Assembly (NCBI RefSeq): GCF_008831285.2
Contig: NC_045147.1
Location: 3,248,001-3,312,000, forward strand
DNA: 64,000 nt
DNA from: Nymphaea colorata
Taxonomy: Eukaryota > Streptophyta > Magnoliopsida > Nymphaeales > Nymphaeaceae
Direction of reading: 5' to 3'
Shown here: in pieces, positions 1-64,000 of the stretch
Position numbering within the stretch: position 1 is the stretch's first letter
Layout of the letters: each line of letters begins with the position of its first letter
Notes under the pieces: generated by a model
What the model was told of the DNA's origin: nothing
Databases searched by the model: none
What the model saw: only the letters and a program-made list of their open reading frames with translations
Position numbers and translations under genes: made by a program

Positions 1-400
1 AGGAGCTGGAGCTGTCGCCGGAGCTCATTGGGTGATGGATGGACAGCCCAAAGCAGCAGCAGCAGCTAACAGGGTTTCCTAGATGAAACCCATCGCTGGC
101 CCGTTGGGGCTAATGAAATATTTTTTTTTGAAAAAAATTAAAGGTTAAAAGTGCAGACAAATATGACGTCCAAACACTTTGACCACACCCGACTCACCTT
201 TGACCTAGGTTGGGTGCGTGTCAAAATAATTCCACCACGTCAGTGCCAAATCGGCAGTGCACCCGCATGCGTGTCGCATTGACGCGCATGCGGCTACCCT
301 TCGGGCGCGTCCAGGTGACTTTGGTCTGTATCATTGTCGGAATATGCCTTTTTTCATTCCTTGTCTAATAGATCTTTTTCAGCAATATGGAGGAAGCTGC
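1..400. other. Non-coding left edge, flank of the copia insertion
   Basis: No coding exon could be supported here. A short CAG-rich stretch lies at about 52-78. On the minus strand an ATG at 28 opens a few serine-rich codons toward the left edge, too short to judge. If the TRAPPC8-like gene to the right is intact, this is part of one of its upstream introns. The last five bases (396-400, GCTGC) are the left target-site duplication of the retrotransposon that follows. Confidence 0.4.
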
Positions 401-684
401 TGTTAAGTTTGTACATATGGATCGGGTCACCCAGACCCAACCCATATGATTCACATGCCCAACACATCATGGGTGGTGGCATACTTGTAAATCTTATTGT
501 TATTTTGTGTATTTTATGATGTACCCTGAATCGTGATTAGTATATAATGATAACAAGAGGCAGACGTCATTTGTTGCTGCTCTCTTTCATCTCTCTCTTG
601 CTTGGACGTGCAGCCCACTTCTCTCTTCCTCCTCTTGCATCTAAGTTCATTCGGTGGTTTGGTATTAGATATCAAAATCTTACA
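401..684 (+). repeat. 5' LTR of the copia element
   Basis: A 284-bp direct repeat with the copy at 5226-5507, bounded by TG and CA. By eye the two copies differ by six substitutions and one 2-bp indel (CT at about 627). It should hold the element's promoter and R/U5 region. Confidence 0.95.
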
Positions 685-696
685 TGGTATCAGAGC
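685..696 (+). other. Primer binding site, initiator methionine tRNA
   Basis: TGGTATCAGAGC directly follows the 5' LTR. It is the standard plant copia primer site complementary to the 3' end of tRNA-iMet, and it fixes the LTR boundary at 684. Confidence 0.9.
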
Positions 697-737
697 AGGT
701 TTTGCCACTGAGAATGTTCGGTAAGAATCTCTAATTT

Positions 738-1006
738 CTGCCCTAATCTTTGTTTCTTTTCTGCCCTAATCCTCAAATCTCTATTTTCTGCCATAATCCC
801 CAAATTTCTGCCCTAACCCTAACCCTTAAATTTTCTGCCCTAATCTTTCCTAATCCTATCATTTACCCTAATCTGCCCTAATCCTTCCATCTGCCCTAAT
901 CTGCCCTAATCCTACCGTCTACCCTAATCTGCCCTAACCCTACCATCTGCCCTAATCCTACTGTCTGCCCTAATCTGCCCTACCGCCAGCCACCTAACCC
1001 TAATCT
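738..1006 (+). repeat. CTGCCCTAATC minisatellite in the copia leader
   Basis: The untranslated leader between primer site and gag is an imperfect array of an 11-bp unit, CTGCCCTAATC, with shorter CCCTAA variants. The core resembles the plant telomere repeat CCCTAAA. Because it is bounded by the primer site and the gag start, it belongs to the transposon and is not a telomere remnant. It may come from replication slippage. Confidence 0.8.
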
Positions 1007-1047
1007 CAAAATTTCTATTTTTCTCATATTTTCTGATTATTGCATTT

Positions 1048-1997
1048 ATGGATCCCCACCGCAATTCCAGCATCTTGTCGTCCAATTTACTCTCCCAACT
1101 TATCTCACAAAAGCTAAATCATACAAATTATTTGACATGGAAACGTCAAATAGTCCCGTTCATCAAGAGTCACCGTTTCTATGGACATCTCAATGGCACC
1201 ATGGCACCACACCTGCGCCACCCGAATGGATTATGCGAGAGGTGAAGAATGCTGCAGGGCAAGTTCAAGAGACTATTGCAGAAATCAACCTTGAATATGA
1301 GATGTGGATGGCTCATGATCAATCTCTCTTTGCTTATATCACCTCCACACTATCAGAGGAAGTTTTGGCGGGTGTTGATGATGATCTTTCAGCACTTGAG
1401 TTGTGGAATGTACTTGCTACCGCATATTCTCAAATATCAGAAGCGAGATTTCTACAACTCAAGAGGCAATTTCAGAATATCAAGCGAGGTACACGTTCAG
1501 TCTTGGAATATATACATGAGATAAAAAATGTTAGTGATCAGCTTACCATCATAGGGCATCCAGTCAGTGACAAGGACAAGGTACAGCAGACTTTGAGTGG
1601 ATTGGGGCCAAAATTTGATGTTTTCTGCACTGCTTTAGAGGTATTGCCTATTCTTCCCTCTTTTGAAGACTTGAAAACAAAGTTGATTCAATATGAAGCA
1701 AGTCGTGTACAACGACATGAATTAGTTCATTCTGGCGGTCACAATGTATTGGTCACTGGGACCCATGCTTTACAAGGAAGTCGTCCAAGAGTTTGGAACT
1801 CACAAGCAGGGATGGGGAGAGGTATCCTTCCTACACCTAACACAAATGCACAAGCAAATGTACCACGAAGGATACCTACTTGTTTTTATTGCAATAAGAG
1901 AGGTCATGTGAAGTCAGAATGTTGGCATAACCCACATAACAAGGGAAAACAGGTCCGGCGTGACAATAAGGCAGCAGGTCATCTGTTTCGAACATGA
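1048..1997 (+). pseudogene. copia gag (nucleocapsid) with one frameshift
   Basis: The ATG at 1048 opens a Gag N-terminus containing NYLTWKRQIVPFIKSH. The frame is lost near 1205-1220 and the protein continues in the frame that runs from about 1137 to 1997. That second part contains the UBN2-type Gag core (about 1290-1700, with LWNVLATAYSQ and FLQLKRQFQNIKRG). It ends with a CX2CX4HX4C zinc knuckle at 1881-1922 (CFYCNKRGHVKSEC). Gag would package element RNA in cytoplasmic particles. The frameshift means full-length Gag is not made from this copy as it stands. The stop at 1995-1997 overlaps the ATG of the following pol segment. Confidence 0.9.
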
Positions 1998-4900
1998 CTG
2001 CGACATCGAACATTTCCCCTGATGTGCAACAGATTCTAATGACAGCGTTGTCTAAAATCAATGTCAAGCAAAATGAGGAAGGACAATGGTATGTGGATTC
2101 TGGTGCTGCAGCTCATGTAACTGGTGACGCAGGTAAGCTTTCTAGTGCTCTCTCTTATTTAGCGAAAGACTCAGTTGTCACAGGAGATGGTTCCCATCAC
2201 AAAATATCACATATTGGAAATGCACACTTATCCATGGCTCATTCCTCAATACCTTTAAAGAATGTTCTTGTTGTTCCAAATGTCAACAAAAATATCATTT
2301 ATGTGTCAAAGCTTATTGATGATACTCATTCCTCTGTTGAGTTTACTCCTTCTTTTGTTTATGTTAAGGATGCTCGAACCAAGAAGACATTCGTTGAGGG
2401 TGTTCGCAAAGGAGACATGTACGTCATTGAAGAAGCTCCAAAAGTGTCTAAGTCTTGTGTTTCAGATTCATCCTTTCCCAGTCGTAGTGAAGTCAATATC
2501 ACAGAGTATGATATGCCATCTCTTTGGCACGGTCGTTTAGCACACTGTAGTCGGTCTTTCATTCAAAGTCTTGTTGCAGACGGACTATTACAAAAGTCCA
2601 GTCTAAGTCCTGTCATATTTGTAAGAGCCATGCTCTTCCTTTTCAATCAATAAATAAGCGAGCTTCGAAGTTATTTGACACCATTTATTCTGATGTTTGG
2701 GGGCCTGCTCCTATTTCTTCCTCTTCTGGGAGTAAATATTATGTTGTTTTCATTGATTCTTATTCTCGTTACACTTGGATCCACTTCATGAAAAACAAAT
2801 TAGAAGTTTTCCGCTTGTTCACCCAATTCCACGCCTTGGTCCAAAACAAATACTCTAGTAATATCGTGCATTTCCAATGTGATGGTGGTGGTGAGTTCAT
2901 TTCAAATGAATTTACTGAGTACTTACTAAATCATGGGATCACTAGACAAATTTCCTGTCCTCACACACCACAACAGAATGGTATTGCTGAAAGAAAACAT
3001 AGGCACATAGTTGAAAGTGCTCTCAGTTTGATGCATAACACTGATGTGCCCATGACTTTATGGACTGAAGCCTTCCATACTGCTGTTCATGTTATTAATC
3101 GACTGCCACTATCCATGCTTGAAGGAAAATCTCCATTCTTTATTTTACATCAAGAACAATCAAATTATGATGAGCTACGTGTTTTTAGATGCATCTGTTT
3201 CATGTTGATGTTTCTTTGAGAAATAAGTTTCAAGATCGAGCTGTCATGTGTAGATTTGTGGGTTATGTAGAAAATTATAAAGGCTATCGCTGTTACAATC
3301 CAAAAACTGGACGTGTGCATATTTCACGACATGTTGTTTTTGATGAGCTCAGGTTGAAGGATATCAAGGAGCCACATGCAACACTTAATGTTAGAAATGA
3401 TGTATATGACTCATGGATGAATGTTGAAATATTAGACCAAAGAGCTTATACACACCAGGCACAAAGTGACAAAACTATTGATGAGCCCGAGACAGACCTA
3501 ATCGGTTTTCAGGAATAGTGTATAATCGACGATCAGTTCCAGTTGATCCAGAAACTGCCACTACTTGTCCACGTAGATCAAAATGTGTGCGGCACCCTAT
3601 TGATAGATGGGTAAGTTATGGTAATTTCTCTTTGGATTTTTAGCTCTTCATGACATAATTGAACAAAAAGGTGGAGCTAAAATGCTATGAGCAAGCGTGC
3701 AAAAGCAAACATTGGATCGAGGCCATGAATGAAGAAATGGTTGCCTTAAATGAATGTCAAACATGGAAGATTGTTCCTCGTCCAGATGGTAAGAATGTAG
3801 TGGGCTCAAAATGGGTTTATAGACTCAAGTATAAACCTGATGGGAGCATTGATAGATATAAGGCTCGACTCGTGGCTAGAGGCTTCACTCAGCAGTACGG
3901 GGAAGATTATGATGAGACTTTCAGTCCAGTCATCAAGATGGGAACGATCCATGTTATCATCTCTCTTGCTGTCTCATATGGTTGGAATTTATATCACTTG
4001 GATGTTAAAAATGCTTTTCTTCATGACTTTCTAAAGGAAGAAGTTTGTATGGAACAACCTCCAGGATATGTTTCCAATGATCCAACCAAATGGGTGTGCA
4101 AATTACAAAAATCACTGTATGGGCTTAAGCAAGCATCTCGTTCATGGTTCGATAGATTTTCCCTCCATATACAACAGGCTGGTTTCCTCAGAAGTTCACT
4201 TGATCGTTCCTTATTCATCTATCATTCAGGTGAAGTTACCACTTGGCTACTTATATATGTAGATGACATAGTTTTTACTTGAAACTCTTCATGTCATATA
4301 TCCCATGTTAAGGAGGTATTGCAACAAGAATTCAAGATGAAGGATCTCGTATGGTATTTCTTGGATGTTGAGCTTGATAGAAAATGTGGCACATTAACCC
4401 TTACACAACATAAATACACTCTTGATATTTTGGATAAGGTAGATATGACAAGTTGCAAGCCCATAAATACACATAGTGTTCTCAATACAAAATTAAATGC
4501 ATCTTATGGGAGTGATGCATACCCAAATCCTAGTTTCTATCGGAGTATAGTTGGCATGTTGCAATATCTCACTTTTACACACCCATACATAGTATATGCT
4601 GTGAATCAAGTCTCTCAGTTTATGCATGCACCCACAGAAGGGCATATGGATGCTACCAAACGTATTTTGCGTTATCTTAAAACTACTCTTGGGGATGGAC
4701 TCATTTACACAAGACAGTCAACTGTTTTACATGGCCACAACATTTCCACTTATACTGATGCAGATTGGGCAGGTGATCCAGACGATAGACGATCGGTTTC
4801 CGGTTATTGTCTCTTCCTTGATTCCAATCTTATTTGTTGGAGTAGCAGGAAACAGCGTGCAATTGCCAGATCTAGCACTGAGGCAGAATATAGGGCAATG

Positions 4901-5231
4901 GCTGCAGGCACCGTTGAAGCTTCATGGTTACGTCATCTGCTTGGGGAACTTTCTCTTCCCATTGCTCAGTCATCTCTATTTTGTGACAACCAAAGCGCGA
5001 TCAAGATTGCCTTCAATCCTGTTCTACATAATCGCACTAAGCATATAGAGATTTGATCAACACTTCATTCGTCAAAAGGTTGCGGAAGATGAGATTGTTC
5101 CCACTTATATATCTACGTCTGAACAAGTGGCTGATCTTTTTACCAAGGGACTCACAAGGCACCATTTCTGGGAATTGAAAAACAAGTTGTGCATGATCAA
5201 ATCCCATGCACAACTTGAGGGGGGCTGTTAA
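1994..5231 (+). pseudogene. copia pol: protease, integrase, reverse transcriptase, RNase H; disrupted
   Basis: Segments in order: 1994-2653 holds the aspartic protease site WYVDSGAAAHVTGD and the start of the pre-integrase domain (WHGRLAHCS). After a shift near 2605 the frame to 3219 carries the integrase zinc finger (HICKSHALP) and core (SDVWGP, CDGGGEF, PHTPQQNGIAERKH). After another shift 3189-3518 carries the integrase C-terminal region (KGYRCYNPKTGR). 3659-4282 is reverse transcriptase (KARLVARGFTQ, LYGLKQASRSW, YVDDIVFT) ending in an in-frame stop. 4319-5056 continues RT and then RNase H (TDADWAGD, SSTEAEYR, CDNQSA). The reading would resume in another frame and stop just inside the 3' LTR. 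All catalytic motifs remain, but no single ORF does, so the copy is defective unless helped in trans. Confidence 0.9.
5217..5224 (+). other. Polypurine tract
   Basis: GAGGGGGG lies one base before the 3' LTR and would prime plus-strand DNA synthesis. Just upstream, 5186-5195 and 5205-5214 form a perfect 10-bp inverted repeat (GTTGTGCATG / CATGCACAAC) with a 9-base loop. Confidence 0.85.
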
Positions 5232-5507
5232 GTTTGTACATATGGATCGGGTCACCCAGACCCGACCCATATGATCCACACGCCCAACACATCATGGGCG
5301 GTGGCATACTTGTAAATGTTATTGTTATTTTGTGTATTTTATGATGTACCCTAAATCGTGATTAGTATATAATGATAACAAGAGGCAGACGTCATTTGTT
5401 GCTGCTCTCTTTCATCTCTCTCTTGCTTGGACGTGCAGCCCACTTCTCTTCCTCCTCTTGCATCTAAGTTCATTCGGTGGTTTGGTATTAGATATCAAAA
5501 TCTTACA
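5226..5507 (+). repeat. 3' LTR of the copia element
   Basis: A 282-bp copy of 401-684, bounded TGTTAAG...CTTACA and followed by the GCTGC target duplication at 5508-5512. It is about 98% identical to the 5' LTR by manual comparison. Confidence 0.95.
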
Positions 5508-5512
5508 GCTGC

Positions 5513-5986
5513 AAGTAGATCTTTTCAAGTCGTTCTATAAATAGCGAATCCTAGGTTGTCTAGAGTAGGATCATTGCACATGTCCTTTATTTCAGCAAGT
5601 CTTTGATCTTATAGTATTAAACATAAAAATTTGTGCAATTAGAATAGATCAAAACTATGCTTGGCACTGTACTTCCCATTTTCTTTGTTGGGTTTTTTGT
5701 CTGTGCACAAGGTCACAAAAAATGAAAGAAATGCAAGATGCAGATAGCATGATAGGTTGGAGTTGTTATTTCTCATGTAATTATGACTTATGAGTATGCT
5801 ATGACTGGAGCAAGTAATATTTTTTCCTCCTTGCTAATATGGTGCATGCACTATGTACAGTTACATCTACATGCTGAACTTATTGAACATATGAATTGTA
5901 TGTAAGATGTTTCCTGCAAAAACATAAACATAAACATATGCATGAGCAGGAAACCCAGAAACATCTCTGATTTGCATTATTTTCAG
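5513..5986 (+). other. Intron sequence upstream of the first visible TRAPPC8 exon
   Basis: AT-rich, with stops in all frames. It ends in a pyrimidine-rich acceptor (TTATTTTCAG) at 5986. No exon upstream of it could be identified inside the window, so this intron would span at least 1-5986 including the retrotransposon, or the gene is truncated at its 5' side. Confidence 0.6.
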
Positions 5987-8900
5987 GTGGAACTAAACGT
6001 TACTCCAAAGATACCTGGAATTCTAAAGATAGTTGGGGTAAGATGGACACTGTCAGGTTCTGTTGTTGGGCACCGTGTCTTTGATTCTGAGTTGGCAGAG
6101 AAGAGAGGGGACAAAGCAAGACAGAATCTGATCTCATGGGATCATAAACTAAAGTTTATTGTGCTCAAGGTGACTTGTGTACACCAATATCTGTCAAGTT
6201 TTCCTTTTCAGAGAACTAACTGAAGCATGTGTCTTGCTGTCAGAGTCTGCCAAAACTTGTTGGTTGTATTCACAACATTCCTCAAGAGGCATATAAAGGA
6301 GAGTTGCATCGCCTCATATTGGAGTTATCAAATGTTTCAAAATCACCTGTAAAAGTATGACTTGGCAAAGCCTTTTTCTCTTCTCTCTTAAAGTAATTCC
6401 ATATGATAGAGTCCTGAAATGTTTCTTTCAGTCTACAGTTAAAAAGCTTTTAGCATATAACAATTTTTTTTTCCTAAGATGATAAGCATGCTAATAACTT
6501 TAGTTTCTACTGAAGAACTTAAAGGTGGCCATCAGCAACCCTAGATTGATCATTCCTGGAAGAGAGAAGGATTTGGACTTGGATTTCCCTTGTTGTCTTC
6601 AAACTTTAACTATCCCGGATGAAAATAATGCTACAGAGATAGTCATGAATTCATCGAAGAATTCCATGTATATTTTCCTGAAGGTAATATGATTTGGTTA
6701 ATAAGATAAGTTCTTAGATACGCAAATTTTCTTTATTCATATCACAATTATCAATTTAGTTGTACACATTTAATTTTTATGTGAAGGGTGCTACTGTTGA
6801 AGGTCTAAAGAGTTTTCGTTGGCCACTTTGGTTTCATGCAAGCATGGTTGGAAGCATATCCTTGGACTTGTCGGTGTACTATGAAATGGAAAACCCATCA
6901 GATGAGATGGGCTTTAGAACTCTGCGGATGCACTACAGTTTGGAGGTTTGATCTTGTGATTTTCTCCCTAATTTACTTCGTTTGCTTTGTCCTTTTTTTT
7001 AGCATACAGTAGATCACTAACTCTTGTGTTGAAGACTTTGTAACTTTTATTTTATGGTTACTTTTCCTAGTAAAATATGTTCACCATGATATTTTGTTGA
7101 CCCTTAACATGCATATTGTCATGCTTTTGAAGAGGGATCTGATTAATATTTTTGTTAAGTTTTTTTGACATCATCACTGATATCTCCCAAAATTTGAAAA
7201 TATCTTGATATTATCTACGTTTTAGAAGTAATCAAGAGTAACAGCAACATATTGTGAAATTTGAAGATAGTCTAAAAAACATATGAGATCCTATTCTTTC
7301 AATAATATCACACAGTATTTTGGCAATTTTCTTCGGGAAACTCATTCTATATATTTAAAATGTAGCTTCTATTCTTATTTCTTCTTTATATTTTAGAATC
7401 TCTTTTAATTGTTTCTTTGTATTTTTGAAAGAAAAGAATGCTAAAATTCCATGTTCCCTCAGTTTTCTGTTATTTTTTTTCTTTTCACAAGTTTCTTAGT
7501 TATCTGTTATTCTTTCTATTTTCTCAAGTTTCATAGCTTTATTATTTTTTCTGAGAAAGATCATACTTTGAGAAAAGGATTCCATGATGAACCTTGCCAA
7601 GGATATGATTATGCTTGTTGTTGCTGCGTAAGGCTGTATAGTGTTCCTCCACAATCTATCGGAACTCTGGTGTTGGTATCATAGAGATGATATTGTGTCA
7701 GTATATAAGAGAGTACTTTATGATATCTTCAAGCATTTACCCAAAAATTAGGGGAAGCTATTATTTGGTGTCTATGAAAGTTTAAAGGAAAGATAATCAT
7801 TCCAATGATCGATATTGTACGTGTCCTAGAGGATATGATGAAAATACATTTTTTTGTAGTCTAGAGATTTAGTCAAGTCCTGGGAGGTTTAAACAGATTA
7901 AATGCTAAAAAAACTGGTTGGTTTTATCTAAAACTGAGTTGCTATATCCAAGTTTGTAAAATAAATTAAGATATTGAAGGATGTTATCTGAGTTACAAAT
8001 CCACTGTTATAGTATGCCTGTAACTCATAACAAGTGAATTTTAACGATATGAAATTCTTAATCAGATATATGATTTGTGTCGTACAATGTTAAGTAAACA
8101 GTAATGACTCAATTAAAAAATCAAAATTTACTAGCACACTCGTACTACATGTAAGAGGTTTTCCTTTCAAAGGAAACTTTTTCCTCTATAAAAGCAATTT
8201 CAAAGTTTGGAGTATCCAGTTGGGAACTCATAGCCCAAAATATATGCTTCTGGACAGCAAAACATATATTTAAATATGAAGAATCAGTTCAGCAACTGTA
8301 TTCATTTAGATTCTTGTCAAATTACGTGTTGAAATGGAATCATCGTCAAACCTGCTAATTGAAAAGGAGGCATGATAGTATTAGTAGCAACAATTAGTCA
8401 ATTCAATCACACCATTTATGTGATATAGAGAAATCCAAAACAATAACTATTTTCTCTTTTATAGACATATTACTGTGCTATTTAAACGTCTTGCATGTGA
8501 AATGTACACCGTGTAGATAACAACTTTTATAGGTCCCAAAATAAATGATTGCACATTCCTCAAAAACAATTACATGACTCCATTGCAGGCTCCAAAACCT
8601 ATTTGTACTACAGTCACCACTGTGGCTACAACATGGCTCCAAAATTCTCCTCGCGATTCTAAGGGAGAGACCAAAATCAAGATGATGGACTTGAAAGATG
8701 ATAAAAATGTAATAGAATGAGAATTAATTATTAATATCTGACATAGAAAGGTTCAAATTGCTAAAGATGACTATGCTATTGGTCAGGATAGCATAACATC
8801 TACAGTTCTACTTAATCAAATTTCTTGCGGTAAGTAGCAATGTTTTAAAACCCAGTGACTTGGGACTTGACTCGGCTGTTCTCGACTTGTGACTCAGCAG

Positions 8901-11134
8901 GTCAACTTGGTGACTCGGAGTGGGTTATGTTAACCTCTTTTTTAAAAAAAAAAACTATAAAAATTGTCTTTTAAACATAACAAGTTTGTAAAATGACTTA
9001 CTTTCACTTACATGATTCAAAGAAAAGTCACAACTAAGTTCATCCTCAACGAATTGTTGCAATTTAGCATGTTGAATGCAAAAACATTAAGAAAACTCAA
9101 TCAATTTTGTTAATATTTCTTGACTTTAACAAACTGAACTTGTATTTTAATAAAGTAACAAAGAGAACTTATATCTTAACATGTATCAACCATAAACAGC
9201 AATAAATATTGAAAAATGAAGTAAACTGAGTCAACCTACTGTGCTGACTCGTTAGGGGGTCGAGCCGAGCCGAGCCGAGTCACTGGGTTGACTCAGTGAG
9301 TTTTTAAATATTGGTAAGTAGTGAATCTCGTCAGCTGCACAGATGTAGGAGTCTGATCCTATTGTATCTGGACTAAGAAGCACCAGAAGCATGGACCATT
9401 TTCCATTTTAATTGTCCTGTTTGTTACTACTTGCTAGTTTAGAGTGTTAAGTTTCTTGGTGGTCTGATGCTCAATGTGGTCATATTCACGATGAAGCTGA
9501 TAGCTTTCCAATTACTTTTCACAGTTTCTTTCTGTCGTATCTTAATCTTTTTTACTTCACAACAGAAGTCATCTAATGATCATTGACTAATTTCTGGAAG
9601 ATGTGATTATAGCTGGTACCAGTTCAAGTTTTTCTGGCATCTTCTGTGCAGGTACTTCCATCTTTAGATGTCTCATTCCAGATAATTCGCTCTCCATCAA
9701 GATTAGATGAATTTCTTGTGCGAATGGATGTGGTGAACAATAGTCGGACCAACAGCTTCTGGCTTCATCAAGTATCGGTTGTTGGAGATCACTTCTATCT
9801 TTCATCATTATCATCACATATTTTGGAGGATGAGAAGGAACATGGATCACCAAATTCTAGTCACATTGATAAGATAGATATTGGTCAACATAAATCGATC
9901 TGTCCTGGACAGATGTTGCCTGATGGTCAAAAAGCATCTCAGTTATTTAAGATTGTTGTATGCACTCTAATCTTTGCTTTTAATGTTTTTATGTATGAAT
10001 GCTCATGTTATTTATGTTTATAATGGGTTAATGATATCTGGATGTTGGTAGGCTGAAGTTCAACCTGATTAAATCAGCTTCTGTGTTGCAATTGGACCTA
10101 GTTTTATTTAGAAACAATGCTGCAATTAGTATGTGCTTTTCATATAAGAGTGTTTTTTGTTTAAATGAGTGATTTTGCTCTGCAAGATCAATCTGGATTG
10201 TTTGCTGGAAGACTTCTTGTATTGTTGATTTTTGTTAACTCACTTGTCTTAGTTGTTGGCTGTTACTTCCAGGAAAGTCAAACATTTATTTCCTCTTCTG
10301 CATTGGACAAAGAGCATGGTAGATTTCATCCATGCTCTAGTAGTGCGCACCAGATTTATGTCTCGAATTCACCTCTTTCTGATTTCCACCTTTATGAGAG
10401 ATCCAGCGAGGAAAACAAATCATGCCCGGTAATATGTCAAGCTACTTAAGTGATTTTGGTTACTTTGTTATAGTGGCTAATGGAGAATGATTTTTATTAT
10501 TAGATGTTCGTTTTCATTTGTTATTTGGGCATTTAAGATCACAGAATAATTGTTAACAATTCATCATTGCTTGCATATTTTTTAAACTTCCATGCCCGGG
10601 CAATAGTCTGACACAAGTCATAAATTCATGAGTAGGTCACATACAGTTAAAAACACAATTCTAGTGGGATCTAAAATGACAACTAGGTGATATCTGTTTC
10701 ATTAGTTTATTTCTGTGCTTTTATGCTTAATCTAGGAGCCACTTGTATATATAAAAGCCATGTTCTGACCTCCAAATTTGGTTATACCATTTTGACTTCT
10801 AAAAAAGGGTTACACCATCATTGTCGTGTCTATCTTTCTTGTTGAATTATTAAACATTCAATGAGGATGAGGGTTGTAAGAATTTGTAAAAGCTAGAATC
10901 TTAGTACAAAGAATATGTAGACCAAGTAAACACTAAAATTATATGGACTGATTTATGGGCTGTCCGATCAACTTGATTGATGGTTTACTAGGTATTATGT
11001 GTAAAGTTTTTTCAGAATTGCAGTTCACCTTTTTGAAAAAGTAACTTGACACGACATTTTATAGATTATCCATCAAGTTGGTCAGATGGCTCATAATCAA
11101 TACAGTCTTATTATGGTCCCGACATAAGGTTTTC

Positions 11135-11167
<33 letters not shown>

Positions 11168-12251
11168 TGGTTTGACAAATGATGCAGCCACATCCATCCT
11201 GCACTCATATGGCTAGTCTCCATACCGGATATACCATACTACGATGTTGTAAGCAATGGTGATTTTACCGAAGGATATCACCTCAATTTTTAAGGACTAG
11301 ACACATTAGTTACTTATTTGTAGGTCCATGTCTAAAAGTAACCCTCCTAGCCCCTAGGACACTTGCCACGATAAACCTGTAAGTAGAAAAAGTAGAAAGC
11401 TGGATTCTTTTCGTCCTTTTCTTACGATTAATTTTGTGATCTTGGATGCCTTTTTGATTCAGGAAGTTGGAAGTAAAGAGGGCACAGTTGATTTCATATT
11501 AATCTCACAGCAAGTTCAAAACAATTATGATATTAAACAAGATGGGCTTTCAGATTCCTTGCCTCTGTGTTCTCATCATATATGTCACTGCAGGCAAGCA
11601 AAATGGCTTATGATCTCCTCTTTCTGGTGCCACACTTTTGCTGCTTAATTTGGTACAAGTTTATTTCCATTAATGTCTTCATTCATTCTTTACAGAATTG
11701 ACAACATGTGCCCCATATCATGGTTGATGGAAGGCCCCCACACAGTAATTCATGATTTTGCCAAGTCCTTTTGTGAAATGAGATTTCAAGTTACTGTCCA
11801 GAACTCTTCGGATGCTGTTGCATTTATCAGACTAGTCATGTTCAATCAGGCAGAGAATGAAGTTCAGCTGAGTGATGTTGGACAGTTATCTGGTGCTAGT
11901 GAAGAGGGAGGTTGGCATGAAATATCATTGGGTAATAGTGGGAAGGTCCTGTCGGACTTACTGGCACAAAGTTCTCCATCAAGAAAACAATCCTCTAAGA
12001 GCATCTCTTCCTACGTCTGGACAGGATCAAGCTCGACTAAGGTCAAGTTGGAGCCGTTGTCCTCAGCTGTAATTCCACTTAACTTGTGCATTTTTGCTCC
12101 TGGAGTGTATGATTTATCAAACTATGAGTTGCAATGGGACATCAAACCATGCAATGATGGTAACGGTGGACTTGGAAGAGACTCATCTAAAAGGACTGCT
12201 GGGACTAGTCTTGGTCACCCTTTTTATCTGACGGCACTACAGTCTGCATAG
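5987..12251 (+). CDS. TRAPPC8/Trs85-like TRAPP complex subunit, C-terminal eight exons
   Basis: Exons: 5987-6169, 6244-6354, 6525-6683, 6787-6945, 9652-9957, 10273-10428, 11463-11593, 11696-12251. Joined they are 1761 bases, 586 codons plus TAG, with every junction in frame. Recognisable family segments are VTPKIPGILKIVGVRWTLSG, LPKLVG...YKGELHRLILELSN, WPLWFHASMVGS...VYYEME, FRTLRMHYSLEV and ISWLMEGPHTVIHDF, and near the end SYVWTGSSS...PGVYDLSNYELQW. These match the order of beta-rich segments in the C-terminal half of TRAPPC8. TRAPPC8 defines TRAPPIII, a Rab GEF/tethering complex in ER-Golgi and autophagy traffic. Plant homologues are about twice this length, so the N-terminal half lies left of the window or is missing. 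All introns are GT-AG except 11594-11695, which starts GC. Intron four (6946-9651) is 2.7 kb and carries a MITE. The paralogous TRAPPII subunits are a less likely identity. Confidence 0.75.
8838..9312. mobile_element. 475-bp MITE with imperfect TIRs in TRAPPC8 intron
   Basis: The left end is CAATGTTTTAAAACCCAGTG. The reverse complement of the right end is AATATTTAAAAACTCACTGA, so the ends are imperfect terminal inverted repeats, extended inward by GACTCGGCT-like motifs. A 9-bp direct repeat GGTAAGTAG flanks it (8829-8837 and 9313-9321), the length made by Mutator-like transposases. It has no ORF. It sits in the 2.7-kb intron and does not touch an exon. Confidence 0.75.
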
Positions 12252-12632
12252 TAATTTGCTTTCCGTACCTGCTGAAGCTGGGAGTGCTCTTGGATCGGGA
12301 AGATCATCTCAGAGTGGCATTTTTGCAACTTAAGAATACCTGAAGCATGAACGGCGTCCTGTGAGCTTAGGCATCACGTGAGGCCCGAGTTCTTCCGGGT
12401 GGGGTGAAGTACTTGGTATAATCTAACCTCTGTTTCAGTCTTTTGACCTTGATTTTGGAGGTGGTCAACGGTCTTCTACATCTTTAAAATTTTTCCATTG
12501 ATTCTTTGTAATATTTGTTGTAATAATCATTCCCATGATGGGAGATGCTCTGTGGATGTAAGCTTTTGCTTAAGAAATGATTAAGTTGGCATGGTCATCT
12601 TGGTTGGGGGAAGGTCATCTTTTTTGTATTAG
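12252..12632 (+). other. Probable 3' untranslated and downstream region of the TRAPPC8-like gene
   Basis: Non-coding sequence directly after the TAG. It is GT/T-rich toward 12540 with AT-rich poly(A)-signal-like stretches around 12500-12530, but no single canonical AATAAA could be fixed, so the mRNA end is uncertain. Confidence 0.4.
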
Positions 12633-12786
12633 GACAGCTCATCGGATCTTGTTGAACAATTTTTTAAGCCCACAGTTCTTGGGACGGCTTATTGGGTCTT
12701 TTTTATGACCAAGGCTTAAACCACAGTTCAGTTCTTGTGACAGCTTATTGGATCATGTTGATGACCAACGCTTAACCACAGTTCTT
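12633..12786. repeat. Three-unit tandem repeat, about 48-56 bp
   Basis: Imperfect units start at 12633, 12683 and 12739. Each begins GACRGCTYAT and ends in CACAGTTC(TT). They differ by small indels. No coding content. The array lies just past the TRAPPC8 3' end. Confidence 0.75.
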
Positions 12787-13228
12787 TTTTTTTTTTTTAT
12801 TTCTCATAAATTACTTGTTTTTGCGAATATTTTGTAAGTATCGGGTTTGTGGTTCTTTTCCGCTTGAAGACGCCAGGGAAAGATGCATTCAGTTAAATCT
12901 GCTGGATGGGCGAATGGATAAATTGTCGGTAAATACTGTGAATTGTTACTGCATTATAAACCATTACAAGTATTCTTGTGGTGCCTTTTTTTATCTATTA
13001 TGATAAGATTTTTAATTTTTAGCCACATAATCTCTACATCTGCAGATAATTCACCTTAGCCGATTTGAACACACACGCACATATATATAGCTTTTTAGAG
13101 TCCTTCAATATATATAGCTTTTTAGAGTCATTCGGTAATCTCATTTCAGCATCATTCAACATGATGGATGGTTAAGAGAAAAATGAGAAGAAATTTAATA
13201 TTAGTTTATATATATATATATATATATA

Positions 13229-13261
<33 letters not shown>

Positions 13262-13736
13262 CTTTCAAGTATCCATTTTTTTTTAGATGGATGGAGTTCG
13301 GTAGATGGTTCGCTTACTATATATGTACCTAATCTTTTGTTATCTGCATATAAAAATTTTATTTTTTCTACCATAATTGTGATGTTATCAGAGTATTTAA
13401 AAAACATTATTAAATTTAAAAAAGTGCCTAGTTTAATTCATGTTTTTCATCAAAACACTCTTAGTATCATGTCCATGAGCTTAGATTGTAAAAAAAAACA
13501 CACTTTGATACAGATTTTTAATGGGTTTGGTTTGTTGTCTTTTATTTAAGTGGTCTGGTATCAATCATGCAATTTTAAAAAACAGTCACTAAAAATGCCA
13601 TGTAATGGAATCACTGGCAACAGTTTATAGAATAGTGGTAATCCATACTGTTTTTAGTGACAGTTTATGCTGCATTTAACCAGAACGTTTAAATATTTAA
13701 CCATCAGGTAAACAACATATTTCAATTTCTACAAAA

Positions 13737-13772
<36 letters not shown>

Positions 13773-14459
13773 TCCTATTTTTATGTCTCTGCATGTTTTC
13801 ACTAGATTCAACCTTATAGAAAACTATGAAACTTAAATATATTTTAAAAGTATAAAATATTGAAAAATCACTGTCTAAGCATTCTCAACTTAAAATTCGA
13901 TATGGACATCGACTTTTCACTGTTCTTTTATTCCAATTATTTCACATACTTTGAATTCATTGATATGGTTATATTTATTAAAAAGGACTTGAGGACACTG
14001 AGAAACATTAATCGGTAGCAAGGATATGACTTTCGCTCTGTGTGATGGACTGTATTTTCTTCTTGGAAAATTGCTTCTAAAGGATTTGGTACCAGCGGTA
14101 TCATTTTCTTTTTCTTCTCTATAAAGGTCCGGTTGATTGACAAGAGCGAAAAACCTATAACTCAATGAGTATCTATCTACTCATTTTCGATATGCAAGTA
14201 ATACAAAGTAGAAAGAAGAATTCACTTTCCTTGTACACATACAAGATCCTTATGCATTCTCAAATATGCATCGTCGGTGTGCCTCTTATTTTATTTAAGC
14301 TCTTTCTCCTTAATCATACTTTGTAGATAAATGAAAAATACAATGAAAGACGGACATAAGAATTAGGTTTATGTGCCAATGAAATTAACACCATTCTATA
14401 AATTCTGATGTACACATCTGATCTTCATTTTCTCTTATCCTGTAAACTTGAACATTATT
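12787..14459. other. AT-rich intergenic DNA with microsatellites
   Basis: Contains a 27-bp local duplication (ATATATAGCTTTTTAGAGTC at about 13082 and 13109), a (TA)n tract at 13207-13259 with one interruption, and an (AC)n tract at about 13736-13760. No gene is supported. The IYIY-rich ORF across the (TA)n tract is a microsatellite artefact. Confidence 0.7.
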
Positions 14460-14873
14460 AGAGATATCAATATATTCGATTTGGATTGGATATCCAACTG
14501 GATCACGCTGAAAAAATTGGTTATGGAAAAAAATTTTAGTATCCGGTTATGAATTGGATCAGATTCCAATATAAGAAATGACATCCGATCAGATCCAAAC
14601 TTGGACTGGATTTACCTTTAAAGCAAACATCCAATATCAAACACCCTTACATTTCAAAAATTGGCCAGATTTGGTTCAATATTTGGTTACATTTAGATGT
14701 GAATGTAAAATAAGATACAGATCAGATTCAGATTGTGAAATCAGATTCGGATTTAGATATAACTTTTCTCCATTCATATTTGAATCCAAATTGAATACGA
14801 ACATGTGAATATCCAAAAAGGCAGATATAGCTAAGAATATATATGATTTGAATCCAATCTATTGACATCCCTT
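14460..14873. mobile_element. Degenerate copy of the TAGGGATGTCAA TIR-MITE family
   Basis: Starts GAGATATCAATA, ends TTGACATCCCTTA, and is rich in GGAT/GATCAGAT words. It matches the better preserved copy at 42159-42612 in ends and composition. No ORF of interest. Confidence 0.6.
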
Positions 14874-17160
14874 AACATTATGCATTGTATATAAAATTGA
14901 TATTGCAAAAAAGTTAGCTCTCCAACCTGCAACTAGCCTACTCACCATGCTGGCTGGTGTTTGGAACTCCCTAGGGACATGCGGGCAACGAATTTGTATA
15001 TCGTTTAGACATCACTCTTTTAGCGACTTTTTAAACTTCTAACTTAGGAAACAAAATGTGTTTTCCATGTTTCTAAATTATAAACCCATAAATTTGATTT
15101 GGATAAGATTTTTGTGCAGAAAGTTAACGTTGATAATTGATTGAAAGTAATTTGCTTCTTGAAGGTAGAAATGGATCAAAAAATAGTTTTGTCTAATGCA
15201 TTGGTAAAGCTAGCAGTTTCATTCAAGGGCGAAAACGCAAAGTTAGGGCCAACAATAGTGGCAGCAAATATAAGAAAACAGTTTTCCCTTCAGTATTGTG
15301 GTCATCTAATGTTATTAAGCATTGAAATTTTAAAAATATTAAAGGAAAGAGTGTGAAAAATCGAATGTTGAGATTTGGTTATTGGTATATATGAGAAGGC
15401 AGAGATCGTTAATCTTAAACCCAAATTACATATATTTCTTAAATATAATTTTACAATTCATATTCATCCATTTAGACTTGTAAAACAAATCCAAATGATG
15501 ATGAAATGACAAGATGAACCCCATATGCATAATTAGGGAACGTGAAGTACGTGTCTTTATATGAGTTAATTACTAGTCCTCCGGTTATAAAAATGTCATT
15601 TAAAACACTATTTTTAAAATAAACTTTGTACTTTCACTTTTAAACAGTAATTTAACAAGTGAAATTAGTAAACTATTAACTAAGTTGATATAACTTGCAA
15701 TCAATTCACATAGTTCTTATATTACAATCGGACATAAAAGGTTTCCAACGCAAACAACATCGGAAACTCTCTGAATCTCTCTGGAGACCATTCTATGATT
15801 AGGAAAAGAGAGAGAGAGAGCATCCAGAACTTTGTCCCAATAATGCATCAGGCAGGCAAGATTAAGCACACCACCCAACACAATACATCCGGTGGTGTGC
15901 TGTGTGTGTGTATATATATATATCGTCATCATTTTTTTGACCATTTTGTAGTAGTATTTCATGTAGTCAATGTTATGATTGAACTTAAAATGCCCAAGTC
16001 TAAAGAAAATGAAAAAGACATTTGGACATATATAAGTGAACATTGTCCAATCAATTCCCAAAAAGATTTGATGAATCTGTCAAACCAAATCTAATAAAAA
16101 TCATGTTTGAAGTGGTAAAAGTTTATATTTTTCAACCACACATCCAAAACGCAAAGAAATAAAGAGAACGCTAGGAGACTCATAACAAACTCATTTTCAG
16201 CTCATTCGACCTGAATTGGGTACTTAAGCCCAATTTTGATGCCGCTCTTATAAATCGTTTTAATAGTCGGTAGTTTTTTGTCCGCCCATAAAATCTGATC
16301 AACAACTTGAGTTTTTACAATTTCATTTTAATCATATGAGAGAGAGAGAGAAAGCGTGTGTGTGTGTGTCGGGGTGTCTAGGAGGATTTAAATCTGTCAA
16401 ACACTATATGTTACTGCTAAAAATTAAAAATCTGTTGCTTGTGAACAATTTAATTTGTACTCATCAACAAAGTGAATTTTCTCTTTTTACTTTACTCAAA
16501 GAAAATACTAAAGAAAGCATATTTCGACCTTGGAAGCGACCCAAAAGGTAAACTTAAAAATTTTCATCCATTTGTTTGCCTATTATTCATAGAGTTCGTC
16601 CATCCATATAATTGAAATTTATTTACTTGATGTTTTAAACAGTTATAAGCTTAAATACAAATTCTAAACGTGAACTTCGACATTGTTTTTAACGTAAAGT
16701 TGAAGTCCATTCGCCGTGAGAAGCAAAAAGCAAGACAGCAAGTTTATCCTGGAGGCGTTAAATAAGTGGAACAGTAACACGCCATATTTAAAAGTCAATA
16801 AATTCGGTCACGAGGTTGACGAAATAGCGGCAGTTGCGAGAAAGTATTGACTGAACAAACTATTATTTATGGATTTCATGAACAAGAACGTGATCTGCGG
16901 CATGTTTCTAATGCGATAGAGAATCTCTCTCTCTCTCTCTCTCTCTCTTGATCTAAAGTAGTCCAGAAGGACCAGAAGAGAAACTCTCCAGATGTCATTT
17001 TCAGATTTCAGTAACTTTTTATCCAGGAGCGCTCGCCACCACAAATGGCAACAACCCCACAAAAACAAGAAAATGGAAGGGAAGACACAGAAAAGGGAAA
17101 AACAGCAGAAGGAAAGCACGGAATCACCTGAAGCGGCCGACGGCAGAGAAGCCGTAAACT
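14874..17160. other. Intergenic DNA between TRAPPC8 and the first esterase
   Basis: AT-rich and without a supported gene. It holds simple repeats: (GA)n near 15808 and 16338, a mixed (TG)n(TA)n near 15897-15923, and (CT)n at 16924-16949. The last is in the 3' flank of the minus-strand esterase at 17161. Confidence 0.6.
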
Positions 17161-18126
17161 CTAGATGCGGCATATTGCAGCAGCAGCAGGAGCGTTAATG
17201 AAGGAGGAAAGGCGATTGAGGATGTCGTCGGCGTTGGAGCACTTGGGGTCCATCAGGTGGAAGACGTGGCCCTCGTCCTTGTGCTCCACCACCTCGGCAG
17301 CGCCGCCCCACCCGCTTCCCTTCAGCACCTCGACGTACCACCTCCCCCTTCCGATCAGAAAATCCTTCTCCGCAAGAAACACCAACACCCTCCCGCAGCC
17401 GAGATGCGATATCTCCGGCCCGCCTGCTGCCACCACGTTCACGAGAGGGTCGTCGGTGCCGGGAGTGGTGGGGTAAACAAGCTCCCACAGGGGGTCGCGG
17501 CCCGGATTCTTTCCGAAGAAGTAGGGATGGATCAAAGCCAGCCCCGATATCTGCACCTTTAGATTTTCCTCGCCGGAGGGCGGTTCGAACGGAGCGGCGC
17601 CGCCGGCAGCCATGGCTAGGCTGTGGGAGATGGTGGCACCGGCGCTGTCCCCGGCCAGAACGATCCGGCCAAGGTCACCGTGATCCCTCAGCCACGGCTC
17701 CTCTGCGCCTTGGCGAGCCACCCACTGGAGGGCTGCCCAGGAGTCTAGGTAGCAGGCGGGGACGGGACACTCCGGTGCGAGGCGGTACTCCACGGAGACG
17801 ATTAGGGCCCGGGACACGGAGGCGAGGGAGTTGCAGAAGGAGTGGTAGATGGAGGAGAGGGCGGAGCCGACGCAGAAGGCGCCCCCGTGGACGTATAAGA
17901 CGATGGGGAGCCTATCCTCCCCCTTGTCGGCGAGAGGCGGGAGGAAAAGGCGGACGGAGACGCCGGTTTCCGGCGAGACGATGGCGTCTTTAGACGAGAC
18001 GCCCGTGCCGGCATCGACGCCCGGCGGGACGCGGTCGACGGGCATTAGCCTCTCGGCGCGGCCGTCCTTGTAGACGCGAATCAGCGGCGGAAACTCCGCG
18101 GCGACCTCTGCAGACCGCGGATCCAT
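17161..18126 (-). CDS. Plant class-I carboxylesterase (CXE-a), HGGA variant
   Basis: Intronless alpha/beta-hydrolase of 321 residues from the chosen ATG at 18126-18124. An in-frame ATG 33 bases upstream would add 11 residues (332 total), but the family's usual MDP... start matches the inner one. Such enzymes hydrolyse short acyl esters in the cytosol; there is no signal peptide or membrane segment. The N-terminal IRVYKDGR motif is at 16-23. The oxyanion-hole motif is HGGAF at 80-84, where most relatives have HGGGF. The nucleophile motif is GDSAG with Ser161, and the other triad members would be Asp255 (FLAEKD) and His287 (DEGHVFHL). Compared with its paralogues it has a 10-residue Ala-rich C-terminal tail and a shorter loop after HPYFFGK. 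It is the downstream-most member of the array. Substrate unknown. Confidence 0.92.
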   Translation of the reverse strand: MDPRSAEVAAEFPPLIRVYKDGRAERLMPVDRVPPGVDAGTGVSSKDAIVSPETGVSVRLFLPPLADKGEDRLPIVLYVHGGAFCVGSALSSIYHSFCNSLASVSRALIVSVEYRLAPECPVPACYLDSWAALQWVARQGAEEPWLRDHGDLGRIVLAGDSAGATISHSLAMAAGGAAPFEPPSGEENLKVQISGLALIHPYFFGKNPGRDPLWELVYPTTPGTDDPLVNVVAAGGPEISHLGCGRVLVFLAEKDFLIGRGRWYVEVLKGSGWGGAAEVVEHKDEGHVFHLMDPKCSNADDILNRLSSFINAPAAAAICRI

Positions 18127-18560
18127 CTCCTCAGCTCCGATTCGTTTCTTGTTGCACACAAAGCCTCAAACACAGAGCCAAGAGAATGGAGTGGGTGGTG
18201 AATGGTGATGGTCTTTAGCACGTAACTTGGGAGGTTGGTCCATATATTATTGTGGCATGGATTCTACAAACTTATATGGATCCATGCGGGTCGGATTTAT
18301 GACACGGATCCGAACCAGGTAGCACTTGCCCTCTTGCCTTGATGCCAATCGAATGGCCAGATCAGATGCATTTTGAGGCAATTCGTTTATCATGATCACA
18401 AATAGTTGACTAGTCTCAAAAAGATGACAAGAGACAGAAGAAAATATTAATTAATCAGACCTAGTTTGGGTTGGGTTGAGCTTGGTTGAGTTGGGCTTGG
18501 GCCCGAGTTTCAGATGTCGGGTCAACCAAAGTTCGGTTTCTTATCGGGTCGGGCTGGCCC
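18127..18560 (-). promoter_or_regulatory. Upstream region of CXE-a
   Basis: The 5' flank of the minus-strand gene. The only TATA-like element seen is AATATATGG (minus strand) at about 18241-18250, about 120 bases upstream of the chosen start, so assignment is tentative. Further out, 18465-18560 is a G/T-rich low-complexity stretch of GGTTGGG-type words. Confidence 0.3.
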
Positions 18561-18839
18561 GATGCCCAAACTTACTCTGACTTCAAGCCCCAATACAATT
18601 TATAATTTTAAGAAGAATTGAGAGGCCTTCGAATCTCTTCTCTTCGAAGTGGTAGTGGTAGACCCGATGCCCAAACTTAGTTTGACCTCAACCCCCAATA
18701 CAATTTATAATCGAATGTCTTCTCTTCAAAGTGGTAGTGGTAGACCCCATGCCCAAACTTAGTTTGACCTCAAGCCCCAATACAATTTATAATTTTAAGA
18801 AGAATTGAGAGGCCTTCCAATCTCTTCTCTTGTGGTAGA
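18561..18839. repeat. Three-unit tandem repeat, about 80-105 bp
   Basis: Units start at about 18561, 18666 and 18748. Each carries ATGCCCAAACTTA, then CCCCAATACAATTTATAAT, then a CTCTTCTCTT segment. The middle unit lacks an internal piece of about 23 bases (AAGAAGAATTGAGAGGCCTT region). No coding content. Confidence 0.85.
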
Positions 18840-19430
18840 TTGATAAACTTCTCTGCTCACTAGGGTGAACTCAAGAAACAGCTTTCACAGCTTTTCCTCT
18901 CACCTGATCCCAACACCACGTGTTATGCAGTTGCTGAGTTGGAATCTGAAACTTCTTTTTTGGATTGAGATCTCTCACTACATCTTTACTTTCGTATAGG
19001 TATTTGATGAGTACAGTCGACCTTATTAAATGAAATCTTATCATCAGCTCTTGTGCGACGTGTAGGCACATTGTGTGAGCTTGTCAGGCCAAGCAAGAAC
19101 TGGTAGGGTCGGGACTTCTATTTTTTTGCTGCGTGGCATGGTCCATGAGTGTGGTTAATTAAAACATCTCTCAAATAATTGTTGTAAATGTCTGGTTGGA
19201 TACCAATTGATTTGGTTGAATCCAATGAAATGGAGCTGACGGCAGTATGATTTTCATTTGCATTGGACTCTAAGTTACTTTTCAGGCAGGTTGCTTTGAT
19301 GGCATACCATACCTGGTTTGCCTGAAAGGCCTGCAAAAACTACATGATGTCCATTTGAATCCCTTTGATGCAATTTGCACTTTACTGGCTCACATACATT
19401 TGATCGAGTTTTGTTCGTAATGTTGCATAC
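18840..19430. other. Intergenic DNA without recognised features
   Basis: AT-rich with short unsupported ORFs only. I see no gene, repeat array or regulatory motif. Confidence 0.5.
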
Positions 19431-19875
19431 ATAACGAGTGTCTACCGGATGTGGACCTTACTACTAATATGTATATTTACTTTCATGTTCAAACTTTACA
19501 TATGTATATGGGTGAGATAACAAATAGATATGAAATAACAAATAAGTATGAGATAATGTTTATGAGATAACAAAAGTTTCATGAAATAATGAGATAACAC
19601 TAAACATAAGTATCAGATAACAAAAGATTATGAGATAATGAGATAACAGATGAATGTATGATATAACACTAAACATAAATATGAGATAAAGTTAATAAAA
19701 TAACAAAATATCTATAAGATAATGAGATAACGGTGGATGTATGACATAACACTAAAAGTAAATATAAGATAATGCTTATGAGATAATAAAATACTTATGA
19801 GGTAACAAGATAACCCTATGGGTGGGATAAAAAAACAAAAACATATTTTTTATTGTTTAAAAGGATATATTGGTC
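19431..19875 (+). repeat. 445-bp GATAA-rich dispersed repeat, copy 1
   Basis: Contains many GAGATAAC / ATGAGATAAT words and repeated ACTAAACATAAGTAT units. The whole segment, including its left flank (AACGAGTG..ATGTGGACC) and A-rich right end, is homologous to the reverse complement of 55560-56003. It is therefore a dispersed element and not only a local minisatellite. No ORF. Confidence 0.8.
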
Positions 19876-20926
19876 ACAACAATATGTTGATGCAGACTAA
19901 CAAAATTTAACATTGTCAAATTCTCAAATCTTTTTTTTGCAATTTCCTCATGGACATTTCTTTCTCCATATTAAAAATAGTGCATGAAATTTTATACATG
20001 GAGACCGACCGTGTATATAACGAACTTCGAAGATACAACAATAAGGTGAAGTTATGCGCTCACATTGGGAAGCCACATGGTCGTCCCTTTTGCATGGTAT
20101 GCTCTTACAGCAGCTCCGATAATAAAAAGCAGTTAACTAGAGATTTATTATCAAAATTAACAACAAAATGATTCCTTGATTTGTGTATTATCTCACTATT
20201 TGCTTAGATCCATCTGATATTATTGTCATGATTTTTGCTAGGCATCATAATCTCTATTCTTATCAAAATCATCAATATCGGTGTCTCCATCTATGTTGTA
20301 AGTTGTTTCCTAGATTGTTGTTTTGAGAACGTTGACCTCACGGCATTGTTGTTGAATTGTAAATTGAAGTTTGAAAAAATGTACGGCTGACGCTTTCTCT
20401 TCCAGCCTCAAACCATTCTTGCTTTCCCACTCTTTTCATATTTGATGAATTTTAAGTTCTTTCTATGTATTCTTTACAACTTTTAAAATTTTGAAGGTTT
20501 TCTTGCATCTCTAAAAAATTTCAGGGTTTTGTAGCAATTCTTGCGATTTCTTTTCATTTGTTGCTGATTTTAATTATTTTCTTAATTTTTATTTTGAAAA
20601 AAAATGCTTCAATGATTCCAATGGGCAAGAGTTGGAATACATTTGACTCAGCAGATTGACGCCATCCTTATGATTTAATTCCAAATCAAATTTTGATACT
20701 ATAAGGATACACAAAAACACTTAGTTTCGTCTCAATATCTGACCCATTGGCTTGATAAATGAATGCATACCACCACACATTGTGTTGTTCACATGATTTC
20801 ACACACACACACATATATATATAATACAAAAGTAAGTTTTTTTTTTAGCCATCCATATGCTTTACATCGATCACTTTAGTTAAAGTGGTTGGTTGAGTGA
20901 TTCTAGATAAAGAGTCATCATTTACT

Positions 20927-20931
<5 letters not shown>
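19876..20931. other. Intergenic AT-rich DNA
   Basis: No gene supported; a small (AC)n(AT)n microsatellite lies near 20803-20824. Confidence 0.5.

Positions 20932-21002
<71 letters not shown>
20932..21002. repeat. (TA)n microsatellite, about 71 bp
   Basis: An uninterrupted TA dinucleotide tract, the longest in the left half of the window. Confidence 0.95.
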
Positions 21003-21006
<4 letters not shown>

Positions 21007-22505
21007 TTATTGAATCATGACTTTGACATTCATTTGTGAAAAAGACACTTGATCCCAGCAGAGATGCTGTCTTTCTTTATAATTTTATTCTTTTTCCCCA
21101 CTTCCTTTCTTCTGAATTTTGCATTCCCTCCCTCCATCGACTCCCTCCCACCTGTGCTAAACCAGTCACCGCCGGCCGCATCACCCGACGTTGGTGGCCT
21201 TGCCAATCCCCGGCAGGCCTAGCACAAGAGGATGCTGCCGGCTGCGTCGCTGGTTGAGCACAAGTAAGAGTGAGGAGGAGATGGGTGGAATAATCTACCC
21301 ATCTCTGCCGCCACTATCCAGTGCTTTGTCGGCAGGTCTGTCAGGGCTCCGCCGAGTCCCAGCGGGCCCACTGGTGAGGCGCCAGGCAGTGGCAGCGAAG
21401 ATGGGAGGATTATTTCACCCATCTTTTGTCAAAACAAATGGAGGAAGAAATATTTAGAAAGGAGAGGGAGGCAGTAGCCGGTGCCTTTCACAGATGCCAG
21501 TGGGCCTACCAGCATAGGGAAAAAGCACCGGCAGGCGGCAGTGGTTGGTTCTAGTGGATGAGAAATTGGGCAAGGTCGGGAGAGAAAAAGTGAGAAAAAA
21601 TAATAAAATAGTAACATAAAAGAAAACAGGAGCATCTGAGCCATCTGATCTTAAAATCAAATGGGTCAGATCATCTATCATTTTGACAAATTAATGCCAG
21701 AATGGTTCAGTTTCTTAATATATATATGTGTATTTCTTTTAAATGATAGGTTCTACTTCCTTTATGCAAGCACTGATGGATGTGCTGAAAGCTACGAAAC
21801 GGGAAATTTTTAAAGTTTTCTTCTAAAAAATCACGTCAAAAAGATTAGGTGGAAAGTGCAAGAAGAAAAGAAATGGTATTGAAGATTAAATGCTTTCCCA
21901 AATCTTACCTAACAGGATTTTAGCTTCTTGACAAATAGCGATCTACAACTTCTTTCAATTTCCCTTTTTTCTGTGTGTGTTAAACTAGCTAGGGGTGGGT
22001 AGACCTACCACCTTGTGCAAATCTTCTAGACCTATTAAATGCATAGCTACAGACATAGTTTTCTGGTTTTAAATGCATGCCGAGGTTTTTCTGGCAAGTT
22101 ATTTCTTACAGAAAAAAATTAATTCAGGGAAATTTTAAAACAACTAAATCCTAAAAATAAAATGTAAAAATAACTATCTGGTAACTAAAAACTGTAAAAA
22201 CGTGACAATAGATAAAAGAAATGAAGAAAATGGTACATTTAGTCCTTTTTTTTTTCAGCTGATCTGTTTTAAATGGTTCGTGCTTGGAATTTTCAATTTG
22301 CTGTGTGTCCGCTGCCTAAACTCAGCTTGCAAATTGAAAGCAAAAGAAACAACCATAGAAAAGGAGAGAAGTTGTATTATCACAATTTTAGTATCCAGTC
22401 TTGGGTGTCAACTAAAGTTGGTGGAGTTGGGTGCCGTTCAATGTATGTCTAGAAGCTCTGCAGAAAATGAAATGAAAAAGACCCATACGTCATTTACAAA
22501 AACGG
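21003..22505. other. Intergenic DNA with a GC-rich patch
   Basis: 21130-21560 is GC-rich against an AT-rich background. It holds two small hairpin-forming segments (arms AGATGGGT/ACCCATCT near 21279-21305, and a related one near 21399-21424). Short ORFs on both strands have no recognisable domain. The remainder is AT-rich with nothing identified. Confidence 0.5.
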
Positions 22506-22997
22506 ATATATATATATATATATAAAACTTTTCAAAGCTACTTAGCCATTTAATCAGGACCAAGATGGGTAATTAAGAAAAATACAAAGAGAAAGAGTTA
22601 ATGATCAGTTTAGTCGTTCGGTATTCGTGAACACCTTTTTGTTTGTGTTTTTCTTTCAACCATTCATTTGATTCAAATGAATGAACTTGGTTAAATGGCT
22701 GATTGGTTAGATGGCTGATTATCAGAGTTGCCATTCAATTACTCTCTCTCTCTATATAGAGTAATTGAATGGCAACTCTGATAATCAGCCATCTAACCAA
22801 TCAGCCATTTAACCAAGTTCATTCATTTGAATCAAATGAATGGTTGAAAGAAAAACACAAACAAAAAGGTGTTCACGAATACCGAACGACTAAACTGATC
22901 ATTAACTCTTTCTCTTTGTATTTTTCTTAATTACCCATCTTGGTCCTGATTAAATGGCTAAGTAGCTTTGAAAAGTTTTATATATATATATATATAT
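22506..22997. repeat. Perfect palindrome, two 240-bp arms and a 12-base loop
   Basis: 22506-22745 is the exact reverse complement of 22758-22997, with no mismatch found in base-by-base reading. The loop is CTCTCTCTATAT at 22746-22757. The outer 18-19 bases of each arm are (TA)n. No ORF spans it. A transcript would fold into a 240-bp double-stranded RNA. Possible origins are a foldback MITE inserted at a TA microsatellite, a very recent inverted duplication, or a read/assembly fold-back artefact. Confidence 0.97.
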
Positions 22998-23009
22998 ATA
23001 AGTAGGTTT

Positions 23010-23690
23010 AAGTCTGACACAGTTTTTTCTGTAGTCAACCATCAATCCTGTTGACTGGACAACAGAATGAGCTTGTAACCATCGCATGATCATTTAATGT
23101 GCATATTACATGGAGCCTCTATGATGTGAATTGTGGAATCCGAAGTCATGAGTATAAATGTGATGTTACATGTGTGTTCTTTCTTGCCTTCAATTCTAAC
23201 ATGTATCAGAGCCAATGGTGGTGCGAAACTTTGTTGAATTCCAGTTTCATCAACATGGCATCAACCAGTTCTGGCAGCAGCCCGAATCAAGGGTAGATAA
23301 TTTATTCATCTCCTTCTGCACTTGCTTTTCTTGCTTCCGGAATTTCAAATTTGTATGTTCCAAAACCCGGAATATGTCACTGGGGATGATGTGATTAAGG
23401 TGGATTTTTTCCTCTCTCAGCAAGGCAGTCCATGCTTGAATTTTAGTTTGAAAAAATGTAAAAGAATTATATGCTGCCCATTCCAAAGAACAGGGTTTTT
23501 CAGCTTAAAGAACAACTTCAATGTCCTAAGAAAAGTGATAGAAGTGTTGATAAATATTTTGAGAGAGCCAAAACTTTGGCTTATCATTTGCCTCTTGCCG
23601 GGACACTGTCTAGGAGGATCATATTATTCTGTCCCTGTTGCATGGATTGCCACCTGAATAGCACTGCACACAAGCCAAGTCTAGCTTGAG
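23010..23690 (+). mobile_element. Degenerate Ty1/copia fragment: LTR end, primer site, gag
   Basis: TGTATCAGAGCC at about 23204 follows TTCTAACA and resembles an LTR end plus tRNA-iMet primer site. An ATG at 23255 then begins MASTSSGSSPN, a typical copia Gag N-terminus, soon hitting a stop. Downstream the words NRVFQLKEQLQCPKK and KYFERAKTLAYHL are a UBN2-type Gag core in another frame. No pol is present. The gag portion is the left part of a tandem duplication. Confidence 0.65.
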
Positions 23691-24030
23691 TTGGGGCAGC
23701 TCAATTTCAAATCGACTCAAAAAACTCAAGCTCGACTCGAGCTCGAGTTGAACTTGATAGAATAAGCTCAAGCTTGACTCGACAAGCACAAACTCAACTC
23801 ATTTAGCTTGTTTATGTTAAGTATATCTCGTTTCTTTTAACTCATTAACTTGTTTACTATTCTCATTATAATTAGACATTCATTATGTGGTCGAACTGAG
23901 TCAAGTTCTTACTACTCGAACTCGACTCTTTTAAAATTTTGAGCATACATTTGAACTTGAATTGGGCTCGTTTATAACAAGTCAAATTTTGACAAGTGAG
24001 TTTGAGTAGAGCTCAAGCTGGCTTGGCTCA
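23245..24030. repeat. Tandem duplication unit A, about 785 bp
   Basis: Runs from CATCAACATGGCATCAACC through the gag fragment and a segment rich in CTCGAGCTCGAGTTGA-type words to GGCTTGGCTCAGC. The next copy starts immediately at 24031 with the same CATCAACATGGCATCAACC words. Confidence 0.8.
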
Positions 24031-24338
24031 GCTTCATCAACATGGCATCAACCAGTTGTGGCAGTAACCCGAATCAGGGATAGATAATTTGTTCATCTCC
24101 TTCTGCACTTGCTTTTCTTGCTCCTGAAATTTGTATGTTCCAAACCCGGAATATGTTACTTGAGGATGATGTGATGAAGCCTGAAGGTGTATTTTATCCT
24201 CTCCCAGCAAGGTTGTCCATGCTTGAGTTTTAGGTTTCAAAACTTCATATGCTTTTTGGAAAAATGTAAAGGAATTATATGCTGCCCATTCCAAAGAACA
24301 GGGTTTTTCAACTTAAAGAACAACTTCAATGTCCTAAG
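24031..24338. repeat. Tandem duplication unit B, left part (split by insertion)
   Basis: Homologous to the first 310 bp of unit A, with small indels. It breaks at TGTCCTAAG (24338), where a 3.3-kb element is inserted. The rest of unit B resumes at 27632. Confidence 0.85.
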
Positions 24339-27300
24339 CAGTGGTGGAGCCTGAATTTTTTGCAGGGGCAGGCCAAACGGTCCTTGGGTCGGACCAAACC
24401 AAGAGAAGCGACAGGTCAACCAAAAGGAGCGACGGATAAGTGTCATATATATATAGTCTTGATAAAGGGAATAGGAAGAGCGGAGGCCTCTTACTCCTTC
24501 CTCACACGTTTTACGATTTTTTCTTAGAACAAACAAGCAAGAGAGAGGCCTCCCCTGCGTGAGAAACAGGGCTCCCTGCTGCTTCTCCTGTTCCAATGCC
24601 GAGGAGTGAAGGGTAGAGTTTTCTGAAACAAGGTGCATCTCTCTCTCGTCGTCGTCTTCTTCTTTTTATTATTGTTTTTTCTGATTTTTTGGGGCCACCC
24701 TTGTTCCAAAACCTCTCTCTCTCTCCTCTCCGTAGACTTGTTTCTCCTCAGAGCAACAACACGGGAAAAAAAAAAAAAAAAAACGACTCGACCTCCCTCC
24801 CCAATCACAAACCCCACGCTTTTCAATCCTCCAGATTCCAGCAATTGATTGTTTGATGTAACCAATCTTCCCCTGCGTGAGAAACAGGGCTCCCTGCTGT
24901 TTCTTCTCCTCCTACTTCTGTCAAATAAAAAATTATTAAAACATTTACTTACAAGATTGTTCAGCCCACTAAAAACAATCAGTGAGGGTTTGATAAAACT
25001 GTGGATAGATCCGCGAGAAATCAAACGCAACCTCACTGGTTTTTCTTTTATTCAAATAAGTTTTCATTTTTAAAAAGCTTTTTGGGCATATAGGGGGCTG
25101 AGCTGAGGGTTGCCCGGTATGAAAATTCATAATACATTCTACTGCCCACAACCACCATCCTTGCAACAAATATACACCCGGCTTCCAATAGATATATATT
25201 TCTTCCAGAAAAAGTGAAAACAACAAGCAGCCTTCAATAGATATATATTTCGTCCAAAAAAAAAAAAAAAAAAACAGCCCCGAAAAAGAATCTTGTTCTT
25301 CCTCCAAGGCGCTGCTATCCGGGACCAATTTCCATCAAGTTCCAGATTTGATCCAAACTCAAAATCTGGATAAGCTTTACAAAAGGTAGTAAATCTGTCT
25401 TCAGTTAACATGACATTACAAATAAACGTAATATCTGGTTTCTTGGCATCAATTGATCAAAAACAACCTCTAGAGACTGCTGTGTTAGAAAGCCGCCTTA
25501 CATTCCTACTAAGTCTCCTCATAAAGAAAATAAGAATATTAGGTCGGGTTCTTACCGAATCAGGACAATAATTCGGGACATTCTTCTTGTTGCCTTCAAT
25601 ATTAATCCGATTAGATAGTCATTTTGAAGCGCAGAAGGGGGAATATGAAATCCAATGGAAAGTAGATATGTAAAAAATAAGTCCTGTTACGGACAGGTTA
25701 TATGTAACACACAAACGGTTGCCCCACGAGATCTAGTTAGGAATGCTGCCATGATCCGTGCTGAACGGTATCTTTTTTCAATTGGTTGAAGATTGATATT
25801 ATGTTTTTTTATTAAAAAATAGAAATAAACAAAAAAGGCTGTAAATACAAAAGACTAATAACAAAAAATCAACAAATTGTTGTTGCAACTGATTAAACAC
25901 GAAGGGGTAAATTGCTGTTTGCGTGATTAACAATCTTTGTGAACACCAAAGAGCTTGAATTAAGAAACCAAACAAGGCTAATAATGTAATGTTTGTGAAT
26001 CAGAATATTGCACATACATAGCAATATACGGACTAAATGTTTTTAACCCTTTTTTGGCATAAGGTAATGGATTGAAAATGACTTCCATATGATGATCAAG
26101 AGGACCACCCTCTTCCTCCATGTAGGAAAAAGGCCAAAAAAATAAAAAGAAAAGAGTGAAGCAAGCATGGCAAGGGAACACATTAAGATGAATCCAGAAG
26201 TAAAGTTTAATTTTTTTTTGTGGTGCCTTCAACCAAGAGTTCATAAAAAATTGGAGGCGGGTTGCTCGATGTCTGCTGGTGTGGGCGAGTCCTTGTTGCT
26301 GTCAAACGTCTACGGAACAGAAACACATGATCTACCGAACAGTAATGACTTCTTCTCAATGTGTTGCAAACAAACAAACCAAAAAAAAAAAAAAAAAAAA
26401 AAAAATCAAATTTCTGCAACATGATTTTGTATTTTCTTTTTCTTTTTTATCTTTGTCCCCTTCTTCCTTGGTTCCTTTCATGGCCATTTGCGGTTCTATC
26501 CTTTTTTTTCTCTTTTTTTTTTGTGATTTTCATCCAACAAACTTCTAACATCCTACAAATTTGAATTCACAAATAAAAGATTGATATAAAGATGAGACCG
26601 TATAATCAAACGCGGTTTTGACTGGATTGGATAGAGTACACACGTGCAAGCCTACCCACTCATTTGTTGGTTAACCCAAAAAAAAAAAACACGTTTCTTG
26701 TTTCTTGATCCAAAAAATACATTTTTTGAAACTATAGATTCGGAAAGTATTTGATGTTCAATAGACCATTGAGAAAACCTTGTTAGGTGAGGCATTCCTG
26801 TAATTCGAAATAGGGTGAAGCTAATTTTTTTTTTTTTTTATGAAGCACTAAATATATAGTTAATAAATTTTTAATTGGTTTTATAGGCAGTGACCCGGAT
26901 TTTGTGGGGTTGTCTCATGTAACTGGACCCAGGTTTATTGTGATTCAACATGTAAATTCAATCTCATCTAACTGGACCAAGGTTTATTGTGGTTCAACGT
27001 TTAAATTCAAAATTTTAAATTGGGTTAAGTGGGGCACACACCCAACGGAGCCGCCACAACCTATCTCCCCTTGATTCAAAAGTTCATCTCCACTAATCAA
27101 ACCAACTGATATGGATCGCAAATCTACCGTCGAATACTAATAAAAAATTGAAAATAAAATTGGTTGTGTCATATATATAGTGGACCGCACAAAATATTTA
27201 TCCATATATAAATAAATATAGTTTGTTTATCTATTCAGTTATATATAAGTAATGGTGAGGCAATTAACATGGTTGGGTGTTTTGTATTGTTTGATCCAAC

Positions 27301-27631
27301 TGAATTGTGTATCCATGTTTCTTTCTCTCTTGTTTCCTTCTTCCTTATGGACGTGCTTGCCTCACTATGCGGACTTTTACCTTTTGTTTTTTTAAATGGT
27401 GGGTGGAAAGCTGATCTTCCACGAGTGAGGGTTGAAGCTTCCTCCCATCTTCTCAGGGTCATGGCAGGAGCGGAACCAGGATTTTTTTTAAGGGCGGACC
27501 AAACGATCCATGGGTCGGACCAAGAGGAGCGACAGGTCGGGCCAAGAAGAGCGACGGGTCGGGCCAAACTAAAAAAATTTTGATTTTTTCAATATAATTT
27601 TTTTTTTCTGCGCTCACTCCCTCCGCCCCTG
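24339..27631. mobile_element. 3.3-kb non-autonomous hAT-like transposon
   Basis: It starts CAGTGGTGGAGCC, and the reverse complement of its end is CAGGGGCGGAGGG, the terminal-repeat type common in plant hAT elements. The 8-bp GTCCTAAG occurs on both sides (24331-24338, 27632-27639) and is single in the uninterrupted tandem copy A, which proves insertion. No transposase is recognisable; ORFs inside are low-complexity. Inside are poly(A) runs at 24766, 25256 and 26380 and a 31-bp exact duplication starting TCCCCTGCGTGAG at 24551 and 24869. A direct-orientation copy of the left terminus lies 167 bp before the right end (from 27465). Confidence 0.85.
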
Positions 27632-28120
27632 GTCCTAAGAAAAGTGATAGAAGTGTTGATAAATACTTTCAGCGAGCCAAAACTATGCCTTATCATTTGC
27701 CTCATGCTAGGACACTGTCTAAGAGGATTATATTATTCCTTCCCGGTTGCATGGAATGCCACCTGAATAGGAATGCACACAAGCCGGCTCACCCTTGAGT
27801 TGGGGCAGCTCGATTTCGAACTCTACTAAAAAAAACTCAAGCTCGACTCAAACTCAAGTTGAACTTGATAGGACAAGGTCAAGCTTGACTTGACAAGCAC
27901 AAACTCGACTTGTTTAACTTGTTTATATGTTAAGTATGTCTCGTTTCTTTTAACTCGTTAACTCGTTTACTATTTTCTCATTATAATTCAACATTCATTA
28001 TGTGGTCGAGCTGAGTCGAGTTTAAATGAATTAAGTTCTTACAACTCGAACTTGACTCGTTTAACATTTCGAGCATATATTTGGACTCAAGTTTTGACTC
28101 GTTTATAAGAGTCAAGTTTT
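27632..28120. repeat. Tandem duplication unit B, right part
   Basis: It continues the gag fragment (AAAAGTGATAGAAGTGTTGA...) and the GAGCTCGA-rich segment, matching 23533-24010 of unit A. It ends near GACAAGCGTACACC. Together with 24031-24338 it makes one complete unit. Confidence 0.85.
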
Positions 28121-30050
28121 GACAAGCGTACACCTAAATATGATGCCTTCAAAGTTTCCATTACCACTCTTGTGCAATCTTCCCGGTTGCATTAAATTTG
28201 ACCCCCAAACGTAACCTTGTCCAACGAAACTCACCGTCATTTGGTTACAATCAGAACTATCAAAACAATTTTGAAATCAAAATGCTTATTTTTTAAGAAA
28301 TTGAAATTTTAAACAAACCGGGGATTTTGTTTTTAAAATTTTGAACCTAAAACTTGGGCTTTTGATTCCATTTCAATTTAAGGCACAACTATGATTCTGG
28401 AGTTTTCATTCTTGAACCAAAATTCCAAACCGTCAAACGCCTCCAATGGTAATGACTATTCAAAGTGGGGTAATGGATCATCTTTGTCTCTCATATTGGA
28501 AATTCTTATATTTCTTTTGGATCTATTTTTTCATGAAAGATATTTCCTGTGTGGCTAACATTACTAATTGCTCTTTGTCGAAAGAATTATTCATGACAAC
28601 CTAATGATATTCGAGTTCCAGCCAGTGGTAGAGATACATGAGGTCTGGTGTGCACCAGCCCATCCAAAGTTTCATTAGAAGAATCCAAAGTGAATTATGT
28701 TATGATAATTTAAAAATTACATAGGTTGCTTACATCAGACTTATTTTGGCGACTCTAATGTCTCTCAACAAAAAAATCATAGTCCTGCAACTGGTTCTAG
28801 CTAGTAGCCAAGCCACATATAGGCTGGTGTGGGCAGTTGTCTGGATCTGATACTGAGAGGATCATTTAGATCGTTGCAGAAATCCAGTCCCAACCCAAAT
28901 TACATCTAGTTGTTAATTTAATTGTTGACGTAACTCTCAATCGTAAATCCAAAGTATTCCCAAATTTTCATGTGTGATTTGAATTCTCTTTAGAGTTTTA
29001 AAATGATGATTGATTAAACCGTTCCAGAAGAAGTGGATTAATATATATTTAGCTTCTATGAGCCATACACAAATTCATTTCTTAGTAATACACGTACCAC
29101 ACCATAAAAGTTAAAGCTGTAAATCTTTTTCGCTTTACAAAGGCAATTCTATAACTTAAAGAAATTGAGTAAACCTGATCCTTGAAGGGAGCCATTGAGG
29201 TTAAATGCTGTCGCCAGAAGAAGAAGAAGAAGGCCGAAAGCTCTTCTCAGTCCTTGGTCTGCGGTCTAAGACTACTTTCGGACTTGAGTAAGGTATGGTA
29301 CACCCACTAAATAGAGTGTTCCTATTTCGTTGTAATCTAAAAAACTAGTGCCCATGAAAAACTAACAACCAAACTTTCACCAGCTCCTCAACCCAACAAG
29401 CTGTGCTATGTCCCTTGAGAGATTTGGATTAAATTTTGTCATGTTTTGAGTGAGAAAGTAAAAGGACTCCTAGATTAAACGAGCTTGCTCGAGTCTAATT
29501 GAATCGACTTTAACTTGACTCATTTATATGCTCCAGTTTTCAGTTAAGCTAGAGCTCAATTTGTTTAGCAAAGGAGTCGAACTGAAGCTCAAGTTGGCTC
29601 GATTCATTGCCAAGTTATTCTTAGATCTCACATAATCTAGTTAACTTTTTATTTTAGTAAACATTCTTATTTAACTGAACATGGAGGAGCTAAATTATAG
29701 GAATTGAGATCCCATTATCCAAATCTGCTCTGACTTATTTTCCCATGGCAGCATCTTAAACAACAGAAGATAACAGCTCAGGCCGTGCCATCTGTCCAGT
29801 CTGGTCGGCCATTGGTAGCCCACCATCTTGGCAGCCGATTCCGCCCGAGGTAAGACTGGTTGGTCGGCTTCATCCGAAATTCCATCCCAACGGCTTGACT
29901 GCTGGTTAATCAAGAGGGGAAAACGGATCCTAAGTATTCGGGTCTGCAATTCTGGTTTCATCCATTATTCTGTGCGAACAAGATCCGTATCGAATCAAAT
30001 TTATCTTTTTAGATTGTAAATTTGTAATCACTTATGTCAGATGGTATGCA
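28121..30050. other. Intergenic repeat-derived DNA
   Basis: No gene supported. A CAGTGGTAGAGATACATG stretch at about 28624 resembles a degraded hAT end. 28270-28450 is related to 34990-35230 by shared words (for example AAAATTTTGAACC and CAAAATTCCAAACC), a low-copy dispersed repeat. Confidence 0.45.
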
Positions 30051-30164
30051 AGTCCATCTTGAAATGGTTACAAGTTTAATTGTTCTTGAACCATTAATGT
30101 ATATACATCACTATTTTCTCTAAGTTCATCTTGAAAATGGTTACAAGTTTAATTGCTCTTAAAC
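30051..30164. repeat. Two-unit tandem repeat, period about 71 bp
   Basis: The words AGTCCATCTTGAAATGG...TTCTTGAACCA and AGTTCATCTTGAAAATGG...CTCTTAAACCA share GGTTACAAGTTTAATTG. It lies about 220 bp past the 3' end of CXE-b. Confidence 0.75.
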
Positions 30165-30376
30165 CAGTTTTTAGGTCTGTAATGATCAAAAGAACCGCCA
30201 TTGTTGCTAAGATCACTGCAAACAGAACCCACTTTCACAAGCTACTCTGTTTCACAATTTAAGCCTTTTTTAATACCAACAAACAGGAAGAACACAGACA
30301 CACACAGTAGCAGCAAGAACAACAGAAGAAGCAGCAACAAGAACACTGTGAAAGATACAAAGGTAGCTCATTCAGA

Positions 30377-31336
30377 TCAATCACGATTGATGAAGGAGAC
30401 GATGCGGTTCATGAGATCCTTGGCCTTCTGGGTCTTGTTGTTGAAGAGGTAGAAGCAATGGCCCTCCCCTTCCGTTTCTTCCAGCTCCAGGTCGCCGCTC
30501 CACCCGCTTTTTTTCAGGGCGTCGTGGTACAGGAGTCCCCTTCCTCTCAGGTGATCCTTCTCCGCCACGCACACCAGCACCCTCTTGCACACCAGCTTCG
30601 CCAGGTCCGGCGAGCTCGCCGCCACGATGTTGATCAGCGGGTCGTCCGGCAGGCGCGTGGTCGGGCACACGAATTGCCAGTGGTCGTCCTCCGACGCGTT
30701 CGCCTCCGAGAAGACGGTGTGGATCGCGATGAGCCCCACCACCTTAACCGGAACATCTCCCTCCGTTGGAACCGGCCCGAACGCCGGGGCGCCACTGGCT
30801 GCCATCGCCATGTGGTGGGCGAAGTTCCCGCCGGAACTCTCCCCGATGAAGAAGAACCGGTCGAAGTCGCCGTGCTCCGCCAGCCACGGCTCCGCGCCGG
30901 GGCCGGCCGTCGCCTGGCGGGCCACCCACTGGACGGCCGCCCAGGAGTCGAGGTAGCCGGTGGGGATGGGATGCTCTGGCGCGAGGCGATACTCGACGGA
31001 GACCGCGAGGACGCCGGCCTGGGCGGAAAGGGCGGTGAGGTGATTGTGGGCGACGCGGCTGAAGGCGGAGCCGGCGCAGAAGCCGCCGCCGTGGAAGTGG
31101 ATGAGGATGGGCAGCTTCTTTCGGTTGGTTGGTGGTGGGTTGGGAAGGGGAGGGAGGAAGAGGCGGACGGCGACGCCTGTTTCCGGGGAGATGACGACGT
31201 CCTTGGTGGAGACGCCGGTTTCCGGGTCGACGCCCGCAGGGACCAAGTCCGGCGGCATGAAGCGCTCGACGCGGCCGTCCTTGTAGATGCGGACGAAGGG
31301 AGGGCGATCCTCTGCGATCTCTTGGGACGGATCCAT
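30377..31336 (-). CDS. Plant class-I carboxylesterase (CXE-b), GESSG nucleophile motif
   Basis: Intronless, 319 residues from ATG at 31336, starting MDPSQEIAEDRPPF like its paralogues. Alpha/beta-hydrolase of the GDXG (HSL-related) family, predicted cytosolic, hydrolysing small esters or catalysing related eliminations. The HGGG oxyanion motif is at 82-85. The nucleophile Ser167 is in GESSGGN where the family consensus is GDSAG. Asp261 lies in VAEKDH and His293 in EGEGHCFYL. It has a proline-rich insertion (about 63-70) before the HGGG strand. Closest in-window relative by motifs is CXE-c (both AEPWLAEHGDF and GES). TATAAAA on the minus strand about 61 bases upstream of the ATG is a credible promoter. 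A long antisense ORF covers it but is a composition artefact. Confidence 0.93.
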   Translation of the reverse strand: MDPSQEIAEDRPPFVRIYKDGRVERFMPPDLVPAGVDPETGVSTKDVVISPETGVAVRLFLPPLPNPPPTNRKKLPILIHFHGGGFCAGSAFSRVAHNHLTALSAQAGVLAVSVEYRLAPEHPIPTGYLDSWAAVQWVARQATAGPGAEPWLAEHGDFDRFFFIGESSGGNFAHHMAMAASGAPAFGPVPTEGDVPVKVVGLIAIHTVFSEANASEDDHWQFVCPTTRLPDDPLINIVAASSPDLAKLVCKRVLVCVAEKDHLRGRGLLYHDALKKSGWSGDLELEETEGEGHCFYLFNNKTQKAKDLMNRIVSFINRD

Positions 31337-31396
31337 GGTCTCCTTCTCTGTTCTTCGCTCACTTTTCTTCTACCCACAGGGAAAGGGAGGAACCAT

Positions 31397-31403
31397 TTTA
31401 TAG
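31397..31403 (-). promoter_or_regulatory. TATA box of CXE-b
   Basis: TATAAAA on the minus strand (TTTTATA on plus), about 61 bases before the ATG. It would give a short 5' leader of around 30 bases. No other gene is nearby in that direction. Confidence 0.55.
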
Positions 31404-32867
31404 ATTCTCAGTTACAACCCTGCATAGATTGCTCCGTTTCAGCAAAGACAAATATCCGATAGAGTTTGGATCTGATTCCACCCGGTTCAGAACAAAATGG
31501 AAAATCATCAGCTACTCATGTTGGGTCCATGAGATCCAATTCAACATTATTTAGTATGTCCAATACACAAACTTTGTCGACGGTTAAAAGAATATAATTC
31601 CAGTCCTTTTAAGATGCATAGATTTTCAGTTTAACAATATGAGTGTGTTGAGTATGTTGAAGGTGTTGAAGGTTGAGAGCTATTTCAAGACTTGGGTAAA
31701 AAATGAGATACCTATCAATTGGAGTGTACAAGTCCAATATTTGTAGTTGAAAAAATTATCACCCGCAAGAATGAAACTAACAACCAGACTTTCACCAATC
31801 ATTAAAACCTGAACTTGAAACTTCATAGATGCCAGTATCTAGACGTGGTTTACTACATACTTTATCTGTGTGGCCTGTTCGATGGCTCCAGAAGCGTTCA
31901 GAACGGCAGGTGGTAACTGAGATTGCATTAGAGTATAGAGGTGGAGTTGATAATACAACTCTATCCTATGCAGAGTCATTGGTAACAAAATGTTGGTTGC
32001 TCTTAATTAAACAAAGAGAAGAAAGAGTGTGTTTTTTTCCTTCCTGGCATGCTTAAAACTGCTTGGAAGTCAAATTGGAAAGCTCCCTGCAAATTTAACA
32101 ATTTGAAAACCATGGCCTTGCCAATACTCCAAGACCATAATTTTCATCTGATTACAATGATCTAAAAAAGAGAAGACCATTATATTTATTTTTATATTGT
32201 TTATAATTATCATGATGAGAGATCTGTAGGAGTGCAGTGAGGGTGAACCTACCTTTTATAAGGGTTATGTATAGTTTCTATTTTTATCATCTTTTTATTT
32301 TCATTCTTATAGCACTCATCCCAATAGCATCTGCCAGAAGACGCCTAAATTGGCCATCTTGGAGAATTAGAGGATGCAAGATAAACCATCAAACTGGTTC
32401 CCAGTTTCTAGTGTCCCCAGTAATGGTGTAAGCCAGTAGAGGTTGGGTATTTGAATGCTTTAAGATTTTATAATTTGGGAACTAAATCTCTTGAAATTTC
32501 ATAGATTACAAGATCTTATCTATGCATCTGTACATGGAGTGACCTCTAATTAAGTTACTGAATCATGGATATTTCACGTGTATGGTTGCAATGTTGAACA
32601 AAAAAGCTAACAACATTACTTTCTCGAAATATAGATGCACAGTTTTTCTGCAAAATACGTTGCATCAGATCCTCATTTAACCCCAACAATCTTCTGCAAG
32701 TGGAAAATCAATCATGCAAACCAGGGTCAAATTTAAGTAAGAAACTGAAACTGTTTCAAGGGCTAATCCCAAAGCATCAGAACAAATTCTCACTACCCAA
32801 AACATCATTTCTCTATCTCTGCTCAAACAGCTGATCTTTCTTCATGATATGAAAAAGACGGATCCTA
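31404..32867. other. Spacer between CXE-b and CXE-c
   Basis: 1.5 kb of AT-rich DNA. It contains no coding region I can support. It is the shortest spacer of the array, so CXE-b and CXE-c are likely the most recent pair or the least TE-expanded. Confidence 0.5.
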
Positions 32868-33812
32868 TCAAGATTGATTGATGAAGGAGACAATCTTCTC
32901 CATTAGATGCTTCGCCTTATTGGAGTGGGGAGCGAAGAAGTGGAAGGCATGGTTCTCTCCCTCAGTTTCCACAATCTCCGCAGCGCCACGCCATCCTCGC
33001 CGAACCAGCACCTCGTAGTACAAGCGACCGACGTTTCTCATCTTGTCCTTCTCGGCCACGCACACCAACACGCGGTCGCAAGCCAGCCGGTCAATTTCCG
33101 GCGCGCTTTGCGCCATGAAGTTGATAATGGGATCGTCCGGCAACGTGGTAGTCGGGCAGACGACCCTCCACAGCGGCTCGTCCTCCAACTTCGCTTCCGG
33201 CTCCGAGAAAGCCGGGTGCACCAGCACGAGCCCCACGAACCTCACCGGCAAGCCGCCCGCAGGCAGGGGCCCGAACGCTGGGGCGCCGCTAGCTGCCATC
33301 GCCATGTGGTGCGCGTGATTGGCTCCGGCACTCTCCCCGGCAAGGAAAAGCCGGTGGAAGTCGCCGTGCTCCGCTAGCCATGGCTCGGCTTCAGGCCCCG
33401 CTTCGGCTTGGCGCACTACCCACTGGAGGGCAGTCCAAGAGTCGTAGTGGCCGGCAGGGACGGGGTGCTCCGGTGCGAGGCGGTACTCGACGGACACGCC
33501 GACGGCTCGGGCCTCCGCAACAAGGGAGGCCACGTAAGGGTGGTGGCTCGAAAAGGCGGAGCCAATGCAGAAACCGCCACCGTGGAAGTAGACGACGATA
33601 GGGAGCTTGCCACTGGGCAGCGGATCAGGGAGGTAAAGGCGGACGGAGACGCCAGTTTCCGGGGCGATGACGACATCTTTGGAGGTGGCGCCGGCTTCAG
33701 GGTGGTGGCCGGAAGGGATGAATCCGATGGCTATGTATCGCTCGACAGTGCCGTCCTTGTAGACACGAAAGAAGGGAGGGTGCTCGGCCTCTATCTCCTT
33801 GCAAGGCTCCAT
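32868..33812 (-). CDS. Plant class-I carboxylesterase (CXE-c)
   Basis: Intronless, 314 residues from ATG at 33812 (MEPCKEIEAEHPPF). The FRVYKDGTVERY motif is near the N-terminus, HGGG at 77-80, nucleophile Ser161 in GESAG, Asp256 in VAEKDK, His288 in EGENHAFHF. All triad residues are present, so an active hydrolase is expected. The loop after VHPAF is short (SEPEAKLEDEPLW), as in CXE-b and unlike CXE-d and CXE-e. The coding sequence is strongly GC-rich compared with its flanks. Immediately upstream is a CT-rich leader, and at 120-193 bases before the ATG there is a perfect 37-bp tandem duplication. Substrate cannot be predicted; known relatives act on xenobiotic esters, tuliposides or isoflavanones. 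Confidence 0.93.
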   Translation of the reverse strand: MEPCKEIEAEHPPFFRVYKDGTVERYIAIGFIPSGHHPEAGATSKDVVIAPETGVSVRLYLPDPLPSGKLPIVVYFHGGGFCIGSAFSSHHPYVASLVAEARAVGVSVEYRLAPEHPVPAGHYDSWTALQWVVRQAEAGPEAEPWLAEHGDFHRLFLAGESAGANHAHHMAMAASGAPAFGPLPAGGLPVRFVGLVLVHPAFSEPEAKLEDEPLWRVVCPTTTLPDDPIINFMAQSAPEIDRLACDRVLVCVAEKDKMRNVGRLYYEVLVRRGWRGAAEIVETEGENHAFHFFAPHSNKAKHLMEKIVSFINQS

Positions 33813-33931
33813 CTCTCTCCCTCTTTCCCTCCCTCCCTCAACTCAGCAGCACCATTTCGTAAGCGGAGAAAGTATGGGCCAAGGTCCACATGATGTGTTA
33901 GGTCCACCGTCTTTTCTCAAGCCTGTCAGTC

Positions 33932-34005
33932 AAACTTAGCCGTTATTCAAAGAGCCTGTCAAGCAGAGAAACTTAGCCGTTATTCAAAGAGCCTGTCAAG
34001 CAGAG
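33932..34005. repeat. Perfect 37-bp tandem duplication upstream of CXE-c
   Basis: Two identical 37-bp units (AAACTTAGCCGTTATTCAAA...) at 33932-33968 and 33969-34005, followed directly by a (GA)n tract to about 34020. Position relative to the CXE-c start places it in the proximal promoter. Confidence 0.9.
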
Positions 34006-34020
34006 AGAGAGAGAGAGAGA

Positions 34021-36598
34021 ATTAAATTTAGAGAGAGAAAAAAGCATTGATATTTTATAATTTTGACTGATTATTACATGTATGAGTATTAAATAATTTG
34101 AAAATATGATAGTTCTAAGAAAAAATGGTTAGATTAAGTTAACCGTTATTTGGTAGAAAAAGAGAGTGCAATTTCTACAAGGTAGATAGAAAATGACTTC
34201 AAGTCACGTTGCACCAACCATTCAAAAACAAATTACCAACCCTCTCTCCTGCACCAGAACGTAATGCATCCGACACCCCAAATTAAAGGACTCTTGTAGC
34301 ACATGAGAACAATTAAATGTCGTATGAAAAACTGTAAGAAGTTATAACTATATTGAAAATAATGTAACACTAAAAGCTACTTTTATGTGTCAAGTTGTAA
34401 ATCAACTCAAATAAACGTACCACTGAAGATGGTAAGTCCCAGCCCACTCATTTTGCAAATTTTAGATCAAACAATCAAACGCTGGACATAATCACAATAG
34501 ATTCGCTAGAACAACAACTTTGTGTCCTTAGCATGTGCTCTAAAAATATATAAATGTTTTAACACAATGTTCTTTGTATCAAATGCCTTTGTGGCCAAAA
34601 TGAGTAGATTCTTAGTCCCTTTCATACTGCCCTTAAATAAAACCTCATTTCCATATGAACAAATCTAGTTTTTCATTGTCGCCAACATCATGCAGCAAGC
34701 AAGATTCGAGTCTTGGATGCATATATGGGAGGGCATGGGGGGTTTTTACATAAAAAAAGGTGGTTTCCTCCAAGTAAACATTAAAGAAAAAAGGTCGCTC
34801 TTAGCCTACAAAAATATGCTAAAAGAAAAGCTTTTTGGTGAAGGTTGTGTATATACGAAGTAAATACCGAAAATCTGTTCAGAAATCCATGTCGTGACTT
34901 CCTGACCTAGGCTAACTTGTCGAATTCGTCCACAAATTCCAAACCAATTTCTCAAATGGGTTCTTTTAATGCCCTCTAAATTAATCCGATTAAATTTTTA
35001 AAATGAGTAAGGGGTTGTTTTGTGTATCTAGAATTATGAAATTTTAGAATCAAATGCTTCAATTTTTTAAAAATTATAATTATTAAATAGATGGGGTATT
35101 TTGTTTCTCGAATTAGGAAACTGAAACCTGAAATTTTGAGTCCAATATTCCAGTTTGAGGAGGAACTGTGCTTATGAAATTTTCATTATTGAATCAAAGT
35201 TCCAAACCATCAAGCAGCCCTAATATAATGATTATGTACCAATTTATGGATTAAAATGGTTTAGAACAATATCATACACCCAAAACTTAAATTTCGAACC
35301 AAAATTTAATTAACAATAAATATGGTATAGATTGGAAAACCTTATTCACTATATGAAGAGTATGGTGTTCTTCAAAGCTCTACAAACATATTCTCCAAGA
35401 ACATAATGTTCTTTGTAATGAACACCCTCTATAGCTATGAGAATTGAAAACCAAACCCAGTCAAAAGACTAGGTTCCGACCTAGGCTGACTTGTCGAATT
35501 CATCAATAAATTCCAACCAATCTTTCTCAAACATGGCCAATTAAGACCGATCAAACTAAACTTAAAGTTGGGAACAAGATAATATAAGGGGAATTTATGA
35601 ATTTATAGCTATATAATGGTTAATTGTAGACATTACCACACAATCAAACCTCGAACCTTGATTCGAAGTTGAATTATCAAACCACAATCCCGAAGTAAAT
35701 TAAAATGCTCCAACTTGGATCTGCTCCAGTTTGCAAAACCTATATGCATCAATTAGAGTACTCGTGCTCGGCACATACTCAACATTGATCCGTCTTCCGT
35801 ATTTGGAAAAAATTAATTGTCCTTAATAAAATTCATTGGTAATGGGATTATTGACAGCGTCACTGGGTGCGTAGAAGGTGCTTAGTCGATTTGATTTTCA
35901 TAAGTTTTATCATCTTCCACCATAAATAGTAAGATCACAGGTGGATCACAGATATATTGTACTCCAAACAAGTTTTCATACAATATTCAGAATTATTTTT
36001 CTTTAAGTGTTAGTTGTTAATCTCCTACTCAACTCTCACCAGACCTGGAAAACCTCGAAAAGATAGAACAAAAAAAAAGTTTCGAAACTTTCGTTTAACA
36101 AGTGTCACCATCGTCAATGACTACACTGCAGATCCTTGTTCCATGGAGTTCCGCCATGCACGCCGGAGAAACTTCTTTAATGTTCTGAAGACATTCTCCT
36201 TGAAAATGGGTTTTAGTTCTCAATTGATAAAATCTTAGTTTTCCCAGTCCCCAATGAATTTCAGTTTTTTACAGCAAAGTTAAAAAGTATATAAACATCA
36301 AATGGGAGGCACAAAAAGTAAGGTAGTGCACAGGAAACTTTGTTTGTTATTAGACATGATGCTATGGAGACCAAACCATTCCATGCCCAAAAAAGAAAAC
36401 AGGAACAAGAAAGAAGAAGATCAGTTCCTCAAGAGAAGAATTCAAAGACGAAACACAAAATTATTCAATTCTGACACTCATGATAAGAACCAACACATGC
36501 ATTACAAAGCAACAATTCTGAAATGCAGAGTTCAGAGAATAATTGGGGCGAGAGACCATCGAGGAAGATGATCTCTGTTCCTTTCGTCTCCGTCCCTT
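34021..36598. other. Spacer between CXE-c and CXE-d
   Basis: AT-rich with no supported gene. A segment containing ACCTAGGCT.ACTTGTCGAAT occurs twice, at about 34906 and 35478, followed each time by a related AAATTCCAA..CAAT stretch. The spacer contains an ancient internal duplication. Confidence 0.5.
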
Positions 36599-37585
36599 TC
36601 AGTCGCGGTTTATGAAGGCGACGACGCGGTTCATGAGGGATTTGGCGTTGTCGCAGGTGGGCTTCATCAGATGGAAGACGTGGTCCTCATCGTCGTGCTG
36701 CTCGAACTCCACCACACCCTCCCACCCGCCCCTTCCGAGCAGCTCGTTGTACAGCCGCGCCCTGTCGCCCAAGTAGTCCACGCCGGCGGCGAATATCAGG
36801 ACGCGCCGGCAGCGGAGCTGCGAAAGTTCCGGCGCGCTGTCGGCCAAGAGGTGAACGAGCGGGTCGTCTGTCCCCGCGGCCGCCCCCGGGCAGGTGACGC
36901 GCCACAGCGCCGCCGATTCCTCCCTCTGCTTCGTCACGAACTCGTCGTCGACTGGCGTCCAGCCGGCGAAGTAAGGGTGGAACAGGATAAGGCCGGTGAT
37001 GCTCATGGGGAGGTTGTCGGCGGGAAGCGGGCCGATGACTGGGCAGCCGCTGGCGGCCATCGCAAGGTGGTGGGCGATGTTCCCGCCGGCGCTATCGCCG
37101 CCGAGGAAGATCTGGTCGAAGTCGCCGTGGTCTGCGAGCCAGGGCTCGCAGTGCGGCCCGCCGGAAGCCTGGCGAGCCACCCACTGGAGGGCAGCCCAAG
37201 AATCGAGGTGGGGAGTGGGTACGGGGTGCTCCGGCGCGAGGCGGTAGTCGACCGAGACGCCGATAACGCCAGCCTGCGCGGTGATGGCATTGAGAAAGGA
37301 GGTGTAGATGTCGGAGCGGGCGGACTCGATGCAGAAGCCGCCGCCGTGGATGTAGAAGAGGATGGGGAGCTTCTTACCAGGGGGAGGCGGTGGATGGGGG
37401 CGGAAAAGGCGTACGCACACGCCGGTTTCCGGCGAAATGACAACGTCCTTGGAGGCTACACCGCCGGAGTCCGGGTGTGGGGAGGGAGGGACGATCTTGG
37501 GAACGTGGATCTTCTCCACGCGGCCGTCCTTGTACACGCGAAGGAAGGGGAAGAGCTCGATGTCAATCTCCTTGGAGGCTTCCAT
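36599..37585 (-). CDS. Plant class-I carboxylesterase (CXE-d)
   Basis: Intronless, 328 residues from ATG at 37585 (MEASKEIDIELFPF). An in-frame ATG 51 bases upstream would add 17 residues that have no match in the paralogues, so the inner start is preferred. HGGG at 80-83, nucleophile Ser165 in GDSAGGN, Asp270 in AAGVDY, His302 in DDEDHVFHL. It shares with CXE-e an insertion of roughly ten residues after HPYFAGW (PVDDEFVTKQREESAALW). That loop lies over the active site in this family and may shape the substrate pocket. The proline run PHPPPPPG (63-70) precedes the HGGG strand. Expected cytosolic soluble esterase. Confidence 0.93.
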   Translation of the reverse strand: MEASKEIDIELFPFLRVYKDGRVEKIHVPKIVPPSPHPDSGGVASKDVVISPETGVCVRLFRPHPPPPPGKKLPILFYIHGGGFCIESARSDIYTSFLNAITAQAGVIGVSVDYRLAPEHPVPTPHLDSWAALQWVARQASGGPHCEPWLADHGDFDQIFLGGDSAGGNIAHHLAMAASGCPVIGPLPADNLPMSITGLILFHPYFAGWTPVDDEFVTKQREESAALWRVTCPGAAAGTDDPLVHLLADSAPELSQLRCRRVLIFAAGVDYLGDRARLYNELLGRGGWEGVVEFEQHDDEDHVFHLMKPTCDNAKSLMNRVVAFINRD

Positions 37586-37636
37586 CTTCTCCGTCGCTCT
37601 TGAAACTCGACAGAGAGAGAGGGCGGTATTGTTCAA

Positions 37637-38086
37637 TCCTTTTCTTGTCCATACTGGTTCATCTTGTTAAGATTCCCTGATTTCGGGTCGGGTTTAGGCT
37701 CAAACCAACCAAATTTGAAATTGAACTTGGATTTAGAAACATGGGTCGAACAGTTGGTTTGAGTTTGGATCGGAATTTAACCAGTTTAATTAACAACCGA
37801 TTTTTACATGTAAAGTGACGTCCATATGAATTTCTCAATTCACGTTCGCATCCGGGTTTAAATGTAAAAATGAATCTCCGAAACCAATAGAGTTCTGTTA
37901 ATGATCTTTAACTACTTTACCAAACATTACAACTGATTGAACTGGTAGGTGAGTTGCCATTTGGTTGAGGTCACTTTTCGCCCGTGGTTAGACTTGTTGG
38001 TAGGGTCGATGGGACTCATATGTTCCAAGAGAGAGAGAGCTCAAAAAAAGCAGAAGTACAATTATAAAAAGAATTAACAACTTATG

Positions 38087-38088
<2 letters not shown>
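37637..38088. other. Upstream region of CXE-d
   Basis: No TATA box could be fixed. The first 100 bases upstream are pyrimidine/GA-rich (minus strand), then AT-rich DNA. No gene. Confidence 0.4.
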
Positions 38089-38131
<43 letters not shown>

Positions 38132-38330
38132 CAATGGTGACTGATAGTTAAGTTGTTTATTCACGAGGACTGTCGTGATCAACGGTTGAGAGAAAAATAA
38201 GAAGAAAATTATATTAACTAAAAAGCACATTTTATATCTTGTTTTTTCTCAACCGTTCATCATGGTATATATATCACTTGGTATTCAAGTGATAGTTGAA
38301 GAGTTACGTGAACACCTAATTAGCTTAAAA
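38089..38330. mobile_element. Small (TA)n-bordered hairpin element
   Basis: A (TA)n tract at 38089-38127 is followed by AACGGTTGAGAGAAAAATAAG (about 38180) and its near inverted copy TTTTTTCTCAACCGTT (about 38244), then TATATATA and GTGAACACCT. The order of motifs resembles the arm of the palindrome at 22506-22997. No ORF. Confidence 0.45.
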
Positions 38331-38431
38331 ACCGGGCTAAAAGGGTCTGTCCTCTGAAATTATTAAAATGTTTTGAGTCTCATTCACATTGTTGGGGACG
38401 AAAATGTTTTGAGTACTTCATGGTTTGAGTG

Positions 38432-39078
38432 CTACATGGTTTGAAGCATTAGAAAAGCTGATCAAAAGGTGAACATATGGATGCAGTGCAAAATCTTAAG
38501 CAATTACATTGCACCCAAGTTCACACTCAAGACTATATGTTTCGAATACTAAAATATATGTTCTATTAAACAAAACTTCTTTTCATTTGTATAGTTTTCT
38601 AATTCATATGGTAAACGTTGTCAAGTCACAATATAAAAAAATGCTGAATGCTTGGAACTTGGAGGCAGGAAAGCTCCCTTTGCTTTTCTTGTGTTGTGGG
38701 GTAAGTTGGGGTTTAAAATGGCATGAAATAATGGAATGGCTCACTTCACTTTTTGTGCCACTCATGTTGGCCCTTTGGAAGACACACCTTTCATTTGGAG
38801 TACCAATTATCCCTACATTCTCAAGTGGCAAGGGGCAAAGAGAAACCTAACATGTCCGCCTACATCCTTTACATTTTCTATGCTTGTTCTACGTTTTACT
38901 CGAATGAGTGATCATAGTGGTCTGAAATTGAGGAAGGGACTCACCAAGTAGTAAGGTAGCCGACACAGGACTCATGACTACTGATCTATCTAGTAAATGA
39001 CAGTACTAAGCTCATAAATGTGACATCTCCGCTATATGATCTAGGAGCGCTAAGTACAAGGAGAATCATAAATTAACA
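38432..39078. repeat. Non-coding segmental duplication, copy 1
   Basis: Homologous over most of its length to 40266-41088. Shared words include TCAAAAGGTGAA, TTCACACTCAAGAC, CTTTCATTTGGAGTACCAA and AGAGAAACCTAA. Neither copy has an open frame that is conserved, so it is a non-coding or long-dead sequence. Confidence 0.75.
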
Positions 39079-40265
39079 AAGATATCCCCAACAGCCCCGA
39101 CCTCTGAAATATACCCATCAACTAAAGTGTCTCATTGCCATCCTTTGCAATGGAGAAGAATGAGAATGAAACTGAAGATTGGGCTCTCACCTGTCCGCCA
39201 ATCCGGCCAACAACACTCTGCTAGGGCGGAGCCACATGGTGGCAGTTGTGGGCAGTTGCCCACACCGGCCTCACAAAATTAGTTTAATATATATGTTAAT
39301 TTTTTGATATATTTGATTGTTATAAATATAAGTACCCCAATTAAAGGTGTTGAATAAGTGCCCACTCAAATTACGCAAATCCAACATATGTCCTTGGGGC
39401 AGCTCCACATGTAGATTCTAGCAAGGGCAATTAGACCAAGGCCTAAGCTCAAGTCTGCCGGCTTCTCTAAACATCTATCTTGATAGCAAAGTGCTTTGTC
39501 CCTGTTGAGACAACTTGCCCTGCTCAAAATGGCACTGACGTTTCACTCTCTATGCCTTTTTGTGGACAAGTTGGGCCATGATGTACATTTTCTCTCGACA
39601 AGTTGGACTTGCTTCCACGTATTCCCGCATTTACATGTCACAGGTAGCACACATTTGCGTCCTTTTCCTTGGGTGGCTGCTTCTTTTGTGGACAAATGGA
39701 TCCGTCCGTAGGTAATTGGTGCATCCATCAATCCATATAAATTTTATATACTTTTAACATGAATTCATCCCATATATGTTATTATATCAATAACATTAAT
39801 ATAATTCATATTAATATTTCATGCCAATAAGTTATGTTTCATGCTAGTAACTTATTGCGTCTTTATTTGTTTGTCCGAAATAAGAAAACCTGTAGTGCAC
39901 AAATTTTTGTGTGTCAGTATAATTAATAACTTGGTTACATGAACGTGATACAGTGAGGGCTAAAAGGAGTTGTCCTTTGGGGCTTTTTGAATCATTTTGA
40001 TTTTGAATTCATATTGGTTGTAGGCATGGCAAGTTAAGCCATCAGAGGCCTTGTCTGCGACACAGAAAGTGAAGCATGTGCTGGAAAGAAAATGATCAGT
40101 TCCACACAGAAGCTGGTCACATGCACAGGCCTGCCCACGATACAAAGGTGTACAGGCTTGTGTGCATGACACTTACCTTTAAAAGTGCACCAAGGGCATC
40201 CTAAAAGTGGGTCACATGTGAGGCATAAGAAGCTGCCTATGGTGCACCCCCTAGCCATCTCCCAT
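39079..40265. other. DNA between the two duplication copies
   Basis: Contains a probable degraded hAT-family MITE at about 39229-39420: a GGGCGGAGCCACATGG start, then the hairpin TGTGGGCAGTTGCCCACA at 39247-39264, ending near GGGGCAGCTCCACATG. The remainder is AT-rich and has no supported gene. Confidence 0.45.
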
Positions 40266-41088
40266 TCTACACTGTTTGAAGGTTTTAGAAAGCCCATCAA
40301 AAGGTGAAGTACATCTGGGTGTAGTGCACGTAGTGCAAAATCTTATGCATTTATACCGCATCCAGTTCACACTCAAGACGTATATTTGGAATCCTAAAAT
40401 GCATATTTATTTTAACTAATTAGATAAAGTGCTCTTTCATTTTGCATCTCTCTCAACAGGGTAAAATGTTGTAAAAATACTCGAACTAAGAGGTGCAAGA
40501 GGCTTTATTTGTCCTTGAGAGACATAGCATAGCTGGTCGGACTGGTCGTCCAATGAGAGCCTGATCATTAGTTCGATTCCTTTGAATGCTACTCATCTAG
40601 ACCACAAATGGTGGCAGTGCGACACTCTAGTTGATGCATGCATTATGCTTCCACCCAAGTCTAAAAGTGGGGTTCTTCTCATAGTTTCTGCTCACCCAAA
40701 AACATCCCTTTTGCTTTTCAAGTGAAGGTTGTGGGATGAGAGGGTTTAAAATGGCACCAAAATAATGGAAATTACTGATCACTTCACTTTTTTTGGCCAC
40801 TCTCGCTCGCCATTTGGAAGACATACCTTTCATTTGGAGTACCAACATCCCCACACCCTTTTAAGTGGTAAGAGAAACCTAATTTGTTCACCTACCTCCT
40901 TTCACTTTTCTCCCATATTCTAGCTAGTTCACTACTCTGAAAAGGAAGGACGGGAGTTACCAAGAAGCAAGCCATCTAAAACAGGATTTAAAGCTGTTGA
41001 TCTAGCAATTGTAAGAAGTGAGTTAAAAACATGTTACCTCCCTACTGCATGATCTAGAACATCTAAGTAAATTATGAGTGACAAATTA
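40266..41088. repeat. Non-coding segmental duplication, copy 2, with SINE-like insertion
   Basis: Same order of conserved words as 38432-39078. It is about 180 bp longer because of extra sequence around 40500-40640 that has no counterpart in copy 1 and carries Pol III box A and box B motifs. Confidence 0.75.
40511..40640 (+). mobile_element. Probable tRNA-derived SINE
   Basis: TAGCATAGCTGG at 40525-40536 fits the Pol III A box TRGYNNARNNGG at every position. AGTTCGATTCC at 40570-40580 fits the B box GGTTCGANTCC at ten of eleven. The 33-base spacing is tRNA-like. The segment is absent from the otherwise homologous copy 1. The ends and any target duplication are not resolved. Confidence 0.5.
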
Positions 41089-42158
41089 GTGGAATACATA
41101 CATACATACATGTATGCATATATCTATATATATATTGTTGTTATGGAGACTTTCACAAGGGGAATCCAGTAAGAGCAGGAGAGGAAACAAAAAGGATCTT
41201 TTCCTTTTACATGTGGGCCTTGGTTCTCTTTTTTACACACTTAAAAGTTGGGCATTGCTAGGTAGGACCCAATACTGAAAATTACCAGCTTCAAGAATGT
41301 GTATTTATGGTTCAGTCTATAGATCAAAGCATCCCCTTGCATTTTCTGTTGGTCGCCTTTTGAAATGTTCAACCTTATTGGAAGGTGGCCTGTTAATTAA
41401 TCGATACGACATGAGTTGAAGGAAATCAATCACAAGAGTGTTTTTGGAGCGAGCAAGAGGCTAACAAACCATTGCCTAGAAAAAAAAGCTCAAAGGCTCC
41501 CCCATTCACCTTGTCTTTGGGGTTCTGGGCTGCGTCGATATCAGTGATGACAATGTTGCCTCCTTCACACAAGATATGATTAAGGCTTTCAATTTGGTGA
41601 AGCCACCGGTCATTGATTTGGACAAATCAATGGGAATTGAAAAAATAAATTTAAATTTTATTTTTTGGAAATATTAAATGAAAAATATTTAAAGATAACA
41701 AAAACAAGTAAATTAAACATTTATAAACATTGAAAACCGTCATTGTTGCGCTCTTGAATTGGACATGAAATTGAATGTAATTTGCAACCGATTGGATTTG
41801 ATCAGCCGATTGAATTCAACTGGGATTCACTCTTGCAAATCGGTGTGTTTTTTGTGAGAAGGTTGAGCAGCCTGCTTTGCTGAAACATATTGGAGATTAT
41901 TGGAGAGAACAGGTTTAACTACATTTGTTCATCTTGCCACGGCTTTCACCTGTTCTTAGGAACAGAGAAACAGCATATCCAAAGCATTTGGAAAGAGATC
42001 ACTGTATTTAAACAATAGTTCATATAACAGGTGTTCTAAGAACACCATTCAAGAGATATAAGATGTGATTATCACAACATCATTTCAGTTTATTGCAAAC
42101 GGGCAGAGGGCAGTTGGGGTTTCCTTCCTTTTCTTCCATCGAGCCAAGCCATTGGGAG
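41089..42158. other. Intergenic DNA with a gene-like fragment
   Basis: A minus-strand frame across about 41480-41640 is open without stops and reads a plausible protein piece (ESLNHILCEGGNIVITDI), but no start or flanking exon is visible and I do not recognise the family. It may be a captured or decayed exon. The rest is AT-rich. Confidence 0.35.
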
Positions 42159-42612
42159 TAGGGATGTCAATATTTCTGATTTGAATCGGACATCTGATCG
42201 AACCGATCCGAAAAAATCGGATACAGAACAAAATTTAATATCCGATTACGAAATTGAATCAGATTCAGATTTAATAAATGGCATCTGATTGGATTCGGAT
42301 ATACATAAATATCCGATCGGATTCGATACAGATTCAGATCAGATTCATTTTTAGACAAATATCCTATATCTAATGCTACTAAATTTTGAAAATTGGCAAA
42401 ATCTAGTTCAAAATTCAGATTCAGATTCAGATTCAGATTCAGATTCAGATTCAAATATAAATATAAAAATCAGATTCGGATCAGATTTAGATTTGGATAT
42501 GACTTTTTTTTATGCGAATTCAAATCAGAATTCGAATCCAAATATGTGAATATTCGAAAAATATATGATTAAGGATATATCCAAACCGAATCCAATCCGT
42601 TGACATCCCTAG
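42159..42612. mobile_element. TIR-MITE, TAGGGATGTCAA family, best copy
   Basis: 454 bp bounded by TAGGGATGTCAA (42159-42170) and its inverse TTGACATCCCTA (42600-42611). TTGGGAG flanks both sides (42152-42158, 42613-42619), a likely target duplication. The inside is dominated by GATTCAGATTCAGATT-type words (a (TCAGAT)n run at about 42415-42450). No real ORF; the NLNLNL-rich frame is the repeat read through. Confidence 0.75.
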
Positions 42613-43369
42613 TTGGGAGCAAAAGGCGAAACTTCCACATTGAACCTCCAGTATCCTGATTTGTTTAAACATGAAATATTCACTAAAATTGTAGTCCTTT
42701 TTTTTTTCAAGAACTTGAAAAATCCACCCTTTGGAAAGGAAAAGAAGAAGGAAAAAAGAGTGTAGTTTATATTTGTATAATTATTGTTAGTACTTGGCAA
42801 TTTGAGGAGAGGTTGAAATTGTTCATCTTTCTTCATATCCCTTGGGTCCAAGGATGTTTTGGGGCATGGTCAGGAAGCAAGACATCCATCAGCTAGAATA
42901 AAGCACATTCACCATTGCAGTTCAAAAAAGTATTGTTCAAGGGAATTCAATTGACAACCAGACATATACCTGTGCATCGACTCAACCAGCGCTGCTACGC
43001 CCACTTGGGGCTATTGTTACTTACTTTATAAAAACAAAAAAACAAACAAACATGCAGACATCAAAGTTATTGCACTCAATAGCTGAAGACTTCTTTTTTT
43101 TTCCAATGAAATGATTATTGGATTATGATATGCACGGCTTTGGACTTGATATGAATCTTTCAAACAAGATCTTCAAACTTTAACTTGGTCAACAACCGGA
43201 TTTGGATTTGATGTACGGTTTAAAGTCTATTAATTAATTTGGATCATGCCGCTAGTCGATTTGGATCTGCTGGATATCCTGCTCTGTCGGGAGCTATATG
43301 CAAAAATTAAACTTCAGCAGGACATGTGCAAACACACCCTAATGGTTTTGTGTAATGAGGTTAGAATAC
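42613..43369. other. Intergenic DNA
   Basis: No gene supported. 43150-43330 has scattered GGATTTGGATTTGAT words like the MITE family but no left terminus. Confidence 0.4.
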
Positions 43370-43571
43370 TGATTTAAAAAAAAAAAAAAATCAGATAACA
43401 ATTATAATGAGTTGAGATTTTCACCAAATTTCAGTCTGATATTTCAGATTTGGATTAAGTTATAATGTTGCATTGCAAATGTAAACCTGATTAGCACTTC
43501 ATCTAAATTTCTTCACCGGATCTGATTCAATGGATCAGTGATCAGATGTATTTGACCCATTGACATCCCTA
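43370..43571. mobile_element. Truncated copy of the TAGGGATGTCAA family
   Basis: The right terminus TTGACATCCCTA at 43560-43571 is intact and preceded by GATCTGATTCAATGGATCAG-type sequence. No left terminus is found. Confidence 0.5.
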
Positions 43572-44365
43572 ACCACTTCATATGAACATTAATGAGTTAG
43601 GTGGTACTTAAGCTTTTAAACTATTTTTATATTAAAAATAAAAAAAAAGGTCTAAATATTATTTTACTTATATGTAGGCCGATATGGGAGCCGAATCAAT
43701 AAATACATGCAGATTTACCTAATGCAACCCATGATGAAGGGAGTTTTAATTAGATATTTATTACAAACTTCGTTTTGGCCTATTTACATTAGAAGGAGAA
43801 GTACTCTCAAAATATTTATGGGTGATTTCATCCTCGGATTTAAGTTCAGATCCCCCCCTCACCCCAATCTTAAATCCGAAATTTTTCAATATAAAGTAAA
43901 ATAACGGTCTTAATTATGTGGATTTTATATCTGATCTAAGATCAGTAATTTGATGAATCATCGATTTTTGCATACCAGCAAAAACATGTCACACTAGACC
44001 CAAATCAGATCTAAGGATTTCAAATATAGAGTAGTCAAACGCTCCAATCTTGGAGCATATTCATGTGATAATCACAAAGTGTCTTGGTGCTAAACAGCCC
44101 ATTGAACAACCGTTTTCAGAAAAAGTATCATCTACAGTGAGTGTGGTGGAAGTACCCTTGATGCACCATGATCCTAATGTTTTATATTTAAAAAAAAATC
44201 AATAAACTTCTGAGCTTTCTTACATTTGAATCAAATAAAAAGATGTCTTTGTCATGGATAAAAGACAATCGTTCTCTACTTCTTGGAGTCTTCGTTCTAC
44301 TCCTTTATACACACACTACAATTTGGGCACAAACTCACAGATCAAATAAAAGAACTCAAACATGA

Positions 44366-44765
44366 TAGGCATGTCAACGGGGCAGATTGGAATTGGATAT
44401 AATCTTAACTATATCTACTTTTTTGGATATTCACATACTTGAACTTGAATCAAATACAAATGAAGAATAGTCATATCTAAATCTGAATCCGAATCTAAAA
44501 TTTGCTTCACAACTTGAATCCGATCAGAATACAAATTTTTTACATTGATATCTGAATCCAAATTTTGAATAAAATCCAGCGATTTTCAAATGGTAAGACA
44601 ATTGGGTATAGGCTATTTATTTAAAATTAAATCCAATCAGATATTTATGTGTATCAAATTCTGAATCTGAATCCAATCAAATGCCATTTCTTAAGTTTGT
44701 TTCATATCCAATTTTTTTAAACGATTCAGTCCGTTATCTGATCCAAATCAGATTATTTACATCCA
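44366..44765. mobile_element. Degenerate copy of the TAGGGATGTCAA family
   Basis: The left end GGCATGTCAACGGGGCAGAT resembles GGGATGTCAA. The right end TTTACATCC resembles TTGACATCC. The interior is rich in AATCCGAATC and AATCAGAT words. 43572-44365 between copies holds no supported gene. Confidence 0.5.
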
Positions 44766-45039
44766 GAATACCAAGTTAACAAATTGCAACCATTCAAGAG
44801 AGCTAAACGTTCTTTATGGAAGAAGTTATACATCAAGCTCGATCCTTCATAGAGAAGTTTGGACGAGAAAGGAAAAAGACAAAGCACCAAAAAAAGGATC
44901 TTGACCTAAACGAAATTGGCGCATATATATATATATATATATAACCTTCTTGACCAATGAAGGATGGAAGTCTAAATATGGATTGGCCTAAGTCATCTCC
45001 TCATATAAGTATCAGAAAAACAAAAAGAAACCACATGTG

Positions 45040-48000
45040 CCCCCAAACGAGCCAACGTGGGAGGGGGTCGCGGTCGCAGGAGGAGGCTCCATGGGGGTCC
45101 TTCCCCCGGGAGCGAGCGTGAGGAGACAAGATGAGCGAGCGTGAGGAGGAGGAGGAGGAGGAGCATGGAGGTAGGGAGACTCCGTGGGGGTCTTCCCCCG
45201 ATGGTGGGCTTCCAGAGATGGAGATGGAACAGGAGGTGGCGCCTGCCCTGATCGGCGATGCACCTATGGAGGAGGAGACTCTGCCGATTGGGGGCTACAG
45301 CTGCATTCGAGGTAAGTCTTCTCTTACTTCCCCTTTACCCGTAAAGATACGGATGATTTTGTGCCTCCTCTTCTGCCCTCCTCTGGAAATGGGGAATCTG
45401 AGGGGCAGATGATTGGACGAGAATTGGTCTCTACAATTGGGTATATGAAATCTCCCATAGGGAATGCTTGTTGTGAAGAGGGAAAGACTAGCCACATAAG
45501 CTGGGAGAGGGGAAGCAGGGGGTGCAAAGGTCGGAACATTGTAAAGGACACATCTAACTTTAATCTTCTCCTGCATGAAGACCTTGAAGGAGTGGGCAGC
45601 AAAACGTAAAAGGACTTGCTATGGAAACTTTTCGTCGGATTTTGTCCTCAACCCCCAGGATCAGCCCCTAGAGGGCCCTATGGGGGAGACCAAGGAGGGT
45701 GAGATTCCCATATCAGATTCTCTTCCACGAATTTCATGTCATGGAGTATAAGAGGGTTGGTTAGACGGGAGGCTAACCTAGAACTCTCGTCTCTCCTACA
45801 AGCTTTCTCCCCTGGTTGGTTTTGCCTAATGGACACAATGCTCTCTACTAACAAGCTCCAACAATAGCAGCTTATTATGAAGAATTACGGTATGGTTTCC
45901 AATTCTCACTTGTCCTCTGGGGTTGCTCGTATTCTCTGTGCATAGGATCCAGCAAGGGTAAAAGCTCAAGTTGTGGTGATAGATCATTATTGGATTTCTT
46001 AAAATGTTCTAGGAGAAGCTCCCGGAAGATTTTCTATGTGGGAGGAATCTATCTTCCCACAAACCCATATGCTAGGCAAGTGGAATTTCAGAAACTTCGC
46101 TCTCTTCATCAACATCTTCAGAAACCTACTTTGTTGATGAGTGATTTTTATTGCATGCTGGACCCACAAGATAAAACTAGCAATAGTCCCTCACTGTTTT
46201 CCTGCAACAATTTTACCTCCTTCCTGGTAAGCAATAGCTTTAATCCTCTGGTAGATCCTAAAAAAACATTCACTTCTAATAACCATAGAAATGGAGAAGC
46301 CATCTTCTGCAGGTTGGATTGGTGTTTGTTGAACTCGGCATGGCGTCAGCAATGGTCAGGGAGAAATCAACTGAAAGTGGTGATTCATTCTTCTTCTGAT
46401 CATTCGCCTCTTGTCTTCTCATCACCTTCTCTGATATGGGCCACACTCGCCCTAGACCTTTCAGGTCTTTTAGTAGCTGGGCCCAGCTACCTGAGAGCCA
46501 TAGGATAGTGGCTGAAGCTTGGTCTCGTCGTGATTTGGACTGCCCCTAATTAGGGTTATCTCGAAGCTTGAAAGAGTAAAGAAAGATTTATCTAGATGGT
46601 ACAAATACCAGGATGGGGACATGGATCTTCGCATCAATGCTCTAAAGCAGTCGCTTGAGGACATCCAAATCAAATGTGAAGAGGGGGATAGCTCTGCGGC
46701 TCCGGTGGAAATGTTGCTTAGGCAAGAGTTGTTGACTGCTTTCTTGAAAGAAGAAATTCAGTGGAGACAAAAGGCTAGGATTAAATTGCTCCGAGAGGAG
46801 GACAGTAATACTACCTTTTTCCAAAGAGTGGTGAAGGGGCATCGTGTTAAAAATCAAATCCTCACAATGAAAGAAGGTGGCTTGGAGTGTGGGGACCAAG
46901 ATATGATTCAACAAATATCTTTCAACTATTTTTCTAATCTCCTTGACACTACGGATGGCTTGGGTGAGATTCTTCCAGGTTTATGGGATGGAGAGGTTGT
47001 GTCAAAGACAGAAAACCAAAGTTTGTTTAAACCAGTCACTAGAGAGGAAGTGAAACAGGTGGTATTCGAGTCCAACCCAGACAACGCACCGGGGCCAGAT
47101 GGTTTCCCTGGCTCTTTCTTTAGATCTTATTGGAATATAGTGTCAGACGATATTTTTGAGGTCATGCGTAGCTTTATGAATTTAGGGAGGCTAGTCAAGA
47201 AGATTAACAGGTCTATGATAGCTCTCATTCTAAAACATGAGAGCGCCAAAAGGGTCACCGAGTTTCGCCCGATTGCGCTTTGCAATTCTTTGTATAAATT
47301 CATATCCAAATTGCTGGCCAATAGGATGAAAAGCATACTCACAAGGATTATTGGCAATAAGCAGTGTGCGTTTATCCCGAGCAGATCTATTTATGAAAAT
47401 ATTATTTTAGCTCATGAAGTTGTTCATTCGTTGCAACTCTCCAAGAGGCCTTCTTGCTACTTAAAACTTGACTTGCCTAAAGCATATGATTTGGTTAATT
47501 GGAAATTCCTTGAAAATGCTCTGCTCAAGGTGGGATTTCCAGAAGTTTGGGTTACACGCATCATGTCACGTGTCACCTCTGCCTCTGCTTCGATCTTGGT
47601 TAATGGGGTTCAAGGTGAATATTTTTATCTTTTTTGTGGGCTTCCCTAGGGAGATCCACTATATTCTTATCTCTATATTGTCATTATGAAAATTTTCAGC
47701 AGGGCTATCTTTGGGAGGATGGCAGACCGCTTGTTTAGGCTTACCCTCATACCTCGTGTGGGTCGTGCTCCCCCGTTTCTTGCCTTTGCGGATGATGTCC
47801 TCCCTTTCAGCGACATTTCTCATGTTTCGATAGAGCAAGCGCAAGAAACATTGCGGCTCCTAGTGACTAATGCTGGTCTAATGGTTAACTCCCAAAAATT
47901 TAATATTTATTTTTCTGATGCAGTGTCAGCTGAGGCGAAAGACTGGATTTGTGCCACTCTTGGGTGGTCTTGTGATGACATCCCTACATCTTACCTTGGG

Positions 48001-49748
48001 CTGCCTTTGTTCAGTGGTAAACTTAAGGATAAACAGTGTTAATCACTCATCAACAAGGTCCAAAAACGGCTTTCTTTGTGGAAGTCGACCACACTCTCCT
48101 ATGCTGGCCGATTATGCCTCCTCAAACACATCCTTAGCAGTGTTATTGGCTTCTGGACGTAAGTCTTTACTCTTCTTAAGAAGTTGTTCGGGCTACTTGT
48201 TACATCTGTGGCTAATTTTTTATGAGGAGGAGATGAGAACTCTAGAGCTAGGCACCTTATTGCTTAGGACCAAGTTTGTAAACCTTACTCAGAGGGAGGT
48301 GGGGGATTACCACGTCTCGAAGAATGGTCTAAGACGTGTCAGGTAAAATGGTCCCTTTTCATATGTGCTCATGAATTAAATTGGGCCAAATTTTGCCACA
48401 AGAAATATGTTACTCCTAGGAGTTTATGGGTTATTAAGCCCAAAGCGAAACAGTCTTGGTTTTTTAAGATGTCCTGGTATCCTGTTAAGGGAAATGTTGT
48501 GTGGCAGATCAACAGAGGTGAGATAAGCTATTGGTATGGTAAATGGGGAGGTCATGATGCCTTTCTAGAAGAAGAACTTTTATTCCTCCAAGAATCTAGA
48601 ACAATGACCATCCAGCAAATTTTAGAATCTGATCTCTTCCATGTTCCTGAATTCGGTGTAGTTCTTCGTTAGCTTTACATGCCCAAACCTCAATTGAGAA
48701 GTGGTCTGGATGTTCTTCATTACGTTGGGAGGCCTGCCCTTGAAGCTAAGGTGAGAGATACCTTTGAGGATATTAGAGAGAAGTGGCCTAACGAAACTTG
48801 GAGGGAACTCATTGGAACAAAGATGTTGGCTGTTGGTTCCCCTACTCAAGACAAACAAAAGAGGAGGGGACTTTTCCTAGCAAATCGCTGTCCTATTTGT
48901 ACTTCCGCTGAAGAGTCAAATGGGCATGTGTTACTGGAATGCTGTCTTGCTAGGAAAATATGGAATTTGGTCTCCAAAAAATTTGGAAAGAAAATTGTGG
49001 GAGGATAAAATATCATCGAGAAATTAAAGCGCTGGTACAGCTGTAGCTTCAAGAGAGGTTGGGTCACTCGATGTTGGAGGACTTGCTTTCAAACTGTAAT
49101 GTAGAGTATATGGAAGTGAAGAAACAAGTGATTTCATGGGGGAGATAGCAGATTCGTAGACTTCATGACAGCTTTGCCGCCCTCCTTGATAGCTGCTGAG
49201 GAACTTTTGGAAATGCGGTTTTGGACTAGTTTTGGCATTCTTATGGGCAAATGGCTAACCACTCATCCTAACTATGGAATTATCCAAATAGCATATAGGA
49301 AAACTAATGGTGCTTGCTGGGTTGCGGTTAGGGTAAATGGAGCCAAAGTTGTTTTTGATGTGAAAAATCCTTTCTGCCGTAGATCGATATCTCTTTTCCC
49401 TGAGATAGAGATGTTAGCTTGGACATTTCTTCACTTTGTCTTCGTTGCTCCATCATTATTATCAGTGCTAACAACAGGAAATGAAAATTCTGGTTTAGCT
49501 CTCTTATTGCAGGTAGAGGGGGTAATAGAGCTGCTCCCCAAATTGTGGCGAACAAAATTTAACTTTTTCACATCACAAACTAAAATCCATATGTGCATAC
49601 TCGTTCCTTGCTGTCTTTAGTTTGAGGTTCAATGTTTTCTCTTGTGCAAGTTGTAGCAATTTTTGTTAGTTCTCCCGTAAATATTGTTTTTTTGACACTG
49701 TTGGATTAATAGAATTTAAGGAGGACTCCTCCAGCAGGTTTAATGCGG
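45040..49748 (+). mobile_element. L1-type LINE with 15-bp target-site duplication
   Basis: The 15-bp AAGAAACCACATGTG occurs at 45025-45039 and 49749-49763 and brackets the element exactly. Inside are a GC-rich 5' region, an endonuclease-RT ORF2 remnant with a C-terminal Cys-His finger, and a T-rich 3' end. The length (4.7 kb) is short for a plant L1 because most of ORF1 is missing. No poly(A) tail precedes the right duplication; instead the 3' end has a small hairpin (GGAGGA-C-TCCTCC, 49720-49732). It lies in the spacer between CXE-d and CXE-e. Confidence 0.9.
45736..49620 (+). pseudogene. LINE ORF2: endonuclease, reverse transcriptase, zinc finger, RNase H remnant
   Basis: The endonuclease start MSWSIRGL is at 45736 and SSDHSPL, near the end of that domain, at about 46395. 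The RT core is at 46621-47649 with NAPGPDGFPGSFF, ALCNSLYKFISKLLANRM and AFIPSRSI. The expected GLPQGDPL has a stop at the Q (TAG at 47647-47649). The frame continues with FADDVL at about 47785, the RT active site. A zinc finger CPICTSAEESNGHVLLEC lies near 48890-48940. The frame at 49165-49620 and its neighbours look like a decayed RNase H tail. At least five stops or shifts make this copy inactive. Confidence 0.88.
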
Positions 49749-49763
49749 AAGAAACCACATGTG

Positions 49764-50870
49764 AACCAATAGAGATATCATTATTTCTAATTTTTATAAA
49801 ATTAAAAAGTCAGCAAAAAAACTAATCAATCTATAAAGAACAAATGAGCTATAAATTAAAGATAACCAAAATGCCCTCAAAACAGGCGAACCTATGTTAT
49901 GCTAGTGCAAGCCAACCTGGTGCTATAATAGCGCGTTAGTGACGAAAACACCTTTAGTTCATATTGTAAAAACAAAAAACTTTTTTAAAGATAAAATTAA
50001 AAATAAAAAAAAATTACAACGACTATGAAAGACAATTCTTTTTAATAAATTATAGAATGTTTTTCCTCCTTTACTGCTTACCTGCACACGATATTCTCTT
50101 CAACCACTACACTATAGTGTCTCTTCCTTGTCGTTATAAAGGACCATTTTGGTCATTTGAAAACTAAAAGACTACCCACCAAACCCGCATCTTAGGAAAG
50201 CATGTTTGGTTAGGAAGAAATGACATAACTTAATTTACAATAACACTCTTAATAGTAACACTCTCAATTCTAATTATAGATATACGTTTTACACTAACTA
50301 AAAAATATTTTAGTTGCGGTAAAAGTAAAACATAAAATAAAAAATTTAAAAATAACTAACTAACATATAACTAATTAAAAGAAATGAACGAGTCGACAGT
50401 CAACTGACCCAGTTTCCAGTCGAATCACGAGTTTATCAACTATAACCTATGTTGACCTAATCTATTAAGCAAACCAAAACCTGATAGATATAATTTAAAG
50501 ATCTTTCATTCAAAGTGATTTCATGTAAATGTTTTAGTTAAAACTTAACAATGCACTTTTAACGGAAGGAGTTCGCTATAAACAAAATGTAAGTTCGCAT
50601 CTCCATCCGATTATTAACTTTCCATTTTTCTCCCTTCCCAGAGGAAAGGGGGTCGAACATCGGTTCTTCATAAGAACAAAAACCAGAATGCGAATAGATG
50701 TCGTCATGTCAAGAAGACAGAACTTTGTTAATCCAATATTTTTCCACAATCTCGTTCACCATCAATGTTCGTGCAATAGGTCAGATCAAACATCATATAT
50801 AAAAAGGAAATCCATATCAAGAAAACTGAAGGTGGAAACCACGATCCGCAACAATCAGGACATCTGGTCC
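49764..50870. other. 3' flank of CXE-e and LINE flank
   Basis: AT-rich DNA without a supported gene. Forward ORFs that run from 50688 into the esterase region are antisense shadows of CXE-e. Confidence 0.5.
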
Positions 50871-51860
50871 TCAGTCGCCATTAATGAACAGTGCCACTCT
50901 CTGGATAAGGTCCTTCGCGTTCTCACAGTCAGGCTTCATGATATGGAAGACATGGTCCTCCTCCTTATGCTCCACCATCTCCACCACTCCACCCCACTCG
51001 CCGCCTCGCAATATCTCGTTGTACTGTCGCGCCCCGTTCCCCAGGCGGTCCTTTCCGGCGAGGAACACGATTACCCGGCGGCACTGGAGCAGCGAGAGTT
51101 TCGGCGCTTCCGGCGAGGTGAGGTTAACAAGAGGGTGGTCGGTACCGGACTTTTCGGCCGATGGGCATGTGAGTACCCACATCTTGTTCGCCTTGATTTG
51201 CCACTGCCGCAATTCCTCATCCTCGGACAACGACCACCCGGCGAAGAAAGGGTGGAGCAGGACCAAACCGTGAATCGAGACCGGGACGTCATCCTCCGGC
51301 AGAGGTCCGAAAACCGGATGACCGCTGGCAGCCATCGCGAGGTGGTGGGCAAGGTTGGCGCCCGCGCTGCCGCCGGCCAAGTAAATCCGGTCGAAGTCGC
51401 CGTGGTCCCTCAGCCACGGCTCTGCTACCTCCCCTGCCCCGGCTTGGCGCGCCACCCATTGGAGGGCCGCCCACGAATCGAAGTGGGCGATTGGGACGGG
51501 GTACTCCGGCGCGAGGCGGTAGTCGACGGAGACGGCGAGGACTCCAGCCTGGGCGACGAAGGCATTGCAAAAGGCGTGGTGGGAGCGGGATCTGGAAGAC
51601 TCGACGCAGAAGCCGCCGCCGTGGAAATACACGACAATGGGGACCTTCTTGCTGGGATCGGAAAGGGGAGGGAGGTAGAGGCGAACAGAAACTCCGGTCT
51701 CCGGGCAGACGACGACGTCCTTGGAGGTGATGCCGGTCTCAGGGTGGAGGCCGGCAGGGACAAGTTGGGTGGTGAAGATCCTCTGCACCCGACCGTCCTT
51801 GTAGACGCGGACGAAAGGGAAGAACTCGAACTTGATATCGGCAGATGGTGATGAATCCAT
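50871..51860 (-). CDS. Plant class-I carboxylesterase (CXE-e), GGSAG nucleophile elbow
   Basis: Intronless, 329 residues from ATG at 51860 (MDSSPSADIKFEFFPF). FVRVYKDGRVQR is near the N-terminus and HGGG at 80-83. The nucleophile Ser165 (codon 51366-51368) sits in GGSAG. The acidic residue before it, Asp or Glu in all four paralogues, is Gly164 (codon GGC, one transition from GAC). Asp271 (LAGKDR) and His303 (EEDHVFHI) complete the triad, so catalysis remains possible. It shares the loop after HPFFAGW with CXE-d, here SLSEDEELRQWQIKANKMW. It is the upstream-most member and separated from CXE-d by 13 kb that includes the LINE. Cytosolic soluble enzyme expected; substrate unknown. Confidence 0.93.
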   Translation of the reverse strand: MDSSPSADIKFEFFPFVRVYKDGRVQRIFTTQLVPAGLHPETGITSKDVVVCPETGVSVRLYLPPLSDPSKKVPIVVYFHGGGFCVESSRSRSHHAFCNAFVAQAGVLAVSVDYRLAPEYPVPIAHFDSWAALQWVARQAGAGEVAEPWLRDHGDFDRIYLAGGSAGANLAHHLAMAASGHPVFGPLPEDDVPVSIHGLVLLHPFFAGWSLSEDEELRQWQIKANKMWVLTCPSAEKSGTDHPLVNLTSPEAPKLSLLQCRRVIVFLAGKDRLGNGARQYNEILRGGEWGGVVEMVEHKEEDHVFHIMKPDCENAKDLIQRVALFINGD

Positions 51861-53125
51861 TGGTGGGGAGCGCAGAGGAGCAGATCGGTGATCGAGAATC
51901 TGCTCAATCGTCTACCTTTGTAGATGAAGACTTGGGGAAAGAGAAAGAGAGAGGAGATGGAGGAGGGTAGGTGGGAAAGTGGATGTTTGGTGGATGAGAG
52001 AAAGGTACGAGAGGTTCGGTGGCGTTTGACGAAGTGCAGTGTGGACTTCGAAGCAACAGCCATGGCGGTGGTGGGGACTCTGTCGCTCCGGGGTTGTTGG
52101 TGGTCTTTTTGGACATTTCCTATCAAAGGCATCTTTCTTCATCATCGCAACTTGCCGTCCAACCTTTAAAAAAAAAAAAAAAATCACTCCTATGATTGGT
52201 TCAACAAAAGCTATGATATTCAATGAGAAATCAGATGAGGGTTTTGAATTTAATTGAAACATGAAGCAGCTAACTGCAAATTCTAGATAACTGACATATG
52301 CCAGATGCTGCCGGTGGTTAAAATTTTAAAAATTGTGACAAAAAAATAATAAATTATCAGTAAAACTACCATAAATTACCAGGCATTTGTTTAATTTGCC
52401 ATATATTTAAAATTACCAGATGGAGGCGCATTAAATTTTAAAAATCTTCACAAACCAAGATTAGTCTTCCCTGCAAGAGTCTCAAGATGAGTTTAAATTT
52501 ATCATTGGTTTAGCTACCATGCACCAACAACCAATTAGGACACTAATTAATTACATCAATGTAGGACACTAATTAATTATATCAATGAGGTATATAGCGC
52601 ATGCGATTTTCTTTCTCTTTCTTCCTACCCAAATTTGATTCTGCCCAGCAGAGCTACTTGTTGTGCCCACTTCGGTCCATCAAAAAATTTCATGCAATAT
52701 CTCAACATCACATTGCCGTGACTTAAAAATTATGTGAAGTGTATATTAAAAATTTTCAACATTAAAGAAAAAGAAGAGAAAAAATATAACATCTTGGTGG
52801 GAGTGAATAAACAAAGGAAAAAGTCAAAATCAAAGAAAAAATTAAGTTTACAAATATTGAAGTTTTAAAAATACACTCATACCTAACCATACCCATCTGC
52901 CCATGCTCACATACCGACACGGTTAGTTGGACAGATCACACATAACCGTGTAACTTAGATTTTACTGTGGTAACTTCTGTTGCTTTACCTTAACGTTCTT
53001 TTACATAAAATTTCGATATTAATTTTAAAATGAACATCAGTAGGCTATGGCATCACTCGAAAGGAGACCGTTTTGTGTCGTATGTCTATGGTCAAACATT
53101 TGAAAAAGAAATGTTTTTCGATAAC
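51861..53125. other. Upstream region of CXE-e and AT-rich spacer
   Basis: The first 250 bases upstream are CT-rich on the minus strand (5' leader-like) without a clear TATA box. Beyond that, no gene or array is seen. A 28-bp direct repeat built on GACACTAATTAATTA occurs near 52530-52585. Confidence 0.45.
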
Positions 53126-53420
53126 AGGCGCAAAGCTAGAATTTTTTTTTTTTTTTACGGAGCATTAAATATATAGATAACAAAATTTAAAGTAGCATTC
53201 GGACAGTGACACGGTCTCGTGGGACTGATTTATATAATTCGATCAATGTATGATTTCCTTGTTCAGCTCGAAACACAAAATTGTTAATCTACATGATCAG
53301 GTAGACAAATAACTACAATTAGTTATAAGATTTTCCTGTAAGAAATGGTTATTTCATCTTGTATGTTAGTTCAATCTTTAACTCCACCTTGAGTACACAT
53401 TTTCAGCGACGCGGCTCCAT
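53126..53420. mobile_element. hAT-related repeat fragment
   Basis: Begins CAGGCGCAAAGCTAGAATTT plus a T run. Its following sequence (GCATTAAATATATAG..., CAGTGAC.CGG) matches 26815-26935 inside the 3.3-kb hAT-like element. No ORF and no clear right end. Confidence 0.45.
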
Positions 53421-53855
53421 ATTTTCGTCATTGAAACTCATGCTTAAGACTTAGGACCTCCCTGAGAAAAAGCCTTGTTAATCCACAAAAAGGTCAAATA
53501 TAGTAAGTAAATGAAAGTCCCTTTTTTTTTTTTTTACCAAGCTTATTCTTGCAATTCCAATAAACAACTCACAGTTGAAACACAGGGAAGTTGATTAACA
53601 GATCAAGTATGCAACAACTGTAAGAGCGAAACAACTGAATCTAACCACATGCAACGGTCTAATTCTCACCAGGTAAAATAAAATAATGGAGATGCTTGAG
53701 TGAACAATTATATGAAAATGGGACGGATCCAATTACCTTTACTAGCATGCAGGCACCTCAATGGGCCTTGCCATTATGAAAAGAAACACGGCAAGAAAAA
53801 CCACTTTGTATCTCATAAAATTAATCAGCTCAAGAAAATTCCAATAGAATTTGTC

Positions 53856-53858
<3 letters not shown>
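53421..53858. other. AT-rich DNA
   Basis: No gene supported; a T14 run at about 53522. Confidence 0.4.

Positions 53859-53895
<37 letters not shown>
53859..53895. repeat. (AT)n microsatellite
   Basis: A 37-bp uninterrupted AT tract. Confidence 0.95.
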
Positions 53896-53897
<2 letters not shown>

Positions 53898-54094
53898 AAA
53901 ATGGAAATACCTTAGTTATTTAAATAACCCAACCAAAGCGTCTAAAATTGAGATCGAGTTGGGTGCGCAGTGGTGTGCACACACAAATATACACCAAAGG
54001 AAAAAGAAGGGGTTGTGGCATTTTCTACATTTTTATAAAATATATACATTTTAGATTTTTAATTTTTACATTTTCCCTTTTTGTCATTCTAAAA

Positions 54095-54275
54095 AGCAGG
54101 AGTAGAGGGAGGCGTGGGCAATTGCCCACACAGGACAACAAAAATTGGTTATTTTTATATTAAATTTCATGGTAGTTTTTTTTTTTTTTTTTAATTCACA
54201 TACAGGTGCCCCTTAAAAATCTAATATTATATAACTAGTGCTCATTTCCCAAATTTTCTGGCTGTGCCGCTGCTA
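54095..54275. mobile_element. Probable small hAT-family MITE
   Basis: An AGCAGGAGTAGAGGG start, a perfect 16-bp palindrome GTGGGCAATTGCCCAC at 54114-54129, a T17 run, and the end CTGGCTGTGCCGCTGCTAAG. It shares the GTGGGCA..TGCCCAC hairpin with the element near 39229-39420. Confidence 0.45.
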
Positions 54276-55559
54276 AGAGATTTTTGTTTTTTACTTAGAT
54301 AGGAGTATGTTGTTCATTACACACTCATGTACACAATTTTTCGTGCACGAGGGTATTGCACATAACCAGTTTGGTCGAAAGTTAAGTCCTGCTTGAAAAA
54401 GATCTATCTTTAGAAAATGTCAGATCCATAGTGGACGGCGATAAGGTATGTTTCATTCTTTGTTCCCCCATGACTTTTCTGGCATTTGAGAATGTAAGCG
54501 TTATGCACTTGAGGTATTTTGCAAAAAAACTTATAAATAACGAATTTGGAGAAGATACACAAAAGGAAGTAAGGGAAAAGGTGAAATCCAATGCAATTAT
54601 ATGCATTTATCTAAGCCCCATGAACACAAACAGTTATTCTTGTTGAAACGGGTTATTGTTCAATTTTTTGTACACAAAAGTGTGTAATGACCAAAATACT
54701 CTTGAAAAAGTAAAACAATAAGATTTGTAGAAGCATAAAAAGGAGTTCATGTTATGTGCACACTCCTGTGTAAAAGAAAAATTGTGCATATGGATGTATA
54801 ATGACCGAAATACCTCAAAAAAAAGTGGATTTTAGAAGGACAAAAAAGGAGTTCAGAAAATATTAAAGGTATAAAATGTACATTTTTTATATAAGATTAC
54901 AAAAAATGCCCCAATTCCCTACTTTTTTTTCTCAAGTATATATTTGTGGCGTGCATGGGGTGTACATGTACACAACTCGAATACTCGATCATTATTCTTG
55001 TGCTATGAAGCAATAAGTTAAACAAGATCATGTAGCAACTGACGAAAGCATTAATGGGCAAGCTGTTACATCGATGTAGAAGTAGAAACATAGAGGAAGG
55101 CTATGGGATAGGGTTCAAGGAAGAGCAGATGCACCCACCTGCCGTCTGGCAGCCATCCTAGCTAGCAATGGCTGCAGATAAAACTAGGTAAAATTGCCCT
55201 AAGGCTTGAGAAGGGAAGCCGACAAAGTAGAAATTCATTAGAAAAAATTGGGTGACGAGTAGTCATGAAGAAAACAAGACAGAAAGTAAGCAAAAAAGCC
55301 ATATAATAAAGAAGAGAGAACAGAGAAAAGAGAAAAAAGAGAATGAATAGCTAATCTGTGGCTGATCGCAATTCCTGTGTATATAATTTCATGCACCATT
55401 TTAATAATGACAAAATCCTTATGATTAATACAAAAAGAAACTTCTGTGTAGAGACAAAAAAAAAAACCCAAAAAAAAAAATTTAAAAAACCCAAAAAAAA
55501 AAAATTTTGGCATTCGATAAAGGTAAAATTTGTCAAGTCCATGTATGCATATCGTTACG
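54276..55559. other. AT-rich DNA with local duplications
   Basis: Related segments at about 54687-54752 and 54801-54858 share AATGACC.AAATAC and AAAAAGGAGTTCA. No gene. ORFs are low-complexity. Confidence 0.45.
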
Positions 55560-56003
55560 ACTAATACACCCCTTCAAATAGTAAAAAAACATTTTAGTTT
55601 TTTGCCCCGCTTATAACATTATCTCATAAATATTTTATTATCTCATACTTATGTTTAACATTATTTCATAGATCCGTCCATTATCTTATAAACATTTTAT
55701 TATCTCATAAACATTATCTCTTATTTATGTTTAGTGGTATCTTATACATCCGTTTGTTATCTCATTATCTCATATATCTTTTTGTTATCTTATAAACATG
55801 ATCTAATACTTATGTTTAGTGTTATCTCGTACATACGTACATCAATTTGTTATTTCATAAATTTTTTTTATCTTAGAAATATTATCTCATACTTATTTGT
55901 TATTTGATGCCAATTTATTATCTCACACATGCAATGTTTGAGCATAAAATAAATTTAAATGTTGGTAGTATGGTCTACATTTGGTGTACGCTCGTCACAA
56001 ACA
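55560..56003 (-). repeat. 445-bp GATAA-rich dispersed repeat, copy 2 (inverted)
   Basis: Read on the minus strand it parallels 19431-19875 from end to end: ACGAGCG..ATGTAGACC, then GAGATAA arrays with ACTAAACATAAGTAT units, then an A-rich end with GGGGTGTATTAG. Confidence 0.8.
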
Positions 56004-57577
56004 TAGGACAACATACAAAACTCTCTCGATCGGCTACTGTTTTGTTTTGAGGATGTGAAAACTTTTTCTTTTTGGTGCAAAACAACCAGACCTGAAAATG
56101 AATTGCACTCCGACTACCATTGCCATGGACAGCAAGCTCTTCGAACAATGATTGGCATCTGATTTTCCTTGAGGAGCATTCTCCCAGACCACCATCACCA
56201 TCGACCGTGACTTTGCTTCTCCCCCCATGATCACCATTGTGGCATGTATGCTTTGAAGCGTAACGGTGATGTCACTTGACATAGTGTCATTTCCCACCTA
56301 CAGCCATTTGTGATGCCATCTCCCATGGCGTCCTAATGGTTGGGTCAGAATGCACTCCCTCACTATTGCTATTTCTCTTAGCCTGACTTTGGTTCAGACA
56401 GCACGCAGTCTGCTGACAAATTTTCTCATGCCATCGGCAGTAGTTGACGGTCTGTACTGCTGCTTTTATCTACATGACGACTCAACAATTTAGCTGTAAA
56501 TTAATGGATTACATTTTGCATCTTATTTATGTATGTTACTGAAACGGTAAAGAAGAATGCTAGCCAACTGATTACGAAGACAATCAATCAACATGCAGTC
56601 AGACTGTTGTTCACATCCCCAAATTTTCATTGGTTTTGGAGTGCTCCAAAAAAATAAGGTTTTATTTTGAAATAGGAAAGAAAGGGACTTGCCCGTCGGC
56701 ACAAGGATCGATCGTTTCTGGTGCCTTTACCAAGGGTAATCAACTCAAGGGCTATGTTTATCATTGATGCATTTCGTTTTAATTTAAACATCTTTTTTAT
56801 TCTATATGCGGTGTAAAAAAATATTGAAACTTTGATGTTTCAAATTTTTGAAAAGATTCTTGAAGAATTATTTGAGAATGTGAAACATTTTATGAAAAAC
56901 TAGAACAGGGAAATCTTTGTAAATATCATTTGGAAAGTTTGAGAAATCATTTTGAATTCATTTTATTGCTCTTTTAAGACTTTAAGTAAGTTAGAGATTT
57001 TACTCTAATTCGGTTACCACCTAGTTAGATTTCCATCTCATCTTGCTTAGTTCTTTGGAGTGGTGCTTGTGATCATAAATGATGTTAAGTAGAATGCATG
57101 AATGTATTGATCCTACATAATTAGAAGAGAATAAAACATTTCTACCACAACATTCATCTAAGACATTAACACCACAACATACATCCAAGATTTTTGTAAT
57201 AAATATTTTCAAGAAAGATAAAAGTTTTTGAAAATTGAATGGGATTGTAGACCCTCAAGCATGAATCCAATATTAGGTCATTACTTGATTTTTGTTGTTA
57301 ATGAAGTCTAAAAATGAAAAATTAAAATCTTAAATGATGAGAAAAAAAATATTGAAGGAATGGAAAAGATGAAAGACTTTCATAGAGAGAAATGTAGAGA
57401 AAAAGAGAAAGAAAGAAATCTTGAAAATCATAAAGTCAAAGATTTAAAAAAAAAGTGAGATACATATTCATATATATATGTATATAGATAAGTACATGAA
57501 AGCTTGTGAAAAGGAGGTTTAAATCAAATAGAGAAGAGAAGATGACTTTAGAAAAAGAGAGATTTTAGAATTGAATA
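56004..57577. other. Intergenic DNA
   Basis: No supported gene, RNA or repeat array. Confidence 0.5.
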
Positions 57578-57583
57578 CATACA

Positions 57584-57670
<87 letters not shown>
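57578..57670. repeat. (ACAT)n followed by (AT)n microsatellite
   Basis: About nine ACAT units at 57578-57612, then an AT tract at about 57620-57670. Confidence 0.95.
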
Positions 57671-57675
<5 letters not shown>

Positions 57676-58329
57676 TTTGTAAAAGTATGTTAAATCATAA
57701 AGAGAGAATGACAAAGAAAGATATTCATGTGCACATATACGTATATAACATGTACATACGCATATGTCTTCATGAGTATTATAGTAAAAAATTGAATTAA
57801 AAATAGCCGACTTCGATTTTTGATATAAGCCGGAGGGGAACTTGGGCTCATGCAAGAACCTAAGTCAAGTTCTCCAAGGTCGTATTAGAAAAGATTCTTT
57901 TGAAAGTATTTTAAAAAACACAAACATAAAACATAGTTATTTAATTAGTTGCAAGAGAATATGTTTCTTTCCCCATTGGATATGGAAGAAACTCAAACCA
58001 CATGATAGGGCGCTTATTAGGGTTCCTAATCGGGTGATTAAAAAGAAACAAATGAAAAATGACATGGAAATGCACTTTAACATGTACAAATTAGTGAAGG
58101 TTCTTTTTAGGTTGGACAAGTCCCAACCTCAAAATTAATCAACACAATAATAAGGAAAGAATCTCAAGCCACACTCTCATTCTCACCATGCATTCATATA
58201 TATATAGAAAACCAAACAACTAACCATGGATAAACCCAAACAACTAACCATGGATAATATGTAGACAATATTGAAGGAAGGAAAAAGAGATATGGAGATT
58301 CAACTAAGAGGGAGAGTATGATTCAACTA
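57671..58329. other. AT-rich DNA left of the tandem array
   Basis: A 98-codon plus-strand frame at 57842-58138 has no recognised domain and lysine-rich low-complexity content; I do not call it a gene. CCAAACAACTAACCATGGAT is duplicated at about 58211 and 58235. Confidence 0.4.
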
Positions 58330-58990
58330 TGAAAAGAAATATCATCTCATCTTCTCATGCTTCCAGTGCATTTGAGTATAGTCTATTGACTCTAAAATAG
58401 AGATTGATAGCTATCTCCTTTAGCCATGGGGAAATGAGGAAGAGAGAAAGAGGGGAAGCAAGACAAGACCATTTTCAAGAAATGAAATAACATGACTCAA
58501 GCATGGAAATGAAGGTCCATCTCATTTTCTCATGATCCTGGTGCACTTGAGCATAGTCTCTTATCTCTAAAATAAAGAGAGCTATCTCCCTTGGCCATGA
58601 GAAGAGGAAGAAGAGAGAAAGAGGAGAAGCAAGGTAAGACAATTTTCAAGAAATGAAATAACATGACTCAAGCATGGAAATGAAAGATCATCTCATCTTC
58701 TCATGCTCTCGGTGCACTTGAGCATAGTCTCTTATTTCTAAAATAGAGAGTGAGAGCTATCTCTTTTGGCCATGAGGAGATGAAGAAGAGAGAAAGAGGG
58801 GAAGCAAGGCAAGACCATTTTCAAGAAATGAAATAACATGACTCAAGCATGAAAATGAAAGATCATCTTACATTTCATCTTCTCATGCTCCCGGTGCACT
58901 TGAACATAGTCTCTTGTCTCTATAATAGAATAGAGAGTGATAGCTATCTTCTTTGGCCATAGGGAGAGGAATAAAAGAGAAAAATGAAGA
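58330..58990. repeat. Four-unit tandem array, period about 171-175 bp
   Basis: Each unit contains CATCTCAT.TTCTCATG, GTGCA.TTGA.CATAGTCT, GAGAGCTATCTC.TTTGG and AGAGAGAAAGAGG. GAAATAACATGACTCAAGCA recurs at 58484, 58655 and 58830. The units are imperfect. No ORF is conserved across units. Confidence 0.9.
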
Positions 58991-59459
58991 AAGAAAGAGG
59001 TAAGATATTGATTACATACCTCTAGTGAGAATAACTTAGGGAAAATGAACAACCATGCTTGAAATAATCTTGAACTTACCTTGAATGAAGCTTCACGATG
59101 ATGAAGATGAGTCCTCCAAGAGATCTTTGGTGCTCCCTTAAAGAGTTGTAGGTTGCTCAAAGTCGGAGAGAAATAGAAAGAGGAAGAGGGAGAGAGAGAG
59201 AACTCAAGAGAAACTCTAAGTCTTCAAGTGAGAATACACTAGAGTTTTTTTCAAGGGCCAACTCTTGCCCAAGAGGGGTATTGTGGAGGTATTTATAGAG
59301 AGTTTTGGAGTCAAAACTCAAAATTTGATTTTTTTTGAATTTTAAAGAATTTTGAATTATTTTCATTTTTCTTTAGAAAAATATGTTTTGACTAAGTGGA
59401 ATTGGCCACTAGCCCTGCAAATACCTCCTTGAGGTATGGGCAGGGCTATACCCACCCAA
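58991..59459. other. AT/GA-rich DNA
   Basis: No gene; a short (GA)n tract near 59190. Confidence 0.4.
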
Positions 59460-59750
59460 AATTTTCAAAAAAACCGACCACCAAGGGTCTTTTTTGCAAA
59501 GAAAAGGAGGGGGGAGGAGGCCTGCACTGCTGAAGGCTCCTACCCGGGCGCTGTTGCGCTCGCAACAGCGCCCTGCCGCCTTGGTAAGACGCGCACGACA
59601 GCGCTCGATGCGCTGCCACGCACAGTAGCGATCTCTTTAAGCAATCACTACTACGATTGCATAACGCGACGCGATTGCTCGCGTGCACGCAGGCGCGCGA
59701 TAGCGCGCGTCGCTTGACTATGCGTCGCGGGAGCTCTAAGAAAACCCTCA
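59460..59750. other. CpG-rich patch with dyad symmetries
   Basis: A sharply GC- and CpG-rich segment in AT-rich surroundings. 59546-59573 is a 13-bp inverted repeat with a 2-base loop (GGGCGCTGTTGCG / CGCAACAGCGCCC). Many GCGCG and GATTGC words follow. Frames on both strands are arginine/alanine-rich without a domain, so I do not call genes. It could be part of an old LTR. Confidence 0.5.
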
Positions 59751-60132
59751 TTTAAAAAAAAAAATTAAATAGAATGAAATTTAAAGTGAATAAAATAAGA
59801 TAAAATCACCCTAAAACCCCCTTTTTTGCTTACAATATGTAGAAAACTGATTTTTTTCGTTATAAAAGAGTGGTCGGCTTCGTTTTGTGTGACTCTGAGC
59901 TCGTTTTGAATGCGGGTTCAGTTTAATTTGAGTTTTGAATCTAATTTGGATCAGAAAGTTGGATTTTGGATCTAATTCGGATTTGATAATGGGATTTTGA
60001 ATTTGAAATGCTAGATTTAGATCTAAACTTAGGTTTAGAAATTCATTTTGAATCAAATAGTTGCGAATTTGTTTTAAATCTAAATAATAAAATAATGGCC
60101 TTTTTTTTTGAAAAATTTGGGGTGATAACAGC
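59751..60132. other. AT-rich DNA left of the second copia element
   Basis: GGATTTGAT/TTGGATC-rich low-complexity sequence; no gene. Confidence 0.4.
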
Positions 60133-60446
60133 TGTTTAAGAAGACTGCGTTGGTTACAGATGAGGAAGATGATAAAGGCTCTCAACAATTTGACAAGGAA
60201 GGACAATCTAAAAGCGTTAGAAGTACCCATGATTTTGGTGAACATAACTTACAACTCATAAGAGCAATCACTATGGCAATGTAATTTTTCCTAAAATTAA
60301 GGAGAAGCTTGAGGTGTAATCGTATAAATAGTAAAGGAACATCTCCACTATTAACATGGTGGGAGAACTATCTCGTGGACATAGGTGATCATTTCACCGA
60401 ACCACGTAAATCTGTCTTGTTCTCCCTGTGATACATTTTTATTACA
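60133..60446 (+). repeat. Putative 5' LTR of the second copia element
   Basis: The right edge at 60446 (TTACA) is fixed by the primer site that follows. The left edge at TGTTTAAG is a guess because the 3' LTR is outside the window. It includes a TATAAATA sequence at about 60324 and the GAACCACGTAAATC word seen in many plant copia R/U5 regions. Confidence 0.55.
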
Positions 60447-60458
60447 TGGTATCAAAGC
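60447..60458 (+). other. Primer binding site of the second copia element
   Basis: TGGTATCAAAGC, an initiator-Met-tRNA type site with one change from the version in the first element. Confidence 0.8.
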
Positions 60459-60505
60459 GTCTAGGGTCCTGAGCCGTGAGTTTCTTCAAGTCAAGTACAT
60501 TCTCA

Positions 60506-61433
60506 ATGGCTTCCACTCAAAAGGCTTCAATGGCCTCCACCAAAACCCTTTCCTCTTTTTACCCATATCCTTACAACTTAAACACTGCAAACTTTGTGAC
60601 TATCAAGTTGAACCAAACCAATTTTTTGATATGGAAAACCCAGTTGCTTGGACTCATTGAGAGCCATGATATGACTGATTTTATTGAGGGAGAAACGGCT
60701 GCACCTAATCCCAAGATAAAGAATACCAAAGAAGATGGTATGGTGGAGGAACAAGTGAATCCAACCTATCAAGCATGGCGAAAATCAGAACGGCTATTGC
60801 ATGGATGGATTACCGGCACAGTTGCAGAAGCAGTTATGGGTATAGTTATTGGACTTCAAACATTTAAAGAGGTATGGAACACTCTTATGACACATTTCTC
60901 TCATAGCTATCAAAGAGCGGGGACACTTGCTTATGCAAAAACTTCAGAGGCATAAGAAAAAAGATTTATCTATTACTGATTATATTTGTGGGTTCAAGAA
61001 GATATGTGATGAGTTTGCAGCCATAGGCAAGCCTGTAAAAGATCATTCCAAAGTATTCTGGCTTTTTAGTGGATTGGGGTAGGAGTATGAGTCCTTTACC
61101 ACTACTAAGAAGAAACCTCCAATGCCTCCATACATAGATGTGGTAGCCCTATTTCAAAGTCATGAAACCATGCAGAGTATGTATCATGAAGACATAAGCC
61201 AGCAGCTTGCCTTTTATAGTAAAAAATACTCAAATCCCAAGTTTAAATCAAACAAAAATCAGTTTCTTAATTCAAAGGGGCAAGAGTTCGCACAAGCAGC
61301 ACAAAGTGGAGGACAATTTAATTCAAACAAAAATAAGTGGTGGACAAAGAGAAAACCAAAACAAATACAAAGGTGTTCACTGCCAAATCTGTTATAAAAT
61401 GAATCATAACGGTGCCAATTGTTGGCATTGATT
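60506..61433 (+). pseudogene. copia gag, second element
   Basis: ATG at 60506 (MASTQKASMAST). Gag words LNQTNFLIWKTQLLGLIESH, WRKSERLLHGWITGTV and EVWNTLMTHFSHS. A shift after 60930 moves to another frame with DYICGFKKICDEFAAIGKP, an in-frame stop at about 61081, and then an N/K/Q-rich region. A zinc knuckle CQICYKMNHNGANC lies at about 61384-61425. Not translatable as one protein. Confidence 0.85.
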
Positions 61434-61449
61434 CAATCATGCATTTCAA

Positions 61450-64000
61450 ATGCAGGAGGTTCCATATGCCTTGGCAGCTAGGAAGATGGCCAATGGACAT
61501 GTTGACAAATGGCTTCCAGATACATGGGCATTTACACATATAACTTTTGACCCAGGTAACCTTACAACCTTTGCTAAGTATCATGGTAGCGATCAAATTA
61601 TGGTGGGAAGTGGTAAAAAATTAAATATTACTCACATTAGAAATGCTAATATTCAAAATGGGAAAGGTGTCTTGCTCTCAATAATGTTCTTGTTGTGCTT
61701 CAAATTAAAAAGAATTTAGTTTCAGTCAGCCAATTGACATCTGAATCCATATATTTTTTTAATTTTCTGCTCGTAGTTTTTCTGTTAAGGACAAGAGAAA
61801 CAGTCAACTAACAACATTAGGCAGTAGAACCCTAGACCTTTATGTTTTTCATGGAACCACTAAGGATCGGCAGCATGCAATCTTCTTTTCTAGCAGATTT
61901 CGATCAGTCAATAAAGAGACGTGGCATCAGCGTTTTGGCCATCCTCATTATCATATAGTTGATTTTCTTGTTAGCAAAAATGATATTGAGGTGAGTGGAC
62001 TTCAATTAAGGATGTTGATTTGTTCCCGTTGTCAAGTTCCCAAGATGTGTAGACTTCCTTTTTTTTCAGTAGAAGATCATTCTCCAATTTTTCTTGAACG
62101 TGTTCAGTGCGACTTATGGGCACCAGCCCCCATCATATCTAAACAAAAATTTAAATTTTATGCTATTTTTATTGATTGAGGCTACACGATTTATTTGGTT
62201 ATATCCTCTTCGGCACAAATCTGAACTTTGTCAAGTGTTTATGGACTTCAATAACTTAGTTGAATGACAGTTTGAGAACAAGTTGAAAATTTTTCAAACA
62301 GATGAAGGGGGTGAATTTAATGGTCAGGTGTTAGCAAATTATTTGAGAAGTAATGGCATTCATCACATTAAGTCATGCCCCAAAACGTCACCACAAAATG
62401 GTTTGGCTGAACAACACCATCGGTCTATCGTTGAGTTGGGCCTTACCATGTTATTTCATGCTCATATACCAATGAAATATTGGGTTGATGCTTTCCTAAT
62501 TGCTGCATGGTTGATTAGTCGGTCGCCTACTCCGACCTTGAAAATGAAGTCACCATTTGGATGTGCTTTCAAAAAGAAACCTCATTATTCATGTATTCGT
62601 ATTTTTGGGAGTCGATGTTTTGCTTCAGAGATTATGCTAAACATAAATTTGAACCAAGGTCTTTACCTTGTGTCTTTTTAGGGTATAGTTTCATTCACAA
62701 AGGCTATCGGTGCTTATATCCTCCTACTGGTCGTGTGTATATTTCACAACATGTGGTGTTTGATGAAGCTTAGTTCCCTTTCCACAAGCCTGGAATACTA
62801 TTCCCAAAGGTTGAACATTAGCTTCAACCTGCTACCTTTAATGATTGGACCGATCCTCCTAAAGAACGAACCTTCATTCTGGTCACCATGACAACCATGA
62901 ACCATCTTTCACTTGTATGCACCACGAAGAGCTCCAACCTCAAGAAGTGCCACCTCATAGTTCAGTTGCCTTTGATAATCATGAATCTTCTTCCACTCGT
63001 ATGCATCATAAAGAGCTCCCACCTCCAGAAGTACCACCTCCTACTTCTGCTAAATTAATTTCTTATCATGACGAGCTCCCATCTCATGAAAGTTTGCCTC
63101 CTACTTCAGCTGAACCGCTGACTCCATCTACAAGTGATGAAACAAAGCCTTCATCTTTCACAGAAGAGACAAGCGGTTTTCATGACACATCCACTCGTGT
63201 AATCATTCCACCACCAAACACTCATGGCATGATCACTCAAGCAAAGGCTGGCGTTTCTAAGCCTAATCCTCGCTATTTTTTTACTATGAGTATTCTTCTC
63301 GAACCTAAAACGATGAAGGATAGCTTAATGCATGATGAATGGGTCACGATGATGAAAAAAGAACTGCATGCCCTTCACCGTTATCACACATGGACTCTAG
63401 TATATTCCAACCGAACATGAATGTGGTAAGTACACGGTGGGTTTTTAATACCAAATTGAAAAGTGATGACACTTTGAAACGATTGAAAGCACGCCTTGTA
63501 CCTCGAGGCTTCAATCAAATCCCAGGCATTGATTTTATGGAAACTTTTTCCCAATCATTAAACCAGCTATGATATTGCATTGACCAACAACTGGGACATT
63601 TAACAGCTTGACGTCAAAAATATGTTTCTCCATGGCAACTTGGATCAAGTAGTTTTATTGAGCAGCCACCGGGGTTCATTGATCTTTCCAAACTAACGCA
63701 CGTCTACAAACTTCACCCAGCCTTATACAGACTTTGTCAGGCTCCTCGAGCTTGGTACGACCGGTTTGACACTTTCTTGTTAACCAATGATTTTTTATGC
63801 AAGCATCTTGGACTTTTCTCTATTTGTTTATCATGAAACATGAGGTACTATTTTTTTTTTTTTTTTTTTTTTTATGTTGATGACATTATATTAACGGGAA
63901 GCAATAGTATCTTTCTTCAACAGTTTGTCAAAGAGTTGAACATTGAATTCGCCATGAAAGATCTTGGATATCTTCATCATTTTTTGGGGGTTGAAGTTGT
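61450..64000 (+). pseudogene. copia pol, second element (partial)
   Basis: The protease region has lost its catalytic triplet: the place expected to read DTGA reads DTWAFTH (about 61518). Integrase words follow (WHQRFGHPHYH, QCDLWAPAP, TDEGGEFNG, CPKTSPQNGLAEQHH). Next come an S/P-rich spacer with HHEELQPQEVPP-type repeats and RT ([29 protein letters not shown] at about 63875). A run of 23 T at 63851-63873 directly precedes YVDD. Several stops and shifts. The right end is beyond the window. Confidence 0.85.

Follow-up and report, generated by a model that had tools for sequence, protein, structure and literature searches.

A perfect palindrome in Nymphaea colorata that probably arose by recent inverted duplication of an old (TA)n-flanked foldback MITE

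Results

The palindrome and its surroundings

The window, i.e. the whole stretch of 64,000 nucleotides analysed in this study, corresponds to C10:3248001-3312000 of its own assembly (407.8 Mb, 783 contigs), and this assembly was also the genome searched. Five carboxylesterase-like Abhydrolase_3 ORFs are clustered in the window, all on the minus strand (17161-18165, 30377-31369, 32868-33842, 36599-37666 and 50871-51911). A probable Copia LTR retrotransposon is located at 399-5449, where 226-bp direct repeats, 97% alike, lie around a gag ORF (900-1997). Duplicated segments were found within 23050-28126 (23523-23996 and 27632-28126, 84%; 23242-23530 and 24029-24338, 82%). The first part of this region (23050-23203) is by eye LTR-like and is followed by a word that we take to be a candidate primer site, and two ORF pieces from the region gave no Pfam match above cut-off. 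Positions 22102-22278 belong to a different dispersed repeat with 39 further matches in the genome (71-90%).

Between the first two of the esterase ORFs lies a palindrome of two arms (22506-22745 and 22758-22997), in which all 240 of 240 bases pair as exact reverse complements around a spacer of 12 bases, CTCTCTCTATAT (22746-22757). This confirms an earlier note on this DNA, which had reported a perfect palindrome with 240-bp arms, and also its observation of (TA)n at both outer ends. The placement between two carboxylesterase genes given there is correct but loose, since the Abhydrolase_3 ORFs are 4.3 kb and 7.4 kb away. Each arm consists of 18 bases of (TA)n and 222 bases of complex sequence (Table 1). 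The palindrome is far beyond chance; the runner-up among the listed inverted repeats with a spacer below 40 bases consists of (TA)n runs of 34 bases. In the 600-base flanks outside the arms no additional inverted similarity was detected (best local score 13.4, shuffle mean 12.0, with 13.4 reached by 40 of 300 shuffles).

Table 1. Coordinates of the features of the palindrome (positions in the window).
Feature	Position	Strand	Evidence
(TA)9 at the outer end of the left arm, corresponding to the left flank of the MITE	22507..22524	.	(TA)5+ at most 60 bp to the left in 23/30 full-length copies
Left arm, a single decayed MITE copy covering about positions 18-240 of the unit	22524..22745	+	39 diverged genome copies; match to the 240-bp unit
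5' half of the old inner inverted repeat, pairing with 22635-22700	22536..22595	+	Shuffles, RNA folding
3' half of the old inner inverted repeat	22635..22700	-	Shuffles, RNA folding
Centre, ATTA(CT)6(AT)2(AG)2TAAT, putative first switch point	22738..22765	.	(CT)n(TA)n right flank in 6/30 full-length copies
Right arm, the left arm copied in inverted orientation	22758..22979	-	0 differences
(TA)11 at the outer end of the right arm, putative second switch point into the right flank	22979..23000	.	

A direct query of the window with the arm returned nothing longer than 17 bases besides the palindrome itself and (TA)n. This agrees with the view that the arms have no obvious sequence in common with the esterase genes, and it speaks against an origin of the palindrome from these genes or from other sequence of the window. 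A modular array of elements between the (TA)n tracts on the left was also considered and rejected, because the inverted repeats in that part do not coincide with the tract edges (best pair 21279-21315 and 21388-21424). The one ORF tested at the palindrome, which overlaps its left edge (22148-22525), had no Pfam match. No Rfam family reached the gathering threshold anywhere in the window, and a curated RNA family was rejected on this basis.

Both proximal flanks of the palindrome are unique in the genome. Matches of the left flank elsewhere reach only the dispersed repeat at 22102-22278, and the right flank matches nothing elsewhere apart from 59 bases at its far end, which are repeated locally. 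The single assembly searched thus offers no empty site for comparison.

A single arm is a decayed copy of a dispersed MITE

The key result came from the search of the genome with a single arm, which the earlier note had proposed. Single-arm copies proved to be numerous. The 41 matches comprise the two arms and at least 39 dispersed, diverged copies (best 40 of 63 candidates scored), to which the arm is 56.8-71.4% identical in aligned columns. Exact-word scans of a prokaryote and a viral collection, neither of which is expected to contain plant DNA, gave 0 matches to the arm, and a literature text search with sequence words of the arm found no match.

The ends of the fetched copies define a variable unit of the form (TA)n-GGAAAA-TTGAATGGTGACTC...GAGTCATCATTCACTCACT-(CT)n(TA)n. 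A majority unit of 240 bp, built from 20 copies, folds from one end to the other (-127.8 kcal/mol) and thus has terminal inverted repeats (TIRs). Used as a genome query, the 240-bp unit yielded 1716 first-look candidates, the best 40 of which were scored (81-88% match). Together, 39 loci from the arm query and 30 from the unit query, less 6 duplicates, gave 63 distinct loci. The unit is present at 63/63 of these and a perfect inverted pair at 0/63. The unit ends were consistent across the 30 full-length copies, which are among the best-scoring copies and no random sample. Of these 30 copies, 23 have (TA)5+ within 60 bp to the left, 18 have it within the same distance to the right and 13 have it on either side, compared with 39 of 1232 control stretches. 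A compound (CT)n(TA)n right flank was present in six.

The dispersed unit, short (about 240 bp), non-coding and present at 63 loci, is a (TA)n-associated foldback MITE, and it is probably abundant. Its insertion in (TA)n microsatellites is of the kind described for MuTAnT, SaTar/Micron and Ac-mMITE, and by analogy in this behaviour the family groups with these elements. Whether the MITE might belong to the Mutator-like elements (MULEs) was also considered. With respect to the target site duplication of 8-11 bp typical of MULEs, a match outside microsatellite sequence was seen in 1/30 copies and in 35/578 mismatched control flanks, and was thus no more frequent than in the control; the mostly microsatellite flanks would hide such a duplication. 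The MULE transposase domain PF10551 gave 141 matches in the genome. The one that was inspected has a unit (locus L009) at a distance of about 5 kb on one side, and none was present in the 4.5 kb examined on the opposite side.

Eight copies (L010-L013, L018, L021, L022 and L027) have common sequence past the 3' end of the unit, and at these loci the MITE is probably carried by a larger repeat. They were omitted from the statistics on unlinked pairs (leaving 31 copies for the arm query, and 55 loci with 1485 pairs in total), but are included in the totals of 39 and 63. Three decayed relatives of this MITE are present in the window, at 13115-13318, 20836-20926 and 38189-38260, beside or around (TA)n tracts, and none of them lies in an esterase ORF. 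The family accounts for several of the long (TA)n runs of the window.

The arm covers about positions 18-240 of the unit. At the start of the 5' TIR, about 17 bases are unrecognisable, and (TA)9 abuts at this point. In local alignment with the 63 distinct loci the best identity was 80.6%. The arm also retains an inverted repeat of its own (Table 1), the pairing score of which was reached by 2 of 1000 shuffled arms. One arm folded as RNA gave -67.3 kcal/mol (z -6.0), and folded as DNA a z of -4.5. Each arm is thus itself a decayed foldback, so that the palindrome is two-layered, with an old inner and a new outer inverted repeat.

The arms share private decay

Aligned with each other, the two arms have 0 differing columns. 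Both have the same 5' truncation and the same 12-bp deletion, which is whole in 1/39 copies, and at 7 of 195 compared columns both have a base that is absent from all other copies. Positions 22689-22704 and 22705-22720 form a near-perfect 16-bp tandem repeat, which looks private to the arm in the alignment with the 39 copies. For independent sites at the best identity observed (80.6%), the probability of 0/222 differences is about 1.6e-21. Since the arms are identical and carry the same private decay although the copy is old, they are best taken as copies of each other and not as two insertions. Judged from the alignments, two independent insertions are very unlikely, and the second arm would have been copied from the first or both would have been homogenised.

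Substitution rates of 7e-9 and 2e-9 per site and year were applied. The 95% upper bound from 0/222, which dates the last homogenisation of the arms, is about 1 million years at the former and about 3.4 million years at the latter rate. The earlier note had offered very young, actively maintained or artefactual as alternatives for the palindrome, and the complete identity of the arms of an old, strongly diverged repeat copy supports the first of these. The interpretation given in the note is thus supported in part; the MITE nature of the arm was missed there.

Local pairs within the family

More than one unit or fragment was present at 14/63 distinct loci. Ten linked pairs had 60 or more aligned columns, and five of these were more alike than 99% of the 1485 unlinked pairs (threshold 0.853), the highest identity of an unlinked pair being 0.992. 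Four of these five are in the same orientation (L009, L028, L032 and, barely above the threshold, L079), and the fifth, L015, is inverted (766 bp apart, 0.903). The linked pairs at L009, L015, L028 and L032 are 90-95% alike and are possibly older local duplications; local duplication thus seems to recur in the family. The other five pairs are below the threshold, including the adjacent inverted pairs at L023 (0.693, with 7 bp between the units) and L038 (0.772, with 11 bp). As these are adjacent and inverted yet are not recent copies, independent side-by-side insertion does happen in this family. Among the loci examined, a perfect adjacent inverted pair exists only at 22506-22997. A query spanning the centre of the palindrome reported only its own site in the genome; this query is sensitive to close copies only, and diverged single units were not reported.

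Discussion

Origin of the palindrome

In this study, a perfect palindrome was traced to a dispersed MITE. We consider it probable that it arose when a single old foldback MITE with (TA)n flanks was recently duplicated in situ in inverted orientation. The most likely ancestral order at the locus is left flank, (TA)n, decayed MITE, (CT)6(AT)n and right flank. As a 3' flank of (CT)n(TA)n is known in the family, the left arm with (CT)6(AT)2 is readable as a MITE together with the flank that belongs to it. In this model, a nascent 3' end within the (CT)n/(AT)n sequence would have folded back, with AG annealed to the CT tract as a primer, and reverse copying of the MITE would have proceeded to its (TA)n. 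There, the new strand may have re-annealed at the (TA)n of the original right flank, where synthesis continued. The underlying mechanism could be template switching during replication or break repair via fold-back priming.

Several features are consistent with such a path. The right arm begins with AGAG, the complement of the CT tract, and the reversed copy exits via (TA)11 into the right flank. The palindrome has the form of a fold-back product, i.e. a perfect adjacent reverse copy (0 differences) with joints at short homology (AG/CT at the centre, (TA)n outside), and both joints lie within microsatellites of the kind that flank the MITE family. The six CT against two AG at the centre might reflect annealing of the AG end in a shifted CT register, or later loss by slippage. 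The priming match at the centre is a few bases only, and both joints are of low complexity, so that the path cannot be read base by base. We infer the order of the steps and an origin in a single event; the proposal is based on one assembly, in which the best 40 of 1716 unit candidates were scored.

An older inverted MITE pair, the arms of which were kept or made identical by gene conversion, is the strongest of the competing explanations, but we consider it improbable. Gene conversion is a familiar process between closely spaced arms, and inverted pairs are present in the family (L015, L023, L038 and L071). However, the identity is unbroken over 222 bases without a less converted edge, whereas other adjacent inverted pairs are 69-77% alike, and two insertions followed by full conversion require more steps. 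Active maintenance, to which we give the same low probability, is not needed to explain the identity of the arms.

Slightly less probable still, and unlikely in our judgement, is an artefact by which a fold-back chimeric molecule or read entered the assembly. In vitro, fold-back molecules arise by the same snap-back priming. However, a simple fold-back read would enter the reversed left flank, whereas at this locus (TA)11 is followed by the unrelated right flank, and a consensus would need a (TA)n joint in addition to the turn at the centre.

That the entire palindrome is a mobile foldback MITE with very long TIRs, inserted in (TA)n like MuTAnT or SaTar elements, appears distinctly doubtful. 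Size, flanking (TA)n and long arms do match families in the published descriptions, such as the 292-bp MuTAnT with 144-bp TIRs and gSaTar12, of 380 bp with 180-bp TIRs (PMC5907723). Against this, the dispersed unit is the single arm (63/63 loci, no perfect inverted pair), and the inner end of the arm is an ordinary MITE end with a microsatellite flank. The case for a mobile palindrome is weakened further by the centre query, which reported the palindrome's own site and would detect close copies only. Least credible of all, and very improbable, are two separate head-to-head insertions at neighbouring microsatellites, for which published accounts of SaTar and Ac-mMITE arrays and the close pairs L023 and L038 could be cited, but which do not fit identical arms with common private decay when the nearest other copy examined is 80.6% identical (chance about 1.6e-21 for independent sites).

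Possible hairpin RNA and significance

If transcribed, the folded region (22524-22979) would give a hairpin of 222 pairs plus (TA)n; a role as hairpin RNA is speculative. By analogy with Mu killer, the palindrome could even be a newborn locus of that type, from which read-through would yield 21-24-nt RNAs acting on the MITE family or on nearby genes; we rate this as highly improbable. If it were true, one replication slip would have turned a dead MITE into a silencer. The analysis gave no sign of a function, and none is needed to explain the palindrome.

The proposed inverted duplication of a MITE is of wider significance. The locus contains an internal clock, since an old repeat copy is combined with zero differences between arms, and thereby points to a long perfect hairpin that arose in one step from an ordinary MITE, with joints supplied by the microsatellite flanks of that MITE. 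Should this be confirmed, new palindromes and candidate hairpin RNA loci would be expected to arise continually from abundant MITEs with (TA)n and (CT)n flanks. A further caution is that what looks like a foldback element with very long TIRs may be a doubled MITE and no mobile unit.

Comparison with known systems

As described in the relevant passages of the report on Medicago truncatula (PMC4486113), the near-identical TIRs of MuTAnT consist of four similar segments, and the element has (TA)n flanks. Like the family described here, MuTAnT is a short foldback element flanked by (TA)n. In MuTAnT, however, the foldback itself is dispersed, and target duplications of 9 bp as well as a related transposase are reported. 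In the present family the single arm is dispersed, target duplications are no more frequent than in the control flanks, and no transposase link was found at the one PF10551 match inspected. SaTar/Micron (PMC5907723) and the pineapple Ac-mMITE (PMC8449440) are likewise small dispersed elements in microsatellites of the (TA)n/(CT)n type, often in microsatellite-joined clusters. The accounts of these clusters in the two papers speak of separate insertions, whereas the copies here are identical with common private decay, and therefore one arm was copied from the other. For pineapple, the same source reports that microsatellite-inserted MITEs have fewer 24-nt siRNAs than relatives with target duplications (PMC8449440).

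Hairpins formed by template switching (PMC8794818) and fold-back inverted duplications at yeast breaks (PMC10622511) are likewise single events that produce a perfect adjacent reverse-complement copy. Those cases concern RNA genes and yeast chromosomes, while the present one is a 222-bp MITE with microsatellites at both joints, known from its sequence alone. Literature searches on template switching with microsatellites and with hairpins in miRNA genes retrieved no papers, and we make no claim that fold-back doubling of a MITE is absent from print. Small inverted triplications (PMC13334657), in the outline given there, also comprise inverted fragments (median 160 bp) with short joints and breakpoints near microsatellites. 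They contain a third, direct copy, whereas in the palindrome the (TA)n tract is the sole candidate for such a part. Maize Mu killer is, according to the summary in PMC3440606, also an inverted duplication of transposon sequence, for which a read-through hairpin RNA was proposed. Mu killer silences MuDR lines, whereas the arm here is far from its family and the palindrome is a feature read from genomic DNA only. Both kinds of structure, the MITE and the fold-back inverted duplication, are thus already known, and the palindrome is a clean case of both together.
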